IMG/VR virus record: IMGVR_UViG_3300021083_000495
Span: 1-52,698 of that record
Length of the DNA stretch: 52,698 nucleotides
Direction: 5' to 3' (one strand)
DNA from: a virus
The notes below the pieces were generated by a model. That model had not been told where the DNA came from, did not search any database, and was given only the letters and a program-made list of their open reading frames with translations. Both the position numbers and the translations under genes were made by a program. Shown piece after piece: positions 1-52,698 of this stretch. Every line of letters starts with the position of its first letter. Within the stretch, counting starts at the first letter, position 1.

Positions 1-1
1 A

Positions 2-2386
2 AGATTGCCCTCTGGATTAACCCTCAGTGGTACCCCAACAGGACAAAATTTCTTGATCACCGGCACCCCACTGGAGGCTGGATACTTTGATGTCTGGTTT
101 CAGATAACATCAACAAATAATCAATCATCATATTTACACCACCGTTTTTCAATTAATTTTATTAATCCTTTGACAATTGTTACGACATTATTACCCAACA
201 TCAGCGCTCAATCTTTCGCTCCTTATTACGCGCTTTTACAGGGATTCGGTGGAGTACCGCCCTATACTTGGTCGTCAAGTAACTTCCCCGGAGGTACGGG
301 TATCGGGAACTTCTCAGGGCTGACTTTATCTAGTAGTGGTGTAATATCTTCAGCATCTCCTTGGACGCAAGCCCCAGCTACTCCTACGGATTTGGGGGAT
401 ATTTCTATAACTTTAACAGACTCTCGTGGTAGTAATTCGTCTGTAAACACATCTCTGGATTTATACTACAGTAATAGTTTGACTATTATAACTCCATCGC
501 CTCACGGAATTGCAATAGTGACTGATGATCCTAATGGGTACGCTTTTATCATGCAAGCAGCGGGTGGAAATCCACCGTATTCCTGGAGTTATTCTGGTGG
601 TACTTTGCCTAGCGGTATATCATTTAGTTCTTTAGGTGCGTTTTCAGGTATATGGACTGGAAGTCCATATGTCGCAACTCCAATTACGATTACAGTACAG
701 GATAGTACTTCCCCGACCCCTGTTACTACATCGGCGGTTTTCAATATACAAACCGGATCACTTACAGCGGGGATTGAATTTTCAACTGGTAGTTTTAGTT
801 TATTTAAGCCTCGTGTTGGAACTGTAGGGTTTATTCCACGAGGAGAACCATATCAAGGAACTCTTATAGGGATATGTACTCAGCCCCCAGTAGCATGGCA
901 GATAGCTCCAACAGCAGCTTATTCCAATACTTTATTATCTGGATTAACTTTACAAGCTAGTGGTAACGGGGCTACGGCTACTATTTCTGGGACATACTCA
1001 GGAGTGCCTCATGTAGCTACAACTATAGACGGAATATCTATTACACAAGTAGCTCGATCTGGAACCTTGACTACTATCACAGCTAATAATACATTACAAG
1101 TGGGGGATTATGTTATAGTAACATCTTCATCTAATTCATCACTGAATGGAACATGGCTTGTAACATTTGTAGATGGTACATTCCCAGCATCTAATACATT
1201 ATTCAAATTTAATACTGTGGCCTCAGGTACAATTCTTCCCACAGCGGATACAGGAACAGCTACGGGATTGGGGTATATCATACGAGTAATCGCTGTCGAT
1301 AATTTAGGTGATACAGCGGAGGCTCTGATACCCCTTATAACAGGAACTAACTTAGTTGTCATAGGGTGGGATACTATACCTCCATCGAATTCCCCCTTCG
1401 GATATTCTTTTCCTTTACCGAATGATATTATTACAGCACCTTATGGTCCTCTTCAGCTTATCGCAACCCACGGAGTACCGGTTGGTACTAATACAGATGG
1501 TTATAATCAATACACCTGGAATAGCCCACAGTTTCCGTTAAACGGCCTCATACTCGCAGCGACAGGAGCAACATCAGGTCAAATATCTGGTGCAGCCTCA
1601 TCTTTATTTAGTCCAAATCCTTTGAATTGTAGCTTTACAGTTACGGACAGTATCTATAATCAATCTACAATTATTTTACCCCTATTTTCACAAGTATCTG
1701 GACTAACTATTACAACGGTTGTACTACCTAATGTAATAGCCGGTCGAGCTTACGGTCCGATACAGATTACCGCGGCACTGGGTACCCCTCCTTATACATT
1801 CTCTGTGTCTCCGCGTACGGCTAGCCCTCTACCAACCGGAATCACTCTAACAAGTACAGGTGTTTTATCTGGTACTACTACTTTAGGTGGATACACAGAA
1901 AATGTGACACTGCGAGTTACGGATAGTATCGGTGCTTATTCAGATACGACCTTCCCTCTGGTCGTTAAAGCTGGGTTGAATTTACAGACAGGTATCGACT
2001 ATACGGACAGCACAAACACTTTGTCTTTAGGGTATATAACAGCGGCGGGTAATACTAACGATATAACCCCCAACCCAAATTTGTCTTTTTATGTTATAGC
2101 AACAGGGGTAATTTCCACCAGTTTGTCAAACCTTGTAATTACATTAAGTAACCCCAATGTTAATGCAAATCCCATCAGTCTAGTTAACGGGGTAGCTACA
2201 TTTAGAATAAGTGAAACAACATCAGAGGGATTGAGCTTAGCATCTTTAGGTGTCAATAATTTAAGTGTAACAGTAGTGGATTCAGGAGTTAGTGTTACCA
2301 AAACATTTACATGGACAGTATACAACGATGGAGTCATGGTGGTAGCCCCCGCAACGGGATCACTGCCAACACAAACAGTAGGATAA
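2..2386 (+). CDS. Ig-like repeat adhesin/virion protein, 5' partial
   Basis: The reading frame is open to the left edge, so the true start lies outside the window; the first visible start-like codon (TTG at 5) sits inside an Ig-like repeat and is not the start. The protein is built of repeats of the putative bacterial Ig type (He_PIG family): 'G-x-PPY-x-W/F', then 'LPSGLTL' or a variant, then an SG-containing turn and 'T-x-x-V/L-x-D-S'. Clear copies lie near 2-165, 235-465, 560-750 and 1735-1970. Around 1045-1275 there is one copy of a different beta-rich module ending in DTGTATG that recurs in other virion genes of this window. No catalytic motif is seen. The next gene follows after 4 bases. 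A surface-exposed tail fibre or host-adhesion role is inferred from the repeats and from the baseplate genes downstream. Confidence 0.75.
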   Translation, partial: RLPSGLTLSGTPTGQNFLITGTPLEAGYFDVWFQITSTNNQSSYLHHRFSINFINPLTIVTTLLPNISAQSFAPYYALLQGFGGVPPYTWSSSNFPGGTGIGNFSGLTLSSSGVISSASPWTQAPATPTDLGDISITLTDSRGSNSSVNTSLDLYYSNSLTIITPSPHGIAIVTDDPNGYAFIMQAAGGNPPYSWSYSGGTLPSGISFSSLGAFSGIWTGSPYVATPITITVQDSTSPTPVTTSAVFNIQTGSLTAGIEFSTGSFSLFKPRVGTVGFIPRGEPYQGTLIGICTQPPVAWQIAPTAAYSNTLLSGLTLQASGNGATATISGTYSGVPHVATTIDGISITQVARSGTLTTITANNTLQVGDYVIVTSSSNSSLNGTWLVTFVDGTFPASNTLFKFNTVASGTILPTADTGTATGLGYIIRVIAVDNLGDTAEALIPLITGTNLVVIGWDTIPPSNSPFGYSFPLPNDIITAPYGPLQLIATHGVPVGTNTDGYNQYTWNSPQFPLNGLILAATGATSGQISGAASSLFSPNPLNCSFTVTDSIYNQSTIILPLFSQVSGLTITTVVLPNVIAGRAYGPIQITAALGTPPYTFSVSPRTASPLPTGITLTSTGVLSGTTTLGGYTENVTLRVTDSIGAYSDTTFPLVVKAGLNLQTGIDYTDSTNTLSLGYITAAGNTNDITPNPNLSFYVIATGVISTSLSNLVITLSNPNVNANPISLVNGVATFRISETTSEGLSLASLGVNNLSVTVVDSGVSVTKTFTWTVYNDGVMVVAPATGSLPTQTVG

Positions 2387-2390
2387 AAAT

Positions 2391-4568
2391 ATGCCAACAG
2401 TAACAGAACAAATTAAAGTAACAGTAACCGGAGCTAATCCAAATACTTATACATATTCTTTACCTGTGGATGTAACTACTGGATCTGGTGGTCCTCTAAG
2501 TATTACATTAACCGGCGTAAACCCAGGTCTGGACACAATTACGGCATCTATGGCATCTCACGGATATACATCAAATCCGGTAGAAGTAGCATGGCAACAA
2601 ACAAACGGAACAGTGGCGGTAGGTCCTATTTCCATAACTACTTACTCTTGTCCTAATGGATTTGTGGGTTATCCTGGTTTGACCGGTATTCTAGGGGGTC
2701 CTGTGATAGGTAATTCCCTAGTTCTTAACCAAGAAAATGAAAACTGGCCGATTTCAGGATTTAATGACACTTTGGTACCTTGGGGCGCTTCGCATCCTAC
2801 TCCTGATGGAGGTGGGTATAAATTAAATCCAATGATCGTCGTAGAGCAAACATCATCGGGTGCTTACGCTAGTTATTTGGCAATACCTGGAACCGGTGGG
2901 AGTTTCACTTTAGATATGACGGGTAGCTTCGTGGTTAGTACCCCAGGAACTTACACTTTCTTTGTGGCTTTTGTGAACAGTGGCAACTACGGGGTATACA
3001 TTGGAGGCGGGGCTACGGTAAGTTCCGCAACTAATGTTATTGGTCCCAACCCTTTTCCTTCTGTTGGACCTGTTAGTGGATTTCCTCTAGCTAGTCAAGT
3101 AAGTACAAACCTGGGTACTTATCCTCCATACAGCTATATATATGTAAATTTTCCAGCGCCCGGGGTCTATCCATTCGAGGCAATTTATGTGCAAAGAACT
3201 TCAATTGATCCGGGGGGGTCTTCAAACGGAGCTTTTCAAATAGTTTATTTAGCTGGTACGCAACCAGATAATAATACCAATGTTGGATACCAGTCATATC
3301 CAGTTTCCCTAATATCAACACCGCCGAATAGCAATCCCGGCACGGCACAGTTAGTGTTAACACCAACTGGTAGTGTAGCCCTGCAAGGAACATCTGATAC
3401 ACTCACTCTTGTAGTTCAAAACGTAATTTATACATCTTTTCCTTATTGTCCAATTTTCGAAGGAGTAAAGGGGTCTCTGTATGTGTCAAATGGGGTTAGT
3501 TCCGTTAACCCGAATTATTTTATCTATCCCACATACAACGGGAACAGCGTCAGCTTGACCGCCGCCGCTACACAAGGGGTTATAAATCTACAAGGAAATA
3601 ACACATCATGGCAGGGTCGTTTAAGTCTTGCAGCCGATCCATCAAACAATTGGTTTGACTTAAATTACGGGGGTCAAAGTTTTGATTCCGGCGTAGCAAA
3701 TACTCAACTTACAGTATATGCTGATGATGTGGCATGGTATAATGCAGCAAATAAATCCTTCGATTCCTACGCGCCTCACTACCATGGGTACAACGGGGCG
3801 ATTAGTTTTGGATTAGAAGTAGACTACATGGTTAATCCGGGTTTGAATTCTCCTCCGGTTACATCATCTACGACATCTTTTTGGAGTTCAAGTTTCCCTC
3901 TAGGGTGTACAATCACTCTTAGTAAGCCCTTTTCACCTCAACAACAGGGAACTTTAGGGGACACGGGGAATTCTATTAGCTCGTCTATCACAGCCTCTGG
4001 AGGTGTGGTAATAACATCGACTAAACCAAATATTAACAGCTCTGGGTTTTTGACAGGTTGGACTCTTTATTTGCAGACCCCTCTTACTACCACAAACATT
4101 AATTTCAACATCATCGTTAATATTAGTGGTACGCTTACTTATTTGAATGGCACAAATTTTACTACGAAAGTTCTAACCTATGTTAATAACTACGCCATTC
4201 CATGCCTAGTTGTTGGCAGTCAATATCAAGCGCCAGTGTCTTACAGCTTTAGTACTACACCAGCATCTGGAAATGTTGCTGGCACATTTCAGTTATCAGC
4301 AACGGTGTATACAACAGACACGGGATCAGTGACTTTGAACTTTTTTAGGCAACCTTATCTTGGTGGAACATCTACTATATTGGGTGCTGGTATTTTAGGT
4401 ACTCCGTATACAGGTACCGTGGGAGGTAAGACTGTATACTATAAACCCTTTACTCTGACTGTTACTATACCAACCGGGTTAGGGGATATGCTTATGGGAT
4501 ATATAGCAACTGATACTCTTAGTACCTTGTTTACCACTTATTACAGTTCCACGGAGTATAGTAGCTAA
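2391..4568 (+). CDS. large beta-rich virion protein, possible tail fibre/adhesin
   Basis: This 725-residue protein is rich in Gly, Thr, Ser, Asn and Tyr with very few charged residues, like its neighbours. Residues about 1-80 resemble an Ig/FN3-type beta sandwich. Residues about 175-270 carry the pattern 'F-x-V-x-x-PGTYTF ... YIGGGA ... PGVYPFEAIYVQR', which is reminiscent of PA14/GLEYA-type carbohydrate-binding beta sandwiches; this is a weak resemblance, not a family assignment. The ATG is preceded by GTAGGATAAAAAT, a plausible ribosome site. Its TAA shares one base with the next gene's ATG, which suggests translational coupling within a tail operon. The exact function is unknown. Confidence 0.7.
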   Translation: MPTVTEQIKVTVTGANPNTYTYSLPVDVTTGSGGPLSITLTGVNPGLDTITASMASHGYTSNPVEVAWQQTNGTVAVGPISITTYSCPNGFVGYPGLTGILGGPVIGNSLVLNQENENWPISGFNDTLVPWGASHPTPDGGGYKLNPMIVVEQTSSGAYASYLAIPGTGGSFTLDMTGSFVVSTPGTYTFFVAFVNSGNYGVYIGGGATVSSATNVIGPNPFPSVGPVSGFPLASQVSTNLGTYPPYSYIYVNFPAPGVYPFEAIYVQRTSIDPGGSSNGAFQIVYLAGTQPDNNTNVGYQSYPVSLISTPPNSNPGTAQLVLTPTGSVALQGTSDTLTLVVQNVIYTSFPYCPIFEGVKGSLYVSNGVSSVNPNYFIYPTYNGNSVSLTAAATQGVINLQGNNTSWQGRLSLAADPSNNWFDLNYGGQSFDSGVANTQLTVYADDVAWYNAANKSFDSYAPHYHGYNGAISFGLEVDYMVNPGLNSPPVTSSTTSFWSSSFPLGCTITLSKPFSPQQQGTLGDTGNSISSSITASGGVVITSTKPNINSSGFLTGWTLYLQTPLTTTNINFNIIVNISGTLTYLNGTNFTTKVLTYVNNYAIPCLVVGSQYQAPVSYSFSTTPASGNVAGTFQLSATVYTTDTGSVTLNFFRQPYLGGTSTILGAGILGTPYTGTVGGKTVYYKPFTLTVTIPTGLGDMLMGYIATDTLSTLFTTYYSSTEYSS

Positions 4569-5236
4569 TGGCAGACAATCTTGTTTACGGATACGCGGGA
4601 CCACCATTCAATTTTTTGGGGCATTTCAGTGCAACGCAATGGAAGGCTTTTCAGAGCTACGTTAACGCTCGCACTAAAAATTTCCCAGCGATTCAACAAC
4701 ATTATCAAATTCGTGCCGCCCAACTGCGGAAGACCGCTGGTTTACTTGAAAAATTCTACGCCACAGTAAATGACATCCCACTTAACCCAACTTTCAATAA
4801 ATTGGTTTGGAAACCAGGACCTCAAGGACACTTTTACTACCCATTTCGGGATGATCATCTACCCATGGTCGCTATGTCCCAAATAAAATCGTATATGAGA
4901 GAACAATTTCAACGAATGGATGAAAGTGTATTTTCAATGAATCAGCTTCGCAATATCATTGAGAAAACAGAAGATAAAGCTCAAATTGCTAACATAGCTA
5001 CTACTGATACTACCAGGGATATAGCTTCATTAATTACTCAAATCAACAGTTATTTTAAGCAACCTCGCTTTGAGACTGTACTTGTAGACGATGTTTCAAA
5101 TGTTTATCCAGCCGGGACGAGTAATCCTCGTTATAGCTGGCATAATTTAAACCCTCGTACACAATGGGAGATTGAACAAGTAGCAAATCCAGCGGGTACA
5201 GGAGCGTCTGTAAATATGCAGGATTTAGGGACATAA
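4568..5236 (+). CDS. hypothetical virion protein upstream of baseplate genes
   Basis: I do not recognise this 222-residue protein. Unlike the two preceding genes it is charged and largely helical in appearance (residues about 35-60 and 105-160), with a C-terminal segment rich in Asn and Pro. The start overlaps the previous stop by one base (TAATG) and the stop lies just before the ATG at 5238, so it belongs to the same operon. Its position between a fibre-like protein and baseplate genes suggests a tail or baseplate accessory role, by inference only. Confidence 0.65.
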   Translation: MADNLVYGYAGPPFNFLGHFSATQWKAFQSYVNARTKNFPAIQQHYQIRAAQLRKTAGLLEKFYATVNDIPLNPTFNKLVWKPGPQGHFYYPFRDDHLPMVAMSQIKSYMREQFQRMDESVFSMNQLRNIIEKTEDKAQIANIATTDTTRDIASLITQINSYFKQPRFETVLVDDVSNVYPAGTSNPRYSWHNLNPRTQWEIEQVANPAGTGASVNMQDLGT

Positions 5237-5237
5237 A

Positions 5238-6032
5238 ATGGGTACATATGATTACAATGTATTGACTAGCGACCCAATGTCTAAAGCTCCCATTGGAGCA
5301 TGTAACCACGTTATCTCCTTTGAGCGGATGGTAGTAAATCAAAACGATTTCCGTACTTTGAACTACGCTGGAAACACCACTCTCAATATGAGAGGTCCAA
5401 TTAACGGAAGTACGAATGTGCAAATTTGGATTAGTGGAGAAGAGATTTTCTCCGATGATCCCGTTTACGGCTGGCAAGTTGTAATAGACCCAAATCGGAT
5501 AGATACTTCAATACCGGCGGGTATTTTTTACAAAATAGTATTTAATCAATCGGTCAGATTAGTAATCCCACTAATTGAGGTATCTTATATTACTATACAA
5601 GGGTTCTGCTTAAAGTGCAGCGCTACGGGGTATGTGAATGATTTAAAACCATCTACTTCAGGTAATTTTTTACATGTTTCTGGAGCTAGTAAGTTAGTGC
5701 AAAAATCATTTAAATGGATTCTTGCATCAATGTGTCCCTTTTACCCTACTTTTATATGTCAGATTAAAAATTATCTAGGGAGAAAACTAGGGGCTCAAAT
5801 TACAGATACCGATATTCAAACAGAAGTAGTGAATACTCTTAGTACGATGCAACAAGTTCAACAAGCGCAGGGAACAGTACAAAGTCTTGACCCACGGGAG
5901 ATTCTAAAAGATATCATAAATGTAGTCGCTATTATTAGCCCAACTGATCCGACCACAATTTTACTGACAATTACGGTATCTAATTATAGTGGGCAGACGG
6001 TACCAATGAATTTTGAATTACCAATGAATTAA
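5238..6032 (+). CDS. putative baseplate wedge protein (gp25-like C-terminus)
   Basis: This 264-residue protein sits directly before the baseplate J-like gene, where gp25/GpW-type wedge proteins usually lie. The C-terminal half has the pattern expected of that family: 'LGRKLGAQITDTDIQTEVVNTL' (in part), 'LDPREIL', and then a 'TTILLTITVSNYSGQTVP-x-x-FEL' strand pair, similar to the helix plus beta ending of gp25-like proteins. The N-terminal half (about residues 1-130) is unlike gp25 and may be an additional domain. An AGGG ribosome site precedes the ATG. The family call rests on position plus a partial motif and is tentative. An unassigned tail protein is the alternative. Confidence 0.6.
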   Translation: MGTYDYNVLTSDPMSKAPIGACNHVISFERMVVNQNDFRTLNYAGNTTLNMRGPINGSTNVQIWISGEEIFSDDPVYGWQVVIDPNRIDTSIPAGIFYKIVFNQSVRLVIPLIEVSYITIQGFCLKCSATGYVNDLKPSTSGNFLHVSGASKLVQKSFKWILASMCPFYPTFICQIKNYLGRKLGAQITDTDIQTEVVNTLSTMQQVQQAQGTVQSLDPREILKDIINVVAIISPTDPTTILLTITVSNYSGQTVPMNFELPMN

Positions 6033-6036
6033 ATAT

Positions 6037-9000
6037 ATGTCATCACCAGCCACAACATTATCGCCGTTTATATTGGTCACCCCAGTTCTTCCTCCGGGTA
6101 CAACGGTATTGTCTACGGATTCTTCGGTATTGCCGTTCATTATTAACGCTAGTTTAGATACAACGAGAATAGAAATAGGCATCTACAATACCGTTTATGG
6201 GGTTGATACTTACACTACAAACACCAATCAAAATCAGTTTACCTTAAGTGTACCTTTAATTCTTACGACAGCAAATACTAATGTACAGATAATTGGGCGT
6301 AATTATGATCCCACACAATTTCCTAACGGCTGGCTCGCTAGTACATCCGTAGCTCCAAATTTTGATTTTGCTGACCCCAACGGAAATGTTCAAGTGGTGT
6401 TGGGTACTTTAGTAAATAATCCTTTATCTTTAAATATCACATCTGGCACTACGGGAATCGTTCAACCATCATGGAATACCGCTATTCCAGCTAATATCAC
6501 ATATGTGAGCCTAGCTTATGGAACTTCAGTAATAGCTACACTCACAGCCGCTAATAATTTTGTAGCGGGACAATATGTTTACCTTACACGATTGACCAAC
6601 GCTTCATTTTTGAACGGGCAACTGGTGGTAGTTTTACCGGGAGTAACACCTACTCAATTTCAAGTAGCTGTAATTAATACCCCTCTAACCTATTTGGCTC
6701 AACCGGATACGGGTTATGCCCAATCCATTACCCTAGATAATGGGGTTGTATGGACAAACATAGGGCCTATAGCTGTCACCCCCATTGTTAAATTTTCATT
6801 ACTGGCGTATCAAAGTAATTTATCTATGGCGATTTCCCCGCCCTCTGGTATTACCGCTAGTAAAAATCAATCAGAGTGTTTAATACAGTGGGTTACTCCA
6901 AATTATCCGGGCTTCATCGGGGTCAGAGTGATGCTGTCTACTGATCCAGCTGGAATCAATCCCCCATACACTCAGTTTGGGGATTTAGTTTCAAACATCA
7001 GCAGCACCGCACCTACAATTATTGATACTGAAACCACCAGTGCAACCAATGTGTCTGAAGTTATTATTACCGGCATTGGTATTTTTAACAATGTCTTGAC
7101 GGTACAAGCACAAAATACATTCACCCCGGGTACAGTGGTTCAGTTTTCTAATATAGCCAACGCAGATTTTCTTGATAATGAAACGGTCACTATATTGACG
7201 ACCACACCGTCTCAATTCACAGCTAGTTATACATCTTTGAATTATCCTAACCCTACCACTTCATCCCTCTTTATTGCAGCAGATACAGGACAGGCTACAA
7301 GTATCGTATCCACAAACATTGTTACAAATACAAGCACAGTAATGGAGACAAATTATAGCAGTGTAGAGATTCCGTATACAACTATTAACAATTCCATATT
7401 TTATGCTCTGTTTTCCACGATAATTAAAGACCCAGGAACAAATACAATGTACGAGTCTGTGCAAAACGGACCTTTAACCTGCGGCTTTGTAAACCTACAA
7501 CTGGCTAATCCTACAGATTTTCCCGTTCTACAACGCAAAGAAGACATTGCCGGTAGATTGATTACTCAAATTACTCGGCAACTTCCGAATTTGGATTTGT
7601 CACCCCGTTCAGAAATCCGTGATATGTTTATCGATCCTTTTTCGATTGAGCTAGCAAGTATGTCTGTGCGTGAATGGTTCGCCAGGGTTTCAGAATCTAT
7701 CTCCGCTATTTCTCAAGTTGATAATGTTAGTGGAAACGGCGTATCCGACCCATTTCAATCATCACCATATAAACAACAAATCGCTAGGGCTTTTGGTTTA
7801 TCCGCAATAAGCACTCAAACCCTTATCAATCAGCAGTTTGATTTATTGGGTGGGCAGGCTGGGTTAACTCGTTTGGGGGCTTCTACAGCTACCGGAGTTG
7901 CTACATTCTACGCCTATCAGCAACCGCAGTCCAGCATTACGATTCCCGAAGGGGCAGTGATCGCCACATCTCCGGATTCTAACACTGCCGCGGTGAGTTT
8001 CACTACTCTAGGGCAAGGGGTTATTAATTTATCTAATCTATCCGCGTTCTACAACTCCCAATCTGGCTGGTGGGGAGTAAGCGTACCCATACAATGTACG
8101 CAACCAGGTTCAATCGGCAATGTAGGCGCTGGTACAATTACTCAAACAGTCACAGGTGTTCAGGCTGGGGTGAGTGTTACTAATTTAACCGCCGCACAAT
8201 ACGGAACAGACCAAGAAACCAATGCTGCATTTGCTGCTAGAATTCAAGCTCGTTTGGTAACTGGAATTGATAATAGCTCACGAAATGGGTATTTGGTCAA
8301 TGCTTTAAGCACTCCCGGTATCATTGGGGCTCAAATTGTGGCAGCTGGTGATTTGGACATGCTCAGAGACTGGGATCCTACTCGACAAAAGCATGTCTTT
8401 GGCTGCGTGGATATTTATGTGCGAGGTACTACATACTCAGAGCAAAATGAGTTTGTCCCATTTCAGTACGCCAACAACGGAACGTACGGCATCTATAATA
8501 CCTATTCTTCACTCGTTTACCAAGCGGGGACACTTCAGTTTCAAATTCAAGGTTATAATACTTTGGCGTATCCTCCATACGATGGTGTGGAACTACTGGT
8601 ATCTCGTTCATCTACTCAGAGTTTTTATCTGTCATTAGATAGAGCCCAATTCGTGAATAACACTGTTATTCTAAACCCCAATGATATAGCATATCAATAT
8701 GCAGGTAACTCAATTACATATGCTAAGGTTGCGCTGAATATTAATAATGTTCCAGCCACAAATCAAGCCGCCTTAGCAGCTATCTCTGGTGCTTTGGTTA
8801 ATACTTACACTTTTCAGTTGTTATTCCGTGAAAAATCAACTTTTATCCATGCTCCTGCGTTACAGCCTATAATTCAAGTGAATTCTATTACAGGGGAACC
8901 TACTCCTACTGGCACAGGCGTGGTTAATTCGAATATTGTGAGTTTGATTCATACATCAGATTTTTTACTCAACGGTGGATCAAACAACGCTGGGGATCTG

Positions 9001-10785
9001 GTTGAAGTAGCAATACAAAGTCAACCTATTACAAATGTTATTACAGCCAGCACTATGAATCCGGTGTTGATTGACACCGCGATGGATGTCCCCCTGAATA
9101 ATAATGGAAATCCTTTGAATGTTTTATCTGTTCTTAGTCAGGATATGTCAACTTCTTATATTTATGGAACAGACTACACTATCGTTCCCTACGGTCCTTA
9201 TCATCAGTATGGTTTGCAAGTTCTTACTTCTACTGTCGTAGTCACGGGAGTGAATATAAGTAATAATGTGATTACAGTCATAGCAAATAATGAGTTTGGT
9301 ATAGGATCTTCTGTAACATTAAACGGGTTTACAAACTCATCTTTCTTGAACGGCCAAGTTCTTACAATCGCCACAGCAACGTCTTCATTTTTTACAGCTA
9401 CCTTTACTTATCCCAGCTATGTCGGTATAGATAGCGGTACAGCGATGGGCAGCGCCATTCAAAATAATCAACAGGTATCTGTAACATATAACAAATTTGT
9501 CTTATATGAACGCCTGAACTTTGTAAGCGAAGAAACTCAGATACTTACCGGGTCTCTTCCTACTATGTTGGATAACGATGGTTTTGTATATAATGTATGG
9601 TTGCCTCAGAGTTACACAACTGGGATACCTACTTTTCCCGTTACTCAGCTTGGGTATTCTTTGCTACTTGATGGATGGGACGGGCAGTATAACACTATAG
9701 ACGGTGGTTTGGATACAGGGGGTTCTTTAACTTTTGATCCATCTGGTCTAGTGGGTAATCAAGTTCCTTATGCCTCTAGATATATCAAGGTGACATATAA
9801 TAATGGAATTTTAGATGTAGTGATGCAAGAAGGTTTAGATTTTACTTTAACCGTCGATCCTACAACAAAGGCAGCAACCATTACTCGTATTCTTACTGGT
9901 AAGATACCTGACGGCGCTACAGTTAATGTATCGTATTTTACCTTGGAAACTTTTACATTTTCTACCCAGTATCCATCTTTTGTACAAGTTTTAGCAACCG
10001 CCATCGCTCAAACTCAGTCTGCTTGTGCAGACGTAGCGATTAAAGCTATGGTAAGTAACCCTATTGATATTACACTTACAGTTACCCTTAACGCCAGCAC
10101 ATCTCCAGCAACTGTGGATCCTATTATTCGTACAGTCATTGATATTGTGCTAGATAACGCCGTAGGTACATTATATCAATCTGAGTTGATTACACAAATC
10201 CAGTCGATTACCGGAGTGCAAAATATTGAAATACCTCTTTTGAGATGCGCTAAATCTGATGGCAGTTATGATATCGGGGTTGTAATTCCCACAGGCACGA
10301 AATGGATTCCACTTTCATCTGACTCAGCTTTCGCCGGTATTAGTACCCCAAAAAATAGTTGGATTACAGCGGACCCCGTGCTGCCGGATACTACGATTCC
10401 ATCTGGAGGGGCGGTGGATGCTATTGTAGATTTTCTTTATCAAGGACAGGCTTTTCAAAGAGCTTTATCTATTCAAAATTTTCTAACCAATCCTGTGACA
10501 GTTCAAAATATCGCTGTTCCTCCAGGTGCTACTTATGATACTCCCGGCTCATTTTATATCATAGGGCAGAATGATGAGATTAGTTCCACGGTGTCTTTAC
10601 CCAATTCTTATTCTCAAAGAATTATCGCTACAGTCCCTGAAAATATTTTGAATCCGTCTTATTATAGTTACTTCTGTACTTATCAAGTTTATAATGAAGG
10701 GGGTGCGTCCGATGTAACTGTATCGCCCACAGAATATCTATCCCCCGGGACTGTTACGATCGCATATCAAATAGCGGGGCAATAA
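6037..10785 (+). CDS. baseplate J-like protein with inserted beta modules
   Basis: At 1582 residues this is far longer than ordinary baseplate J proteins (about 300-500). The J core starts near residue 494 and includes the hallmark run at about 636-790: 'IPEGAVIAT', 'V-x-F-x-T', 'PIQCTQPGSIGNVGAGTI', then 'YGTDQETNAAFAARIQARL'. A second conserved part near residues 1330-1430 ('NPIDITLTVTL', 'YQSELITQIQSITGVQNIEIP') matches the usual C-terminal region. Three copies of a roughly 70-residue beta module ending in 'DTG/DSG-x-A' are inserted near 6505-6725, 7070-7300 and 9244-9455. The first lies inside a W-x-N-x-G type module. Baseplate J forms the wedge that triggers sheath contraction. The gene overlaps the gpI-like gene by one base (TAATG). 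Confidence 0.88.
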   Translation: MSSPATTLSPFILVTPVLPPGTTVLSTDSSVLPFIINASLDTTRIEIGIYNTVYGVDTYTTNTNQNQFTLSVPLILTTANTNVQIIGRNYDPTQFPNGWLASTSVAPNFDFADPNGNVQVVLGTLVNNPLSLNITSGTTGIVQPSWNTAIPANITYVSLAYGTSVIATLTAANNFVAGQYVYLTRLTNASFLNGQLVVVLPGVTPTQFQVAVINTPLTYLAQPDTGYAQSITLDNGVVWTNIGPIAVTPIVKFSLLAYQSNLSMAISPPSGITASKNQSECLIQWVTPNYPGFIGVRVMLSTDPAGINPPYTQFGDLVSNISSTAPTIIDTETTSATNVSEVIITGIGIFNNVLTVQAQNTFTPGTVVQFSNIANADFLDNETVTILTTTPSQFTASYTSLNYPNPTTSSLFIAADTGQATSIVSTNIVTNTSTVMETNYSSVEIPYTTINNSIFYALFSTIIKDPGTNTMYESVQNGPLTCGFVNLQLANPTDFPVLQRKEDIAGRLITQITRQLPNLDLSPRSEIRDMFIDPFSIELASMSVREWFARVSESISAISQVDNVSGNGVSDPFQSSPYKQQIARAFGLSAISTQTLINQQFDLLGGQAGLTRLGASTATGVATFYAYQQPQSSITIPEGAVIATSPDSNTAAVSFTTLGQGVINLSNLSAFYNSQSGWWGVSVPIQCTQPGSIGNVGAGTITQTVTGVQAGVSVTNLTAAQYGTDQETNAAFAARIQARLVTGIDNSSRNGYLVNALSTPGIIGAQIVAAGDLDMLRDWDPTRQKHVFGCVDIYVRGTTYSEQNEFVPFQYANNGTYGIYNTYSSLVYQAGTLQFQIQGYNTLAYPPYDGVELLVSRSSTQSFYLSLDRAQFVNNTVILNPNDIAYQYAGNSITYAKVALNINNVPATNQAALAAISGALVNTYTFQLLFREKSTFIHAPALQPIIQVNSITGEPTPTGTGVVNSNIVSLIHTSDFLLNGGSNNAGDLVEVAIQSQPITNVITASTMNPVLIDTAMDVPLNNNGNPLNVLSVLSQDMSTSYIYGTDYTIVPYGPYHQYGLQVLTSTVVVTGVNISNNVITVIANNEFGIGSSVTLNGFTNSSFLNGQVLTIATATSSFFTATFTYPSYVGIDSGTAMGSAIQNNQQVSVTYNKFVLYERLNFVSEETQILTGSLPTMLDNDGFVYNVWLPQSYTTGIPTFPVTQLGYSLLLDGWDGQYNTIDGGLDTGGSLTFDPSGLVGNQVPYASRYIKVTYNNGILDVVMQEGLDFTLTVDPTTKAATITRILTGKIPDGATVNVSYFTLETFTFSTQYPSFVQVLATAIAQTQSACADVAIKAMVSNPIDITLTVTLNASTSPATVDPIIRTVIDIVLDNAVGTLYQSELITQIQSITGVQNIEIPLLRCAKSDGSYDIGVVIPTGTKWIPLSSDSAFAGISTPKNSWITADPVLPDTTIPSGGAVDAIVDFLYQGQAFQRALSIQNFLTNPVTVQNIAVPPGATYDTPGSFYIIGQNDEISSTVSLPNSYSQRIIATVPENILNPSYYSYFCTYQVYNEGGASDVTVSPTEYLSPGTVTIAYQIAGQ

Positions 10786-13244
10786 TGGCTAATCTTATTA
10801 ATAATAACCCAGATTTACTATATATCCGTAGCCGAGAAGATTTACTACAATTTTCTGACAGTCGGCTGAACTCACTTTTACAAGCTGTGGCGAATTTTTA
10901 CACTACTCGTAATGACCAATCTACGTGGGGTAATTTTCTTCGAGCCTTGGCGGATGAGCTAGCAACCCTAGATTATGATTATGCCTATGATATCGTCAAT
11001 AAAAGTCCCAGCTTTCTCACTCCCACGGATATTCGTCGCCGCTGGGCAGCACCTTTGTATGTAAGTTCTAACTGGCCCAGCCAAGGGCAGTTTGATTTGG
11101 CGTTTAAAGCCATGCTCGTAGAGTTGATTGCCGCTTATCAGCAAGGCACCACAGTGGCAGCTATTCAAGATGTAATTTATGCCTACACAGGTATTGATAT
11201 TCAGGTACAAGAATTGTATAAACAGATAGGGAACGGAGTTTACGATCAATCTGATAGGAATTCTCTTCTGGTTAGTGTGAATGTGGGAAATGCGGGTTCA
11301 AATCCTCTTACAACTATTACATCTCTGGCACAGCTTCAAACTATCATTCAAAGTTTATATACAGCCATTGATCTAGCAAAACCAGCACATGTGGGGTTGG
11401 AATTTACTACAGTATTCAGTGAAGGGGAGCAATTGGACTGCATACTAAGTCCAACATACTTGACCCAGCAGCAGTACATTACAATGACCCAGGGTGTACA
11501 AGCGTACTATGTTAAAACTGGGTATGTTCCGACCAATCCCCCATTATTTTGGTTGGGAAATACAACCTATTTATTAAATAGTTTGGTTCTAGATTCGAAT
11601 CAAAATTTTCAGTTAGTGACCGGTTCTACAGGATTGGGGGAGACAGGGGTTACTGTACCAGTTTGGAATACCTTATCAGAAGGTACGACAAATGATAATC
11701 AACTCACATGGACAAATATTTCCCCCGCGGTGACAAGTATTGAAATACAAAACAATATAGTTACTGTTAGCCTTAATTTTTCTGCCCCTTTGAGTTTGGG
11801 AAATATAGTTACTTTGATAAATTTGGGGTACGCTACTTTTTTGAACGGTGTAGCTCTTACTGTACTCTCTGTAACGGGTAATACTTTTACAGCTGCCTAC
11901 AATTATATCAACTCCCCGCCAAATTATGGACCTACTACCGAAACTCAAGGTACCGCAACTTTTGTTTTTCCGCCAGTGATTACAGCGACTCAGTGGCTTG
12001 CCTTACCGTTACAGTGGCAGGCGTTATATCAGTTACAGTACACAAATGAGAATTGTCAATCTACCGGAATTAACGATATCTTGCGAATTTATGTGCGCCA
12101 AGTTGAAACTCCACCGTGGGGACCGATGTTGATACAAGCTCCTGTGCTAGACCCAGCGAATCCGTCTACTACAATTGCGGCGTATGGAAGATTATTAAGT
12201 CCTACGCTTACACCGAGCGCCTGGTCAATATTGCCTAATATTTTTGTAGATGTAACAAGCGCCTATTCTGATGGTATGAACGCTACCTATACTTATATTC
12301 CTCGCACTCAATTTCTCCATGATGGGGAACAGCTAACCATAACAGGGTTTACAAATCCAGCGTTAAATGTAACCGCTAGGATACATAAGGTTACAAATTT
12401 AGTTGCCAATGTGACGGGAGTAAATATCACTACTATGGGCTCGCCTCCTGTTAGTACTTTAACTGTAAGTACCGACTCTAATTTTTTATACCCAGGGGCT
12501 ATTGTTAATTTTGCTAATACCGCTGAATCTTTTTTGAATGATACAGAAGTGGTTGTACTTACCGCCAGTCCAACAGGATTTACCGCTATTGCGCCATTGA
12601 GTGCTCCAACTTCTTATATTAATTCAGCGGATACAGGTACAGCAGAGGTTACGTCCTTTCAAATACCTTTAGCTCAAGTTATAGCATTGGAAACTCAGGA
12701 CGGAACATCGGCAGGGTTAGTAACCCCAACTCTGCAATCTGCGTATTACTACTCGGACGGAAATTATATACTAGGGCAAGCTCCAATTAATACAACAGGA
12801 GCGGGACAAGGAGAAAGCTGGAATCCTGGGGAGAGTGTGTTTATCGGACAGTTGATTGTAGATTCTAATGGATACACTCAAATAGCCTTAAATAGTGGAA
12901 CTACAAATTCCGTTAGTCCTATTTGGTCTACAGAATTAGACGCAACTACTGAAGATAATGGTGGTGGTGGGTTTGACCTAGTTCGTTTACCTCATCCTAT
13001 TATTACATCACAAGGAGTTACATGGCAAAATTTGGGTATGAGTACATTATCTGATCCAAAAAATTGGGTCGGTATATTGAATTTTAATGTAGAAATAATT
13101 CCTCCAGCACTTGTTCCTTTTACCGGAGAAGTAGGTAATTGGGACATTCTACATCTTTATGGTTTAGTTGCTCCCAGGCTTTCGCAGACTTGGGAGATAT
13201 CGGGTGATCCGCAGGATCAAGATTTCATATTTGGGCTTTTTTAG
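10785..13244 (+). CDS. tail protein I-like baseplate protein with appended modules
   Basis: The first 220 residues resemble phage tail protein I (gpI family): a helical start with 'FLRALADELATLDYDYAYDI', 'TPTDIRRRWAAPLYV' and 'AYQQGTTVAAIQDVIYAYTGIDIQVQELY'. Gene order J then I is canonical for contractile tails. The remaining 600 residues are extra: two or three copies of the dispersed 'FLNG...DTGTA' beta module (about 11737-11965, 12290-12400 partial, 12414-12655), and two copies of a module with 'D-S-N-x-x-x-Q...P-x-W-x-T...W-x-N' (around 11590-11720 and 12840-13040). Such additions fit host-surface binding. The start overlaps the J stop by one base. Confidence 0.8.
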   Translation: MANLINNNPDLLYIRSREDLLQFSDSRLNSLLQAVANFYTTRNDQSTWGNFLRALADELATLDYDYAYDIVNKSPSFLTPTDIRRRWAAPLYVSSNWPSQGQFDLAFKAMLVELIAAYQQGTTVAAIQDVIYAYTGIDIQVQELYKQIGNGVYDQSDRNSLLVSVNVGNAGSNPLTTITSLAQLQTIIQSLYTAIDLAKPAHVGLEFTTVFSEGEQLDCILSPTYLTQQQYITMTQGVQAYYVKTGYVPTNPPLFWLGNTTYLLNSLVLDSNQNFQLVTGSTGLGETGVTVPVWNTLSEGTTNDNQLTWTNISPAVTSIEIQNNIVTVSLNFSAPLSLGNIVTLINLGYATFLNGVALTVLSVTGNTFTAAYNYINSPPNYGPTTETQGTATFVFPPVITATQWLALPLQWQALYQLQYTNENCQSTGINDILRIYVRQVETPPWGPMLIQAPVLDPANPSTTIAAYGRLLSPTLTPSAWSILPNIFVDVTSAYSDGMNATYTYIPRTQFLHDGEQLTITGFTNPALNVTARIHKVTNLVANVTGVNITTMGSPPVSTLTVSTDSNFLYPGAIVNFANTAESFLNDTEVVVLTASPTGFTAIAPLSAPTSYINSADTGTAEVTSFQIPLAQVIALETQDGTSAGLVTPTLQSAYYYSDGNYILGQAPINTTGAGQGESWNPGESVFIGQLIVDSNGYTQIALNSGTTNSVSPIWSTELDATTEDNGGGGFDLVRLPHPIITSQGVTWQNLGMSTLSDPKNWVGILNFNVEIIPPALVPFTGEVGNWDILHLYGLVAPRLSQTWEISGDPQDQDFIFGLF

Positions 13245-13264
13245 CTAACAAAATCTTAAATAGG

Positions 13265-14707
13265 ATGATAAAAGCAACTAAAATCGCTTATGTAAGCCCC
13301 CCACATGGAGAATTGGTTCTTACCCTAATCCATGACGCTAATCCCCGCGCGACCCTCACTTTAGACTTGGGGATTCCCAATTTCACCGTTTTTTCTATGA
13401 CCTTACCTCTAGCTGAAGGGGAACCTAAAGCTATGTCAGAACTCATAGCGGAATCTGTCCATGTGCTCCTGGATGAAGTAGCCTCTTTTATGCTTAGCAT
13501 GGAATATGAAGATGCAGTAATCAAACTTATTTATGCAACTGTACTTACATGTTTTAAGGGCATGAGTCAAGAAGCGGATACATCTAAAGAACAAGATGAA
13601 TCGGGACAAGATCCAACGGTGAAAATGTTTGAAGGAACATTCGATATTCCGATGGACTTCATCAATGAAACTCAGCGCAAGGTGGTTACAGCTTCCACAT
13701 CAGCTACAGCATCGTCAAAAATACGCCGTGATCCACCAACTCGTCATATTGAGTTTACTTACTCTCCGAAAGAGAAGATCAAAGCTATTGATACAGCGCG
13801 TGTTATACGGCAGTATAGAAATCGCAGCCTCAAGCAGCAACCTCGTCCTATGTATGTAATCGTGTATAATCAAATGGGTAGACCCACCGGTACTATTCTC
13901 GTTGGCCCCGGTAAAAATTTCAAAAATGAACTGCTGCATAAGATGAAAAAGAGCAGTGTGGATTTTACTGAGCCCGTAAGTTTTGTCAATGAACAAGAAA
14001 TGAAATCGTCTCCGCTTAACGGTATTCCCCGCACTATATCTGTTGGCGGAATGACTTACCAACCGGAGTCTGTTTCTGGGGGAGATATGTGTTTGTATCA
14101 CGGACCGCAAGATTACATCGTCAAGTTCGTAGATGGTCGTTCCCAAATATTCCCCGGTCGCCCCACTTTCCGTAAAATGCGGCAATTAAATTTCCCCGTA
14201 CCCACTAAACGATATCGCTGGACAACTATTCCAGAAAATTATTTGAAACAGCCAAAACCTCATATCCCCGAAGAAGAACCGAAAGAAGCGGCCTATGAGG
14301 ATTCAGAAAAACTAAAAAATACAGTTCAAGCAGAATCGGTGGATAAGGTAACAAAAGATTTAGTGTATTTAAAACCTATGAAAACCTATGATGATTTAGT
14401 ACCCTTGGATATTTTGAAGAAACGACTTCTGCGAGATAAGTTAGCAGATAGACCTATTTTTGAAGGTAAGATGGTAATTGACCGTATTGGGCATAGGGGA
14501 GTATATGAAGGTCAATTTAAATTGATCATCCCACAGTATTTTATTCGAAGATATGGGGTACAGCGTGACGATGGTACTTTTTCAGTGTATCATTTAAGAA
14601 GGGATGGAAAAGCAAGGCGCGTAGGCTTACGCCCTGTTCCAGCGGAAGAATTTCGAGAGGCAAAACCCATTGGAGAAGATGATGCAAACGCAAGTGGAGC
14701 TGTATAA
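13265..14707 (+). CDS. hypothetical protein, tail operon
   Basis: I do not recognise this 480-residue protein. The N-terminal 100 residues look like a compact alpha/beta domain. Residues about 100-130 are acidic and low complexity. Residues about 145-320 are basic, and an acidic linker with Glu/Lys runs near 335-365. The C-terminus (about 375-470) is charged and globular. It is much richer in charged residues than the upstream adhesin-like proteins, so it may be an assembly factor or an internal component rather than a fibre. The ATG directly follows TAAATAGG, an unusually close ribosome site. The end overlaps the next gene. Confidence 0.6.
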   Translation: MIKATKIAYVSPPHGELVLTLIHDANPRATLTLDLGIPNFTVFSMTLPLAEGEPKAMSELIAESVHVLLDEVASFMLSMEYEDAVIKLIYATVLTCFKGMSQEADTSKEQDESGQDPTVKMFEGTFDIPMDFINETQRKVVTASTSATASSKIRRDPPTRHIEFTYSPKEKIKAIDTARVIRQYRNRSLKQQPRPMYVIVYNQMGRPTGTILVGPGKNFKNELLHKMKKSSVDFTEPVSFVNEQEMKSSPLNGIPRTISVGGMTYQPESVSGGDMCLYHGPQDYIVKFVDGRSQIFPGRPTFRKMRQLNFPVPTKRYRWTTIPENYLKQPKPHIPEEEPKEAAYEDSEKLKNTVQAESVDKVTKDLVYLKPMKTYDDLVPLDILKKRLLRDKLADRPIFEGKMVIDRIGHRGVYEGQFKLIIPQYFIRRYGVQRDDGTFSVYHLRRDGKARRVGLRPVPAEEFREAKPIGEDDANASGAV

Positions 14708-14990
14708 CGAAGCAACAAATGAATTTAGAGTTTACTGGCTGGTGGACATGGATCATGAGACTCAATCCTGGCTAGTAAGAGGTCGCAAACTAGCCGTAGC
14801 ATGGTTGAATTCTTCTCAAGACATAGATTTAGGCGGTTTTGCACCATTATGTGTATCCAGAGTTTTTATAACGATACCCGATGACGCGGATTTACCACCA
14901 AACGCTCGTAAACTAACTTTATGGACACAGTTAGAGGGCGATAGTATGTATGCACTGAATAAAGTGTGTCCTTATATCGGAACGGTTTAA
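14682..14990 (+). CDS. small hypothetical protein
   Basis: This 102-residue protein begins inside the end of the upstream gene. Of the tandem ATG codons at 14679 and 14682 I prefer the second, because GGAG at 14672-14675 is then about 6 bases away. The sequence is beta-rich with 'YWLVDMD', 'RVFITIPDDADLP' and 'LTLWTQLEGDSMY' and looks like a small globular domain. No known family was recognised. Position suggests a tail-associated protein. Confidence 0.55.
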   Translation: MQTQVELYNEATNEFRVYWLVDMDHETQSWLVRGRKLAVAWLNSSQDIDLGGFAPLCVSRVFITIPDDADLPPNARKLTLWTQLEGDSMYALNKVCPYIGTV

Positions 14991-15014
14991 AAAATGGTTT
15001 ATAAAGAGGTTTCA

Positions 15015-15671
15015 ATGCCAATTCAATATAAAGATGAGTTTTATACACAAAAGCCACCTATCGACTCGGGTTATATTCGTATCATGAGGGCGGATACCGG
15101 AGAAATTCTCTGGCAGCAAAAAAATGTCATAACGAATACCGTAAAATGGCTTTTTGCACGGCTCATGGCAAATGCCCTTCCTAACGCTCCGCAGCCGCCC
15201 TATACGCTAGGGCAATCTGGGGTGTATGCTGACCCCCTTTATGGCATCTGGGGGCTTGCAATAGGCTCTGGAAGCCCTAGCTGGGCCCCTGAGACGCAAC
15301 CTGACCCGACTCCTACTCAAACCGCCTTGATTTCTCAATTCCTGCGTAAAAAGTTGACCCGTATCAATTATGTGGACACGAATTTTACCCCATTGAACAC
15401 ATTCAGTACCATGGTTGATTTTCAAACTACGGTAAATGCGACCACAGATAATATCACGCAAGCAATTAGAGAAATGGGATTGATTGGAGGCGGGACTTTA
15501 ATTGGAGCAGGGGGACAACCCACTGACATGCAAACAGCTCCATATTTTAATCCTACGGGAACCCCCCCAGGACCAGCTGATAGCGTAGTGCTTATAAACT
15601 ACAAAACACTGCCACCATTGATTCTTCCGAGCGGAGTTGATATAATTTTCAGCTGGATCCTACAATTTTGA
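15015..15671 (+). CDS. tail-associated structural protein
   Basis: The protein has a layout I recognise from many tailed phages. It starts with a 'GYIRIMRADTGEILWQQKNVITN' type opening (shown in part), then 'LFARLMA', a Gly/Pro loop with 'WGLAIGSG', then 'T-x-L-x-x-x-L-x-x-KKLTRINYVD', a beta strand with Thr repeats, 'AIREMGLIGGG', and ends in 'PSGVDIIFSWILQF'. Members are typically encoded among tail fibre and baseplate genes, and their exact role is not established. I chose the ATG at 15015 because GAGG lies 6 bases upstream; an earlier ATG at 14994 would add 7 residues. The stop is 20 bases before the next gene. Confidence 0.65.
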   Translation: MPIQYKDEFYTQKPPIDSGYIRIMRADTGEILWQQKNVITNTVKWLFARLMANALPNAPQPPYTLGQSGVYADPLYGIWGLAIGSGSPSWAPETQPDPTPTQTALISQFLRKKLTRINYVDTNFTPLNTFSTMVDFQTTVNATTDNITQAIREMGLIGGGTLIGAGGQPTDMQTAPYFNPTGTPPGPADSVVLINYKTLPPLILPSGVDIIFSWILQF

Positions 15672-15690
15672 GAACGGTAAGTACTTAATT

Positions 15691-15912
15691 ATGGATTCTC
15701 CAGAATATATAGATGATTGGGGGCTTTCTCCCAAAGATATAGCTACCATCAAACGCGCCGTGCAAGACGCTAATGATGGGCTCACTTATACATTGATCCC
15801 GGGATCCTCATTGAGATTTCGTTGCAATCCCTGCGGTAGAGAAGCAGATATTGATGAAAGGCCATTTCCCCACAAATTAAATTGTCCTATGAAAAAGTCA
15901 ATACACCGCTAA
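15691..15912 (+). CDS. small zinc-finger-like protein
   Basis: This 73-residue protein has candidate metal ligands Cys45, Cys48, His61 and Cys65 (C-x2-C-x12-H-x3-C), consistent with a single zinc knuckle. The N-terminal half is charged and includes an acidic 'EYIDDWGLSPKD' start. No specific family was recognised. It lies at the boundary between the tail genes and the non-structural block, 19 bases after the previous stop. Confidence 0.55.
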   Translation: MDSPEYIDDWGLSPKDIATIKRAVQDANDGLTYTLIPGSSLRFRCNPCGREADIDERPFPHKLNCPMKKSIHR

Positions 15913-15948
15913 AACGGGGGGCTTCCGCTTGGCAAGTTCAGGTGAATT

Positions 15949-16245
15949 ATGAGAGTACAACAAAAAATGCCCGCTCCTATTCGTATATACACACAATTGG
16001 GTTGTGCGCCCTGTGACGCTACGAAAAAATATTTCCAAGATCGTGGTGTACCCATTGAAGTGGTTATTGTAGATGAACTCCTAAAACAAGGTATTGCTCG
16101 TTCTCTAGAAGTAAAAGAATTACAGACTCCTATTACTATGTGCTACGCTGGGGAAGCAACTCAACTCGTTATTGGATACAGTCCGGAAGCTTTTGACAAA
16201 TTTATCGAAGATTCTAAAGATTTCAAGATGCCACATGTTTTGTAG
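15949..16245 (+). CDS. glutaredoxin/thioredoxin-like protein (CAPC active site)
   Basis: This is a 98-residue thiol-disulfide oxidoreductase of the glutaredoxin/NrdH size class. The first beta strand 'IRIYTQLGC' leads into the active-site motif Cys19-Ala-Pro-Cys22. The cis-proline signature 'LQTPITM' follows at Thr60-Pro61, and then comes 'VIGYSPEAFDKFI' where glutaredoxins have 'G-x-x-x-x-x-L'. Many phages carry such proteins to supply electrons to ribonucleotide reductase, but no reductase gene is in the window. AGGTGA precedes the ATG at suitable distance. An alternative start at the second Met (residue 7) would still leave the fold intact. Confidence 0.8.
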   Translation: MRVQQKMPAPIRIYTQLGCAPCDATKKYFQDRGVPIEVVIVDELLKQGIARSLEVKELQTPITMCYAGEATQLVIGYSPEAFDKFIEDSKDFKMPHVL

Positions 16246-16257
16246 TATAATGATAGT

Positions 16258-18051
16258 GTGGAAGAATCTACAGTAGTAGCGCCAACAGTAAAAAATCTTA
16301 TCTCGGAAAAATCCGCCGATCTGCGTGACCATTTCCCCTTTAACACTATACGGGAAAATCAAAACGAGACTCTAGATAAGCTTGCAATCTGGAATAAAAG
16401 CAATAAAAAATTTTTCATTCTTGAGGCGGCCACCGGGTTCGGGAAAAGCCCAATAAATATCGCGGAAGCATCTTGGGCTAAAACATCAAAAGGACAATTT
16501 AAACCTGGTGCCTACATTCTCACCCCTCAAAAAACTCTAGCCCAACAATATATGACTGATTTTGAACCTTTGGGTTTAGTTGAACTCAAAGGGAGAACCA
16601 ATTACACCTGCGCGAGCTGGTCAAAACAAATGGGGGATAGAGTAAATTGTGAAGATGGGGCATCTATGAATGAAGCCCAGAGAAAGAAGATATCCGATCA
16701 AGATAAAAATCCTTCAGAGGAGCCAGACAATTTCGTGGATCAAAATCCCTCTCCAGAGGAGCCAGACGATTTCGTGGATCAAAATCCCTCTCCAGAGGTA
16801 CGTTGTGGTTCCTGCCCATACCGCATTGCTAAAGATAAATTCATGCATTACCCTTTTGGTACAACAAATTTTGCATACTATTTGTACGAATCAAACCTCT
16901 CTGGTCAATTACCAAGAAGAAATACACTAATTTTAGACGAGGCTCATAACACAGAAGAACAAATTTTAGGCTTAACGGAAACAGTAATTACTCAAAAAGA
17001 TTGTACTAAAAATGGTGTATCTGAAAAACTTCCCATTTTTAAAGATAATGATTCAGATGCGGTTATGCTTTGGCTTGATAATATTTTGGTGCCCGCTATT
17101 TCTAAACGATTAATGCATCTGGCTTCGCAGCTAACATCTGAAAAAAACAGAGTAGCATTAGACGCGGCAAGAAAAAAATCAGCACTGGAGAATTTTATTT
17201 TACGCTTGAATTTTTTTCGTTACGCAAAAGATAAAAGTGAGTGGTTTGTTTGGTCCGACTGGAATGAACAATTTAAACAGGGTACAGGAGATTTGTGTAT
17301 TAAGCCTTTAACCGCACGTTTATTTGCGCATGATCTTCTGTTCTCTAAAGCCCAAAAAATATTGATTACATCCGCTACGATTCTTGATCCCAATACTTTC
17401 ATGCGTAGTTTAGGGATACATCCAAACGATGCAGAGTATCTTTCTATTGGTAGTGAATTTCCCATAGAAAATCGTCCTCTATTTTATTGGCCGGTAGGGA
17501 ATATGCGCCAAAAAGATATTAAAGAAACTCTCCCAAAAATGGCAGAAGAGGTAGAAAAAATTTTAAAGTACGCTCGATATTCAACTAAAAAAGGAATTGT
17601 ACACACACAATCCTATTACATCAATAATTATTTGGTGCGATATTTGCGGGATAGAGGACTTGGGAATAGAATTATAACTCATGATTCGAATTTTGGAGCA
17701 AGGGAAGAAGCGCAATTTCAACATATAGTAGCTAGAGAAAAAGACCCTACTATTTTATTTTCTCCGTCTATGACAGAGGGGCTCGACCTTAGGGAGGATT
17801 TAAGTCGATTGCAAATAGTTTGTAAGGTTCCTTATCCAGCGCTTACGCCGTACAATAAAGCTAGAATGCAACGTGACCCTGCATATTATCAATGGCAAAC
17901 CGCTTTAAAACTGGTTCAGCAAACCGGCAGAAGCAACCGAAGCGCAACTGATCGTTCCCATACTTTTATACTAGATTCTGGCTTTAGTACTTTTATTCAA
18001 AAAAATAATCATATCCTACCCAAGTACTGGCTCGATGCGATCCACTGGTAA
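16258..18051 (+). CDS. XPD/DinG-type superfamily 2 helicase with candidate Fe-S cluster
   Basis: This 597-residue ATP-dependent DNA helicase starts at GTG. Walker A is 'ATGFGKS' (Ala58-Ser64). The DEAH box is Asp227-His230. 'TSAT' forms motif III. The C-terminal RecA-like half has 'GIVHTQS', 'FSPSMTEGLDL' and motif VI 'QQTGRSNRS'. Cys118, Cys131, Cys183 and Cys186 lie between Walker A and the DEAH box, where XPD/DinG helicases bind a 4Fe-4S cluster. Between the second and third Cys is a short tandem repeat (16702-16797). Members unwind 5'-overhang DNA; a role in phage replication or repair is inferred. TATAAT (16246-16251) lies only 6 bases before the GTG. No convincing -35 was found. Confidence 0.85.
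   Translation: MEESTVVAPTVKNLISEKSADLRDHFPFNTIRENQNETLDKLAIWNKSNKKFFILEAATGFGKSPINIAEASWAKTSKGQFKPGAYILTPQKTLAQQYMTDFEPLGLVELKGRTNYTCASWSKQMGDRVNCEDGASMNEAQRKKISDQDKNPSEEPDNFVDQNPSPEEPDDFVDQNPSPEVRCGSCPYRIAKDKFMHYPFGTTNFAYYLYESNLSGQLPRRNTLILDEAHNTEEQILGLTETVITQKDCTKNGVSEKLPIFKDNDSDAVMLWLDNILVPAISKRLMHLASQLTSEKNRVALDAARKKSALENFILRLNFFRYAKDKSEWFVWSDWNEQFKQGTGDLCIKPLTARLFAHDLLFSKAQKILITSATILDPNTFMRSLGIHPNDAEYLSIGSEFPIENRPLFYWPVGNMRQKDIKETLPKMAEEVEKILKYARYSTKKGIVHTQSYYINNYLVRYLRDRGLGNRIITHDSNFGAREEAQFQHIVAREKDPTILFSPSMTEGLDLREDLSRLQIVCKVPYPALTPYNKARMQRDPAYYQWQTALKLVQQTGRSNRSATDRSHTFILDSGFSTFIQKNNHILPKYWLDAIHW
16702..16797 (+). repeat. in-frame tandem repeat inside the helicase gene
   Basis: Two and a half copies of a 36-39 base unit encode DKNPSEEPDNFV (16702-16737), DQNPSPEEPDDFV (16738-16776) and DQNPSPE (16777-16797). 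The last two copies are almost identical at DNA level, which points to recent duplication. The repeat is acidic and Pro-rich and sits between the second and third candidate Fe-S cysteines. Confidence 0.85.
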
Positions 18052-18142
18052 ATATTTTTTAACACGCTGAAAACAAAAGGTTTAAAAATATACTTTTTCG
18101 GTATTCCTAATGTATACTAGGAGTGGAGGGAACAACACCCCT

Positions 18143-18691
18143 ATGATTACATCTTTGGACAAAAACAATCTCAAGACTCTACGCAGCGCAATGGAATCCG
18201 CTCTGGAGCAGGTAACCAAGCAATATGGTGTGAAGTTCCGTGTTGGCAGCGCCCGATTTTCTCCTGATGCGGCAACCTTCAAAGTTGAAGTGGCTACCGT
18301 TTCTACCGATGGAGTAGTCAACACCAAGAAAGTGGCTGAATTTAAGCATTGTTGTCATCAATACGGCTTGAAGGAAGAGCACCTTGGGGTTTACATTACC
18401 TATAATGGGATGCAGTATAAAATTAGCGGACTATCCCTCAGTTCGTGGCGTTATCCCATCCTTGCCGATCGTATATCTGACGGCAAAACCTTCAAACTTC
18501 CGGAAAGCGCAGTTGCCAGTTTAACATCCGTTGTTTCGCCTTCTTTTGGGGCTTGTCAGAATACAAGCTGCGCCGGTTTGGCTTCTGAACGGCGTAAGAT
18601 CGGCGGCAAGGTGGTTACTTTGTGTGAATCCTGCGCAATCCTGCACGATGAAGCGATGGCTGAATTGAAATCCGAAGCAGCGGGGAGTTAA
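18143..18691 (+). CDS. hypothetical protein with C-terminal zinc ribbon
   Basis: I chose the ATG at 18143 because GGAGGG at 18125-18130 precedes it; an ATG at 18110 would add 11 residues. The 182-residue protein starts with a helical segment, continues with beta-rich sequence and ends in a four-cysteine set 'C-x4-C ... C-x2-C' (in 'GACQNTSCAG' and 'LCESCA'), a likely zinc ribbon. No family was recognised. It follows a gap of about 90 bases after the helicase and may start a new transcription unit, since TATACT lies at 18113-18118. Confidence 0.6.
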   Translation: MITSLDKNNLKTLRSAMESALEQVTKQYGVKFRVGSARFSPDAATFKVEVATVSTDGVVNTKKVAEFKHCCHQYGLKEEHLGVYITYNGMQYKISGLSLSSWRYPILADRISDGKTFKLPESAVASLTSVVSPSFGACQNTSCAGLASERRKIGGKVVTLCESCAILHDEAMAELKSEAAGS

Positions 18692-18693
18692 GT

Positions 18694-19017
18694 ATGGCAG
18701 CTAAAATTTGTTGTACACCAGCAAGTATCGTATGCCCGGAATTCTCGGATTTTTCCGATTACAAAGTATATAATGCCGCGTGCGAGAAATATGTTAAAGC
18801 TACGCAAGAATGGACGAAAGCGAACGGCTCTAGCGAATGCGCCGGAGAGATTATTTTCTTTGGTGTAGGTGACGGCAGTGCGCGTTATGTCGTTTTTTCA
18901 CTCAAGCCAGTGAAATTAATTCACCTGGATGATGGGGATTCGTACCATTTTCCATACGCCCATCTTTTGACCGCGAAAGCTGTTCGTGAAGAAGTCCGCA
19001 GAAACAAGGGGGAGTGA
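18694..19017 (+). CDS. hypothetical protein
   Basis: This 107-residue protein has a strong ribosome site (GGGGAG, 6 bases before the ATG). It begins close to the upstream stop and its own TGA overlaps the next ATG (ATGA), so it is part of a coupled run of small genes. The N-terminus has four Cys within about 25 residues (KICCTPASIVCPE and further). The C-terminus reads as a small beta domain. No family recognised. Confidence 0.55.
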   Translation: MAAKICCTPASIVCPEFSDFSDYKVYNAACEKYVKATQEWTKANGSSECAGEIIFFGVGDGSARYVVFSLKPVKLIHLDDGDSYHFPYAHLLTAKAVREEVRRNKGE

Positions 19018-19190
19018 TGACAATAGAAGAACGAGCTGATTGGATAGAAGCAAAGATGCAGGCTAATTGCAGAAGTCTGGACGATCATAGCTGCATTGAA
19101 TATGGATTAGCTCTGCTTTGTGCTTTAGCCCATCTAAACTATACTGATGAGCAATGGGAACAAGCTGAGAAATTAATTCAATCCAATTAG
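19017..19190 (+). CDS. small hypothetical protein (57 aa)
   Basis: A 57-codon gene begins at the ATG that overlaps the previous stop as ATGA, with GGGGGAG just upstream as ribosome site. It encodes a compact, mostly helical protein that starts MTIEERADWIEAK and ends WEQAEKLIQSN. Overlap geometry, ribosome site and amino-acid balance support it as real, although it is short. Function unknown. Confidence 0.5.
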   Translation: MTIEERADWIEAKMQANCRSLDDHSCIEYGLALLCALAHLNYTDEQWEQAEKLIQSN

Positions 19191-19194
19191 AGGC

Positions 19195-19275
19195 ATGAAA
19201 CGACCAAGAAATGTTGATCCCAACGATAGGCGGAGCCCGATGCAGCGATTGTTGGAGGGGAAAACAACGCAATGA
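19195..19275 (+). CDS. possible micro-ORF (26 aa)
   Basis: The 26-codon frame MKRPRNVDPNDRRSP... is basic. Its TGA overlaps the next gene's ATG (ATGA), as for other pairs in this cluster, and GTTGGAGGGG inside it serves as the ribosome site of the next gene. It may be a coupling leader rather than a functional peptide. Low confidence. Confidence 0.3.
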   Translation: MKRPRNVDPNDRRSPMQRLLEGKTTQ

Positions 19276-19850
19276 CAATCTACTATAAACTCACGACACA
19301 AGAAGGAAAGACTCGTAATGAAACTCAATGGGGTGAGAATATTTCTCATGAGGCTACGGGAGACATTAAACAAGATTTGTGCTCCGATGCATGGATACAT
19401 GCTTACACTCATCCTCTACTCGCCGTGCTTATGAACCCGGCTCATGCAGATATAGAGAATCCCATCCTTTGGGAAGGAAAGGGAGAAGGAGAAGCAAAAT
19501 TTGAATCCCTTAAATGTGGGTTTAGGAAGTTTACTACGCTAAAGAAAATCCCTCTTCCCGAAATAACCTATGTTCAAAAGGTAGCCTTTGGTATTCTCTG
19601 TGCTAAAGAAGTTTACAAAGACTCAAGTTGGAATCAGTGGGCAGATAAGTGGTTAAGCGGGGAGGATCGTACCGAAGCTTCTGCTAAGTATGCTGCTGCT
19701 TACTCTGCTGCTAATGCTTATTATGCTGCTAGGGCTGCTGCTAATGCTGAGTATGTTGCTTATGCTGCTAAAGCTGCTTCTACTGCTAAAGCTATGGGTA
19801 AAGAATTAGATTTTGTTTCGATTGCCCTTAAAGCCATGGAGGTGAAGTAA
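19272..19850 (+). CDS. hypothetical protein with Ala-rich repetitive C-terminus
   Basis: The 192-residue protein belongs to a type I recognise from phages and bacteria but cannot name. The N-terminal domain reads 'YYKLTTQEGKTRNETQWG ... CSDAWIHAYTHPLLAVLMNPAHADI-x-NP-x-LWE' and 'PLPEITYVQKVAFGILCAKEVY'. A tail follows in which Ala-Ala pairs recur every few residues (about 136-176: KYAAAYSAANAYYAARAAANAEY...). The tail is encoded by GCT-rich DNA and is prone to length change. GGAGGGG lies upstream of the start. Function unknown. Confidence 0.6.
   Translation: MTIYYKLTTQEGKTRNETQWGENISHEATGDIKQDLCSDAWIHAYTHPLLAVLMNPAHADIENPILWEGKGEGEAKFESLKCGFRKFTTLKKIPLPEITYVQKVAFGILCAKEVYKDSSWNQWADKWLSGEDRTEASAKYAAAYSAANAYYAARAAANAEYVAYAAKAASTAKAMGKELDFVSIALKAMEVK
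19676..19800 (+). repeat. GCT-rich repetitive tract (Ala-rich coding)
   Basis: GCT triplets recur in phase every one to four codons through this stretch, encoding the Ala-rich tail of the gene at 19272. The units are degenerate rather than exact. The pattern is typical of a tract that expands or contracts by slippage. Confidence 0.6.
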
Positions 19851-19956
19851 TGCTAATAACGGACTTACGCCACAGCTAACAACGGCATCTTTGACTTTAA
19901 TCGCAACGAAACGGGCAGATACGCGAAGAAAATAAAGCATCGAATAAGGATTAAAA

Positions 19957-20388
19957 ATGATTCAATTAAACCTCAGTTTAAAATCAAAATATGATCCTCC
20001 GGTTCCTGTTAAGCCGGATGCGACATTACCGGATGAAGAGTACCTAGCCCTATGTGTGAAGTTAGGAATGGTGTTGGATATGCCTACCTATCCTTTACAT
20101 GATGTTATCAGATACCTTAACGCAAAATTTGGAGTACATAGTAGGAAATCACTCACGGACTCAGTGAGCCGACCAAATTGGGTGTGGGTGCCTCTTCGAC
20201 ACAAAGATATTATTACTACGCGTAATTTTAATGATACGGATCAACGTATTTATACTAAACCTATCCCGTACCCCGTTCTTAAGACCATTGAATCTATTCA
20301 AGAACGTTGGCCGGAAGCGAAATTTTTCATTTCGGATGAAAGATACGCATCCGATGAGAAAGACCCATTTTTTAATGTTTACTGTTAA
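19957..20388 (+). CDS. hypothetical protein, probably frameshifted near its 3' end
   Basis: The 143-residue frame ends at TAA 20386-20388. In the +1 frame the sequence after the T6 run at about 20370 continues without a stop to TGA 20441-20443 and encodes FTVNEARTIHVVERWDEPKF, which looks like a natural protein end. That stop overlaps the ATG of the next gene as ATGA, the junction used elsewhere in this cluster. One T fewer in the run would join both parts into about 161 residues. The upstream part ('EEYLALCVKLGM', 'WVWVPLRHKDI', 'WPEAKFFISDERYA') is a compact globular protein that I cannot assign. AAGGA precedes the ATG. Confidence 0.6.
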   Translation: MIQLNLSLKSKYDPPVPVKPDATLPDEEYLALCVKLGMVLDMPTYPLHDVIRYLNAKFGVHSRKSLTDSVSRPNWVWVPLRHKDIITTRNFNDTDQRIYTKPIPYPVLKTIESIQERWPEAKFFISDERYASDEKDPFFNVYC

Positions 20389-20439
20389 TGAAGCTCGTAC
20401 GATTCATGTAGTTGAACGCTGGGACGAGCCAAAATTTCG

Positions 20440-20610
20440 ATGAACGAGTATTATAAAGTATGGTGTACACAAGGACAAGGTCCTGGAGAAACTCCTGACA
20501 AAGAGTTTCCAACTTTAAAAAAAGCCCTGACTTTTGTCGAAGAAAATAAAGATGACGCTTCGTGGGCTATTGAATACCCTGATGGCACATGGCATAAATG
20601 GGACAATTAG
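20440..20610 (+). CDS. small hypothetical protein (56 aa)
   Basis: A 56-codon gene starts at the ATG that overlaps the extended end of the preceding gene. It encodes a small alpha/beta protein with 'YYKVWCTQGQGPGETPDKEF', 'LKKALTFVEEN' and 'WAIEYPDGTWHKW', the pattern of a single compact domain in which a helix packs on a sheet. Four bases separate its stop from the next ATG. Function unknown. Confidence 0.55.
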   Translation: MNEYYKVWCTQGQGPGETPDKEFPTLKKALTFVEENKDDASWAIEYPDGTWHKWDN

Positions 20611-20613
20611 TAA

Positions 20614-20907
20614 ATGGCTAAGAAACTTAAGACTAATGCTGTCATAGCAGTTATCCCTCAAGAAACACAAGAACAGAAGGAAGCTAAAGAAGATAAAGTG
20701 TTTGAAGTAGCGAACCGCAAATACACAACCTCAATGAACAAAGCATGGCAAAAATATTGCACAGCTTTGGATGAAGATTTGAAAGATAATCCCAAAAAAT
20801 CCACAAAGAAAGAGTCCTACACTTTACAATATATCGAGGATAGAGAGCGAGCATTAAAAGAATGGATAGATTTTTTTGGCGGTGATTTTATTGTTTCGGA
20901 GGATTAA
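20614..20907 (+). CDS. hypothetical helical protein
   Basis: This 97-residue, Lys/Glu-rich protein is probably mostly helical (residues about 20-85) and ends in an acidic tail. It is in line with its neighbours (gaps of 3 and 6 bases). No family recognised. Confidence 0.5.
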   Translation: MAKKLKTNAVIAVIPQETQEQKEAKEDKVFEVANRKYTTSMNKAWQKYCTALDEDLKDNPKKSTKKESYTLQYIEDRERALKEWIDFFGGDFIVSED

Positions 20908-20913
20908 ACAAAT

Positions 20914-21708
20914 ATGCACACTTCTTTGGGATTTTGGTTGGAAATACGCAAAAGTTTAATGGTACGAGGGGATAACTGGAAACTAGTTATTGATTCTCTT
21001 CCGTCAAGAATAAACAGTTTAGATGCGCTTTCTCTCTTCCAAGAATCGGATCAATTAACTTACCTTACTGGTCAAGGCTATATTGCTGGAGAGTTAGTTG
21101 AAGCTAGTCCATTCAAAGGAATCATTCTACCCTATATTTCAGACGATATAGAGATAACACTCGAAAATATTGCACTTCAATGGGTGTACAGATTTTTAAT
21201 TCTTGAGGGTCTGATAGAGCATAATCGCAAAGAACCTATAAAAAAATGGGCACCGATGTTTTTACATCTCACGGATCAAGGTCTGCATTTCTTGGTGTAT
21301 ATGTCGGCGGTACTAGTACTCATGGAAGAAGGGCAAATAGTTGGTAAGAAGATATCAAAAGCTAAACTTCTCAGCGGAGAATTGGATGACTTAGTGCGCT
21401 GGCGGGTTAAAAAAGTATGTGAATTGCTTCACGAAAAAGCGCAGGATTATGGAGAAAGTTTTCGTCGTCATGGCTTGCCTGGACTAGTTCCTAGATTATG
21501 GGATAAAATCGCTCGCTATGCACAGCTCAAGGCTGATAATCGTACCGCTAAATTTGAAAGAATGGAAGATTCAGTTGTAGATTTATTGGGATATTGTTGT
21601 GTCGCCTGGTCACTTATGTTAGAATTACCAGAAGATTTTAGAAAAGAATATCAACCCTCTTGTACTTATGAAACAGAACAAATCGGAAAAGAGTGGAAAA
21701 AACTGTGA
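20914..21708 (+). CDS. Nmad1/DUF1599-like protein with extra N-terminal region
   Basis: The C-terminal part (about residues 165-245) matches the nucleotide-modification-associated domain 1 / DUF1599 pattern: 'LLHEKAQDYGESFRRHG', 'LVPRLWDKIARYAQL', 'KFERMEDSVVDLLGYCCVAW'. That family is linked by comparative genomics to modified phage DNA bases, but its chemistry is not established here. The first 160 residues are unrelated to it and contain a helix-rich segment that could be a separate domain. GGAGG lies upstream of the ATG. No other recognisable base-modification enzyme is in the window, so a role in DNA modification or nucleotide pool control is only suggested. Confidence 0.65.
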   Translation: MHTSLGFWLEIRKSLMVRGDNWKLVIDSLPSRINSLDALSLFQESDQLTYLTGQGYIAGELVEASPFKGIILPYISDDIEITLENIALQWVYRFLILEGLIEHNRKEPIKKWAPMFLHLTDQGLHFLVYMSAVLVLMEEGQIVGKKISKAKLLSGELDDLVRWRVKKVCELLHEKAQDYGESFRRHGLPGLVPRLWDKIARYAQLKADNRTAKFERMEDSVVDLLGYCCVAWSLMLELPEDFRKEYQPSCTYETEQIGKEWKKL

Positions 21709-21730
21709 GAGCGGCTGAGCGCAGGGACGG

Positions 21731-22339
21731 ATGAGTGAGACAGTGAAAAATAACCATACGTGCGACAAGCCTAACTATACGGATGGCCCGTGTCAGGTTT
21801 GCGCGGCTGAGAAAACGCTACTGCCGTGCCCATTTTGCGGCGGCGCTCCGATCTTGGACGACTTAGGCGAAGAGGATGATTTCTTCGTACACTGCGGGTC
21901 ATGCGAAGTGCAGCAAATCGCCAACAAGACAATCGACACGGCTGTAAGCGAATGGAATCAGCGGGTGAGCGCAGGGGATACCCCAGATTTGCGGAGGAGT
22001 GAGACAGTGAGCCAGTGTTTAAGAACTCGGATTCTGGAAATGATGAAGCATCGAGAGTGGTCAACCCATTGGATACATCGAAGCGCGTACCTGCATCTGG
22101 AGTCTGCGGAACTTGCGGAAGCGGTTCGGGGAAAACGGGGAGACACACTCGATGAGTCGGCGGATGTGCTCATAACGATGCTGGCTCTGAGTCCGCATAA
22201 TCTGCCAGAAATCGTTCAAGCCGCTACAGCCAAAGTGGAATCGTTAATGACGAAACCACGATACGCGGGAGAAACCGGAACATTTGGTGATGTGCGGGTG
22301 AACGCAGGGACGGAGGAGACAGTCCATGCCAACGATTAA
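21731..22339 (+). CDS. fusion of Lar-like zinc ribbon and MazG-like domain
   Basis: Residues about 30-78 carry 'LLPCPFCGGAP', 'VHCGSC' and 'AVSEWNQR', the pattern of Lar-type restriction-alleviation zinc-ribbon proteins. Residues about 118-175 carry 'HLESAELAEAVRGKRGDTLDESADVLITMLAL', the pattern of MazG-like NTP pyrophosphohydrolases. Between them the coding sequence runs through something that looks like a translation start region: GGAGGAG (21993-21999) and an in-frame GTG at 22007. The second domain may therefore also be made alone (111 residues). The linker DNA resembles the sequence before the first start codon. The segment is visibly GC-richer than the flanking phage genes. Confidence 0.65.
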   Translation: MSETVKNNHTCDKPNYTDGPCQVCAAEKTLLPCPFCGGAPILDDLGEEDDFFVHCGSCEVQQIANKTIDTAVSEWNQRVSAGDTPDLRRSETVSQCLRTRILEMMKHREWSTHWIHRSAYLHLESAELAEAVRGKRGDTLDESADVLITMLALSPHNLPEIVQAATAKVESLMTKPRYAGETGTFGDVRVNAGTEETVHAND

Positions 22340-22368
22340 AGAGGAGACAGTCCATGCCAACGATTAAA
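22313..22368 (+). repeat. 28-base exact tandem duplication of a translation start region
   Basis: The 28 bases at 22313-22340 are repeated exactly at 22341-22368. Each copy holds GAGGAGA and an ATG followed by CCAACGATTAAA. The second copy starts the metallopeptidase gene (ATG 22354). The first opens a 13-codon frame ending at 22367 and also supplies the last residues of the upstream fusion gene. Confidence 0.9.
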
Positions 22369-22800
22369 GAGTGGACAGAACTGCATGCCGATCTGATGCA
22401 GAGGTTGCATCTCCCGTGCGAACTGAATTTCTCTACTGATGTCAAAGTAGCACAGCACAGATTCGACGACGATGACACCTGTGTGATCACTATCAATCCA
22501 GAAGTGGATTTTAAAGTACCAGTACACCTCATTCTCCACGAAGCTGCCCATCATCGCGCTTATGTCAGGGCGTTTAGACATCTCACGGACAATACTTTCG
22601 TGGACTTATGCTGTTCTGGCTGGACGGGCGGACACTGCGAGCACTGGGCGAAAATTCTCATCGGCATGTACGCCGAAATGGGAATCGCATTGCCGTACAG
22701 CACAAGCTTTATAGCATTTGCAAAGCTGGCGGGCATCGTGCGAAAGAACTATGCAAGGGAGGGTCAATGGAATGGACAGCGGAACAATGGCGCAGGCTAG
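22354..22800 (+). CDS. HExxH zinc metallopeptidase-like protein
   Basis: This 148-residue protein has His62-Glu63-Ala-Ala-His66, the zincin active-site motif, in a hydrophobic helix ('VHLILHEAAHH'). About 28 residues later comes 'GWTGGHCEHWAKILIGMYAEMG', where His94 or His97 could be the third zinc ligand, as in short SprT/WLM-type or phage minigluzincin proteins. The N-terminal part is a small beta sheet. It probably acts as a cytoplasmic protease or peptidase, substrate unknown. The ribosome site GAGGAGA lies in the duplicated 28-base unit. Base composition is GC-rich like its neighbours. Confidence 0.7.
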   Translation: MPTIKEWTELHADLMQRLHLPCELNFSTDVKVAQHRFDDDDTCVITINPEVDFKVPVHLILHEAAHHRAYVRAFRHLTDNTFVDLCCSGWTGGHCEHWAKILIGMYAEMGIALPYSTSFIAFAKLAGIVRKNYAREGQWNGQRNNGAG

Positions 22801-23018
22801 CAGCCTGTTTAGGTTACGGACCTTTGCGGGGACGATTCAAAAAAAATCTGATCCCCATAATGAAGAAACGCGATCAAATCTGCATCAAATGTCTCGCTGA
22901 CGAAGTAGCCGAAGGTCTGGGCGGGGAATACGGTTTGTGGGCGGAGGAAATTTTGATCGCCGCATCCAAAGAAACGTCCATCGAAGTGTACTGTGGTAAG
23001 GGGAAACACAATGCCTGA
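22767..23018 (+). CDS. hypothetical protein
   Basis: I chose ATG 22767, which follows GGGAGGGT (22757-22764) and overlaps the end of the metallopeptidase gene. It gives 83 residues beginning MEWTAEQWRRLAACLGYGP. An N-terminal helical segment is followed by one Cys pair 'CIKC' and another helix with 'AEEILIAASKE'. The upstream extension of this frame reads as shadow sequence. Function unknown. Confidence 0.55.
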   Translation: MEWTAEQWRRLAACLGYGPLRGRFKKNLIPIMKKRDQICIKCLADEVAEGLGGEYGLWAEEILIAASKETSIEVYCGKGKHNA

Positions 23019-23175
23019 AGTCCCGAACGCTTACCAGTGCGACTTTTGCCATAAGATCATGACGCCTATCGAGACGAAGGACACCCGCTGGAATTCGAAG
23101 TTCTGCTCACTTTGTGGCTTCCGATTCTACGATGTTTTCATCGGGGAAACCCGCATAAACACAGATACTTACTGA
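23011..23175 (+). CDS. small zinc-ribbon protein
   Basis: This 54-residue protein starts at ATG 23011, preceded by AAGGGGA; a GTG at 22993 would add 6 residues. It carries two Cys pairs, 'CDFCH' and 'CSLCG', about 25 residues apart, a typical zinc ribbon. Its start overlaps the previous gene. It is the last gene of the GC-rich segment. Function unknown. Confidence 0.55.
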   Translation: MPEVPNAYQCDFCHKIMTPIETKDTRWNSKFCSLCGFRFYDVFIGETRINTDTY

Positions 23176-23257
23176 CTTCTGGATGATCCAGGGCAAGAAA
23201 GTTGATGGTGTCGCTGTCAAAACCTTTCAACTATCCATTTCTAGATTAGAGGTTGAT

Positions 23258-23467
23258 ATGAGTAAAAAAAATAAGTCTAAAAAACGCACTAAAAAAGTAA
23301 CTTCAGCTCCGAAGGTTGTAAAACCAGAAATATCAATGCCAGAAATACCAGTGCCAGATTCAGTAAAAACTGACTATCCTCTTTCAGTGTATGACGAGAG
23401 TATTTATCCAACCCCTGAGTCTAAACCAAGTAAAAAACTAGGATTCTGGAAATGGTTAGTTGGGTAA
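23258..23467 (+). CDS. small Lys/Pro-rich protein
   Basis: I chose ATG 23258, which has GAGG 6 bases upstream and opens with MSKKNKSKKRTKK. The in-frame upstream part from 23183 is GC-richer and looks like non-coding boundary sequence. The 69-residue protein has a strongly basic N-terminus, a Pro-rich middle (PEISMPEIPVPD) and a hydrophobic C-terminal 'GFWKWLVG'. It might be a DNA-binding or membrane-peripheral peptide; nothing firmer can be said. Confidence 0.45.
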   Translation: MSKKNKSKKRTKKVTSAPKVVKPEISMPEIPVPDSVKTDYPLSVYDESIYPTPESKPSKKLGFWKWLVG

Positions 23468-23486
23468 AGTTGAAATAGGAGAAATT

Positions 23487-23552
23487 ATGTTAGGTTTATT
23501 CGGAACGATTTTAGTTATACTTTTAATTGTTTGGCTTGCACGAAGAGTTTGA
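23487..23552 (+). CDS. 21-residue single-span membrane microprotein
   Basis: A strong ribosome site (ATAGGAGAAATT) precedes an ATG and 21 codons that encode a single hydrophobic helix, GLFGTILVILLIVWLA, ending in RRV. The arginines at the end suggest the C-terminus faces the cytoplasm. Too short for family assignment. The ribosome site is the best argument that it is translated. Confidence 0.45.
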   Translation: MLGLFGTILVILLIVWLARRV

Positions 23553-23601
23553 GCGATGAAAAATAAGTCCTTTATGGGAATCCTTGATAGAGAGGATTTT
23601 C

Positions 23602-24555
23602 ATGATCGTTCTTACGCAGGGGCAAATAACCGGTTCCGCTGATTTGGCTATTTTGATTCGAGACGCCAGCGGTAACCTAATTGACCCCGTTTCTATTAGT
23701 TACACCATATACAAACTCCGCGATATATTACCAACATCCCCCACGGTAGCATATGAATATGATATGCACCAACCAGAAAACATGCAAGGTGGGCCACCTC
23801 TCCCACCTGAAAGCTCTACCTTAGTCAGCCAGCCCCAGCAGACCCCTAAACGTCTCTCTTTGGGCACCTATGCGGCTGTAGTGACCATTCCTACCGCTTG
23901 GAAGGGAATTTATAAGATCGTATGGCAGTTTCAACAATATGCAGCAAGCTGCCCCCAGAACTATGTTCACATGGATTTTATTGTGCAAACTGTGGATCCA
24001 ACAGATCCTGCTTTCGAAGCACCTTCTATGATTATTGGTAAGCAGTTGGGTATCGCCAGTGCTCAGACTTCCCCAGCTATGTATGCGCAGGCAATTCGAG
24101 TGGTTCGAGAATTAATTTCCGATGTTAATCCTGATAGAAATTATCATTTTCGTCCTCCAACCCCCGGAAAAGTTGTGGCGAATTATACAACTAGAGTGGG
24201 ATTTATATGGCTGGATACAACTATTTTGGTAAATTTGAGTATGTCTATTTCACAGCTAAATCTTTATAATCCCATGAATTATTTTAATTGGACCATGGAT
24301 ACAATTCCTCGGGACTGGGGAAATATAGCGGCAATGGGAGCAGCCGCTTTTTGTCTTTCTGGTGAGTCAGCTCGATGGGCCGCGGACGAATTTTCTTACA
24401 GTCTTAACGGGGTTTCGCTAGATATAAATAAATCAGCTTTGTACCAATCTTTAGCAGGAACCTACTTGACTCAATTTAACACCATGGCTCCATTAGTTAC
24501 AGCTAATAGACCCTATTCAGCCGGATTGAGACAATCTCGTTGGCTCCTCGGTTAG
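23602..24555 (+). CDS. virion structural protein, possible neck/connector
   Basis: I chose ATG 23602, with AGAGAGGA upstream, giving 318 residues. The N-terminal 130 residues are beta-rich ('ADLAILIRDASGNLIDPVSISYTIYKL', in part, and 'LGTYAAVVTIP'), like an Ig-type decoration. The C-terminal 170 residues are helical with 'YHFRPPTPGKVVANYTTRVGFIW' and 'MGAAAFCLSGESARWAADEFSYSLNG'. It opens the second structural block, so a head-tail connector or tail-completion role is possible but not shown. Confidence 0.6.
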   Translation: MIVLTQGQITGSADLAILIRDASGNLIDPVSISYTIYKLRDILPTSPTVAYEYDMHQPENMQGGPPLPPESSTLVSQPQQTPKRLSLGTYAAVVTIPTAWKGIYKIVWQFQQYAASCPQNYVHMDFIVQTVDPTDPAFEAPSMIIGKQLGIASAQTSPAMYAQAIRVVRELISDVNPDRNYHFRPPTPGKVVANYTTRVGFIWLDTTILVNLSMSISQLNLYNPMNYFNWTMDTIPRDWGNIAAMGAAAFCLSGESARWAADEFSYSLNGVSLDINKSALYQSLAGTYLTQFNTMAPLVTANRPYSAGLRQSRWLLG

Positions 24556-24563
24556 CCGTGTAG

Positions 24564-24698
24564 AAATTTGACTTCTCAGTATTAGATAGAATCAGCGTAC
24601 AGAACGGCAGCTACGCTAAGGCGATACACACTCGCTGGCATGTCAACCGTGGGCGAACAAATCCATTCTGCGCGTTTTGTCACCACTCCGCCGACTAG
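24564..24698 (+). pseudogene. start-less remnant of a small Cys-pair protein
   Basis: Within the 217-base gap between two virion genes there is an open frame of 44 codons with no ATG, GTG or TTG start. It ends 'AIHTRWHVNRGRTNPFCAFCHHSAD'-like (shown in part), with the WHVNRG and C-x2-C pattern common in small phage proteins. It is bounded by TAG on both sides. I read it as a decayed gene; the rest of the gap shows nothing recognisable. Confidence 0.4.
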
Positions 24699-24772
24699 CT
24701 ATTTCATTATTCAGAAGAAATGAAACCAAATAAGACCGGAAAACAAAAAACGCTATTCTTTCCCTTTAATAG

Positions 24773-26059
24773 ATGATTACCAACTTACTAGTTTTGAACA
24801 GCAGTTATGTAGGATCCCATGATTTGTGGTGGGCTCATGATCCTGAAGCTGTTAAGGGTTACAACATTTATCGTGCTTACGAACACCCGTCTAACTGGGA
24901 ATGTATTCAACAGAGTTGGGCAGGTAATTTCTATCGAGATATGACATCTCTTCAACAAGTCACATACACTCTCAAACCTGATGATTTTATTGAACAAGGA
25001 GAATTGGGACGTTGGGCTTTTAGGATACCAGATATTCCATATGCTACAGTACAAGCTGGTAGAGCTGTCATAAGCAATAGTCCGGATGATGTGAGCGTTA
25101 CTGTAAGTGTAAGCGGCAATGTAGGTGTGGATGGACAAACATTTCGCCCCATAAAAGTTGAGGGGTTTGATCGTTCAATTTACATGGAAATGGACAACAC
25201 CTTAGCGGAAGGGGGAGCTGTGAGTGATACAGCTTTGGTTGATACAGATGATGTCAACCATGCTAATTACGCTGGCATAACTCTTTGGCAAGTAACTTAC
25301 AATAAACTCATTAATTATGTAGATATTTATACCGCTTTAAATCGTGTTTATTATACAGTAGTACCGGTGAGTGCAAAAGGAGAGTTACATGCACCTGGGG
25401 ATCACGGGTCAATGATAAAAAATACTCAAGAGGTAGATCAGATTGATTGGGTGTTTGAGGAAATGGTACGGCGTAATCAATATTTATTTGAAACAACTGG
25501 GGAACCAGCTTATCTTATGTTTCGCAAATGGCGAGGCACTGCTTGCGGCTGTGTGTACGGCAGTCAACAACCAAAAACAGGATGTAGGGTTTGTTTTGAA
25601 ACAGGGTTTGTAGGCGGATACATAGGTCCGTATGATTTTCTTTTTGTACCTCCGGATTCCGCTTTGATGCGTGAGATTACTGAAGGTGGTATCAAAACCA
25701 CCAGAGACTCTCGTAGTTATTTGACTCGTACCCCAATCGTGCAGAACGGTGATTTAATCATACGGCGCAATGGGGATCGCATGACAATCAGCAATGTGGT
25801 TTACAAAATGCCGCGAGGTATTATTCTTCAGCAAGATTTCACCGTATCTTTGCTGTCGCCTGGGGATACTCGTTATTTAATTCCCGTGGTGAATACGGGG
25901 CTACCTACGATATTTAATCCTGTGGTTCGCCCCGATCCGCTGGATGGAAAAGGCGGGGGTGAGCCAGTATTTGATCCACGCACAGTTCCAAATAAAGATT
26001 TTGAGAACGTGAATATTCCTATCGGTCGCACAGTGGAATTTGGCAAGATAACTTCCTGA
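24773..26059 (+). CDS. virion structural protein with FN3-like start and Cys cluster
   Basis: This 428-residue protein begins with an FN3-like strand pattern, 'DLWWAHDPEAVKGYNIYRA'. Its middle is beta-rich with 'VDIYTALNRVYYTVVPVSAKGE'. A compact Cys set follows: Cys258, Cys260, Cys271 and Cys274 ('CGC-x10-C-x2-C'), then 'GFVGGYIGPYDFLFVPP'. That Cys-containing segment resembles structural proteins of other large myoviruses, but I cannot name the family. It sits before the sheath region and could be a neck or tail-terminator component. The ribosome site is poor. Confidence 0.65.
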   Translation: MITNLLVLNSSYVGSHDLWWAHDPEAVKGYNIYRAYEHPSNWECIQQSWAGNFYRDMTSLQQVTYTLKPDDFIEQGELGRWAFRIPDIPYATVQAGRAVISNSPDDVSVTVSVSGNVGVDGQTFRPIKVEGFDRSIYMEMDNTLAEGGAVSDTALVDTDDVNHANYAGITLWQVTYNKLINYVDIYTALNRVYYTVVPVSAKGELHAPGDHGSMIKNTQEVDQIDWVFEEMVRRNQYLFETTGEPAYLMFRKWRGTACGCVYGSQQPKTGCRVCFETGFVGGYIGPYDFLFVPPDSALMREITEGGIKTTRDSRSYLTRTPIVQNGDLIIRRNGDRMTISNVVYKMPRGIILQQDFTVSLLSPGDTRYLIPVVNTGLPTIFNPVVRPDPLDGKGGGEPVFDPRTVPNKDFENVNIPIGRTVEFGKITS

Positions 26060-26120
26060 CTCCTAAACTTTTCGACTTTCTCAGAAATGGCGACTCCGCT
26101 TTTATGAGAACGCACAGACA

Positions 26121-26471
26121 TTAAATCAAGTAGTCTTTCATGGGCACTGACACGCTCCAGCGCGGTTCCACGCCGAGCCGGACGCACCGCTCAAAGTACT
26201 CCGCCTTGGCTTTGTCGTAGTCCAAGCCGTCCTTGGCGTACAGTTTGCGGTAGTTGTTCTCGGTGTCAAACCCCTCTACGGTGTTGAAGTTCGCTGGGCA
26301 AAAGGTGTAGTCATCCAAGGTCAACGGTCGGGCGATCCTTTTCTCAAGGCACGCTCGACAGCAGAACTCTCTGGGAAACAGTTTAGCGGCCGCCCAGACT
26401 GAGTCGAACACTATGAAGGTGTCGTGTTCTTGACGGCAGTCTTTGCAGGTGTAATCTCGTTTAGGTCTCAT
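26121..26471 (-). CDS. conserved hypothetical protein with Cys pairs (accessory insert)
   Basis: This 116-residue protein has Cys9-x2-Cys12 and Cys37/38-x2-Cys41, followed by 'LEKRIARPLTLDDYTFCPANFN'. The pattern 'F-x-V-x-D-S-V-W-A-A-A ... C-x-x-C-L-E-x-R' recurs in phage and plasmid hypothetical proteins. It is encoded against the direction of the surrounding virion genes and is GC-richer than they are, so it is probably an accessory (moron) gene. It lies 26 bases after the 66-residue gene and is probably co-transcribed from the promoter at 26705-26733. GGGAG sits directly before the ATG. Confidence 0.65.
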   Translation of the reverse strand: MRPKRDYTCKDCRQEHDTFIVFDSVWAAAKLFPREFCCRACLEKRIARPLTLDDYTFCPANFNTVEGFDTENNYRKLYAKDGLDYDKAKAEYFERCVRLGVEPRWSVSVPMKDYLI

Positions 26472-26497
26472 CTCCCTGATTTTACACCAAAAAGTAA

Positions 26498-26698
26498 CTA
26501 CGGTAAATCGGCAAGATCCTCTTCGAAGTAAATATCTAGAAGATACATTAGCGCCTCACCATTATCTCCATCTCCGCCTGATTTAAAGCAAAAATAATCA
26601 TTATTTTGTGTAAAGTCAATAGCAGCAATATTGCGATAAATTTCCTCACTTCGTGGATCGTGTGGAATTCCTTTTTCCCAGCGTTCCTTTACAGTCAT
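26498..26698 (-). CDS. small conserved hypothetical protein (accessory insert)
   Basis: This 66-residue acidic protein has the recognisable signature 'FKSGGDGDNGEALMYLLDIYFEEDL', here shown in part, known from small phage and bacterial hypothetical proteins. It is the first gene of the two-gene minus-strand insert. The promoter at 26705-26733 would place the transcription start at or just before the ATG, so a leaderless or near-leaderless message is possible. Function unknown. Confidence 0.65.
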   Translation of the reverse strand: MTVKERWEKGIPHDPRSEEIYRNIAAIDFTQNNDYFCFKSGGDGDNGEALMYLLDIYFEEDLADLP

Positions 26699-26704
26699 TT
26701 TCCC

Positions 26705-26733
26705 ATAATACCATTAAAAATAACTATTGTAAA
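26705..26733 (-). promoter_or_regulatory. sigma-70-type promoter of the minus-strand insert
   Basis: On the minus strand: TTTACA (-35), a 17-base spacer, and TATTAT (-10) with an upstream TGG (extended -10). Both hexamers match consensus at 5 of 6 positions. The ATG of the 66-residue gene begins 6 bases after the -10 box. Confidence 0.65.
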
Positions 26734-26753
26734 CATTGTAGAGGTACATTCTC

Positions 26754-27272
26754 ATGACATTTGACGCAGCAGAGTTAGCAAAAACAGCTCGTATATTGGA
26801 CGAATCGGATAGGCCGAATTCTGACCCAGAACTTCAGAAAATTGTAGGGGACCCGGATGATGCGAGAATTTCAACTTTCGCTCAGTTCGCCCCCAATCCC
26901 CGAGGTACTCTTCTTCCTAACCCTCTTTCACCTGTTGAAGGAGATGAGATATTTTTCGCCTATCTTATTCCTGGAGCTAAGTTTCAATCACATGATGGAA
27001 GTCAGTGGATGATTGAAGATTATCCTTGGCAAGGAATGGTGCAGATTACTAATGTATGGTACCCGCGGATTAACGCCCAAGTATCTGTATATGATGTTCG
27101 AAGATCTATAGAGCAATATGTTGAACCCATACAACAGTTTATTCCACCTCCCCCTCCTGGAGTTGATTATTCTGCTTTACGTGTAAAGATTGTAGACGGT
27201 CCAGAAACCTACGGAGCTGGAGACGAATTGTCTACGGGTAGTAGCAAATCATATGTACCTAGCGGGTGGTAA
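26754..27272 (+). CDS. hypothetical virion-region protein
   Basis: This 172-residue protein resumes the plus-strand structural block. The N-terminal half is acidic and linker-like; residues about 55-120 form a compact beta domain ('DEIFFAYLIPGAKFQSHDGSQWMIEDYPWQGMVQITNVWYP', in part). 'PPPPPG' follows, and a short C-terminal tail. GAGG lies 9 bases upstream of the ATG. No family was recognised. The gene order suggests a tail or neck protein. Confidence 0.55.
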   Translation: MTFDAAELAKTARILDESDRPNSDPELQKIVGDPDDARISTFAQFAPNPRGTLLPNPLSPVEGDEIFFAYLIPGAKFQSHDGSQWMIEDYPWQGMVQITNVWYPRINAQVSVYDVRRSIEQYVEPIQQFIPPPPPGVDYSALRVKIVDGPETYGAGDELSTGSSKSYVPSGW

Positions 27273-27287
27273 AGGTCATAAATCACG

Positions 27288-27476
27288 ATGATAGTTTATT
27301 GTCAGACAAACACCTGTAGTGAAGCACACTGTGCCCATATTAGTCAGGCGAAAAAAGGTCATGGCCTCGGCCGAAAACATTCACCTGAATCAGAGCGTAT
27401 GCGTATAGCTAGAAGCCTGTACTGGGCTCGTAAAAAGGGGGTCAAAGGATTAAGTCCTTTGTTTTCATATAGTTGA
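27288..27476 (+). CDS. NUMOD3-like fragment, probable homing-endonuclease remnant
   Basis: The 62-residue frame contains 'KKGHGLGRKHSPESERMRIARS', here in part, which fits the NUMOD3 DNA-binding motif (G-x-KHS-x-E-S/T-x-x-K-I) found in modular homing endonucleases. No GIY-YIG or HNH catalytic part is present. It is wedged between two virion genes and its 3' end overlaps the open frame that leads into the next gene, which has no good start codon. I read it as what is left of an inserted endonuclease, possibly still translated. Confidence 0.45.
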   Translation: MIVYCQTNTCSEAHCAHISQAKKGHGLGRKHSPESERMRIARSLYWARKKGVKGLSPLFSYS

Positions 27477-27504
27477 TTTATCGGGGGCCAATCTTGTAAA
27501 TTAT

Positions 27505-29424
27505 TTGCGGCGGATCATAGAGGAAGCTGTCTCTAAAAATCCCAGATTCAAACAGACTTTGGGAAATGTGACATTCGTTGCAAATACACGTATTGCGTGG
27601 AATGATGTTCAAGTTACATTCACCAACATAACTACTTCAGGCACGAGACTTTCGCCTGATTATTTTATGTGTACCCAAATTGGTCGAGCCATTCTCGCTA
27701 AGGTGGGAGACAAAGATGGGCAATTCATCGAATGGACTAGAGAAACAGATAAAACTCGTCTAACTCCCGATGCTGGTGTTTACTATATCAATGTAGATTT
27801 TTTTGATGACCAGACCAGGGATTTGGGGCTCACGGTACAAAAATATCGATGGATTGAAGGAAAGCTAAAACAGGCTCAAGGGTCTATTGTATATTTTGCT
27901 CCCGGCATTGATGTAACCACAATATCAATGTCAGATGCTGCTACATCTCTTCCGGTACAGTTTACCGGCTTCAACCAAAGTTTAGGAGCATTTGCTTATT
28001 TACTCAATCCTACTCAAACTCTGGTTTGTACTTACATAAGCGGTCCAAACACCGGTCAGCGTCTAGCTCCTCTTACAGAGTATTGGTACGAGCATCCTCA
28101 AAGTGTATCTGTAGTCTCTTCTACAACCGATGGAAATGAACTTATTAATATTCCCAATCCTTACATTTCTGTAACCTTTACGGATCAAAATGGATACGAG
28201 TTACGGCAGGGAATTGATTACAATTTTCAAGGGGATCAATGGATTACTCTCTCGTCTCTATATCCGCTCGGGACTACAATCACAGCCAACATGATAGTGA
28301 AACAGAATCCTTACTATACCACCGGTACAATGCCAGAAAATATTCTGCAAGTAAATATGACAGGCACTGAAACTTTAGCTCCGGATCAAGTGTTTATTCA
28401 TACCCCAGCTGGCACATTCACAAATCCAATTGTTAACTCCGATGGCACACTTACTATTCCTCAACTGCTAACACCCGGGGACTGGCTACGCTGGGAAGTC
28501 AGAGTTAATTCCGGTCAGCAGAAAGCGGTGGCTAAAAAATTGGAATTGAATAGTTTGACTTTAGTGAATCCTTTAAGTATTACATACACCAAGACCGGGG
28601 CTAATGGTACAACATACCCTATAACAGCTGCCCAAGTAGCCACTGCGGACGATACAGAGCTTGTGGGCGTGAAACAAACATCCGCAGGGGTTCCACAGCC
28701 CTTCAATTCCACTATCGCCCCTATAACAGCTACTTTGATTTATGACAATGTATTAACCGTAACAGCGAATAATACATTTCAAGCTGGTGATATGGTGTTA
28801 TTGGGTGCAACAAAAGAGCGATTTTTGAACGGAAGCGTGGTTACGGTACTGGCTTCTGGACTATCTGATACTCAATTTACAGCCAATTTTACATGGAACA
28901 ACTATGTAAATACCACAGATACAGGCACAGCATGGGGACAACGAAAGCTAATATTGCCTGGTTTAAGACTGGCTATAGGTGACAATGTAGTGGTAGGAGA
29001 CCAATGTGCAATTATAGTAAGTCCAACTTTAACAGAGACTTATGAAGTATTTGGTTCCAAGGAAAACCTCTCCTTCACGTTGGAAGTTAAAGCAAATGAC
29101 ATGCAAACAGCTTCTGATCTCTCGGAGATGTTAAAACGGGAACTTTTGATTTATAGTCGCACTAACACTGAAGCGGATGGATTGACTATTTTTGAAATTA
29201 CCAGAAGTTTTATTGGTCAGGCTCGTGATCCCAGCGCCACAGCTCCTAGTTACGTATTTTCAGTTTCAGTAACCGCTTCAGCAGATTGGAAAGTCTATGT
29301 ACCTTTAGTTACACGACTGGCTAGTCTGGAAATTGTTGGCATTCCATACGCAAGCACTAAACTCCATCTTAATCCTCGTTTAGCCGCTTTTGGGAATATG
29401 GTTTTTATCCCTGCATACAGTTAA
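27505..29424 (+). CDS. virion structural protein with one dispersed beta module
   Basis: The 639-residue frame has a TTG start at 27505, but the frame is open back to 27454, and the upstream codons read 'IVDLSGANLVNYLRR', which looks like the natural N-terminus. No ATG or GTG occurs there, so the real start is uncertain. Most of the protein is beta-rich and Thr/Asn-rich. One copy of the 'FLNG...DTGTAWG' module lies at about 28722-28940. The last 150 residues ('LSFTLEVKANDMQTASDLSEMLKRELLIY' in part, 'YVFSVSVTASADWKVYVP') look like a tail-terminator or neck-type fold, by impression only. It is upstream of the sheath. Confidence 0.65.
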   Translation: MRRIIEEAVSKNPRFKQTLGNVTFVANTRIAWNDVQVTFTNITTSGTRLSPDYFMCTQIGRAILAKVGDKDGQFIEWTRETDKTRLTPDAGVYYINVDFFDDQTRDLGLTVQKYRWIEGKLKQAQGSIVYFAPGIDVTTISMSDAATSLPVQFTGFNQSLGAFAYLLNPTQTLVCTYISGPNTGQRLAPLTEYWYEHPQSVSVVSSTTDGNELINIPNPYISVTFTDQNGYELRQGIDYNFQGDQWITLSSLYPLGTTITANMIVKQNPYYTTGTMPENILQVNMTGTETLAPDQVFIHTPAGTFTNPIVNSDGTLTIPQLLTPGDWLRWEVRVNSGQQKAVAKKLELNSLTLVNPLSITYTKTGANGTTYPITAAQVATADDTELVGVKQTSAGVPQPFNSTIAPITATLIYDNVLTVTANNTFQAGDMVLLGATKERFLNGSVVTVLASGLSDTQFTANFTWNNYVNTTDTGTAWGQRKLILPGLRLAIGDNVVVGDQCAIIVSPTLTETYEVFGSKENLSFTLEVKANDMQTASDLSEMLKRELLIYSRTNTEADGLTIFEITRSFIGQARDPSATAPSYVFSVSVTASADWKVYVPLVTRLASLEIVGIPYASTKLHLNPRLAAFGNMVFIPAYS

Positions 29425-29458
29425 ATCGTCTTCAAAACTCTATACAGAGGGTAATTAT

Positions 29459-29815
29459 ATCGCTATTTATGAGTTTTTGTGCCTAACCGAATCCTGCGGA
29501 GTGGTTACTGAACATATTTGTTCTATGGGGGATCGCCCAGATACTATTCCCTGTTCTAAATGTGGTGGTTTGACAGAACAAAAAGTATCACAAATCGCTG
29601 TGCTTACAGGAAATATGTCCAACCCATCCTTAGATGTAGCAATTGGTAAAGATGCCGCCGAACGCTGGGGAATCATTCATGATCGAGCGGCAGTTAAAGA
29701 CAAAATCCGAAAAGAAAGTGGTAAACAAATCTTAGCCAAAGTGGACGGAAAGTATGAACCAAGCACTAAAACTAGGTTGGATTTTGTTAGTACACCAGAA
29801 CCTTTGGATGATTAA
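29459..29815 (+). CDS. FmdB-like zinc-ribbon protein with non-AUG start
   Basis: The protein has the small FmdB-type zinc ribbon: 'IYEFLCLTESCG' then 'DRPDTIPCSKCGG', about 25 residues apart, followed by a charged tail with 'AAERWGIIHDR'. The family normally begins M-x-x-Y-E-F/Y-x-C. Here the matching codon is ATC at 29459, with GAGGG 7 bases upstream. The only earlier start-like codon is TTG at 29390, inside the previous gene, and there is no in-frame ATG before the ribbon. Such proteins accompany structural genes in many large phages. About 118 residues from the ATC. Confidence 0.55.
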   Translation: MAIYEFLCLTESCGVVTEHICSMGDRPDTIPCSKCGGLTEQKVSQIAVLTGNMSNPSLDVAIGKDAAERWGIIHDRAAVKDKIRKESGKQILAKVDGKYEPSTKTRLDFVSTPEPLDD

Positions 29816-29816
29816 T

Positions 29817-30608
29817 ATGGGTGGAAAAAATAGAATAGATATAACAGGACAAAGATTTGATCGTATTTTGGTTCTTAGTTATAACTCAACTAAAAATAAA
29901 ATAACTTATTGGAATTGTATTTGTGACTGCGGTAAAGAGAAACTTATTAGTGGAGCATCTCTTCGCAACAGATGCACACGTAGTTGCGGATGTCTTGCTC
30001 ATGAAATCAGGATAATGAAAGGTAAGAAGACTAAAAAGAAATGGGTAGATATAACAGGACAAAGATTTGGTAAATTAGTAGTTCTTGGATATACCGATGA
30101 TCGTAAGAGAGGCTATGCTATTTGGCGTGTTCAATGCGATTGTGGAAGTCCAGAGAAAACTTATTGTACGGCATCTTTGACGAGTCGAAAACATCCAACT
30201 AGAAGTTGTGGTTGTTTATGGCGTAAACCGTTAGGAGAGGCTTGTAGATTGCGCGTGCTTAGAGGATATAAAAGAAACGCAAAAACACGATCGCATATTT
30301 GGGGGCTAACGGATGAACAGTTTTTTATACTTATTCAACAAAACTGTCATTATTGTGGTATGTCTCCATCCAATACGAGTTATGAAAAAGAAAGTAATGG
30401 ACCTTATATCTACAATGGAATTGATCGTAAAAATGGCACTCTTGGATATTTTTTAGAGAACTGTGTTCCTTGTTGTAGACCCTGTAATTGGGCTAAAAGA
30501 CATATGTCATATGATGAGTTTATGGCTTATTTACAACAACTTGTTCAATATCATAATGAAAAACAGACTTTTACTACCTTAAATAGAATGGCAGCAATCA
30601 GTTATTAG
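29817..30608 (+). CDS. HNH homing endonuclease with two N-terminal DNA-binding repeats
   Basis: Two copies of a zinc-knuckle module occur: 'DITGQRFDRILVLSY ... WNCICDCG ... RSCGCL' and 'DITGQRFGKLVVLGY ... WRVQCDCG ... RSCGCL'. A C-terminal HNH-type domain follows: 'CHYCGMSPSN', 'NGIDRKNGTLGYFLENCVPCC' (in part), 'CNWAKRHMSYDEF'. The two DITGQRF units also share near-identical DNA. Free-standing endonucleases of this kind cut intron-less alleles and spread their own gene. It stands alone between a zinc-ribbon gene and the sheath gene. The start at 29817 (one base after the previous stop) gives 263 residues. Confidence 0.85.
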   Translation: MGGKNRIDITGQRFDRILVLSYNSTKNKITYWNCICDCGKEKLISGASLRNRCTRSCGCLAHEIRIMKGKKTKKKWVDITGQRFGKLVVLGYTDDRKRGYAIWRVQCDCGSPEKTYCTASLTSRKHPTRSCGCLWRKPLGEACRLRVLRGYKRNAKTRSHIWGLTDEQFFILIQQNCHYCGMSPSNTSYEKESNGPYIYNGIDRKNGTLGYFLENCVPCCRPCNWAKRHMSYDEFMAYLQQLVQYHNEKQTFTTLNRMAAISY

Positions 30609-30619
30609 GAGATATTATT

Positions 30620-33600
30620 ATGGCCTTGTTTAGTTCATATGCCGCACCCGGAGTTTTTACATTTGAGCAGTTCATTGCTCAAGCAGCAACAGCTAATGTA
30701 GCAGTTAGAATTCCTGTATTTATTGGTGAAGGTCAACAATTTTTCACCTTCAATAACGTGGAATTGTTCCGTGGGTCTTCATCAGTTGCAGATGACCAAT
30801 CAGTGAATGAAAATATTTCCGATCAATGCGCTTCGGGGTTGACTCAAAGTTTCCAAACCACATTTTACCCAGTGGTAGATGGCTCTGGAAAAGGTATTAC
30901 CACAAATAACCCAGCCTTAATTCAATGTCAAGCCGTTTATTCCAACGGTAATGTGGTTCCTGTCACTGTAATTTCACTCGTTGGAGCAACCGGACAATTT
31001 GTAACTCAAGATATCATCCCTGCTGGTACTGATTTAACAATCTCATACTATTTCAAACGCGGTGATACTTATATCCAACAAGAAAATGATACTTTTCAAG
31101 TACCACAATACGCCGTACAAACTGTAGCTGGTGGACCAAGTGGGTCACCCGCTGGTACAGGTTCCATAACTCTTAGTTTAACAAAACCAGGTGCTACAGG
31201 TAATTTAGTTACACTTCAATTTATTAACAGCGGCAAGAATATACCCGACGCTCAAGCAGTAATAGGTGCGGGGACCGATGCAATCACAATTGATATTAGT
31301 GGCCCCACAGGTCAATATTTTGGTGGAATCCGTACCTTACAATCTCTCTACAATTTAGTAAACCTTGGAAATATTCCTACTTTGGATGGTGGGTATTTAA
31401 CTTCTGGTTCCATTACTGGTGACCCATCAGCTCAATTAACAGTATCAACAGGTGCAACGCCATTCGCGGGCGGTGTGGGTCAAGGCAGTAACACAGTCTT
31501 CCAAGTACAAAATATTCCAATTACAGATGGGACAAATGGTGGAATTGTTACCACAACCCCAACAAATGTAATCGCCATGGTAAACGGAAATCCAGTTACA
31601 GTATCCGCAGTTAACGGTGCTCAAGGTCTTGTAACTCTTGCTAGTAGTGTAGCTTACGGTCAGACTCTTACATTCACTTATTACACCAATACTTGGCAAA
31701 ATACTTATGATCTTCTCCCTAGCGCAAATGTAGCCAGCATTACTCAAATTGGTTTAGGTCCAAACACTAGTACATACAACCTTGATGTTGATTTTAGTTT
31801 GGGTGTAGCTTATGACAGATTGGGCAATCCTGTAGCTAATACGGTAAACTGGGGTAATAATGTCAGCACTGTGTTGGGTACGGATAATACAGGTGATACG
31901 CCGTTCAGTCCAGCGGAAGTTCTTACAACCTCGGTCGATGAAGTTGTGTGGCTCCGACTTTTGTCTGGCGCTGTAAATGGTAAAAATGCTGTATTCACTT
32001 TACCGGATACACCAACTACTGGAAGTGGAAATGCAACACCAACTAATAATCCAAATTTGGTAACTGTATACGTTGGCGTAAATCCATTGGTAGCTTTCCA
32101 GAGTGGGGCTGTTACAGTAGCCGCAGTGAATGGCTTGGCTCAACAAGTAACTTTATATAATCCTCCCCCAGCTGGCACCAATGTGTACGCATCTTACTAT
32201 CGCAATACTTTAGAAGATCAAGAGTACACTCTTACTGTAGTGCAACCAGGATTTTCCGGGTTCGGCACATATGTAATTCAAGATAACTTGAATCGTTATA
32301 TGCCCCTGGTAACTTTTAATGCTGGATCATCTTCTGTAACTCAAGAAGGGGCATTCGCGGCTACTGGGATCGTGTACCCATTCAATTTCTCTGACGCAGT
32401 AGATGATAATGGGTCTCCAACTGAAACAGTAACTCTTACTTTCAACAATGATGGCAATGCTACTGTGATTGGAGCATCACAGGCCACCCTTACAATTCCA
32501 TTCGCATCAGGCTCTTTGACATTTGTTGCTAGCACAACAGGGGTGGGGGGAAATGATGTTCAAATTGCAATTGATACAACTACAATTAATCCTCAACCAG
32601 TCGTAGTTCAGGGGAATTTAGTTACAATCTATGCCTTTTGGAACGGAACTCTAAATACTTCTGCTCAAATTGCTAGTTATTTTCCATCCGCTGAAACTAC
32701 AAATGGTGGACAAATCACAGCTTTATCCCCCAGTGGATCGCCCAGAGTTACCGCGGCAACTAGTTTGACGGGTGGACAAAATGCTACCACAACTCCTGTG
32801 ACTCATAGTTATACAGTTACATCTAATTTAGCCACGGGCACAGGTACGGGCGGAAGTAACATCGGGTACTTAGACCAAACCTATATTGATTTGGTTACAG
32901 GTTTCCGTGTAACAATCGTCAATCCAGCAGACCATGTAGCTTACGGAATTACATCACTGCCTCAGAGTTACAACTTTGTACCGGGAGACAGGCTGGTATT
33001 CAATGTAAACACCCCAGCTACGGGGAGTTCTCCAACATCCGCTACCTCTCTGCAACAACGTTATACTGGTACCCCTAGTGTACCGCCTTGTCAATCAAAT
33101 AATGAAGTGGCAATTTTTGGTTGTACAACAAAAGTAACCAGTACATTTGGTTCAACAGCAGGAGATTCAGTAATTGTTACCACAGTAAGAGGAAGCGGCA
33201 ACGAGCCCGCCATCGGAACTTACTATTATGTAAGTTACACAACAAATAAGGTAGCATCTGATTATGCTTGCAAAATTTACACCAATCCTTCAGATGCTTA
33301 CGCCGCTTACGGACAACCAAGCACGATCAATCGTCTGTCTTTAGGTATTCAACTAGCAGCGCTGAATGGTATGCAGACCTTCGGAGCCATTCAAGTACCT
33401 GTTCAACAGGGAACCAATCTCGCTTCTAGTGCTGATTACATCGCTGCTTTGCAACAACTCAAAAGTAATTTACCAGGGTTCAATACCAAGGCGAATGTTG
33501 TAGTGCCTTTGTCCAACGACCCAGTGGTACACCAAGCCCTCAGCAATCAATTGTCCTCACAGGCAACTGCACGTTATAAAGGTGAAGCTATTGGATTCGT

Positions 33601-34267
33601 GGGATACAGTCAATTCACAACAGCCAATCAAGCTCGCGCAAATGCCCGTTCACTGCTCAATCAGCGTGTAGTTGCAATCGGTAATGCTGCGGCCGGTGTA
33701 TTGGTAACAAACTCTACAACCTTCCAAGCGGATGAATATTTAGTTGATGGACCATTCATGGCGGCGGCTTTAGCTGGTGCAAACTGCAATCCAGCAAATG
33801 ATGTGGCAACCAACTTAGTTCTACAAAACCTCGTAGGATTTAGTCGATTGCTGATTACATACGACGATGCAACAATGGATTTGATGGCAAGTGATGGTTT
33901 GACATTACTCTTGAACAACAACGGAGCTTTACAGATCAGAGATTATCTTACCACTAATCCAGCAAACGACTTGACCAGGATACCAACATCAACAACAATT
34001 GCTGACTATACAGCGCAGGCGTTTAGAGCTGATTTACAGCAATTCGTTGGGCGCAAGATTAAGGATAGTTTACTCACAGATATCACCAATGTATGTATTG
34101 CTCGTCTGACATCTGAAGTAAGCAACTATATCATCACAGCGTATGATACACCTGAGGTTAGAGAGAATCCAAATGACCCGACAGAGGTTGATGTTACTGT
34201 GACTTTTAAACCTATGTTTTGTTTGCTTTATTTGGTAGTGACTTTTAATGTCGTAACTGTGTTATAA
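30620..34267 (+). CDS. tail sheath protein
   Basis: This is the contractile tail sheath protein. The C-terminal third (about residues 860-1210) fits the family: 'YYYVSYTTNKVASDY', 'GIQLAALNGMQTFGAIQVP', 'LRSLLNQRVVAIG'-type sequence, 'VDGPFMAAALAG', 'ITNVCIARLTSEV', and the ending 'NPNDPTEVDVTVTFKP' plus the hydrophobic last strand. At 1215 residues it is nearly twice the length of the T4 sheath protein. Residues about 70-540 contain three copies of a beta module inserted as decoration. AGGAGA precedes the ATG at a good distance. The sheath polymerises around the tube encoded at 37000 and contracts during infection. Confidence 0.88.
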   Translation: MALFSSYAAPGVFTFEQFIAQAATANVAVRIPVFIGEGQQFFTFNNVELFRGSSSVADDQSVNENISDQCASGLTQSFQTTFYPVVDGSGKGITTNNPALIQCQAVYSNGNVVPVTVISLVGATGQFVTQDIIPAGTDLTISYYFKRGDTYIQQENDTFQVPQYAVQTVAGGPSGSPAGTGSITLSLTKPGATGNLVTLQFINSGKNIPDAQAVIGAGTDAITIDISGPTGQYFGGIRTLQSLYNLVNLGNIPTLDGGYLTSGSITGDPSAQLTVSTGATPFAGGVGQGSNTVFQVQNIPITDGTNGGIVTTTPTNVIAMVNGNPVTVSAVNGAQGLVTLASSVAYGQTLTFTYYTNTWQNTYDLLPSANVASITQIGLGPNTSTYNLDVDFSLGVAYDRLGNPVANTVNWGNNVSTVLGTDNTGDTPFSPAEVLTTSVDEVVWLRLLSGAVNGKNAVFTLPDTPTTGSGNATPTNNPNLVTVYVGVNPLVAFQSGAVTVAAVNGLAQQVTLYNPPPAGTNVYASYYRNTLEDQEYTLTVVQPGFSGFGTYVIQDNLNRYMPLVTFNAGSSSVTQEGAFAATGIVYPFNFSDAVDDNGSPTETVTLTFNNDGNATVIGASQATLTIPFASGSLTFVASTTGVGGNDVQIAIDTTTINPQPVVVQGNLVTIYAFWNGTLNTSAQIASYFPSAETTNGGQITALSPSGSPRVTAATSLTGGQNATTTPVTHSYTVTSNLATGTGTGGSNIGYLDQTYIDLVTGFRVTIVNPADHVAYGITSLPQSYNFVPGDRLVFNVNTPATGSSPTSATSLQQRYTGTPSVPPCQSNNEVAIFGCTTKVTSTFGSTAGDSVIVTTVRGSGNEPAIGTYYYVSYTTNKVASDYACKIYTNPSDAYAAYGQPSTINRLSLGIQLAALNGMQTFGAIQVPVQQGTNLASSADYIAALQQLKSNLPGFNTKANVVVPLSNDPVVHQALSNQLSSQATARYKGEAIGFVGYSQFTTANQARANARSLLNQRVVAIGNAAAGVLVTNSTTFQADEYLVDGPFMAAALAGANCNPANDVATNLVLQNLVGFSRLLITYDDATMDLMASDGLTLLLNNNGALQIRDYLTTNPANDLTRIPTSTTIADYTAQAFRADLQQFVGRKIKDSLLTDITNVCIARLTSEVSNYIITAYDTPEVRENPNDPTEVDVTVTFKPMFCLLYLVVTFNVVTVL

Positions 34268-34368
34268 GTTGGGGATTAATAGATAAATCCAATAACTAGA
34301 GCGCAAGCCGCTCAAGCTGGAGTTTAAGCTATGTGTAAATGTCTTAGGAAAAAAGGGCAAGGAAAAGT

Positions 34369-34815
34369 ATGAAGGTTCACGCGATCTTGACTCAAGCTAA
34401 CGGAATCATAAGTATCCAACTCCAATGTTTATTTGTTGGCGACCCCACAGATACTAGTGACAAGCAAAAAATTGCTGCTTTTGGAGATCCCCAAATTAAC
34501 ATCGCTGGAAATTTTAATGATCCCAATAATCCATCGTTTACTTTTGCTTTTCCTTTAACAGAACAATGGGTGGGAATTACAACTCAATTATCGAGTTTTA
34601 TAGTACGATTCATGGAAGCCTTGCCAGGACCTCAAAATCCAAATATCCCGGCTCCAATACAAGGACCTTTGGACTGTGTAACAAATAATCCAAGTGAGGC
34701 TTGTCAAGCATGGGCAAATATTATGATGACAGCAGGCACAGGTAGAATTGCACAGGCAATGGCAATATTACGATCACAAGTGGTAGTTCCTACAATTTCA
34801 GATACAACTGTATAG
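34369..34815 (+). CDS. hypothetical tail-region protein
   Basis: This 148-residue protein follows the sheath gene after a 101-base gap. It has a beta-rich N-terminus ('HAILTQANGIISIQLQCLFVGDP', in part), a middle with Pro and Asn, and a short C-terminal helix. The ATG overlaps the TGA of a 13-codon frame (34331-34372, starting MCKCLRKKGQ), which could be a coupling leader. No family recognised. Its position suggests a tail protein. Confidence 0.55.
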   Translation: MKVHAILTQANGIISIQLQCLFVGDPTDTSDKQKIAAFGDPQINIAGNFNDPNNPSFTFAFPLTEQWVGITTQLSSFIVRFMEALPGPQNPNIPAPIQGPLDCVTNNPSEACQAWANIMMTAGTGRIAQAMAILRSQVVVPTISDTTV

Positions 34816-34825
34816 GGGAAAATGA

Positions 34826-36715
34826 GTGAAATCTAAACTTATTAGCCGAAGAATAAAAGCGACAGTAGCAGTTAGCAAGCAAACAATGGAAGATGCTATT
34901 CAACAAGCTAGTATTCTAAAGCAAGAATGGATGAGTAAGAATCAAAATGACCCCCGAGTGGATGAACTTCAGCGAATAGTCGAGCATTTGACAAGTGTCC
35001 TGAAGAAGGACCCACAAAGCATGAAATCAGAAGGGGCATCCACTATTGAAAACTATATGGATGATGCAGTAATGCCACAAGAGGCAAACACAATCAAGAG
35101 AGAGGTTGATATGATTTTAAATTGGCGAAAACAAGGTTCTACTAAGAAAGCAAACGCTGGTGCATTTGTTACAGACCGCGATGAAAAGGGCGAACCAAAA
35201 ACACCCGAAAAAATGGAAGTACCCCGTTTAGCGGCGAAGAAGAAGAAAGAAGCTATCCCAGAACCTCCAATTGCTGACCCTATGGCCAATCCCGCTACTG
35301 ATGTTTCTGACCCAGCCGCTGAACCCGTGGCAATGGACCCAGTATCTGCTCCACCCACTACCCCGCAAGATGCAGGCGGCGAAGTGAATCCAATTGATTA
35401 TATTCCAACGGATGCTTTGATTAAAATTATTGGCGATATGCCAAAGGAAGAAGATTTTGCTCAAAGTAAACCTAAGCAAGATGCTTTAATCAAGTTGACG
35501 GAAATTCTTAAATCGCGTCCTATTTTACCTCCGGAACAACCCGAAGGACAGGGACAAGCACCAGTAGCTCCAGCCCCAGCCTTAGCAAATACACCAATTG
35601 CAGCCTCAAATAAGAGAGCTGATCTCGGTGACCATGCAATGGGTGGTAATGGAAATATAGGTGATGTTGGTCATGGAAGCGGATCACACTCCACGAATAA
35701 AATGGATTCTGACTCTAGTACCAATAATGGTAATCCAATCCCAGGTCAAGCGCCGATTGAGTTAGGCGGTTTGAATTTAGCAGCATCTGAAAAAGTTGCC
35801 GATGAAAGATATCAATTACACAATTTAAAAGTTGATGAATCTGGCGTAGAACCCAGCCATGCACCTGGTAGTTTACCAGACATGGATGAACAAGAACAAC
35901 ATATGCACCCAGAAAACCCTGAGGATGATCGTTTTTTTGATCACGGACTTCAAGAAGAAGGCATAGCCCCCACAGGTATGTTGCCTGGGGATCTCGGAGA
36001 AAACGATCCGGTGATGGAAGCTGGAGCATTTACAGATAAAGAAAGTGTATCTCCTGAAGGTTGGGGCGGTACGGTTGAACATATGAAGGATCATAAAGAT
36101 ATTGATAATCCTTTTGCCTTGGCTTATTACATGAAAAATAAAGGGGACTCTCCTCATTACAAAGAATCTGATGATGAAACAGATACCGTTCCACGGCGTA
36201 TGGCAGCATTGGCGCATTGGAAAAAGCGTCAAGCTAGTATGTATCGAGAACTAGCAGCAAAATATGCTTCCGGTGCTGCTGGCGGTGCATGGTCTTTTGA
36301 TATCGGGGAAAAAGGTAAAGTCGTTGAAGATGGTGGGCGTACACCAGAAGTTGGGGAAGCTCACAGTATGCTAGATGAAGCTCCAGCTAAACTAGAGCGT
36401 CCAGCTACAACAGCTCCTATCAAATTAGCTGCTGATATGACTGTAAGTAAGGCTGTAAAGCAGTCAGAAACTATAGGTAATGAACTTAAAAAGAAATACT
36501 TAGAAGCAAAATCTCTTACCTTGGTAAATGATTCTCGTCCAGTGCGAGAGGCAGTAGAATCAATTTTCCGCGCGGCGGCTATGTTTGAAAATGCTACTAA
36601 AACACTCAGCAAACAACAGCAAGCTGAAGAGAGTGAAGCAGAAGCAGCGATGATCAAAGAGAAAAATAAAAAATCATCTATGTTGGGCGGTTTGGAGTTA
36701 GCCGCCGCTGTGTAA
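34826..36715 (+). CDS. acidic multi-linker structural/scaffold-like protein
   Basis: This 629-residue protein starts at GTG 34826, with TAGGGGAAAA upstream. The N-terminus is helical and coiled-coil-like. Residues about 140-200 are Ala/Pro-rich and linker-like. Ala-Ser or Ala-Ala motifs recur at segment joins ('PRLAAKKKK', 'PIAASNKR', 'NLAASEK', 'IKLAAD', 'GLELAAAV' at the very end). The same linker style occurs in the giant protein and in the scaffold, which suggests shared processing. The C-terminal 120 residues are helical again. It could be an internal head or tape-measure-like component. No catalytic motif was seen. Confidence 0.55.
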   Translation: MKSKLISRRIKATVAVSKQTMEDAIQQASILKQEWMSKNQNDPRVDELQRIVEHLTSVLKKDPQSMKSEGASTIENYMDDAVMPQEANTIKREVDMILNWRKQGSTKKANAGAFVTDRDEKGEPKTPEKMEVPRLAAKKKKEAIPEPPIADPMANPATDVSDPAAEPVAMDPVSAPPTTPQDAGGEVNPIDYIPTDALIKIIGDMPKEEDFAQSKPKQDALIKLTEILKSRPILPPEQPEGQGQAPVAPAPALANTPIAASNKRADLGDHAMGGNGNIGDVGHGSGSHSTNKMDSDSSTNNGNPIPGQAPIELGGLNLAASEKVADERYQLHNLKVDESGVEPSHAPGSLPDMDEQEQHMHPENPEDDRFFDHGLQEEGIAPTGMLPGDLGENDPVMEAGAFTDKESVSPEGWGGTVEHMKDHKDIDNPFALAYYMKNKGDSPHYKESDDETDTVPRRMAALAHWKKRQASMYRELAAKYASGAAGGAWSFDIGEKGKVVEDGGRTPEVGEAHSMLDEAPAKLERPATTAPIKLAADMTVSKAVKQSETIGNELKKKYLEAKSLTLVNDSRPVREAVESIFRAAAMFENATKTLSKQQQAEESEAEAAMIKEKNKKSSMLGGLELAAAV

Positions 36716-36733
36716 CCACAGTAGTATAAGAGT

Positions 36734-36824
36734 TCGGGGAACAAATACTGGGCATCGTGCAGCGCAGCCTTAGGGCCGTTATGTAGTTACGAAACGATGA
36801 TGGAACGAAGGTAGTGTTCCCCGA
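36734..36824 (+). ncRNA. candidate structured RNA in the gap before the tail tube gene
   Basis: A perfect 10-base inverted repeat (TCGGGGAACA at 36734-36743 with TGTTCCCCGA at 36815-36824) encloses a second perfect 6-base pair set (CATCGT at 36753-36758 with ACGATG at 36794-36799). No protein-coding frame explains this sequence, and no U-run follows, so it is not a simple terminator. Family unknown; the call is by structure only. Confidence 0.35.
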
Positions 36825-36963
36825 TTTATATAGTAAGAACATATTGATCATGTAAGACAATCATTATTAGGTAAACATCTTTCAAGGTCTCATATAGAAG
36901 CTGGGTAACTAGGAAAGCTAAAGGTTTGGGTGTAAAGGAGCTGCTATTCAAAATGGTAGACTT

Positions 36964-36985
36964 TTTACGGAACCAGAACCGTAAA
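36964..36985 (+). promoter_or_regulatory. hairpin overlapping the tail-tube ribosome site
   Basis: TTTACGG (36964-36970) pairs with CCGTAAA (36979-36985) around an 8-base loop. The 3' arm runs directly into AAAGGAGA, the ribosome site of the tube gene. It may modulate or protect the translation start. T4 and other phages use hairpins near highly expressed structural genes; that parallel is inference. Confidence 0.45.
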
Positions 36986-36999
36986 GGAGAAATAAAATT

Positions 37000-37668
37000 A
37001 TGGCTGAAGGTGGCTATGTATATCGTCAAGGAACTACACCTAATACTGAATCAGTAATTAGTAGTCGCTTCAAAATATTTACTGACATGGTAAATGTTGG
37101 AGCATTTATTAAATTAGGTGTTACCAGTACGTTTAGTTGGTCAGAATCTAAAACAATTGATGCTGTTCGTGGTTTGGGGTATGGAGACCAAGTAGCAGAG
37201 TTAGTGCCTGGTGTTACTCAACCCCTGCAAATCACTATGACCCGTACTTGTTTGTATTTGTTGAACTTACAGCAAGCATTAGGGTATAAATCAGGAGTAA
37301 GTGGTGCTGTACGATCCCTTAAACATCATCGCTGGCCATTTGATATCAAAACAGAAATTATTTTCTCGCAACTAGCTTCTGAAGATCCCAACCGTGGTCA
37401 GGCAATTCCAGACACATTGAATGGAAATGAAGGTGGTTTGAATAACCTTGGTAACCCTGGTTTATATGCAGTAGCAACATTATATGAAGGGTGTTGGATG
37501 GAAAGCTACAATACATCATTTACGATTGATACGGCAGCTGTAGCAGAAGATTGCACAATTATGGCTACAGATATACTGGATTGCCGTGGATCGGTTTACG
37601 GAGATTTCCTTGATGGTGGTTTGAACACTGGAGACTCTACAGGTCGCAGTTTGTTATATACAAACTAA
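37000..37668 (+). CDS. tail tube protein
   Basis: This 222-residue protein is the likely inner tube subunit of the contractile tail. It carries a pattern I recognise from tube proteins of large myoviruses: 'AVRGLGYGDQVAELVPG', 'TRTCLYLLNLQQALGYKSG', 'VRSLKHHRWPFDIKTEI'. Its length is in the usual range and it sits downstream of the sheath gene, with one hypothetical and one 629-residue gene between them. AAAGGAGA precedes the ATG with a hairpin just upstream. A terminator follows at 37705-37736, so this gene closes the block. Confidence 0.8.
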   Translation: MAEGGYVYRQGTTPNTESVISSRFKIFTDMVNVGAFIKLGVTSTFSWSESKTIDAVRGLGYGDQVAELVPGVTQPLQITMTRTCLYLLNLQQALGYKSGVSGAVRSLKHHRWPFDIKTEIIFSQLASEDPNRGQAIPDTLNGNEGGLNNLGNPGLYAVATLYEGCWMESYNTSFTIDTAAVAEDCTIMATDILDCRGSVYGDFLDGGLNTGDSTGRSLLYTN

Positions 37669-37704
37669 TCCCATCTGGATGAAGTTTTACCATAAGTCAG
37701 TATT

Positions 37705-37736
37705 AAAGAGTAGGCACAAACAGCCTGCTCTTTTTT
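37705..37736 (+). terminator. Rho-independent terminator after the tail tube gene
   Basis: AAAGAGTAGGC pairs with GCCTGCTCTTT (one T-G wobble) around a 7-base loop, followed by a T run. The T run ends exactly at the ATG of the next gene (37737). Confidence 0.85.
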
Positions 37737-39161
37737 ATGCCTAAAAATTTAACTCAAGAAGAATACATTCAAAAAGCAATAACCACTCACAATCACACTT
37801 ATGATTATTCCGCTTTAAAATACAAAAATGCTGTAACTGAAGTAGAAATTATTTGTCCTACCCATGGTTCTTTTTGGCAACTTCCGTATAATCATTTGAA
37901 AGGAAGTGCTTGCTCTAAGTGTGGGAATTTAAAAAAAGCCGCCCCCCATCAGACCACAGTAGAATTTATTGCCGCCTGCAATAAAATCCACAATAATTAT
38001 TACACTTATCTCCCCCATTTTCAGCACATTGGTTATAATGTAAAAATAGAAATTACCTGCCCTGTACATGGAGTTTTCAAACAACGAGCCAATAATCACT
38101 TAGCTGGAAGAGGCTGTCCAAAATGCGGTAGAAATAAAGCTCGAACTATTTTACTAAAAGACTACCCTATTATCCCAACACTTCAACTCACATCCGCTAT
38201 CGCCAAAAAGAAAAATAATGTGTGTTCTCTAGTACCGCAAGAACACACATTCGGCTGTCTTATTCCAGGTAAAAATGAATTTTCTCCTGTTCTAAAAGTT
38301 GAAGAAGTTATCAAAACCTTGGGAGTAGTTTTTGAATCAAATAATCGTCAAGTTATCAAACCTTTGGAGTTAGACATATGGATTCCCGACTACAAACTAG
38401 CTATAGAGTTCAACGGTAAATATTATCATTCACTAGATGGCACAGAACCTCCTCAATTCAAATTTAAGCATAGGGACAAATTTGAGCGTTGCCAAGAAGC
38501 TGGAATTTCGCTACTTCAAATTGATGAACATGAGTGGAACGACCCTGTTATTCAAGAAATCTGGAAATCCGTTATAGCATCGAAACTGGGTAAGCACCGG
38601 CGAGTCTTTGCCCGTTGTACCAAATTTTATCAAATATCTAGGGATGAAGCGGAACAATTTTTAGCGGAAAATCACCTTCAAGGAACGACCCCATCTGCTA
38701 ATCAAGATTGGTGTTATGGACTAAAACTGAATAATGAGTTAGTAGGGGTAATTACTTTTGCTAAACATGAGAAGAAATTTATTAACCTAACTCGTATGGC
38801 ATTTCCTCGTGGGGTTACAGTAGTAGGAGGGGCTCAAAAACTTTTCAAAAACGCATTAAAATATTTACCTACCATACCCATTGTCACTTTTTCAAACAAT
38901 CGCTACAGTGGTGGAGATGTGTATAAACATTTGGAGTTTGTATCTGATAAATTGCTACCCCCCAGCTACCAATGGTATTTTCAAGGAAGAGTATGGAATA
39001 AAAGACAGTTACGCAGGAAGTATTTACCTCAGATTTTGCAGAATGAACTTGGTTTCAATCCACTGGAAACAGAGCATCAAAACATGTATAGAAATGGAGC
39101 TAGGTGTATGTATGACGCGGGATATGAGCGTTGGATTTATCCTCGATCAATCACTGTTTAA
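37737..39161 (+). CDS. Hef-like homing endonuclease with two N-terminal zinc repeats
   Basis: This 474-residue protein starts with two DUF723-like modules: 'YDYSALKYKNA ... IICPTHGSFWQ ... C-x2-C' and 'NYYTYLPHF ... ITCPVHGVFKQ ... C-x2-C'. A PD-(D/E)XK/Vsr-like nuclease domain follows: 'ELDIWIPDYKLAIEFNGKYYH' (in part, about residues 210-230) and 'KFERCQEAGISLLQIDEHEW'. The C-terminal 200 residues ('RDEAEQFLAENHLQG', 'GLKLNNELVGVITFAKH', 'YERWIYP') resemble the acyltransferase-like domain that accompanies such endonucleases. Its ATG immediately follows the T run of the upstream terminator and there is no usual ribosome site, so expression should be low. Confidence 0.8.
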   Translation: MPKNLTQEEYIQKAITTHNHTYDYSALKYKNAVTEVEIICPTHGSFWQLPYNHLKGSACSKCGNLKKAAPHQTTVEFIAACNKIHNNYYTYLPHFQHIGYNVKIEITCPVHGVFKQRANNHLAGRGCPKCGRNKARTILLKDYPIIPTLQLTSAIAKKKNNVCSLVPQEHTFGCLIPGKNEFSPVLKVEEVIKTLGVVFESNNRQVIKPLELDIWIPDYKLAIEFNGKYYHSLDGTEPPQFKFKHRDKFERCQEAGISLLQIDEHEWNDPVIQEIWKSVIASKLGKHRRVFARCTKFYQISRDEAEQFLAENHLQGTTPSANQDWCYGLKLNNELVGVITFAKHEKKFINLTRMAFPRGVTVVGGAQKLFKNALKYLPTIPIVTFSNNRYSGGDVYKHLEFVSDKLLPPSYQWYFQGRVWNKRQLRRKYLPQILQNELGFNPLETEHQNMYRNGARCMYDAGYERWIYPRSITV

Positions 39162-39183
39162 AAAAGATACCACAATGTTGCGT

Positions 39184-40029
39184 TTAGCGCGTCGAGGCTT
39201 GCAACGTCACACTTCTGAGCGCTGACGTGATGAAGCTTTGTCTAAAATTGATACCACAAGTTAAGCCCGATTCGGCTGTTTCCCAGCGCCAATTTTTTTG
39301 GCTCCATTTAACATTTTTTTCGTAAAATTTACTATGGAAGTTCCACAGTTTAACGATAAGCAAAGATTCACCATCGGAAGGAAAAATATTCTTAACGACA
39401 CCGATACCTTTATTTTTGATATGCAAGCGATCCCCAACAGCTATTTGACGAGCTGCGGGGCGTGTCTCATACCAACTTTTGCGAATGTCGATAAGATGAG
39501 CGATCCCCTGTTGACTCCAGCCATAATCTTTCATCCATAAAGGGATTTTCTCGCCTTTGGGTGAGGCTTCTTCTTTCACTTGAAGGTAAATATCCACGTT
39601 GAAGGCGATGAGTGTTTCGAGTCTTTGCGCCACATCCTGCATGGAATAGGGAACCATGCTAGGGGGGATAATGAAGAATTTTGGGTAGGCGTATTGCGCA
39701 CGCCAGCCTAAGGAGTGTCTGAGCAATTTCCCCCAAAGCGATACTTCCCCGTGGATTCCTGAACTGGCATAATTGATGCTGATCAAGTGCTCAAGATTAA
39801 TTCCCGCATACATCCCACAGGTACAATCTTCATCTGGGCATTGATGGAGCGGAGCAAGGTTCACAGCTTCACAACAGGCTTCAAATGCAACTCCAGGTGT
39901 CCACGCGGCGTTATTAAGAGACTTTACACCATCGGCATCCCATTGCCAAGCCCGATATGCCGTAAAGGGCATAATGTAATCAGGCACCTGCTCAACTTTG
40001 GGATGCACCAGTTTGAGTCTGCGTTTCAT
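39184..40029 (-). CDS. conserved hypothetical protein with CTCGMYA motif
   Basis: The 281-residue protein has an N-terminal domain of a widespread phage/actinobacterial type: 'YRAWQWDADGVKSLN', 'W-x-PG-x-AFEACCE', 'HQCPDEDCTCGMYAGINLEHL' (in part) and 'GEVSLWGKLLRHSLGWRAQYAYP'. The C-C-x-C-G-x-Y-A motif could bind metal. The C-terminal half (about 150-280) is different and basic. Function unknown. It is transcribed against the virion genes, directly downstream of the 45-residue gene whose stop abuts its start, and ends 23 bases from the convergent endonuclease gene. Confidence 0.65.
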   Translation of the reverse strand: MKRRLKLVHPKVEQVPDYIMPFTAYRAWQWDADGVKSLNNAAWTPGVAFEACCEAVNLAPLHQCPDEDCTCGMYAGINLEHLISINYASSGIHGEVSLWGKLLRHSLGWRAQYAYPKFFIIPPSMVPYSMQDVAQRLETLIAFNVDIYLQVKEEASPKGEKIPLWMKDYGWSQQGIAHLIDIRKSWYETRPAARQIAVGDRLHIKNKGIGVVKNIFPSDGESLLIVKLWNFHSKFYEKNVKWSQKNWRWETAESGLTCGINFRQSFITSALRSVTLQASTR

Positions 40030-40167
40030 TTAGGCAGGAACCTCAATTGGTTCCGGTTCAGGCACATACAAAGGGTTTGGCTGTTCAATTTCACGCCCGG
40101 GCATAGCACAGGGCAATTCCAACGGCTCGACAAACAAGGTTTCCTGCGGTACTCCGATATAGCACAT
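40030..40167 (-). CDS. small hypothetical protein (45 aa)
   Basis: I chose the ATG at 40167 because GGGAGGAA lies 6 bases upstream; the longer upstream frame has no ribosome site. The product is Pro/Glu-rich with 'PLELPCAMPG' and a 'PLYVPEPEPIEVPA' tail. It forms an operon with the gene at 39184-40029, with no bases between its stop and that gene's start. Function unknown. Confidence 0.5.
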   Translation of the reverse strand: MCYIGVPQETLFVEPLELPCAMPGREIEQPNPLYVPEPEPIEVPA

Positions 40168-40185
40168 AAATTGTTCCTCCCTACT

Positions 40186-40214
40186 ATAATACACTAAAAA
40201 CACCAAAACACCAA
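40186..40214 (-). promoter_or_regulatory. candidate promoter of the 45-aa/281-aa operon
   Basis: On the minus strand: TTGGTG, a 17-base spacer, TATTAT. The -10 is good (5 of 6), the -35 weak (3 of 6). It lies about 20 bases upstream of the ATG at 40167. Confidence 0.4.
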
Positions 40215-40356
40215 TTTGGAATTTATGGGTGCTACCTCCTCCCGGTTCGGTAACACCCATATTTCCCCGTACTTTCAACTGGAGCACTCCCCAATGAAAA
40301 ACCTTTACAGTTTCCCATTGACTACTACATCATGAAGTGCTTCAGTCGAAAACCTT

Positions 40357-41481
40357 TTAGAACGCCATATCAATCAGGCGTCCCGCAGCCTCATCCATCT
40401 TCAACCGAGTATCAGCAAACGGCTGATCCTGAGAGAGACGAGTCAAACCCTGTGCCATACCCCAAATGGAGTTCGGCTTGCCGTCAGTGCTTTCGTTAGC
40501 AATCGCCAGCGTCTGGGCGGCTTCTAACTGCTTGCGGGATACCGGCGCACCAGCCTTCTTCAAATTAGCAAAGATGGTGTCGATTACCTGCTCTTGATCC
40601 GCAGCAATGATGGTAGATTTGGCGGTGCGAATCTTGGCTTCGATATCGCTCACCGATTCATTGGCATAGCGGTTGAGTTCGATATGCAGCCGGTCAAGCA
40701 TAACATTCATGCGGTCCTTCACCTTGCCAACATGTCGCAAGGCGATTTCGCTAACATCCTTTGCCCCCCACACGATATGATTCGAACATATGAACCTGTA
40801 TAGGAAAGTGGTGATGCGCAGTTTTGAGGCACCCACTTCAGAATTTTCAACGAAGAATCCGCGTCCCAAACCTTCGGGATTTCCCGGTTCGTTGATGCGA
40901 TTGTTGTTGTTCACGAGAAATACGAACATATCGTGATCGGAGACATAGATGGTTTTTTCCCGCGTCCGACCTGTAGCAGCCGCACTCATGCCGCTATGCT
41001 CGAAAGCAACCGGGGTGTTCCATCCGTACTGCGGATAATCCAGCATCCGACGTAGAAGGTCATGGTTCCAAATGCGGGTGTATTTTTCCGAAGTCAACGC
41101 CCGTCCCACCAAGCCCCCATTAGCGTGAACCAAAAGATTCACGCGCTCATCGGGGTCGATATAGCGGGTTTTCAGACCATGGTTAATATTTTGGACGGCG
41201 AGAGTAGCGGGTAGTTTACGAAGATAGGAAGCCGGAGCTTCGACACGGGCGGCGAGTTGACCGAAAGCCCAATTGGTCAAAGTAGCGGGTTCGTTGCCCT
41301 TACCTACGAGTTGAACTTCACTATTGTATGCTTCTACGCGCAGAGTGGCGGGATCGACATTAGCTTTTTCCCGGCTGGAATTGGCGTAGGCTAGAGATTG
41401 TTCGTAGGCAGTTTGAATATCGTTGAATTTTTCGTCGTCTGGGCGGGTGCTCCACTGCTGACTAGCTTTGAAAAGTTCCAT
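40357..41481 (-). CDS. DUF932 family protein
   Basis: This 374-residue protein fits the DUF932 phage/plasmid-like family (TIGR03299 type): 'LTNWAFGQLAARVEAPASYLRKLP', in part, 'VNLLVHANGG-x-x-GRALTSEKYTRIWNHDLL', 'YVSDHDMFVFLVN', 'GRGFFVENSEVGASKLRITTFLYRFICSNHIVWG' (in part). The family is common in plasmids and large phages and its biochemistry is not established. The gene is GC-richer than its neighbours and runs against the virion genes, with its own promoter at 41554-41583, so it is a good moron candidate. The ribosome site is GAGGA, 5 bases upstream. Confidence 0.8.
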   Translation of the reverse strand: MELFKASQQWSTRPDDEKFNDIQTAYEQSLAYANSSREKANVDPATLRVEAYNSEVQLVGKGNEPATLTNWAFGQLAARVEAPASYLRKLPATLAVQNINHGLKTRYIDPDERVNLLVHANGGLVGRALTSEKYTRIWNHDLLRRMLDYPQYGWNTPVAFEHSGMSAAATGRTREKTIYVSDHDMFVFLVNNNNRINEPGNPEGLGRGFFVENSEVGASKLRITTFLYRFICSNHIVWGAKDVSEIALRHVGKVKDRMNVMLDRLHIELNRYANESVSDIEAKIRTAKSTIIAADQEQVIDTIFANLKKAGAPVSRKQLEAAQTLAIANESTDGKPNSIWGMAQGLTRLSQDQPFADTRLKMDEAAGRLIDMAF

Positions 41482-41553
41482 ATTGTCCTCATTTTTAACG
41501 TCCCCAACCGTGCTGGACTAAAGCGACTGTGGAGACGATTTGCTTACATACCC

Positions 41554-41583
41554 AGTATACACCGGAAACGCCGAAAATGTCTA
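41554..41583 (-). promoter_or_regulatory. sigma-70-type promoter of the DUF932 gene
   Basis: On the minus strand: TAGACA (-35, 5 of 6), an 18-base spacer, and TATACT (-10, 5 of 6). It predicts a leader of about 65 bases before the ATG at 41481. Confidence 0.65.
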
Positions 41584-41628
41584 TTTTTTTAATCGTTGTG
41601 TTTTCATGCTTTTGGCTTCTTTATTAGG

Positions 41629-44600
41629 ATGAAATCCCCATTGTTCAAAAAACAAGCTCTGGATGCTCTGCTGGAAGTTATCAATGACCCAGAGTACGCC
41701 ACGCATCAACATCATAGCGACCCGGATTTTACCACTCAGACGGGCAAAGATTACGCCGGACGCGGTTCCACAGAAGTAGAAAATGGAGTGAGTGTAACGA
41801 TTCCACCAGAGGCAATCACCGCAGCAATTGAACCCGACCAAATCGATACCGATCCCGATGTAGAATTTCATCGCCAATATGATTTCATGCAAATGTTGAA
41901 AAAAACCTTTCGAGGCTGGACGGGTGGAAATCCTTTTTATCATTTTCAAATGCCAATGAATTCTGTTCGTTTATATTCTGATGGTTGGAAAATTCAGCGA
42001 TTCGATAAAGATACTGGGGTTGAAGGCAAGACCTTAGAAGAATTGAAAGCATATTTGTCAAAAGCAGATTGGGTTCGAAATCTTAAACCCGCGGCTCCTC
42101 CTTATCTAGAAAGAACTATTGAGGGGCAAATACCCAATAAAAAATTGACAGCTGCTACCGTGAGTTTTATAGGACCCCACAGCGATATTGCTCCTACGAA
42201 GACACACAACAAAAATTACATCTGGGTATACCACCCTAGCTACGGGTTTTATTTCGCTGAGGGTATGACAGCTGATCACATAAAATTGTTTAAAGGGGTT
42301 CACGCGTCCACAAGTTTTCCAGGGGCTAAAATTCCCAATAATTTATACGATGATTGTAATCGAGGGTATGCTTGGGTAAAGAAATCCACGAAATACATAT
42401 CTTTAGACACTTCTACCGCTATTGAACCAGAATGGGATTTTATCCCGCAAGCTGTAGTGAAGGGATTTAAGAAATATTTTCCTGGTTATACTTTTGATGA
42501 GGATTTTTCAAAGCTAACTTCAAAGAAAGCGGCAACCACCGTTCGTTTTATCGGTCCGCATTCTGATGTACCTATCGCTGAAAGCAGGGCTAGATATTAC
42601 TGCTGGTTATACCACCCAGATTACGGATTTTACTATGGAGAGGGTACTGAAAGTGATCATTGGAGATTTATAAAGGGGGAATATGAGGGGGCGATGATCC
42701 CCAGAATATCATATGATAAGTCAATTCGTGGGTACGCTGAAGTCAATAGAATTAAAAAAACCGTAAAGTTGGAGATTAGTATTGCTTCGTCTCAGTGGGA
42801 AAATACAGTCCCACCTATCGCCGTTAAAGTATTTAAAAAAAATCTTCCTGGGTTTGAAGTTAGCGTAAAAAAATCCTTACTAGGTAGCATGGATTCTCCA
42901 ATAAATGAAGAAGTGCAGGAACATACCTTTTTTAAGGAAAGCGATCCTTTAAAGCCCCAAGGGTATAATTTTTTTAAGGAAAGTGACCCTGAGTTTGAAA
43001 TGACGGCCGCTGGAGTTCACCGAACAGAAGAAGACCTTAACCAGGTATTAGAAAAATTTGGGTACACTTATAGTGGTAAATATGAAAATGGTTTGCACCG
43101 CTGGAGCCGAGGAAAAAATGAATATATTATATTTAGCCCACCAAAAAATTCTATTACTCATTTTTTAAACTCTGAGGCTGACTTAGTGTGTAGCGCCAAT
43201 GATTTGGAAGATAAGATAGCTCTTTATCATAATTTTGAACGACCTACTCCTCAATCAATTCCTATAACAGCGTCTAAATCCTGTGTTGCGTGTGAATGTG
43301 GTGGTTGTATTGAGCATGAAGATATACCGCAGTGTAATGGTTGTGATCGAGCCAAAAAAGATTGTATATGTGAGGACTGTACCTGCCCAGAAAACCCACG
43401 AGCTGTTACAGCTGATGGAAGTATAGCTTCCAAATCCGCGGCCAAAAGTAAGCAAGAAAGATACATGTTAGATACTTTCTATCCGGGGCGTAGAGTTAAA
43501 TACTGCGGAAGTGCGAAATGTTATGATGAGTTGATAAGGGGCTTGCCGCTTATAGGTATAGTGGTGGAAAATGGCTACTTTGATAGAAAGCTCAGGGAAT
43601 GGCGTGTCCCAGTGACATGGAACGGATACGAAGAGTCCCAGCGTAAGCTTCGTCGCATCGCCCCATTTATGAGTAATTTAATACCTTTGAACGACCAAGG
43701 AGAATTATTCTCGGATGATAAAACAGCCGCTATGGGTAAAGCTGAGAAACATTTTTTAAGTTTTAAACCTGGGGATAGGGTTGTATTTTATAAACCCTAT
43801 ATGGGTAAGCATGAGGGAACAGTAGTAGATAACGGCGACCATTGGTATTATAATTCAAAATTTAAAAATGGAGTTGTTCCAGTTCTTTGGGATTATCAAA
43901 CTGATAAAGGGATTGTAGCTGTACCAACTTCTGATAAGTTAATTCATTTGAATGACCAAGGAGAATTATTTGCTTCAGAAAAAACATCAGCGATAGGCAA
44001 GGATGAAAAATATATCAGAGATAACTTCAAAGTAGGGGGTAGAGTTCGATATCACAAATCAAAATCAGAGGGTACAATTGAATCCATAGGACCATACAAC
44101 CCAAGAAACAGATCAGCTGTAATTGGAATTAGATGGGATGGTGGTAATAGGATATCCTATGTCCGGGCCGCGGATTTGATTCCTCTGAATGCCCAAGGAG
44201 AATTATTTTCCCAAGAGAAAACGGCGTCCAGTCCACTAGAAGCCGAAGCCTTTATTGAATGGGGCGGGGTATACGATCATCGACATTTGGAGTTGGACGA
44301 GTATAAAGGTACTTGGGAATGGACAGATTATGACGCTTCTGATGCTTTAAATGTCGGTAGGCAGGTAGGTGAATGCAAATCTTTAGAAGAAGCCAAAGAA
44401 AAGCTGGAACGAGTGGTTTTCAATATTGGAGAACCTCGTACATACATCCATTATAGCGATGATGAGCATATCAAGAAACAGGATTATTTGGCACCAGAAG
44501 AAAAAGGATTTCTCCGTGATACGGGAGTAGGTACTGATATTAAGCCCGATTTCTCTAAAGATTATTCTCCTTATTCTCCTTATACTCGGGATAAAGATTT

Positions 44601-47600
44601 CCTGAATTCAATGGGCATCAAAGCCAGAAAGAAAGCTCAAGAAATTTTATCCCCGCAGAGTATGAAAAACTCCCCCATTCATCAATATATGCGTTCTTTA
44701 GGTCAATGGTATCATGTTTCCGGTAGTTTATATAGAAATGTTAAACACCCAGAAATGGTGCTTTCTGTATTTGATGACGGTTGGACAATTAGACAGTGGG
44801 GAGAAAATATAGATAGCGGGGAAGACATCAATACATTGAAAACTTATTTGGCAAGCCACGACTTGGATACAGATACTTCAATGAAACCATCACCCAATCG
44901 CCATGTTGATGTTTCACTGGGTCCGAACACAATTGAAGGGGAGATAGTTCCTGAAAGAAAAAGATTAAACGCAGCAGCCAATAAAAAATTATTCCATGTA
45001 ACCCATACCGATAAGGTTCCGTCCATACATGAGAAGGGAATCATACCCTTACAAACATCCAACTGGGTTAAAGAAGAAGCAAAAGAGCGTTATGGTAATG
45101 GGGAGATATTTGCTTTCTCTGACCCTTCAGATGCTGTGCGTTGGGCAGGTAAGATGGATTGGGATTTCAATCAATCCATGGGCACAGGTAAGATTAGTAT
45201 CGTCGCCTTTACCCCAGGGGGGGAGAAGTGGAAAACAGATACCGCGGATCCTTTAAGTCAAGCTTCATCCAAAGGTAAGTGGTTAAAAGCTACAGGCTGG
45301 GTCAAGCCCGACCAAATCACATCTGTTACCGCCGTGACCCCGGAAATAATAAAGAGCGTAATAGGAGGTCAGATTCCTAAGTTTGCTGAGAAAGTGTCAG
45401 AAATTAAAACTAGTAAAACAGCTCAAGCACAAAAAACTTCTACCGCGTTGGAGGTTACTCTTTTGTTTAAACGCTGGAGAGTAAAGTCCAGTAAATTGTG
45501 GAATGGTGACGTGCTGGGAAGGGAAAAAAATACCCAACAGCTGGCTGTAAAATTGATTCCTTATATTAAAAAATATTCCGGTATGTTACGCGATATAGTT
45601 CATTCAAATTTAGTCTTGTTTAACGGCGTCCCAATGTTTGATAAAACTTTACAAGCTCTTGAGACTGTACAGGGTCGTTTGGATTGGTTAGAAACGGTCA
45701 AAAAAATAGTCAAAATGGACATTGTATGGGCTGTGCGTTCCGCTGCTGCTCATTTAGATTTGGCTTTTAATTCAGCCTTGTACGCTTATAAAGATGCAGA
45801 TGATTTTTTATCCAAAAATTCATCCACTAAATCTTACGGTATAGGTACTCCCATTGGGGGCACTCCAAACGAATTTATGGCAACTGATAATCCCAATGAG
45901 GATGAAGAAGAAAATGACCAAATGAATATGACTGGGGGGTTAAGTATTACGGCTTCCTGGGATGTATTGGCTACTAATTACTTCGATATGTTTCAACAGG
46001 TTCTTGCTTTACCTGAGTCCAGAGGATTGGAATCTACCATTAAAAAAGAAATATCTTGGGCAAAGCAAACCCTGAAGAAAGCTGATCGTATTGTATGGTA
46101 TTTGCGCTGGTATCGGCTACATTTGGAGTCCAGGTTAGCGGGAGGTAGCCTGCGGAGTGCGGCGGCAAAAGCTATTTTCAAGAATGATTTGGGTATGTAT
46201 AGCAGAAAAAATCCAATCACTAAAGAGGATATACCCACTAGCATCACTAGCATGACGGACCTGCAAAACAATTTAAGCCATTTCCTGGGACTGCAAGATC
46301 ACGCTATTCAGAATAAAGTCTGGTATTTTGAAACTCCGAAACAGTTAGTTGATGATTTTAAGAAGCTGGAAAATGATATTAGGGAACGAGTGGAATCTGA
46401 AAGACGAACTATTTCAGAAGAAGACAATGATCCTGAAGATGAAATTTTTATTGGATTTCCTGACGGTTGGGCTTGGTGGTTATTAGATAGGGCGTACTGC
46501 TCGGAAGAAGCTAAAGCTATGGGTCACTGCGGTAACTCTCCTCGTAAGAATACCGGGGATAGAATTTTAAGTTTAAGACAACCGGTAATGAAAGGGGGCA
46601 ATCAATACTGGTCACCTCACTGCACCTTTATTATCCGCTCGGGTAAATTCTTGGGGGAAATGAAAGGACGTAACAATGATAAACCTGTGGTCAGATATCA
46701 TCCTTACATTATAGCTTTGCTAAAAGACCCTCGTATCTTCGGCATTATGGGCGGCGGATATTTGCCAAAGCATAATTTTCATTGGGACGATTTATCGTTT
46801 AAAGAACAAGATGAAATTAAACAAGCAAACCCAAATTTTGGAAATCCAGATAAAGTCTGGGAAGCTGTAGGCAAAGGGGACAAAGCTGTAGCTACGATTG
46901 CTACAGCCTTAGGATTGGCCGAAGATGATGGGGATCCGTCATCATTTCATAGGGATTTGGACGCTTTCATTGTCAACAGCTGGGTTGATGTAGGGCAGAT
47001 GCTCAATGCAATCGGAGATCAAGAATCGAGAAATGCTTACGATCTTTTACAATCCACTACAGATAATCCTAACGCTTTTGATGACAACACGGCACCAGAA
47101 GAGCGAATCAATATTTTAATTGATAATGGTTTGAGTCCCCGTGCATTAAAAATAATGGCAGAAAAAATTAAAGCGGAAAACCCTAATGAGCTGAATCGTT
47201 TCATCGAAATCCAAAAACGACTCAACCCAAATTTTGAATTTAATTTATTAGATGATTCCGTACTTAGGGATATGTTGGATTATGATCGTCGAATAGGGGG
47301 AGTCATTTGGCCATTGGTGGACATGGCTTTTAACATGGCTGGAGATAAAGTGCTCAATGAACGCCGTATAAGTGACCTAGAATACGCCATTACAGATCCT
47401 TACGAACAAGATAATGATCAAGCGAACACTGTTTTACGTTACGGAGAAAATGCGGGTCAGAATTTTTCTTGGGATGCCAGTCCTGTTTATGAACTTATTT
47501 CCTATGATGAAGCTGTGAAATTGGTTTCAGATCCAGACAGAGAAAATAAAGATTTATCCAACGGGCAGATAAAAATTTGGATGGGTGGTGATTATAATGA

Positions 47601-49311
47601 TGGTTTTAGTGATGATGAGTTTAGTGAGTTCTATGGTAACGCCACCGGAGCCTTGGAAAGATTACTCATAAAAGGGTCACCACAAGAAAAGGATCCAAAT
47701 CAAACGCAAATTACATTCAAGGAGCGAACTCCCAGGTCAGAAAAAACAGATTTGAAGAAATATCAAAGAACCACGGGTAGTAGGAAAAAATCCTTTGTAG
47801 ACATTCATGAAACTCCTACTATGTTGCCGCCCCGCGATGATATGAGACGGCACTTAGACACTGATGAGCAAGATGAAGCGATGCACGGAGTGCGGGATGG
47901 AATTATTGATGAACCCAAATTACCTAAGCCGAAGCAGATTGATCCCCGTATTAAAGGCGCTGCTTTACCGAAGGTATATCGATTCTCTAGCGCTGGAAAA
48001 ACTCCTCGTTCCAAAGAAGAAATAATCAATGAAATTGATTATTTGTACAGCATCGCAGATCATCCAGAAATACCCCGAGAAGAATCTCAGCGTCTACTGG
48101 GAGAAATCAAAAAACTGAATCAAGAATTTGAAGCCAATGGTTACACGCATGACCATGTCAGAGATGATCGACCTCTTACTCCGGAGTTTTTAGATATGGT
48201 TGATGATGTCAAGGGTAATGTAACCCATGAAAAAACGATAAATCCCCATGACAAAAAATGGCTCAATTCTTTTGGGGTAGAAGGCAGTAAACAAGCCGCT
48301 TTTAATCGCAAAGAAGCTCATTGGATTAGAAAATCTTCTGGTTCTAAAATTGAGGAAACTCTTAAAAAAGCGGTTAAAATCTTAGGGGAAAATGGAATCC
48401 CAACATTAGTAGCGGGGGGTTATGCGGTACAAGAATACGGATATCCTCGTTATACTAAAGATATAGATATTATTGTACCTGATAGAATTCAATCCATACA
48501 ACTACTTATTGGAAACGGATTTCATAAAGCCAATACTCCAAACACAGTTATAGATAATGAAACAAATGAAGAAGTTGATTTATTACTGGCTGGGGATCGT
48601 ATGAATATAGGTCCTGTTCCTTTTCCCGTCCCGTCAGAAATAACGCTTGTACCGAAATTAATTACATTAGAAGAATTGATTGATTTAAAATTGGGTAGTT
48701 ACGCTTCTAATCCATGGGGCAGAACCAAAGATTTGGCCGATGTAACAGAATTAATTCAGCGTAATAGTATACCCAAAGAATTTATGGCAAAAGGGTTGAT
48801 GAATAAAGCATGGAATAATTTATGGGATATGATGCACCAAACTCCAGATAATCCTATAGAGCCAAAAGAATCTTGTTTTAAAGTTTTGTCTTCTGTCGTA
48901 GAAATAGAAAATAAAATAGCAGATGACGAAGATCAATTAGACTCAGAAGGCGAATACTTCCTTGAACAAGTAAGTGATGCTAAAGAAGAAGCCAAGCGCC
49001 ATTTTATGGAAGAAGATTATATTCAGCAACAAGCAGCCGAGGATGGCCGAACCATGGAGGAAATGTGGGCTGAGATAGGGGAAGAGTTTACCGCTAATTT
49101 CTACGATTATCCCTATAATCCGCCAAAAGAGAAACAAAAACCCATAGCCACACCTGAATTTTCTACTGGAGATAAAGAACATCTACACGGCATGGGAGTG
49201 CTAGGAAGTGGATGTCCTTTATGTAAGAGCGCTAACTTGAAGAAAGTTGCGGGCATGGATTTGACTGAATGTACAGATTGTAAAGGTGTTTATTCAATAC
49301 CCACATCATAA
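41629..49311 (+). CDS. giant modular protein with ART-like, PcfJ-like and nucleotidyltransferase-like segments
   Basis: I chose ATG 41629, giving about 2560 residues; an upstream TTG would add 11. Modules by rough residue: 101-165 (A1), 177-289 and 303-411 (B1, B2, both opening 'FIGPHSD'), 551-588 Cys cluster, three barrel-like repeats at 607-865 each ending 'LI-x-LN-x-QGELF', 1025-1110 (A2, like A1 and again followed by 'TIEG-x-I'), 1120-1240 ADP-ribosyltransferase-like ('LFHVTHTDKVPSIHEKGIIP', 'IFAFSDPSDAVRWAG'), 1608-1725 PcfJ-like, 2238-2385 nucleotidyltransferase-like ('VAGGYAVQEYG', Asp2278/Asp2280, Asp2317), and a C-terminal zinc ribbon (Cys2529, 2532, 2548, 2551). Ala/Ser linkers separate modules. 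A processed internal-head or injected polyprotein is inferred. Confidence 0.75.
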   Translation: MKSPLFKKQALDALLEVINDPEYATHQHHSDPDFTTQTGKDYAGRGSTEVENGVSVTIPPEAITAAIEPDQIDTDPDVEFHRQYDFMQMLKKTFRGWTGGNPFYHFQMPMNSVRLYSDGWKIQRFDKDTGVEGKTLEELKAYLSKADWVRNLKPAAPPYLERTIEGQIPNKKLTAATVSFIGPHSDIAPTKTHNKNYIWVYHPSYGFYFAEGMTADHIKLFKGVHASTSFPGAKIPNNLYDDCNRGYAWVKKSTKYISLDTSTAIEPEWDFIPQAVVKGFKKYFPGYTFDEDFSKLTSKKAATTVRFIGPHSDVPIAESRARYYCWLYHPDYGFYYGEGTESDHWRFIKGEYEGAMIPRISYDKSIRGYAEVNRIKKTVKLEISIASSQWENTVPPIAVKVFKKNLPGFEVSVKKSLLGSMDSPINEEVQEHTFFKESDPLKPQGYNFFKESDPEFEMTAAGVHRTEEDLNQVLEKFGYTYSGKYENGLHRWSRGKNEYIIFSPPKNSITHFLNSEADLVCSANDLEDKIALYHNFERPTPQSIPITASKSCVACECGGCIEHEDIPQCNGCDRAKKDCICEDCTCPENPRAVTADGSIASKSAAKSKQERYMLDTFYPGRRVKYCGSAKCYDELIRGLPLIGIVVENGYFDRKLREWRVPVTWNGYEESQRKLRRIAPFMSNLIPLNDQGELFSDDKTAAMGKAEKHFLSFKPGDRVVFYKPYMGKHEGTVVDNGDHWYYNSKFKNGVVPVLWDYQTDKGIVAVPTSDKLIHLNDQGELFASEKTSAIGKDEKYIRDNFKVGGRVRYHKSKSEGTIESIGPYNPRNRSAVIGIRWDGGNRISYVRAADLIPLNAQGELFSQEKTASSPLEAEAFIEWGGVYDHRHLELDEYKGTWEWTDYDASDALNVGRQVGECKSLEEAKEKLERVVFNIGEPRTYIHYSDDEHIKKQDYLAPEEKGFLRDTGVGTDIKPDFSKDYSPYSPYTRDKDFLNSMGIKARKKAQEILSPQSMKNSPIHQYMRSLGQWYHVSGSLYRNVKHPEMVLSVFDDGWTIRQWGENIDSGEDINTLKTYLASHDLDTDTSMKPSPNRHVDVSLGPNTIEGEIVPERKRLNAAANKKLFHVTHTDKVPSIHEKGIIPLQTSNWVKEEAKERYGNGEIFAFSDPSDAVRWAGKMDWDFNQSMGTGKISIVAFTPGGEKWKTDTADPLSQASSKGKWLKATGWVKPDQITSVTAVTPEIIKSVIGGQIPKFAEKVSEIKTSKTAQAQKTSTALEVTLLFKRWRVKSSKLWNGDVLGREKNTQQLAVKLIPYIKKYSGMLRDIVHSNLVLFNGVPMFDKTLQALETVQGRLDWLETVKKIVKMDIVWAVRSAAAHLDLAFNSALYAYKDADDFLSKNSSTKSYGIGTPIGGTPNEFMATDNPNEDEEENDQMNMTGGLSITASWDVLATNYFDMFQQVLALPESRGLESTIKKEISWAKQTLKKADRIVWYLRWYRLHLESRLAGGSLRSAAAKAIFKNDLGMYSRKNPITKEDIPTSITSMTDLQNNLSHFLGLQDHAIQNKVWYFETPKQLVDDFKKLENDIRERVESERRTISEEDNDPEDEIFIGFPDGWAWWLLDRAYCSEEAKAMGHCGNSPRKNTGDRILSLRQPVMKGGNQYWSPHCTFIIRSGKFLGEMKGRNNDKPVVRYHPYIIALLKDPRIFGIMGGGYLPKHNFHWDDLSFKEQDEIKQANPNFGNPDKVWEAVGKGDKAVATIATALGLAEDDGDPSSFHRDLDAFIVNSWVDVGQMLNAIGDQESRNAYDLLQSTTDNPNAFDDNTAPEERINILIDNGLSPRALKIMAEKIKAENPNELNRFIEIQKRLNPNFEFNLLDDSVLRDMLDYDRRIGGVIWPLVDMAFNMAGDKVLNERRISDLEYAITDPYEQDNDQANTVLRYGENAGQNFSWDASPVYELISYDEAVKLVSDPDRENKDLSNGQIKIWMGGDYNDGFSDDEFSEFYGNATGALERLLIKGSPQEKDPNQTQITFKERTPRSEKTDLKKYQRTTGSRKKSFVDIHETPTMLPPRDDMRRHLDTDEQDEAMHGVRDGIIDEPKLPKPKQIDPRIKGAALPKVYRFSSAGKTPRSKEEIINEIDYLYSIADHPEIPREESQRLLGEIKKLNQEFEANGYTHDHVRDDRPLTPEFLDMVDDVKGNVTHEKTINPHDKKWLNSFGVEGSKQAAFNRKEAHWIRKSSGSKIEETLKKAVKILGENGIPTLVAGGYAVQEYGYPRYTKDIDIIVPDRIQSIQLLIGNGFHKANTPNTVIDNETNEEVDLLLAGDRMNIGPVPFPVPSEITLVPKLITLEELIDLKLGSYASNPWGRTKDLADVTELIQRNSIPKEFMAKGLMNKAWNNLWDMMHQTPDNPIEPKESCFKVLSSVVEIENKIADDEDQLDSEGEYFLEQVSDAKEEAKRHFMEEDYIQQQAAEDGRTMEEMWAEIGEEFTANFYDYPYNPPKEKQKPIATPEFSTGDKEHLHGMGVLGSGCPLCKSANLKKVAGMDLTECTDCKGVYSIPTS

Positions 49312-49421
49312 GTAAGGACTCAGCATTGGTATAAATATGTCATTTATTTAAAGATGCTTGTGCTATTTTTTTAAGCCTCTGTTAAATACTTGAGCCAATT
49401 GTGTGGACAAAACAAAATAGG

Positions 49422-50315
49422 ATGCCTTTTAAAAAATTTGCAAATGCGGCTGTTACAGAGCCCGTTCTAAAACCCGGTGATTGGGAAAAAATGTACGGCA
49501 GCCGAGCATTTCGTGGATGCCACATTGACGGGGATCATCCGTTCTGCAAAACCGCGTCCGCGCAAAAAATTGCAAAGTCCTCAAATTACTTGCTTAGCCA
49601 TTGCACGATCATGGCATCAGTGATGACTGAAGAAGAACCATTCGACTATTTCATCAAGCCCGAGACAAGTCATTTGGTGAATAATAACGATGACGCGTGG
49701 ACGAACGAAGTACTGAAACTTTCTGCACCATCTTTCGTAGGCGCGTTCAACTTCGTTGAGCATTTCCAGAATTCGAAATATGCAAAAGGGCATATCCTCA
49801 GTCAAGTCTTGCGTAAGATCAATATCGCGGGCGGCATCTGGGTTTATTTCTGTGACATCCTCGTAGCGACTGATGTCACTCACGAGAAGCTGGTGAGCGA
49901 CATTCGAGACGGCAACGTGCGTTATCTCTCCATGGGATGTGTTACAGACTTAGTTATTTGTTCTTACTGCGGTGCGCATGTAACTGATGCTAGTACCTAC
50001 TGTTCCCATTTACAATATCAAAAAGGGACCTTTCTGGCCGACGATAACGGGATCCCTCGTAGAATAGCGGAACTTTGCGGGCATAAAACGATGCCTAATG
50101 GCGGAGTAAAATTTGTAGAAGCCAGTTGGGTAGCAACTCCAGCTTTTCCTGGCGCGGTGAAACGAAATATAGTCGCTGAATCGTGGGAAGGACCAAAAAC
50201 CCCATATACACAGACTGCGGCTAAGACAGCTGCGTTTGCAAAAGCAGCTTCTGACCGGTCGGACATCTGTGAATTTTTGCTTGAAAATGACATCAAAGGG
50301 GGGTTACGGCGCTAG
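49422..50315 (+). CDS. putative prohead maturation protease
   Basis: I chose ATG 49422; a GTG at 49401 would add 7 residues. The 297-residue protein has 'GAFNFVEHFQ', 'WVYFCDILVATDVTHEKLVSDIRDG' (in part), 'VRYLSMGCVTD' and 'VEASWVATPAFPGAVKRN', a pattern I associate with prohead proteases of large myoviruses (the herpesvirus-assemblin-like fold). Candidate catalytic residues are His154 and Ser170. Four Cys ('CSYCG', 'YCSH', 'LCGH') form a probable metal site inserted in the domain. A scaffold-like gene follows directly, as expected for a protease. The family call is moderate; a zinc-binding head protein is the alternative. Confidence 0.55.
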   Translation: MPFKKFANAAVTEPVLKPGDWEKMYGSRAFRGCHIDGDHPFCKTASAQKIAKSSNYLLSHCTIMASVMTEEEPFDYFIKPETSHLVNNNDDAWTNEVLKLSAPSFVGAFNFVEHFQNSKYAKGHILSQVLRKINIAGGIWVYFCDILVATDVTHEKLVSDIRDGNVRYLSMGCVTDLVICSYCGAHVTDASTYCSHLQYQKGTFLADDNGIPRRIAELCGHKTMPNGGVKFVEASWVATPAFPGAVKRNIVAESWEGPKTPYTQTAAKTAAFAKAASDRSDICEFLLENDIKGGLRR

Positions 50316-50360
50316 AAACCCAACTACGAAATTCTCTATAGAACAAGGAATTTACCAACT

Positions 50361-51503
50361 ATGGCAAACCTAAAAACAGTACAAGCAGCACTAGAACGAA
50401 AACAAGCAGATCTGGATATGATGGATGATCAGCTTTTGGAAATGGATTCCAACCTTCCTCCGGATATGTCTTCATCGCCTGAATTTGACCTACTCGCAGA
50501 GAAACGCGAAGAACTTGAAGAAGAAATTCATAATATGCGCGAGGGCGTGCAGCTTATAGGTGAATGGGAAAAGTTTAAAGGTGGTCCCTGGTCTGAGGAT
50601 ATAAAACAACTTTTAAGTGAAATTGATATTGAAATTACTGATATTGCCGGAGGAGAAGTAGCCCCTGGTTCTGCATTACCTGGCATGGAAGGTGATTTAG
50701 GCGGCGGTGCAGATATGGGTATGATGCCCCCACCAAGTCCTGTAGCGCCTGAATCTGCCCCTCCTGTATCAGAACCCGTACACCCGGCAGCACCAACTAC
50801 ACCCCCTGAAGCAGGAGCCCCCCCATTGGAACCCCCTATGGCGGCTTCTAAAAACTCAACTAGTAAGAAAATTAACTATCAATCTCTTGAAGAGAGGGGC
50901 AATTTTGCCCATTTGAACTCAAAAAAGGAAGGCAATTATATGGCAACTCCGACTCAAGCCACAGCTTCAGTAAATCAAAAGCTGGCAGATACAAAAATTA
51001 GACGCGAGGCGATTAGGAAAGAAGCACAACAGCGTGTTGCCGCAGCGTGGACAATCGCAAAAACTATGCTCCCAACCGCGCCCGCAGAAGTGCAAAAGAG
51101 CGCAGCTGCTACCCTACTTCAAAATACTACTCCGGTATTGAATGCGATGCTTCGTCAAACCGCAAAGAATTCTCATTATACCAAGCAAGCCGAAGAAGTT
51201 CACAAGAAAGAAATGAATGATCTTCTCCCACAATCATCCGAACTAACTTCAGAACAACGAGCTGTAGCTGCCGAACTCAAGGGTGAACCCAAGAATGCCG
51301 GTGGTCGCCGTATAACTGATAAAGTTGCTGATGATCGTAAAGAATCTGGTCCTCAACCCGAAACTTATAATGACGGTAGAGGCTGCGGCGGCGGTAAGCA
51401 TACTGAGCCTAAGGAAATGGACGCTGGTTCAACTTCATCTCAAACCGAACCTCAGCATCGTTCAGCAGGGTCAGAGTGTGTAGTGCGATATTCTCAGGAG
51501 TAG
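50361..51503 (+). CDS. scaffold-like protein, 3' end replaced at the junction
   Basis: The N-terminal 100 residues form a coiled coil ('ALERKQADLDMMDDQLLEM', 'EKREELEEEIHNM'). Residues about 100-165 are Gly/Pro/Ala linker. From residue 194 a second helical part begins ('KLADTKIRREAIRKEAQQRVAAAW'). Inside the gene, ATG 50940 in the same frame is preceded by AAGGAAGG at 7 bases, an excellent ribosome site, so a shorter C-terminal product may be made. After about residue 358 (around 51430) the sequence is lpxB read antisense, so the natural C-terminus is missing. Order after a protease gene supports a capsid scaffold or core protein. Confidence 0.6.
   Translation: MANLKTVQAALERKQADLDMMDDQLLEMDSNLPPDMSSSPEFDLLAEKREELEEEIHNMREGVQLIGEWEKFKGGPWSEDIKQLLSEIDIEITDIAGGEVAPGSALPGMEGDLGGGADMGMMPPPSPVAPESAPPVSEPVHPAAPTTPPEAGAPPLEPPMAASKNSTSKKINYQSLEERGNFAHLNSKKEGNYMATPTQATASVNQKLADTKIRREAIRKEAQQRVAAAWTIAKTMLPTAPAEVQKSAAATLLQNTTPVLNAMLRQTAKNSHYTKQAEEVHKKEMNDLLPQSSELTSEQRAVAAELKGEPKNAGGRRITDKVADDRKESGPQPETYNDGRGCGGGKHTEPKEMDAGSTSSQTEPQHRSAGSECVVRYSQE
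50926..50942 (+). promoter_or_regulatory. internal in-frame translation start
   Basis: AGGAAGG followed after 7 bases by ATG 50940 lies in frame inside the scaffold-like gene. The encoded start MATPTQATASVNQK looks like a natural N-terminus. In lambda the scaffold Nu3 is nested in frame within the protease gene C, a comparable arrangement. Confidence 0.5.
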
Positions 51504-52698
51504 CGTCGTACTGAATCAACTCCGGCACAATCATCTTCTGAGCGAGAATATTCGGTAATCCGATCATTTTTATTCGCTTCTTAAGGCCCAGAAGCCGCGC
51601 CTCCAACTCCATTAGTTTAGAGAATCGGTAGAGTATCACCATCGGTGTCTCAAACGCCGCAGCTTCCAGCGTTGCCGTGCCGGAACATGTTAGAAGCACA
51701 TCACTGTGCGCCATTACCTCGGTGGTTGCCCCTTTAACGATTACGATCGGCGGCAAAGCGCGATCGGCGGCCGAGCGAAGTTTATCGGATCGTTGCCCCG
51801 CGGTTTCACGATCTCGCAGGGTCGACTCCGGCACGACTAGCCCTTCCACGGTAACCAACATGCGTTGCGTCTTGCCGGTCAGTGCGTTTGCAGTACGCGT
51901 CACGGGCCGTATGATACGAGTTTCCGCCTCGCGAACAAACTCCAACCAGGCGCTGCCCAGTCGCTCGCGTAGGTCATCATCCTGGCTGAGATAAGCCGCG
52001 ATCCGTTCGCGAGAAATGCCCGGCGCTACACCGATGACAAACTGCGCATCCTTTACGGACCGATAGATGATCCTTGCTGCATCCAACAGTACTGGGAGCA
52101 GATACTCGATTTCGTGCAATCTGCTGCCAGGCAGAAGGCCGATAATTGGTCTGCTTGCATCAAGCCCAAAGAGTTCCGCGAATTCTCTTCGACTCACACC
52201 CGTTAATGTGCGTTCTATAACCGGATGACCAACATTTACGGCATTGGCGCCAAGTCCACGAAAGCGCTCCGCTGACCATTCAAAGGGAACAACGAGCAGG
52301 TCAGTAATACGTGCGAGGTTAGCGCCCTTGGTGCCGGTTCGTCGCCAGGCTGCACCGGGTGGAAAGTACCAGCATACTTTCAGCCCCAATCGTTTGGCTT
52401 CACGAGCCACTCTACGGTTGAATGCGCCAAAATCGATGAGTACAACGACATCCGGTCGACGCTCTCTAAGCGCCTTGATAGCTACAGGAAGGACTTTAAA
52501 GCGGAGTAGTGGGTATTTGGCAATCGCCTGGGAAATACTGATTACGCCCCATCCGGCGCTATCCACAAGTACGTCGACGCCGGCATCACGCATACACTCG
52601 GAGCCCAGACCCCACAGCACGACGCCTGGCTGCAGCAGATGTATCTCCCTTGCCAGTGCGCCGCCTATCAGGTCGCCAGAAGTCTCGCCAGAAATAAT
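51409..52698 (-). CDS. lpxB: lipid-A-disaccharide synthase, truncated at both ends
   Basis: This is a GT19 glycosyltransferase that joins UDP-2,3-diacylglucosamine and lipid X into the lipid A disaccharide at the inner membrane of Gram-negative bacteria. The 5' end runs off the window (the first visible residues are 'IISGETSGDLIGGALARE', matching the family N-terminus). Other signatures: 'PDVVVLIDFGAFN', 'CWYFPPGAAWR', 'IGLLPGSRLHEIEYLLP', 'LLTCSGTATLEAA' and 'GLPNILAQKMIVPELIQ'. About 70 residues between 'GVAPGISRER' and 'VIVKGATTEVM' are an unusual insertion. At the 3' end homology stops after 'LLNDAEVRFEM' (about 51437); the last residues to the stop at 51409 come from phage sequence. Composition is clearly GC-richer than the phage part. 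Confidence 0.85.
   Translation of the reverse strand: MISGETSGDLIGGALAREIHLLQPGVVLWGLGSECMRDAGVDVLVDSAGWGVISISQAIAKYPLLRFKVLPVAIKALRERRPDVVVLIDFGAFNRRVAREAKRLGLKVCWYFPPGAAWRRTGTKGANLARITDLLVVPFEWSAERFRGLGANAVNVGHPVIERTLTGVSRREFAELFGLDASRPIIGLLPGSRLHEIEYLLPVLLDAARIIYRSVKDAQFVIGVAPGISRERIAAYLSQDDDLRERLGSAWLEFVREAETRIIRPVTRTANALTGKTQRMLVTVEGLVVPESTLRDRETAGQRSDKLRSAADRALPPIVIVKGATTEVMAHSDVLLTCSGTATLEAAAFETPMVILYRFSKLMELEARLLGLKKRIKMIGLPNILAQKMIVPELIQYDATPENIALHTLTLLNDAEVRFEMKLNQRPFP

What the first reader, a model, noticed from the sequence alone, without database searches (positions are those of the whole stretch)
41629..49311. Giant modular protein as a possible processed virion polyprotein carrying enzyme domains
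One gene encodes about 2560 residues with duplicated modules (A1/A2, B1/B2, three barrel-like repeats), Cys clusters, and segments resembling three different enzyme families. It lies directly upstream of the putative prohead protease and scaffold. Phages such as T4 package internal proteins, including ADP-ribosyltransferases, and phiKZ-like phages process inner-body proteins with the prohead protease. A single polyprotein delivering several effectors would be an unusual version of this.
Basis: partly seen in the sequence, partly recalled or inferred. Interest (0 to 1): 0.78.

Follow-up and report, generated by a model that had tools for sequence, protein, structure and literature searches.

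The report
Modular phage cargo protein beside protease

Summary
One intact ORF (41629-49311, 2560 aa) has real internal repeats and lies directly upstream of a head maturation protease. No Pfam or PHROG family matches it. Structure and sequence comparison point to an ADP-ribosyltransferase (ART) fold closest to KptA/Tpt1, an AbiEii-like nucleotidyltransferase (weaker evidence), and a PcfJ-like domain. The phage is a jumbo-myophage relative of Tunturiibacter phage Tunturi_5. In 75 of 80 protease loci the gene upstream shares short core segments; the 33 nonredundant complete versions run from 131 to 2567 aa and carry different cargo; the ART module is also a stand-alone ORF elsewhere. This is the known kind "polyvalent proteins" (Iyer 2017), in a fixed-core, exchangeable-cargo form beside the head protease. 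Beyond that, the tripeptide K-[TSA]-A is enriched in this gene family, in the flanks but not the core of the protease, in the scaffold-like protein, and stands at the N-terminus of all 67 capsid ORFs examined; tail-type neighbours show little. I propose that it marks cleavage or packaging sites. Packaging and cleavage are unproven, I found no virion proteomics for this lineage, and Tunturi_5 gives mixed support.

The parts
41629..49311 (+). giant modular protein, 2560 aa
   Evidence: frame kept in near-identical contig L002
41629..41883 (+). N-terminal core segment (residues 1-85)
   Evidence: HMM hit in 56 of 80 protease loci; Tunturi_5 gp330 matches it, E 1.5e-5
41926..42132 (+). A1 repeat (residues 100-168)
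   Evidence: self-match to A2, 25%, E 5.7e-7
42142..42495 (+). B1 module (172-289)
   Evidence: 42% to B2; beyond this phage found in three contigs
42523..42861 (+). B2 module (299-411)
43024..43245 (+). D module (466-539)
   Evidence: HMM hit in 16 of 80 loci
43282..43386 (+). Cys cluster (552-586), putative metal site
   Evidence: ten Cys
   Evidence: 33-41% identity among repeats; similar units in another late gene of the same phage (L011 20229-20912)
44722..44946 (+). A2 repeat (1032-1106)
44965..45390 (+). ART-fold module (1113-1254)
   Evidence: AlphaFold pLDDT 79; Foldseek to Tpt1 2.6e-5, probability 1.00; VIA Z 9.4; stand-alone ORF in other contigs
45820..45909 (+). KSYGxGxPxGGT core motif (1398-1427)
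   Evidence: 48 of 80 loci
45925..46884 (+). PcfJ-like module with MGHCGN and LGEMKG motifs (1433-1752)
   Evidence: pLDDT 85; Salicola phage SCTP-2 gp31, 37%; PcfJ-like by Foldseek in BFVD, 2.1e-5; weak GNAT resemblance
47782..47919 (+). middle core segment with VDIHETPTMLPPRDDMR (2052-2097)
   Evidence: 67 of 80 loci; weak in an LR745208 topoisomerase-HAD protein, domain E 0.0038 in a small set
48331..48852 (+). nucleotidyltransferase-like module; GG 2263-2264, D2278, D2280, D2317
48922..49293 (+). C-terminal core segment with zinc-ribbon-like CPLC...CTDC (2432-2555)
   Evidence: 72 of 80 loci
49401..50315 (+). head maturation protease, 304 aa
   Evidence: phrog_18299 1.3e-12; 58.6% to Tunturi_5 gp331; K[TSA]A in both flanks
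50361..51465 (+). scaffold-like gene (role inferred), cut short by the probably chimeric end of the contig (754 aa in L002)

Best explanation
The gene encodes a polyvalent, effector-carrying internal head protein of a Tunturi_5-type jumbo myophage. A conserved core (N-terminal segment, KSYG motif, PPRDDMR segment, zinc-ribbon-like C-terminus) brings the protein to the prohead by an unknown contact. Between the core pieces each lineage inserts its own cargo modules; here these are duplicated A and B modules, three barrel-like repeats, an ART, a PcfJ-like domain and an AbiEii-like nucleotidyltransferase. During head maturation the adjacent protease probably cuts at K-[TSA]-A linkers between modules, freeing them to be injected with the DNA and to modify host targets early in infection. 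Shown: modularity, core conservation, locus, ART fold (predicted), motif enrichment. Inferred: packaging, cleavage, injection, enzyme activity, host targets.
For: In 75 of 80 protease loci a gene upstream of the protease bears a core segment, and 33 nonredundant complete versions run from 131 to 2567 aa. The ART module is a short stand-alone ORF at 10 of 28 loci and sits in other large ORFs at 7. ART fold. Nucleotidyltransferase: whole-sequence E 0.0031 to an AbiEii-family toxin, catalytic-type residues kept. A sister protein, Tunturi_5 gp321, carries ART-PolyVal 6e-48, 2H, GNAT and SprT, with five of its six K[TSA]A sites outside these. K[TSA]A against local shuffles: this family 108 vs 42, protease 68 vs 18, scaffold-like 195 vs 97; tube 0 vs 1.8, decoration 1 vs 4.2. 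KTA occurs 61 times in the family, its five permutations 3-16 times. In 80 proteases the motif is in residues 1-75 in 74, in 76-255 in 2, after 255 in 55. All 67 capsid ORFs have K[TS]A[AG]GR near the N-terminus, and LR745208 has KTAAGR. Ranked by the motif alone, protease and giant are 1st and 2nd among the window's ORFs; in Tunturi_5 gp205, gp328, gp348, gp321, gp225 and the protease are 1st, 2nd, 3rd, 6th, 8th and 10th of 325.
Against: No virion proteomics. In the giant itself K[TSA]A is only 6 against 2.3 expected (10 of 500 shuffles reach it). Tunturi_5 is mixed: its gp330 has no K[TSA]A and its scaffold-like gp332 only two, and two of gp225's five sites repeat a phrase at the end of ART copies, so they are in a domain, as is probably gp321's sixth; ranks 4, 5, 7 and 9 are ORFs I did not identify; genome-wide KTA (38) is hardly commoner than AKT or ATK (35 each). 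The ejection-like protein shows a weak excess (84 vs 59) and its window copy is not among the 12 ORFs listed. The scaffold family has AKT (61) more often than KTA (48). Eleven of 107 family sites lie inside modules. The sheath has a KTA excess, mostly one shared site (13 vs 4.2). Bacillus phage G's capsid protein lacks the motif. Module borders were chosen by me with the linkers in view. Tunturi_5 has only a 169-aa version at this locus.
Confidence: 0.52

Rival explanations
1. The same polyvalent head protein, but packaged and injected whole (as phage N4 virion RNA polymerase is); the K[TSA]A linkers are flexible spacers or bind scaffold or capsid, not cleavage sites.
For: N4 virion RNAP is packaged unprocessed although it carries a peptidase domain (PMC5512222 passages); motif excess in the giant is modest; the scaffold family has AKT more often than KTA.
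Against: The motif sits in the protease flanks and is nearly absent from its core (2 of 80), as self-processing would predict; in this gene family the order K-T-A matters.
Confidence: 0.3
2. A late, non-packaged infection protein (made in the cell, never in the virion) that happens to be encoded beside the protease.
For: The locus also tolerates homing-endonuclease-like and minus-strand genes; at the 10 stand-alone ART loci no neighbour matched my reference head/tail set except a short sheath match at L160.
Against: A core-bearing gene stays upstream of the protease in 75 of 80 loci and shares its linker with capsid, scaffold-like and protease proteins.
Confidence: 0.12
3. Structural: an assembly-core or head-vertex protein whose modules are scaffolding folds, the enzyme resemblances being fold-only.
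For: Short versions (131-384 aa) leave little room for cargo, so the core may have a role of its own; barrel-like and Cys segments look non-enzymatic.
Against: The 50 Foldseek rows shown for the ART model are ART-superfamily entries, and so are the VIA rows shown except CC0527 (three entries of unassigned function); nucleotidyltransferase residues are kept.
Confidence: 0.06

Closest known systems
Polyvalent proteins of phages and conjugative elements (Iyer et al. 2017, PMC5512222; passages read)
   Same: Several effector-type domains (ART, Pol-beta nucleotidyltransferase, GNAT and others) in one polypeptide, often encoded with late genes, predicted to be packaged and injected; assemblin-like (head-protease-type) peptidases are reported at the C-termini of some.
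   Different: Here the protease is a separate neighbouring gene, a fixed core surrounds exchangeable cargo at one locus, and no Pfam PolyVal model matches the giant itself.
Phage P1 Dar system: DarB 250 kDa, DarA, DdrB (PMC9024508 and PMC5512222, passages read)
   Same: Very large proteins carried in the head; DdrB reported, DarA believed, to be proteolytically processed.
   Different: Separate genes rather than one chain.
Internal head proteins of Salmonella phage SPN3US (PMC10052503, passages read)
   Same: Internal head proteins processed by the phage's prohead protease.
   Different: 13 of 14 reported sites remove N-terminal propeptides; the word polyprotein does not occur in its main text.
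T4 Alt (as described in PMC5512222 passages)
   Same: Packaged, injected ADP-ribosyltransferase.
Tunturiibacter phage Tunturi_5 gp321, gp225, gp205 (PP885688)
   Same: Same lineage; large multi-domain proteins (gp321, gp225 with ART-PolyVal; gp205 annotated ADP-ribosyltransferase toxin, with a GNAT match); gp321 and gp205 have K[TSA]A sites outside domains that Pfam recognises.
   Different: Encoded at other places in that genome; the head-protease locus has only the 169-aa gp330. gp225's sites are partly inside its ART copies.

Membership tests
Polyvalent proteins | two or more domains, including effector-type catalytic ones, in one polypeptide | tested here: met
   ART fold, nucleotidyltransferase motif, PcfJ-like domain
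Polyvalent proteins | encoded among phage late/packaging genes | tested here: met
   sheath, tube-like, protease, scaffold-like, capsid order
Polyvalent proteins | domain families catalogued as PolyVal | tested here: inconclusive
   no Pfam PolyVal hit in the giant; ART-PolyVal hits in sister proteins gp321 and gp225
Polyvalent proteins | packaged and transferred with the DNA | not testable with these tools
   needs virion proteomics
ART superfamily | ART fold | tested here: met
   predicted model: Foldseek 2.6e-5 to Tpt1; VIA Z 9.4, rmsd 3.7, 92 aligned
ART superfamily | catalytic residues and NAD use | not tested
   an invariant His and Arg-Tyr are seen in 20 sequences; roles not assigned
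Pol-beta / AbiEii-type nucleotidyltransferases | GG, DxD and third Asp | tested here: met
   G2263 G2264, D2278, D2280, D2317; PDB 8an4 whole-sequence E 0.0031, best stretch residues 7-50 alone 0.084, the second co-linear stretch not significant; Pfam below cut-off
Pol-beta / AbiEii-type nucleotidyltransferases | fold and activity | not tested
PcfJ-like proteins | similar fold or sequence | tested here: met
   BFVD PcfJ-like, E 2.1e-5, probability 1.00, but TM-score 0.26 by query; no Pfam hit up to E 10
GNAT acetyltransferases (for the PcfJ-like module) | GNAT fold | tested here: inconclusive
   best Foldseek E 0.033; VIA Z up to 6.2, the 50 rows shown being acetyltransferases or complexes of them
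Head proteins processed by the head protease | cleavage at a shared motif | tested here: inconclusive
   K[TSA]A enrichment; no cleavage data
Head maturation protease (neighbour) | family match and conserved His/Ser | tested here: met
   phrog_18299 1.3e-12; H67 and S177 unchanged wherever aligned among 81 sequences; their catalytic role is recalled

The most novel reading that the evidence does not exclude
A head-loaded cargo polyprotein: a fixed packaging core into which jumbo phages slot different host-acting enzyme cassettes, each joined by the same K-[TS]-A(-A) spacer that the head maturation protease cuts, so that one gene delivers a set of separate effectors in fixed ratio. The same spacer would help to identify other internal cargo proteins in these phages from sequence alone.
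Probability: 0.4. Interest if true: 0.78.

Novelty: new variant of a known kind. Interest (0 to 1): 0.6.

Why it matters
If right, one motif links capsid maturation to effector delivery and helps to list what a jumbo phage injects from sequence alone, with an isolate (Tunturi_5) on which to test it. The variable cargo slot is also a place to look for new anti-defence or host-takeover enzymes; the ART family found here (28 loci, near-duplicates included) and the PcfJ-like module have no function assigned in the searches made here.

Tried and rejected
Pfam and PHROGs list nothing for the whole giant; Pfam scans of ten segments gave only matches below cut-off, and NCBIfam nothing for four module segments. 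No match to the giant was found in Tunturi_5, LR745208, phage G or Phrappuccino. The nucleotidyltransferase gave no viral relative beyond the same phage in the close-relative scan, the B module only three further contigs. The ART family gave no relative in genome contigs (0 of 20 stretches) and no match in named phages. A fibre or tail protein was considered and rejected: gene order is that of the head, no tail family matches, and modules are exchanged individually. An assembly artefact was rejected for the giant (near-identical contigs agree) but is likely for the window's last 1.2 kb. The motif-versus-border test is only supportive because I chose the borders. The 80 protease loci are the best 80 of 160 relatives; they include near-duplicate contigs and two of the window's own phage (L004, L011). 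Some short 'complete' versions may be pieces of a gene split by a frameshift or insertion.

Full report
What is there. Window 41629-49311 is one open frame of 2560 aa. The window is a virus record. Near-identical contigs carry the gene or parts of it; between window and L002 it has 11 substitutions and only in-frame gaps.

Which phage. The head protease (58.6%) and the capsid protein read from L002 (71%) are closest to Tunturiibacter phage Tunturi_5, a 309-kb myophage, then to the 485-kb uncultured phage LR745208; the capsid protein also matches Bacillus phage G at 33%. Gene order matches Tunturi_5: sheath, a small gene, a protein annotated DNA ejection protein, a structural protein that I call tube, this locus, protease, scaffold-like, a small protein that I call decoration (annotated tail fibre protein in Tunturi_5), capsid protein. 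The tube, scaffold and decoration labels are mine, by position. In Tunturi_5 the locus holds the 169-aa gp330, which matches the giant's N-terminal core (E 1.5e-5).

A fixed core with variable cargo. A scan with the protease alignment gave 160 relatives, of which the best 80 loci were kept, two of them the window's own phage. In 75 of 80 a gene upstream of the protease carries at least one core segment; L028, L029, L087, L088 and L089 do not. Core HMMs hit: N-terminus 56, KSYG 48, PPRDDMR segment 67, C-terminus 72 of 80. Cargo HMMs hit: D 16, ART 8, B 5, PcfJ-like 1, C 1 of 80. Of 59 complete ORFs with the middle core segment 33 are nonredundant, 131 to 2567 aa. The HMMs were built iteratively from these same ORFs. 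Other versions carry GNAT domains (L058, L083) or a below-cut-off PARP match (L085). In LR745208 a gene a few ORFs upstream of the protease fuses topoisomerase IB and HAD domains and has a weak PPRDDLR match. So lineages exchange cargo in a conserved frame.

What the modules are. The ART-like module (20 sequences, pLDDT 79) matches Tpt1/KptA best (Foldseek 2.6e-5, probability 1.00; VIA Z 9.4, rmsd 3.7, 92 aligned) and other ART-superfamily members below; three VIA rows are CC0527, of unassigned function. Of 28 loci with this module, one is the same phage, 8 are core genes beside a protease, 10 are short stand-alone ORFs, 7 are other large ORFs, and 2 I could not assign; near-duplicates are included. 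The nucleotidyltransferase segment keeps GG, DxD and a third Asp and matches an AbiEii-family toxin with whole-sequence E 0.0031, though its best stretch alone has 0.084 and the second co-linear stretch is not significant; Pfam scores are below cut-off. The PcfJ-like module (39 sequences, pLDDT 85) is shared with Salicola phage SCTP-2 gp31 and found at 45 viral loci, one of them the same phage. It matches PcfJ-like phage models (2.1e-5) and, weakly, acetyltransferases (best Foldseek E 0.033, VIA Z 6.2, which may be only a common arrangement). Activities are not shown.

The linker. K-[TSA]-A recurs between modules. Against whole-protein shuffles in nonredundant sets: this family 108 vs 38, protease 68 vs 13, scaffold-like 195 vs 78, ejection-like 84 vs 56, sheath 17 vs 13, tube 0 vs 2.7, decoration 1 vs 4.9. 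Shuffling within 20-residue stretches gives a similar picture, except that KTA alone is in excess in the sheath, 13 vs 4.2, mostly at one shared site. In the family KTA occurs 61 times and its permutations 3 to 16 times; in the scaffold family AKT (61) exceeds KTA (48). In 33 complete genes 11 of 107 sites lie inside modules, which hold 21% of residues, and 45 of 107 lie within 15 residues of a module end, a zone of 21%; the borders were mine, so this is supportive only. In 80 proteases the motif is in the first 75 residues of 74, in residues 76-255 of 2, and beyond 255 in 55, as expected of a protease that trims itself. All 67 capsid ORFs have K[TS]A[AG]GR in their first 80 residues. These last two counts include related and duplicate loci. 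Ranking by the motif alone puts the protease first and the giant second among the window's ORFs.

Tunturi_5 as a test. Of 325 ORFs the ranking puts gp205 (annotated ADP-ribosyltransferase toxin), gp328 (ejection) and gp348 (hypothetical) at 1 to 3, gp321 at 6, gp225 at 8 and the protease at 10; ranks 4, 5, 7 and 9 I did not identify. gp321 carries ART-PolyVal, 2H, GNAT and SprT domains and five of its six sites lie outside them; the sixth, and two of gp225's five, repeat a phrase at the end of ART copies. gp330 has no site and the scaffold-like gp332 two; KTA is hardly commoner than AKT or ATK genome-wide (38, 35, 35). The giant's own excess is 6 vs 2.3, and phage G's capsid protein lacks the motif. 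So the test is favourable but mixed.

Mechanism. I think the core brings the protein into the prohead, the protease frees modules at these linkers, and they enter the cell with the DNA. My judgement: polyvalent, effector-type protein about 0.85; packaging about 0.75; linker cleavage about 0.45.

Known or new. Polyvalent proteins were described in 2017 (PMC5512222), including ones predicted to be packaged and some with C-terminal assemblin-like peptidases (passages); the jumbo-phage overview PMC7824862 also mentions them (passages). Processing of internal head proteins by a head protease is known in SPN3US (PMC10052503, passages), and a 250-kDa packaged protein in P1 (PMC9024508, passages). Among the rows listed by four literature searches (7, 12 of 67, 3 and 4 papers, titles and abstract starts) none joins polyvalent proteins to a linker shared with a head protease; only the held open-access library was searched. 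The Tunturi paper (PMC11924767, passages) has no occurrence of 'mass spectrometry' in its main text. I file this as a new variant of a known kind.

Noticed in passing
window 51466-52698: The match to L002 and L004 ends at 51465 in both; the lpxB-like minus-strand ORF at the contig end is probably a chimeric join, which also truncates the scaffold-like gene (754 aa in L002).
   Followed up: partly
window 37737-41481: A homing-endonuclease-like gene (phrog_559) and two minus-strand genes, one DUF932-like (phrog_1362), sit between tube and the giant gene; several relatives (e.g. L014, L016, L019) also have minus-strand ORFs there.
   Followed up: no
L011 20229-20912 and L014 15994-18375: A second late gene downstream of the capsid protein carries arrays of the giant's barrel-like C unit; in L011 with KTAA-type linkers between units.
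   Followed up: partly
L181 709-3270 (Tunturi_5 gp205) and 19410-23198 (gp225): Two more large multi-domain proteins brought up by the K[TSA]A ranking; gp225 lies beside the portal gene and carries ART-PolyVal and a nucleoside deoxyribosyltransferase-like domain.
   Followed up: partly
L007 14202-15728: In LR745208 a topoisomerase IB plus HAD fusion a few ORFs from the head protease has a PPRDDLR core-like motif near its end.
   Followed up: partly
L111 5446-8711, L096 3986-7404: Stand-alone PcfJ-like genes of about 500-600 aa, two side by side, in other phage contigs.
   Followed up: no
giant residues 988-997, 2208-2217, 2515-2524: A phrase like DKxFLxSMGI recurs three times, possibly a short binding motif.
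   Followed up: no
giant residues 434 and 448; relatives: A repeated FFKESDP phrase in the giant; an FFKxSxP-type phrase occurs in 12 of 33 nonredundant complete versions; possible binding motif.
   Followed up: partly
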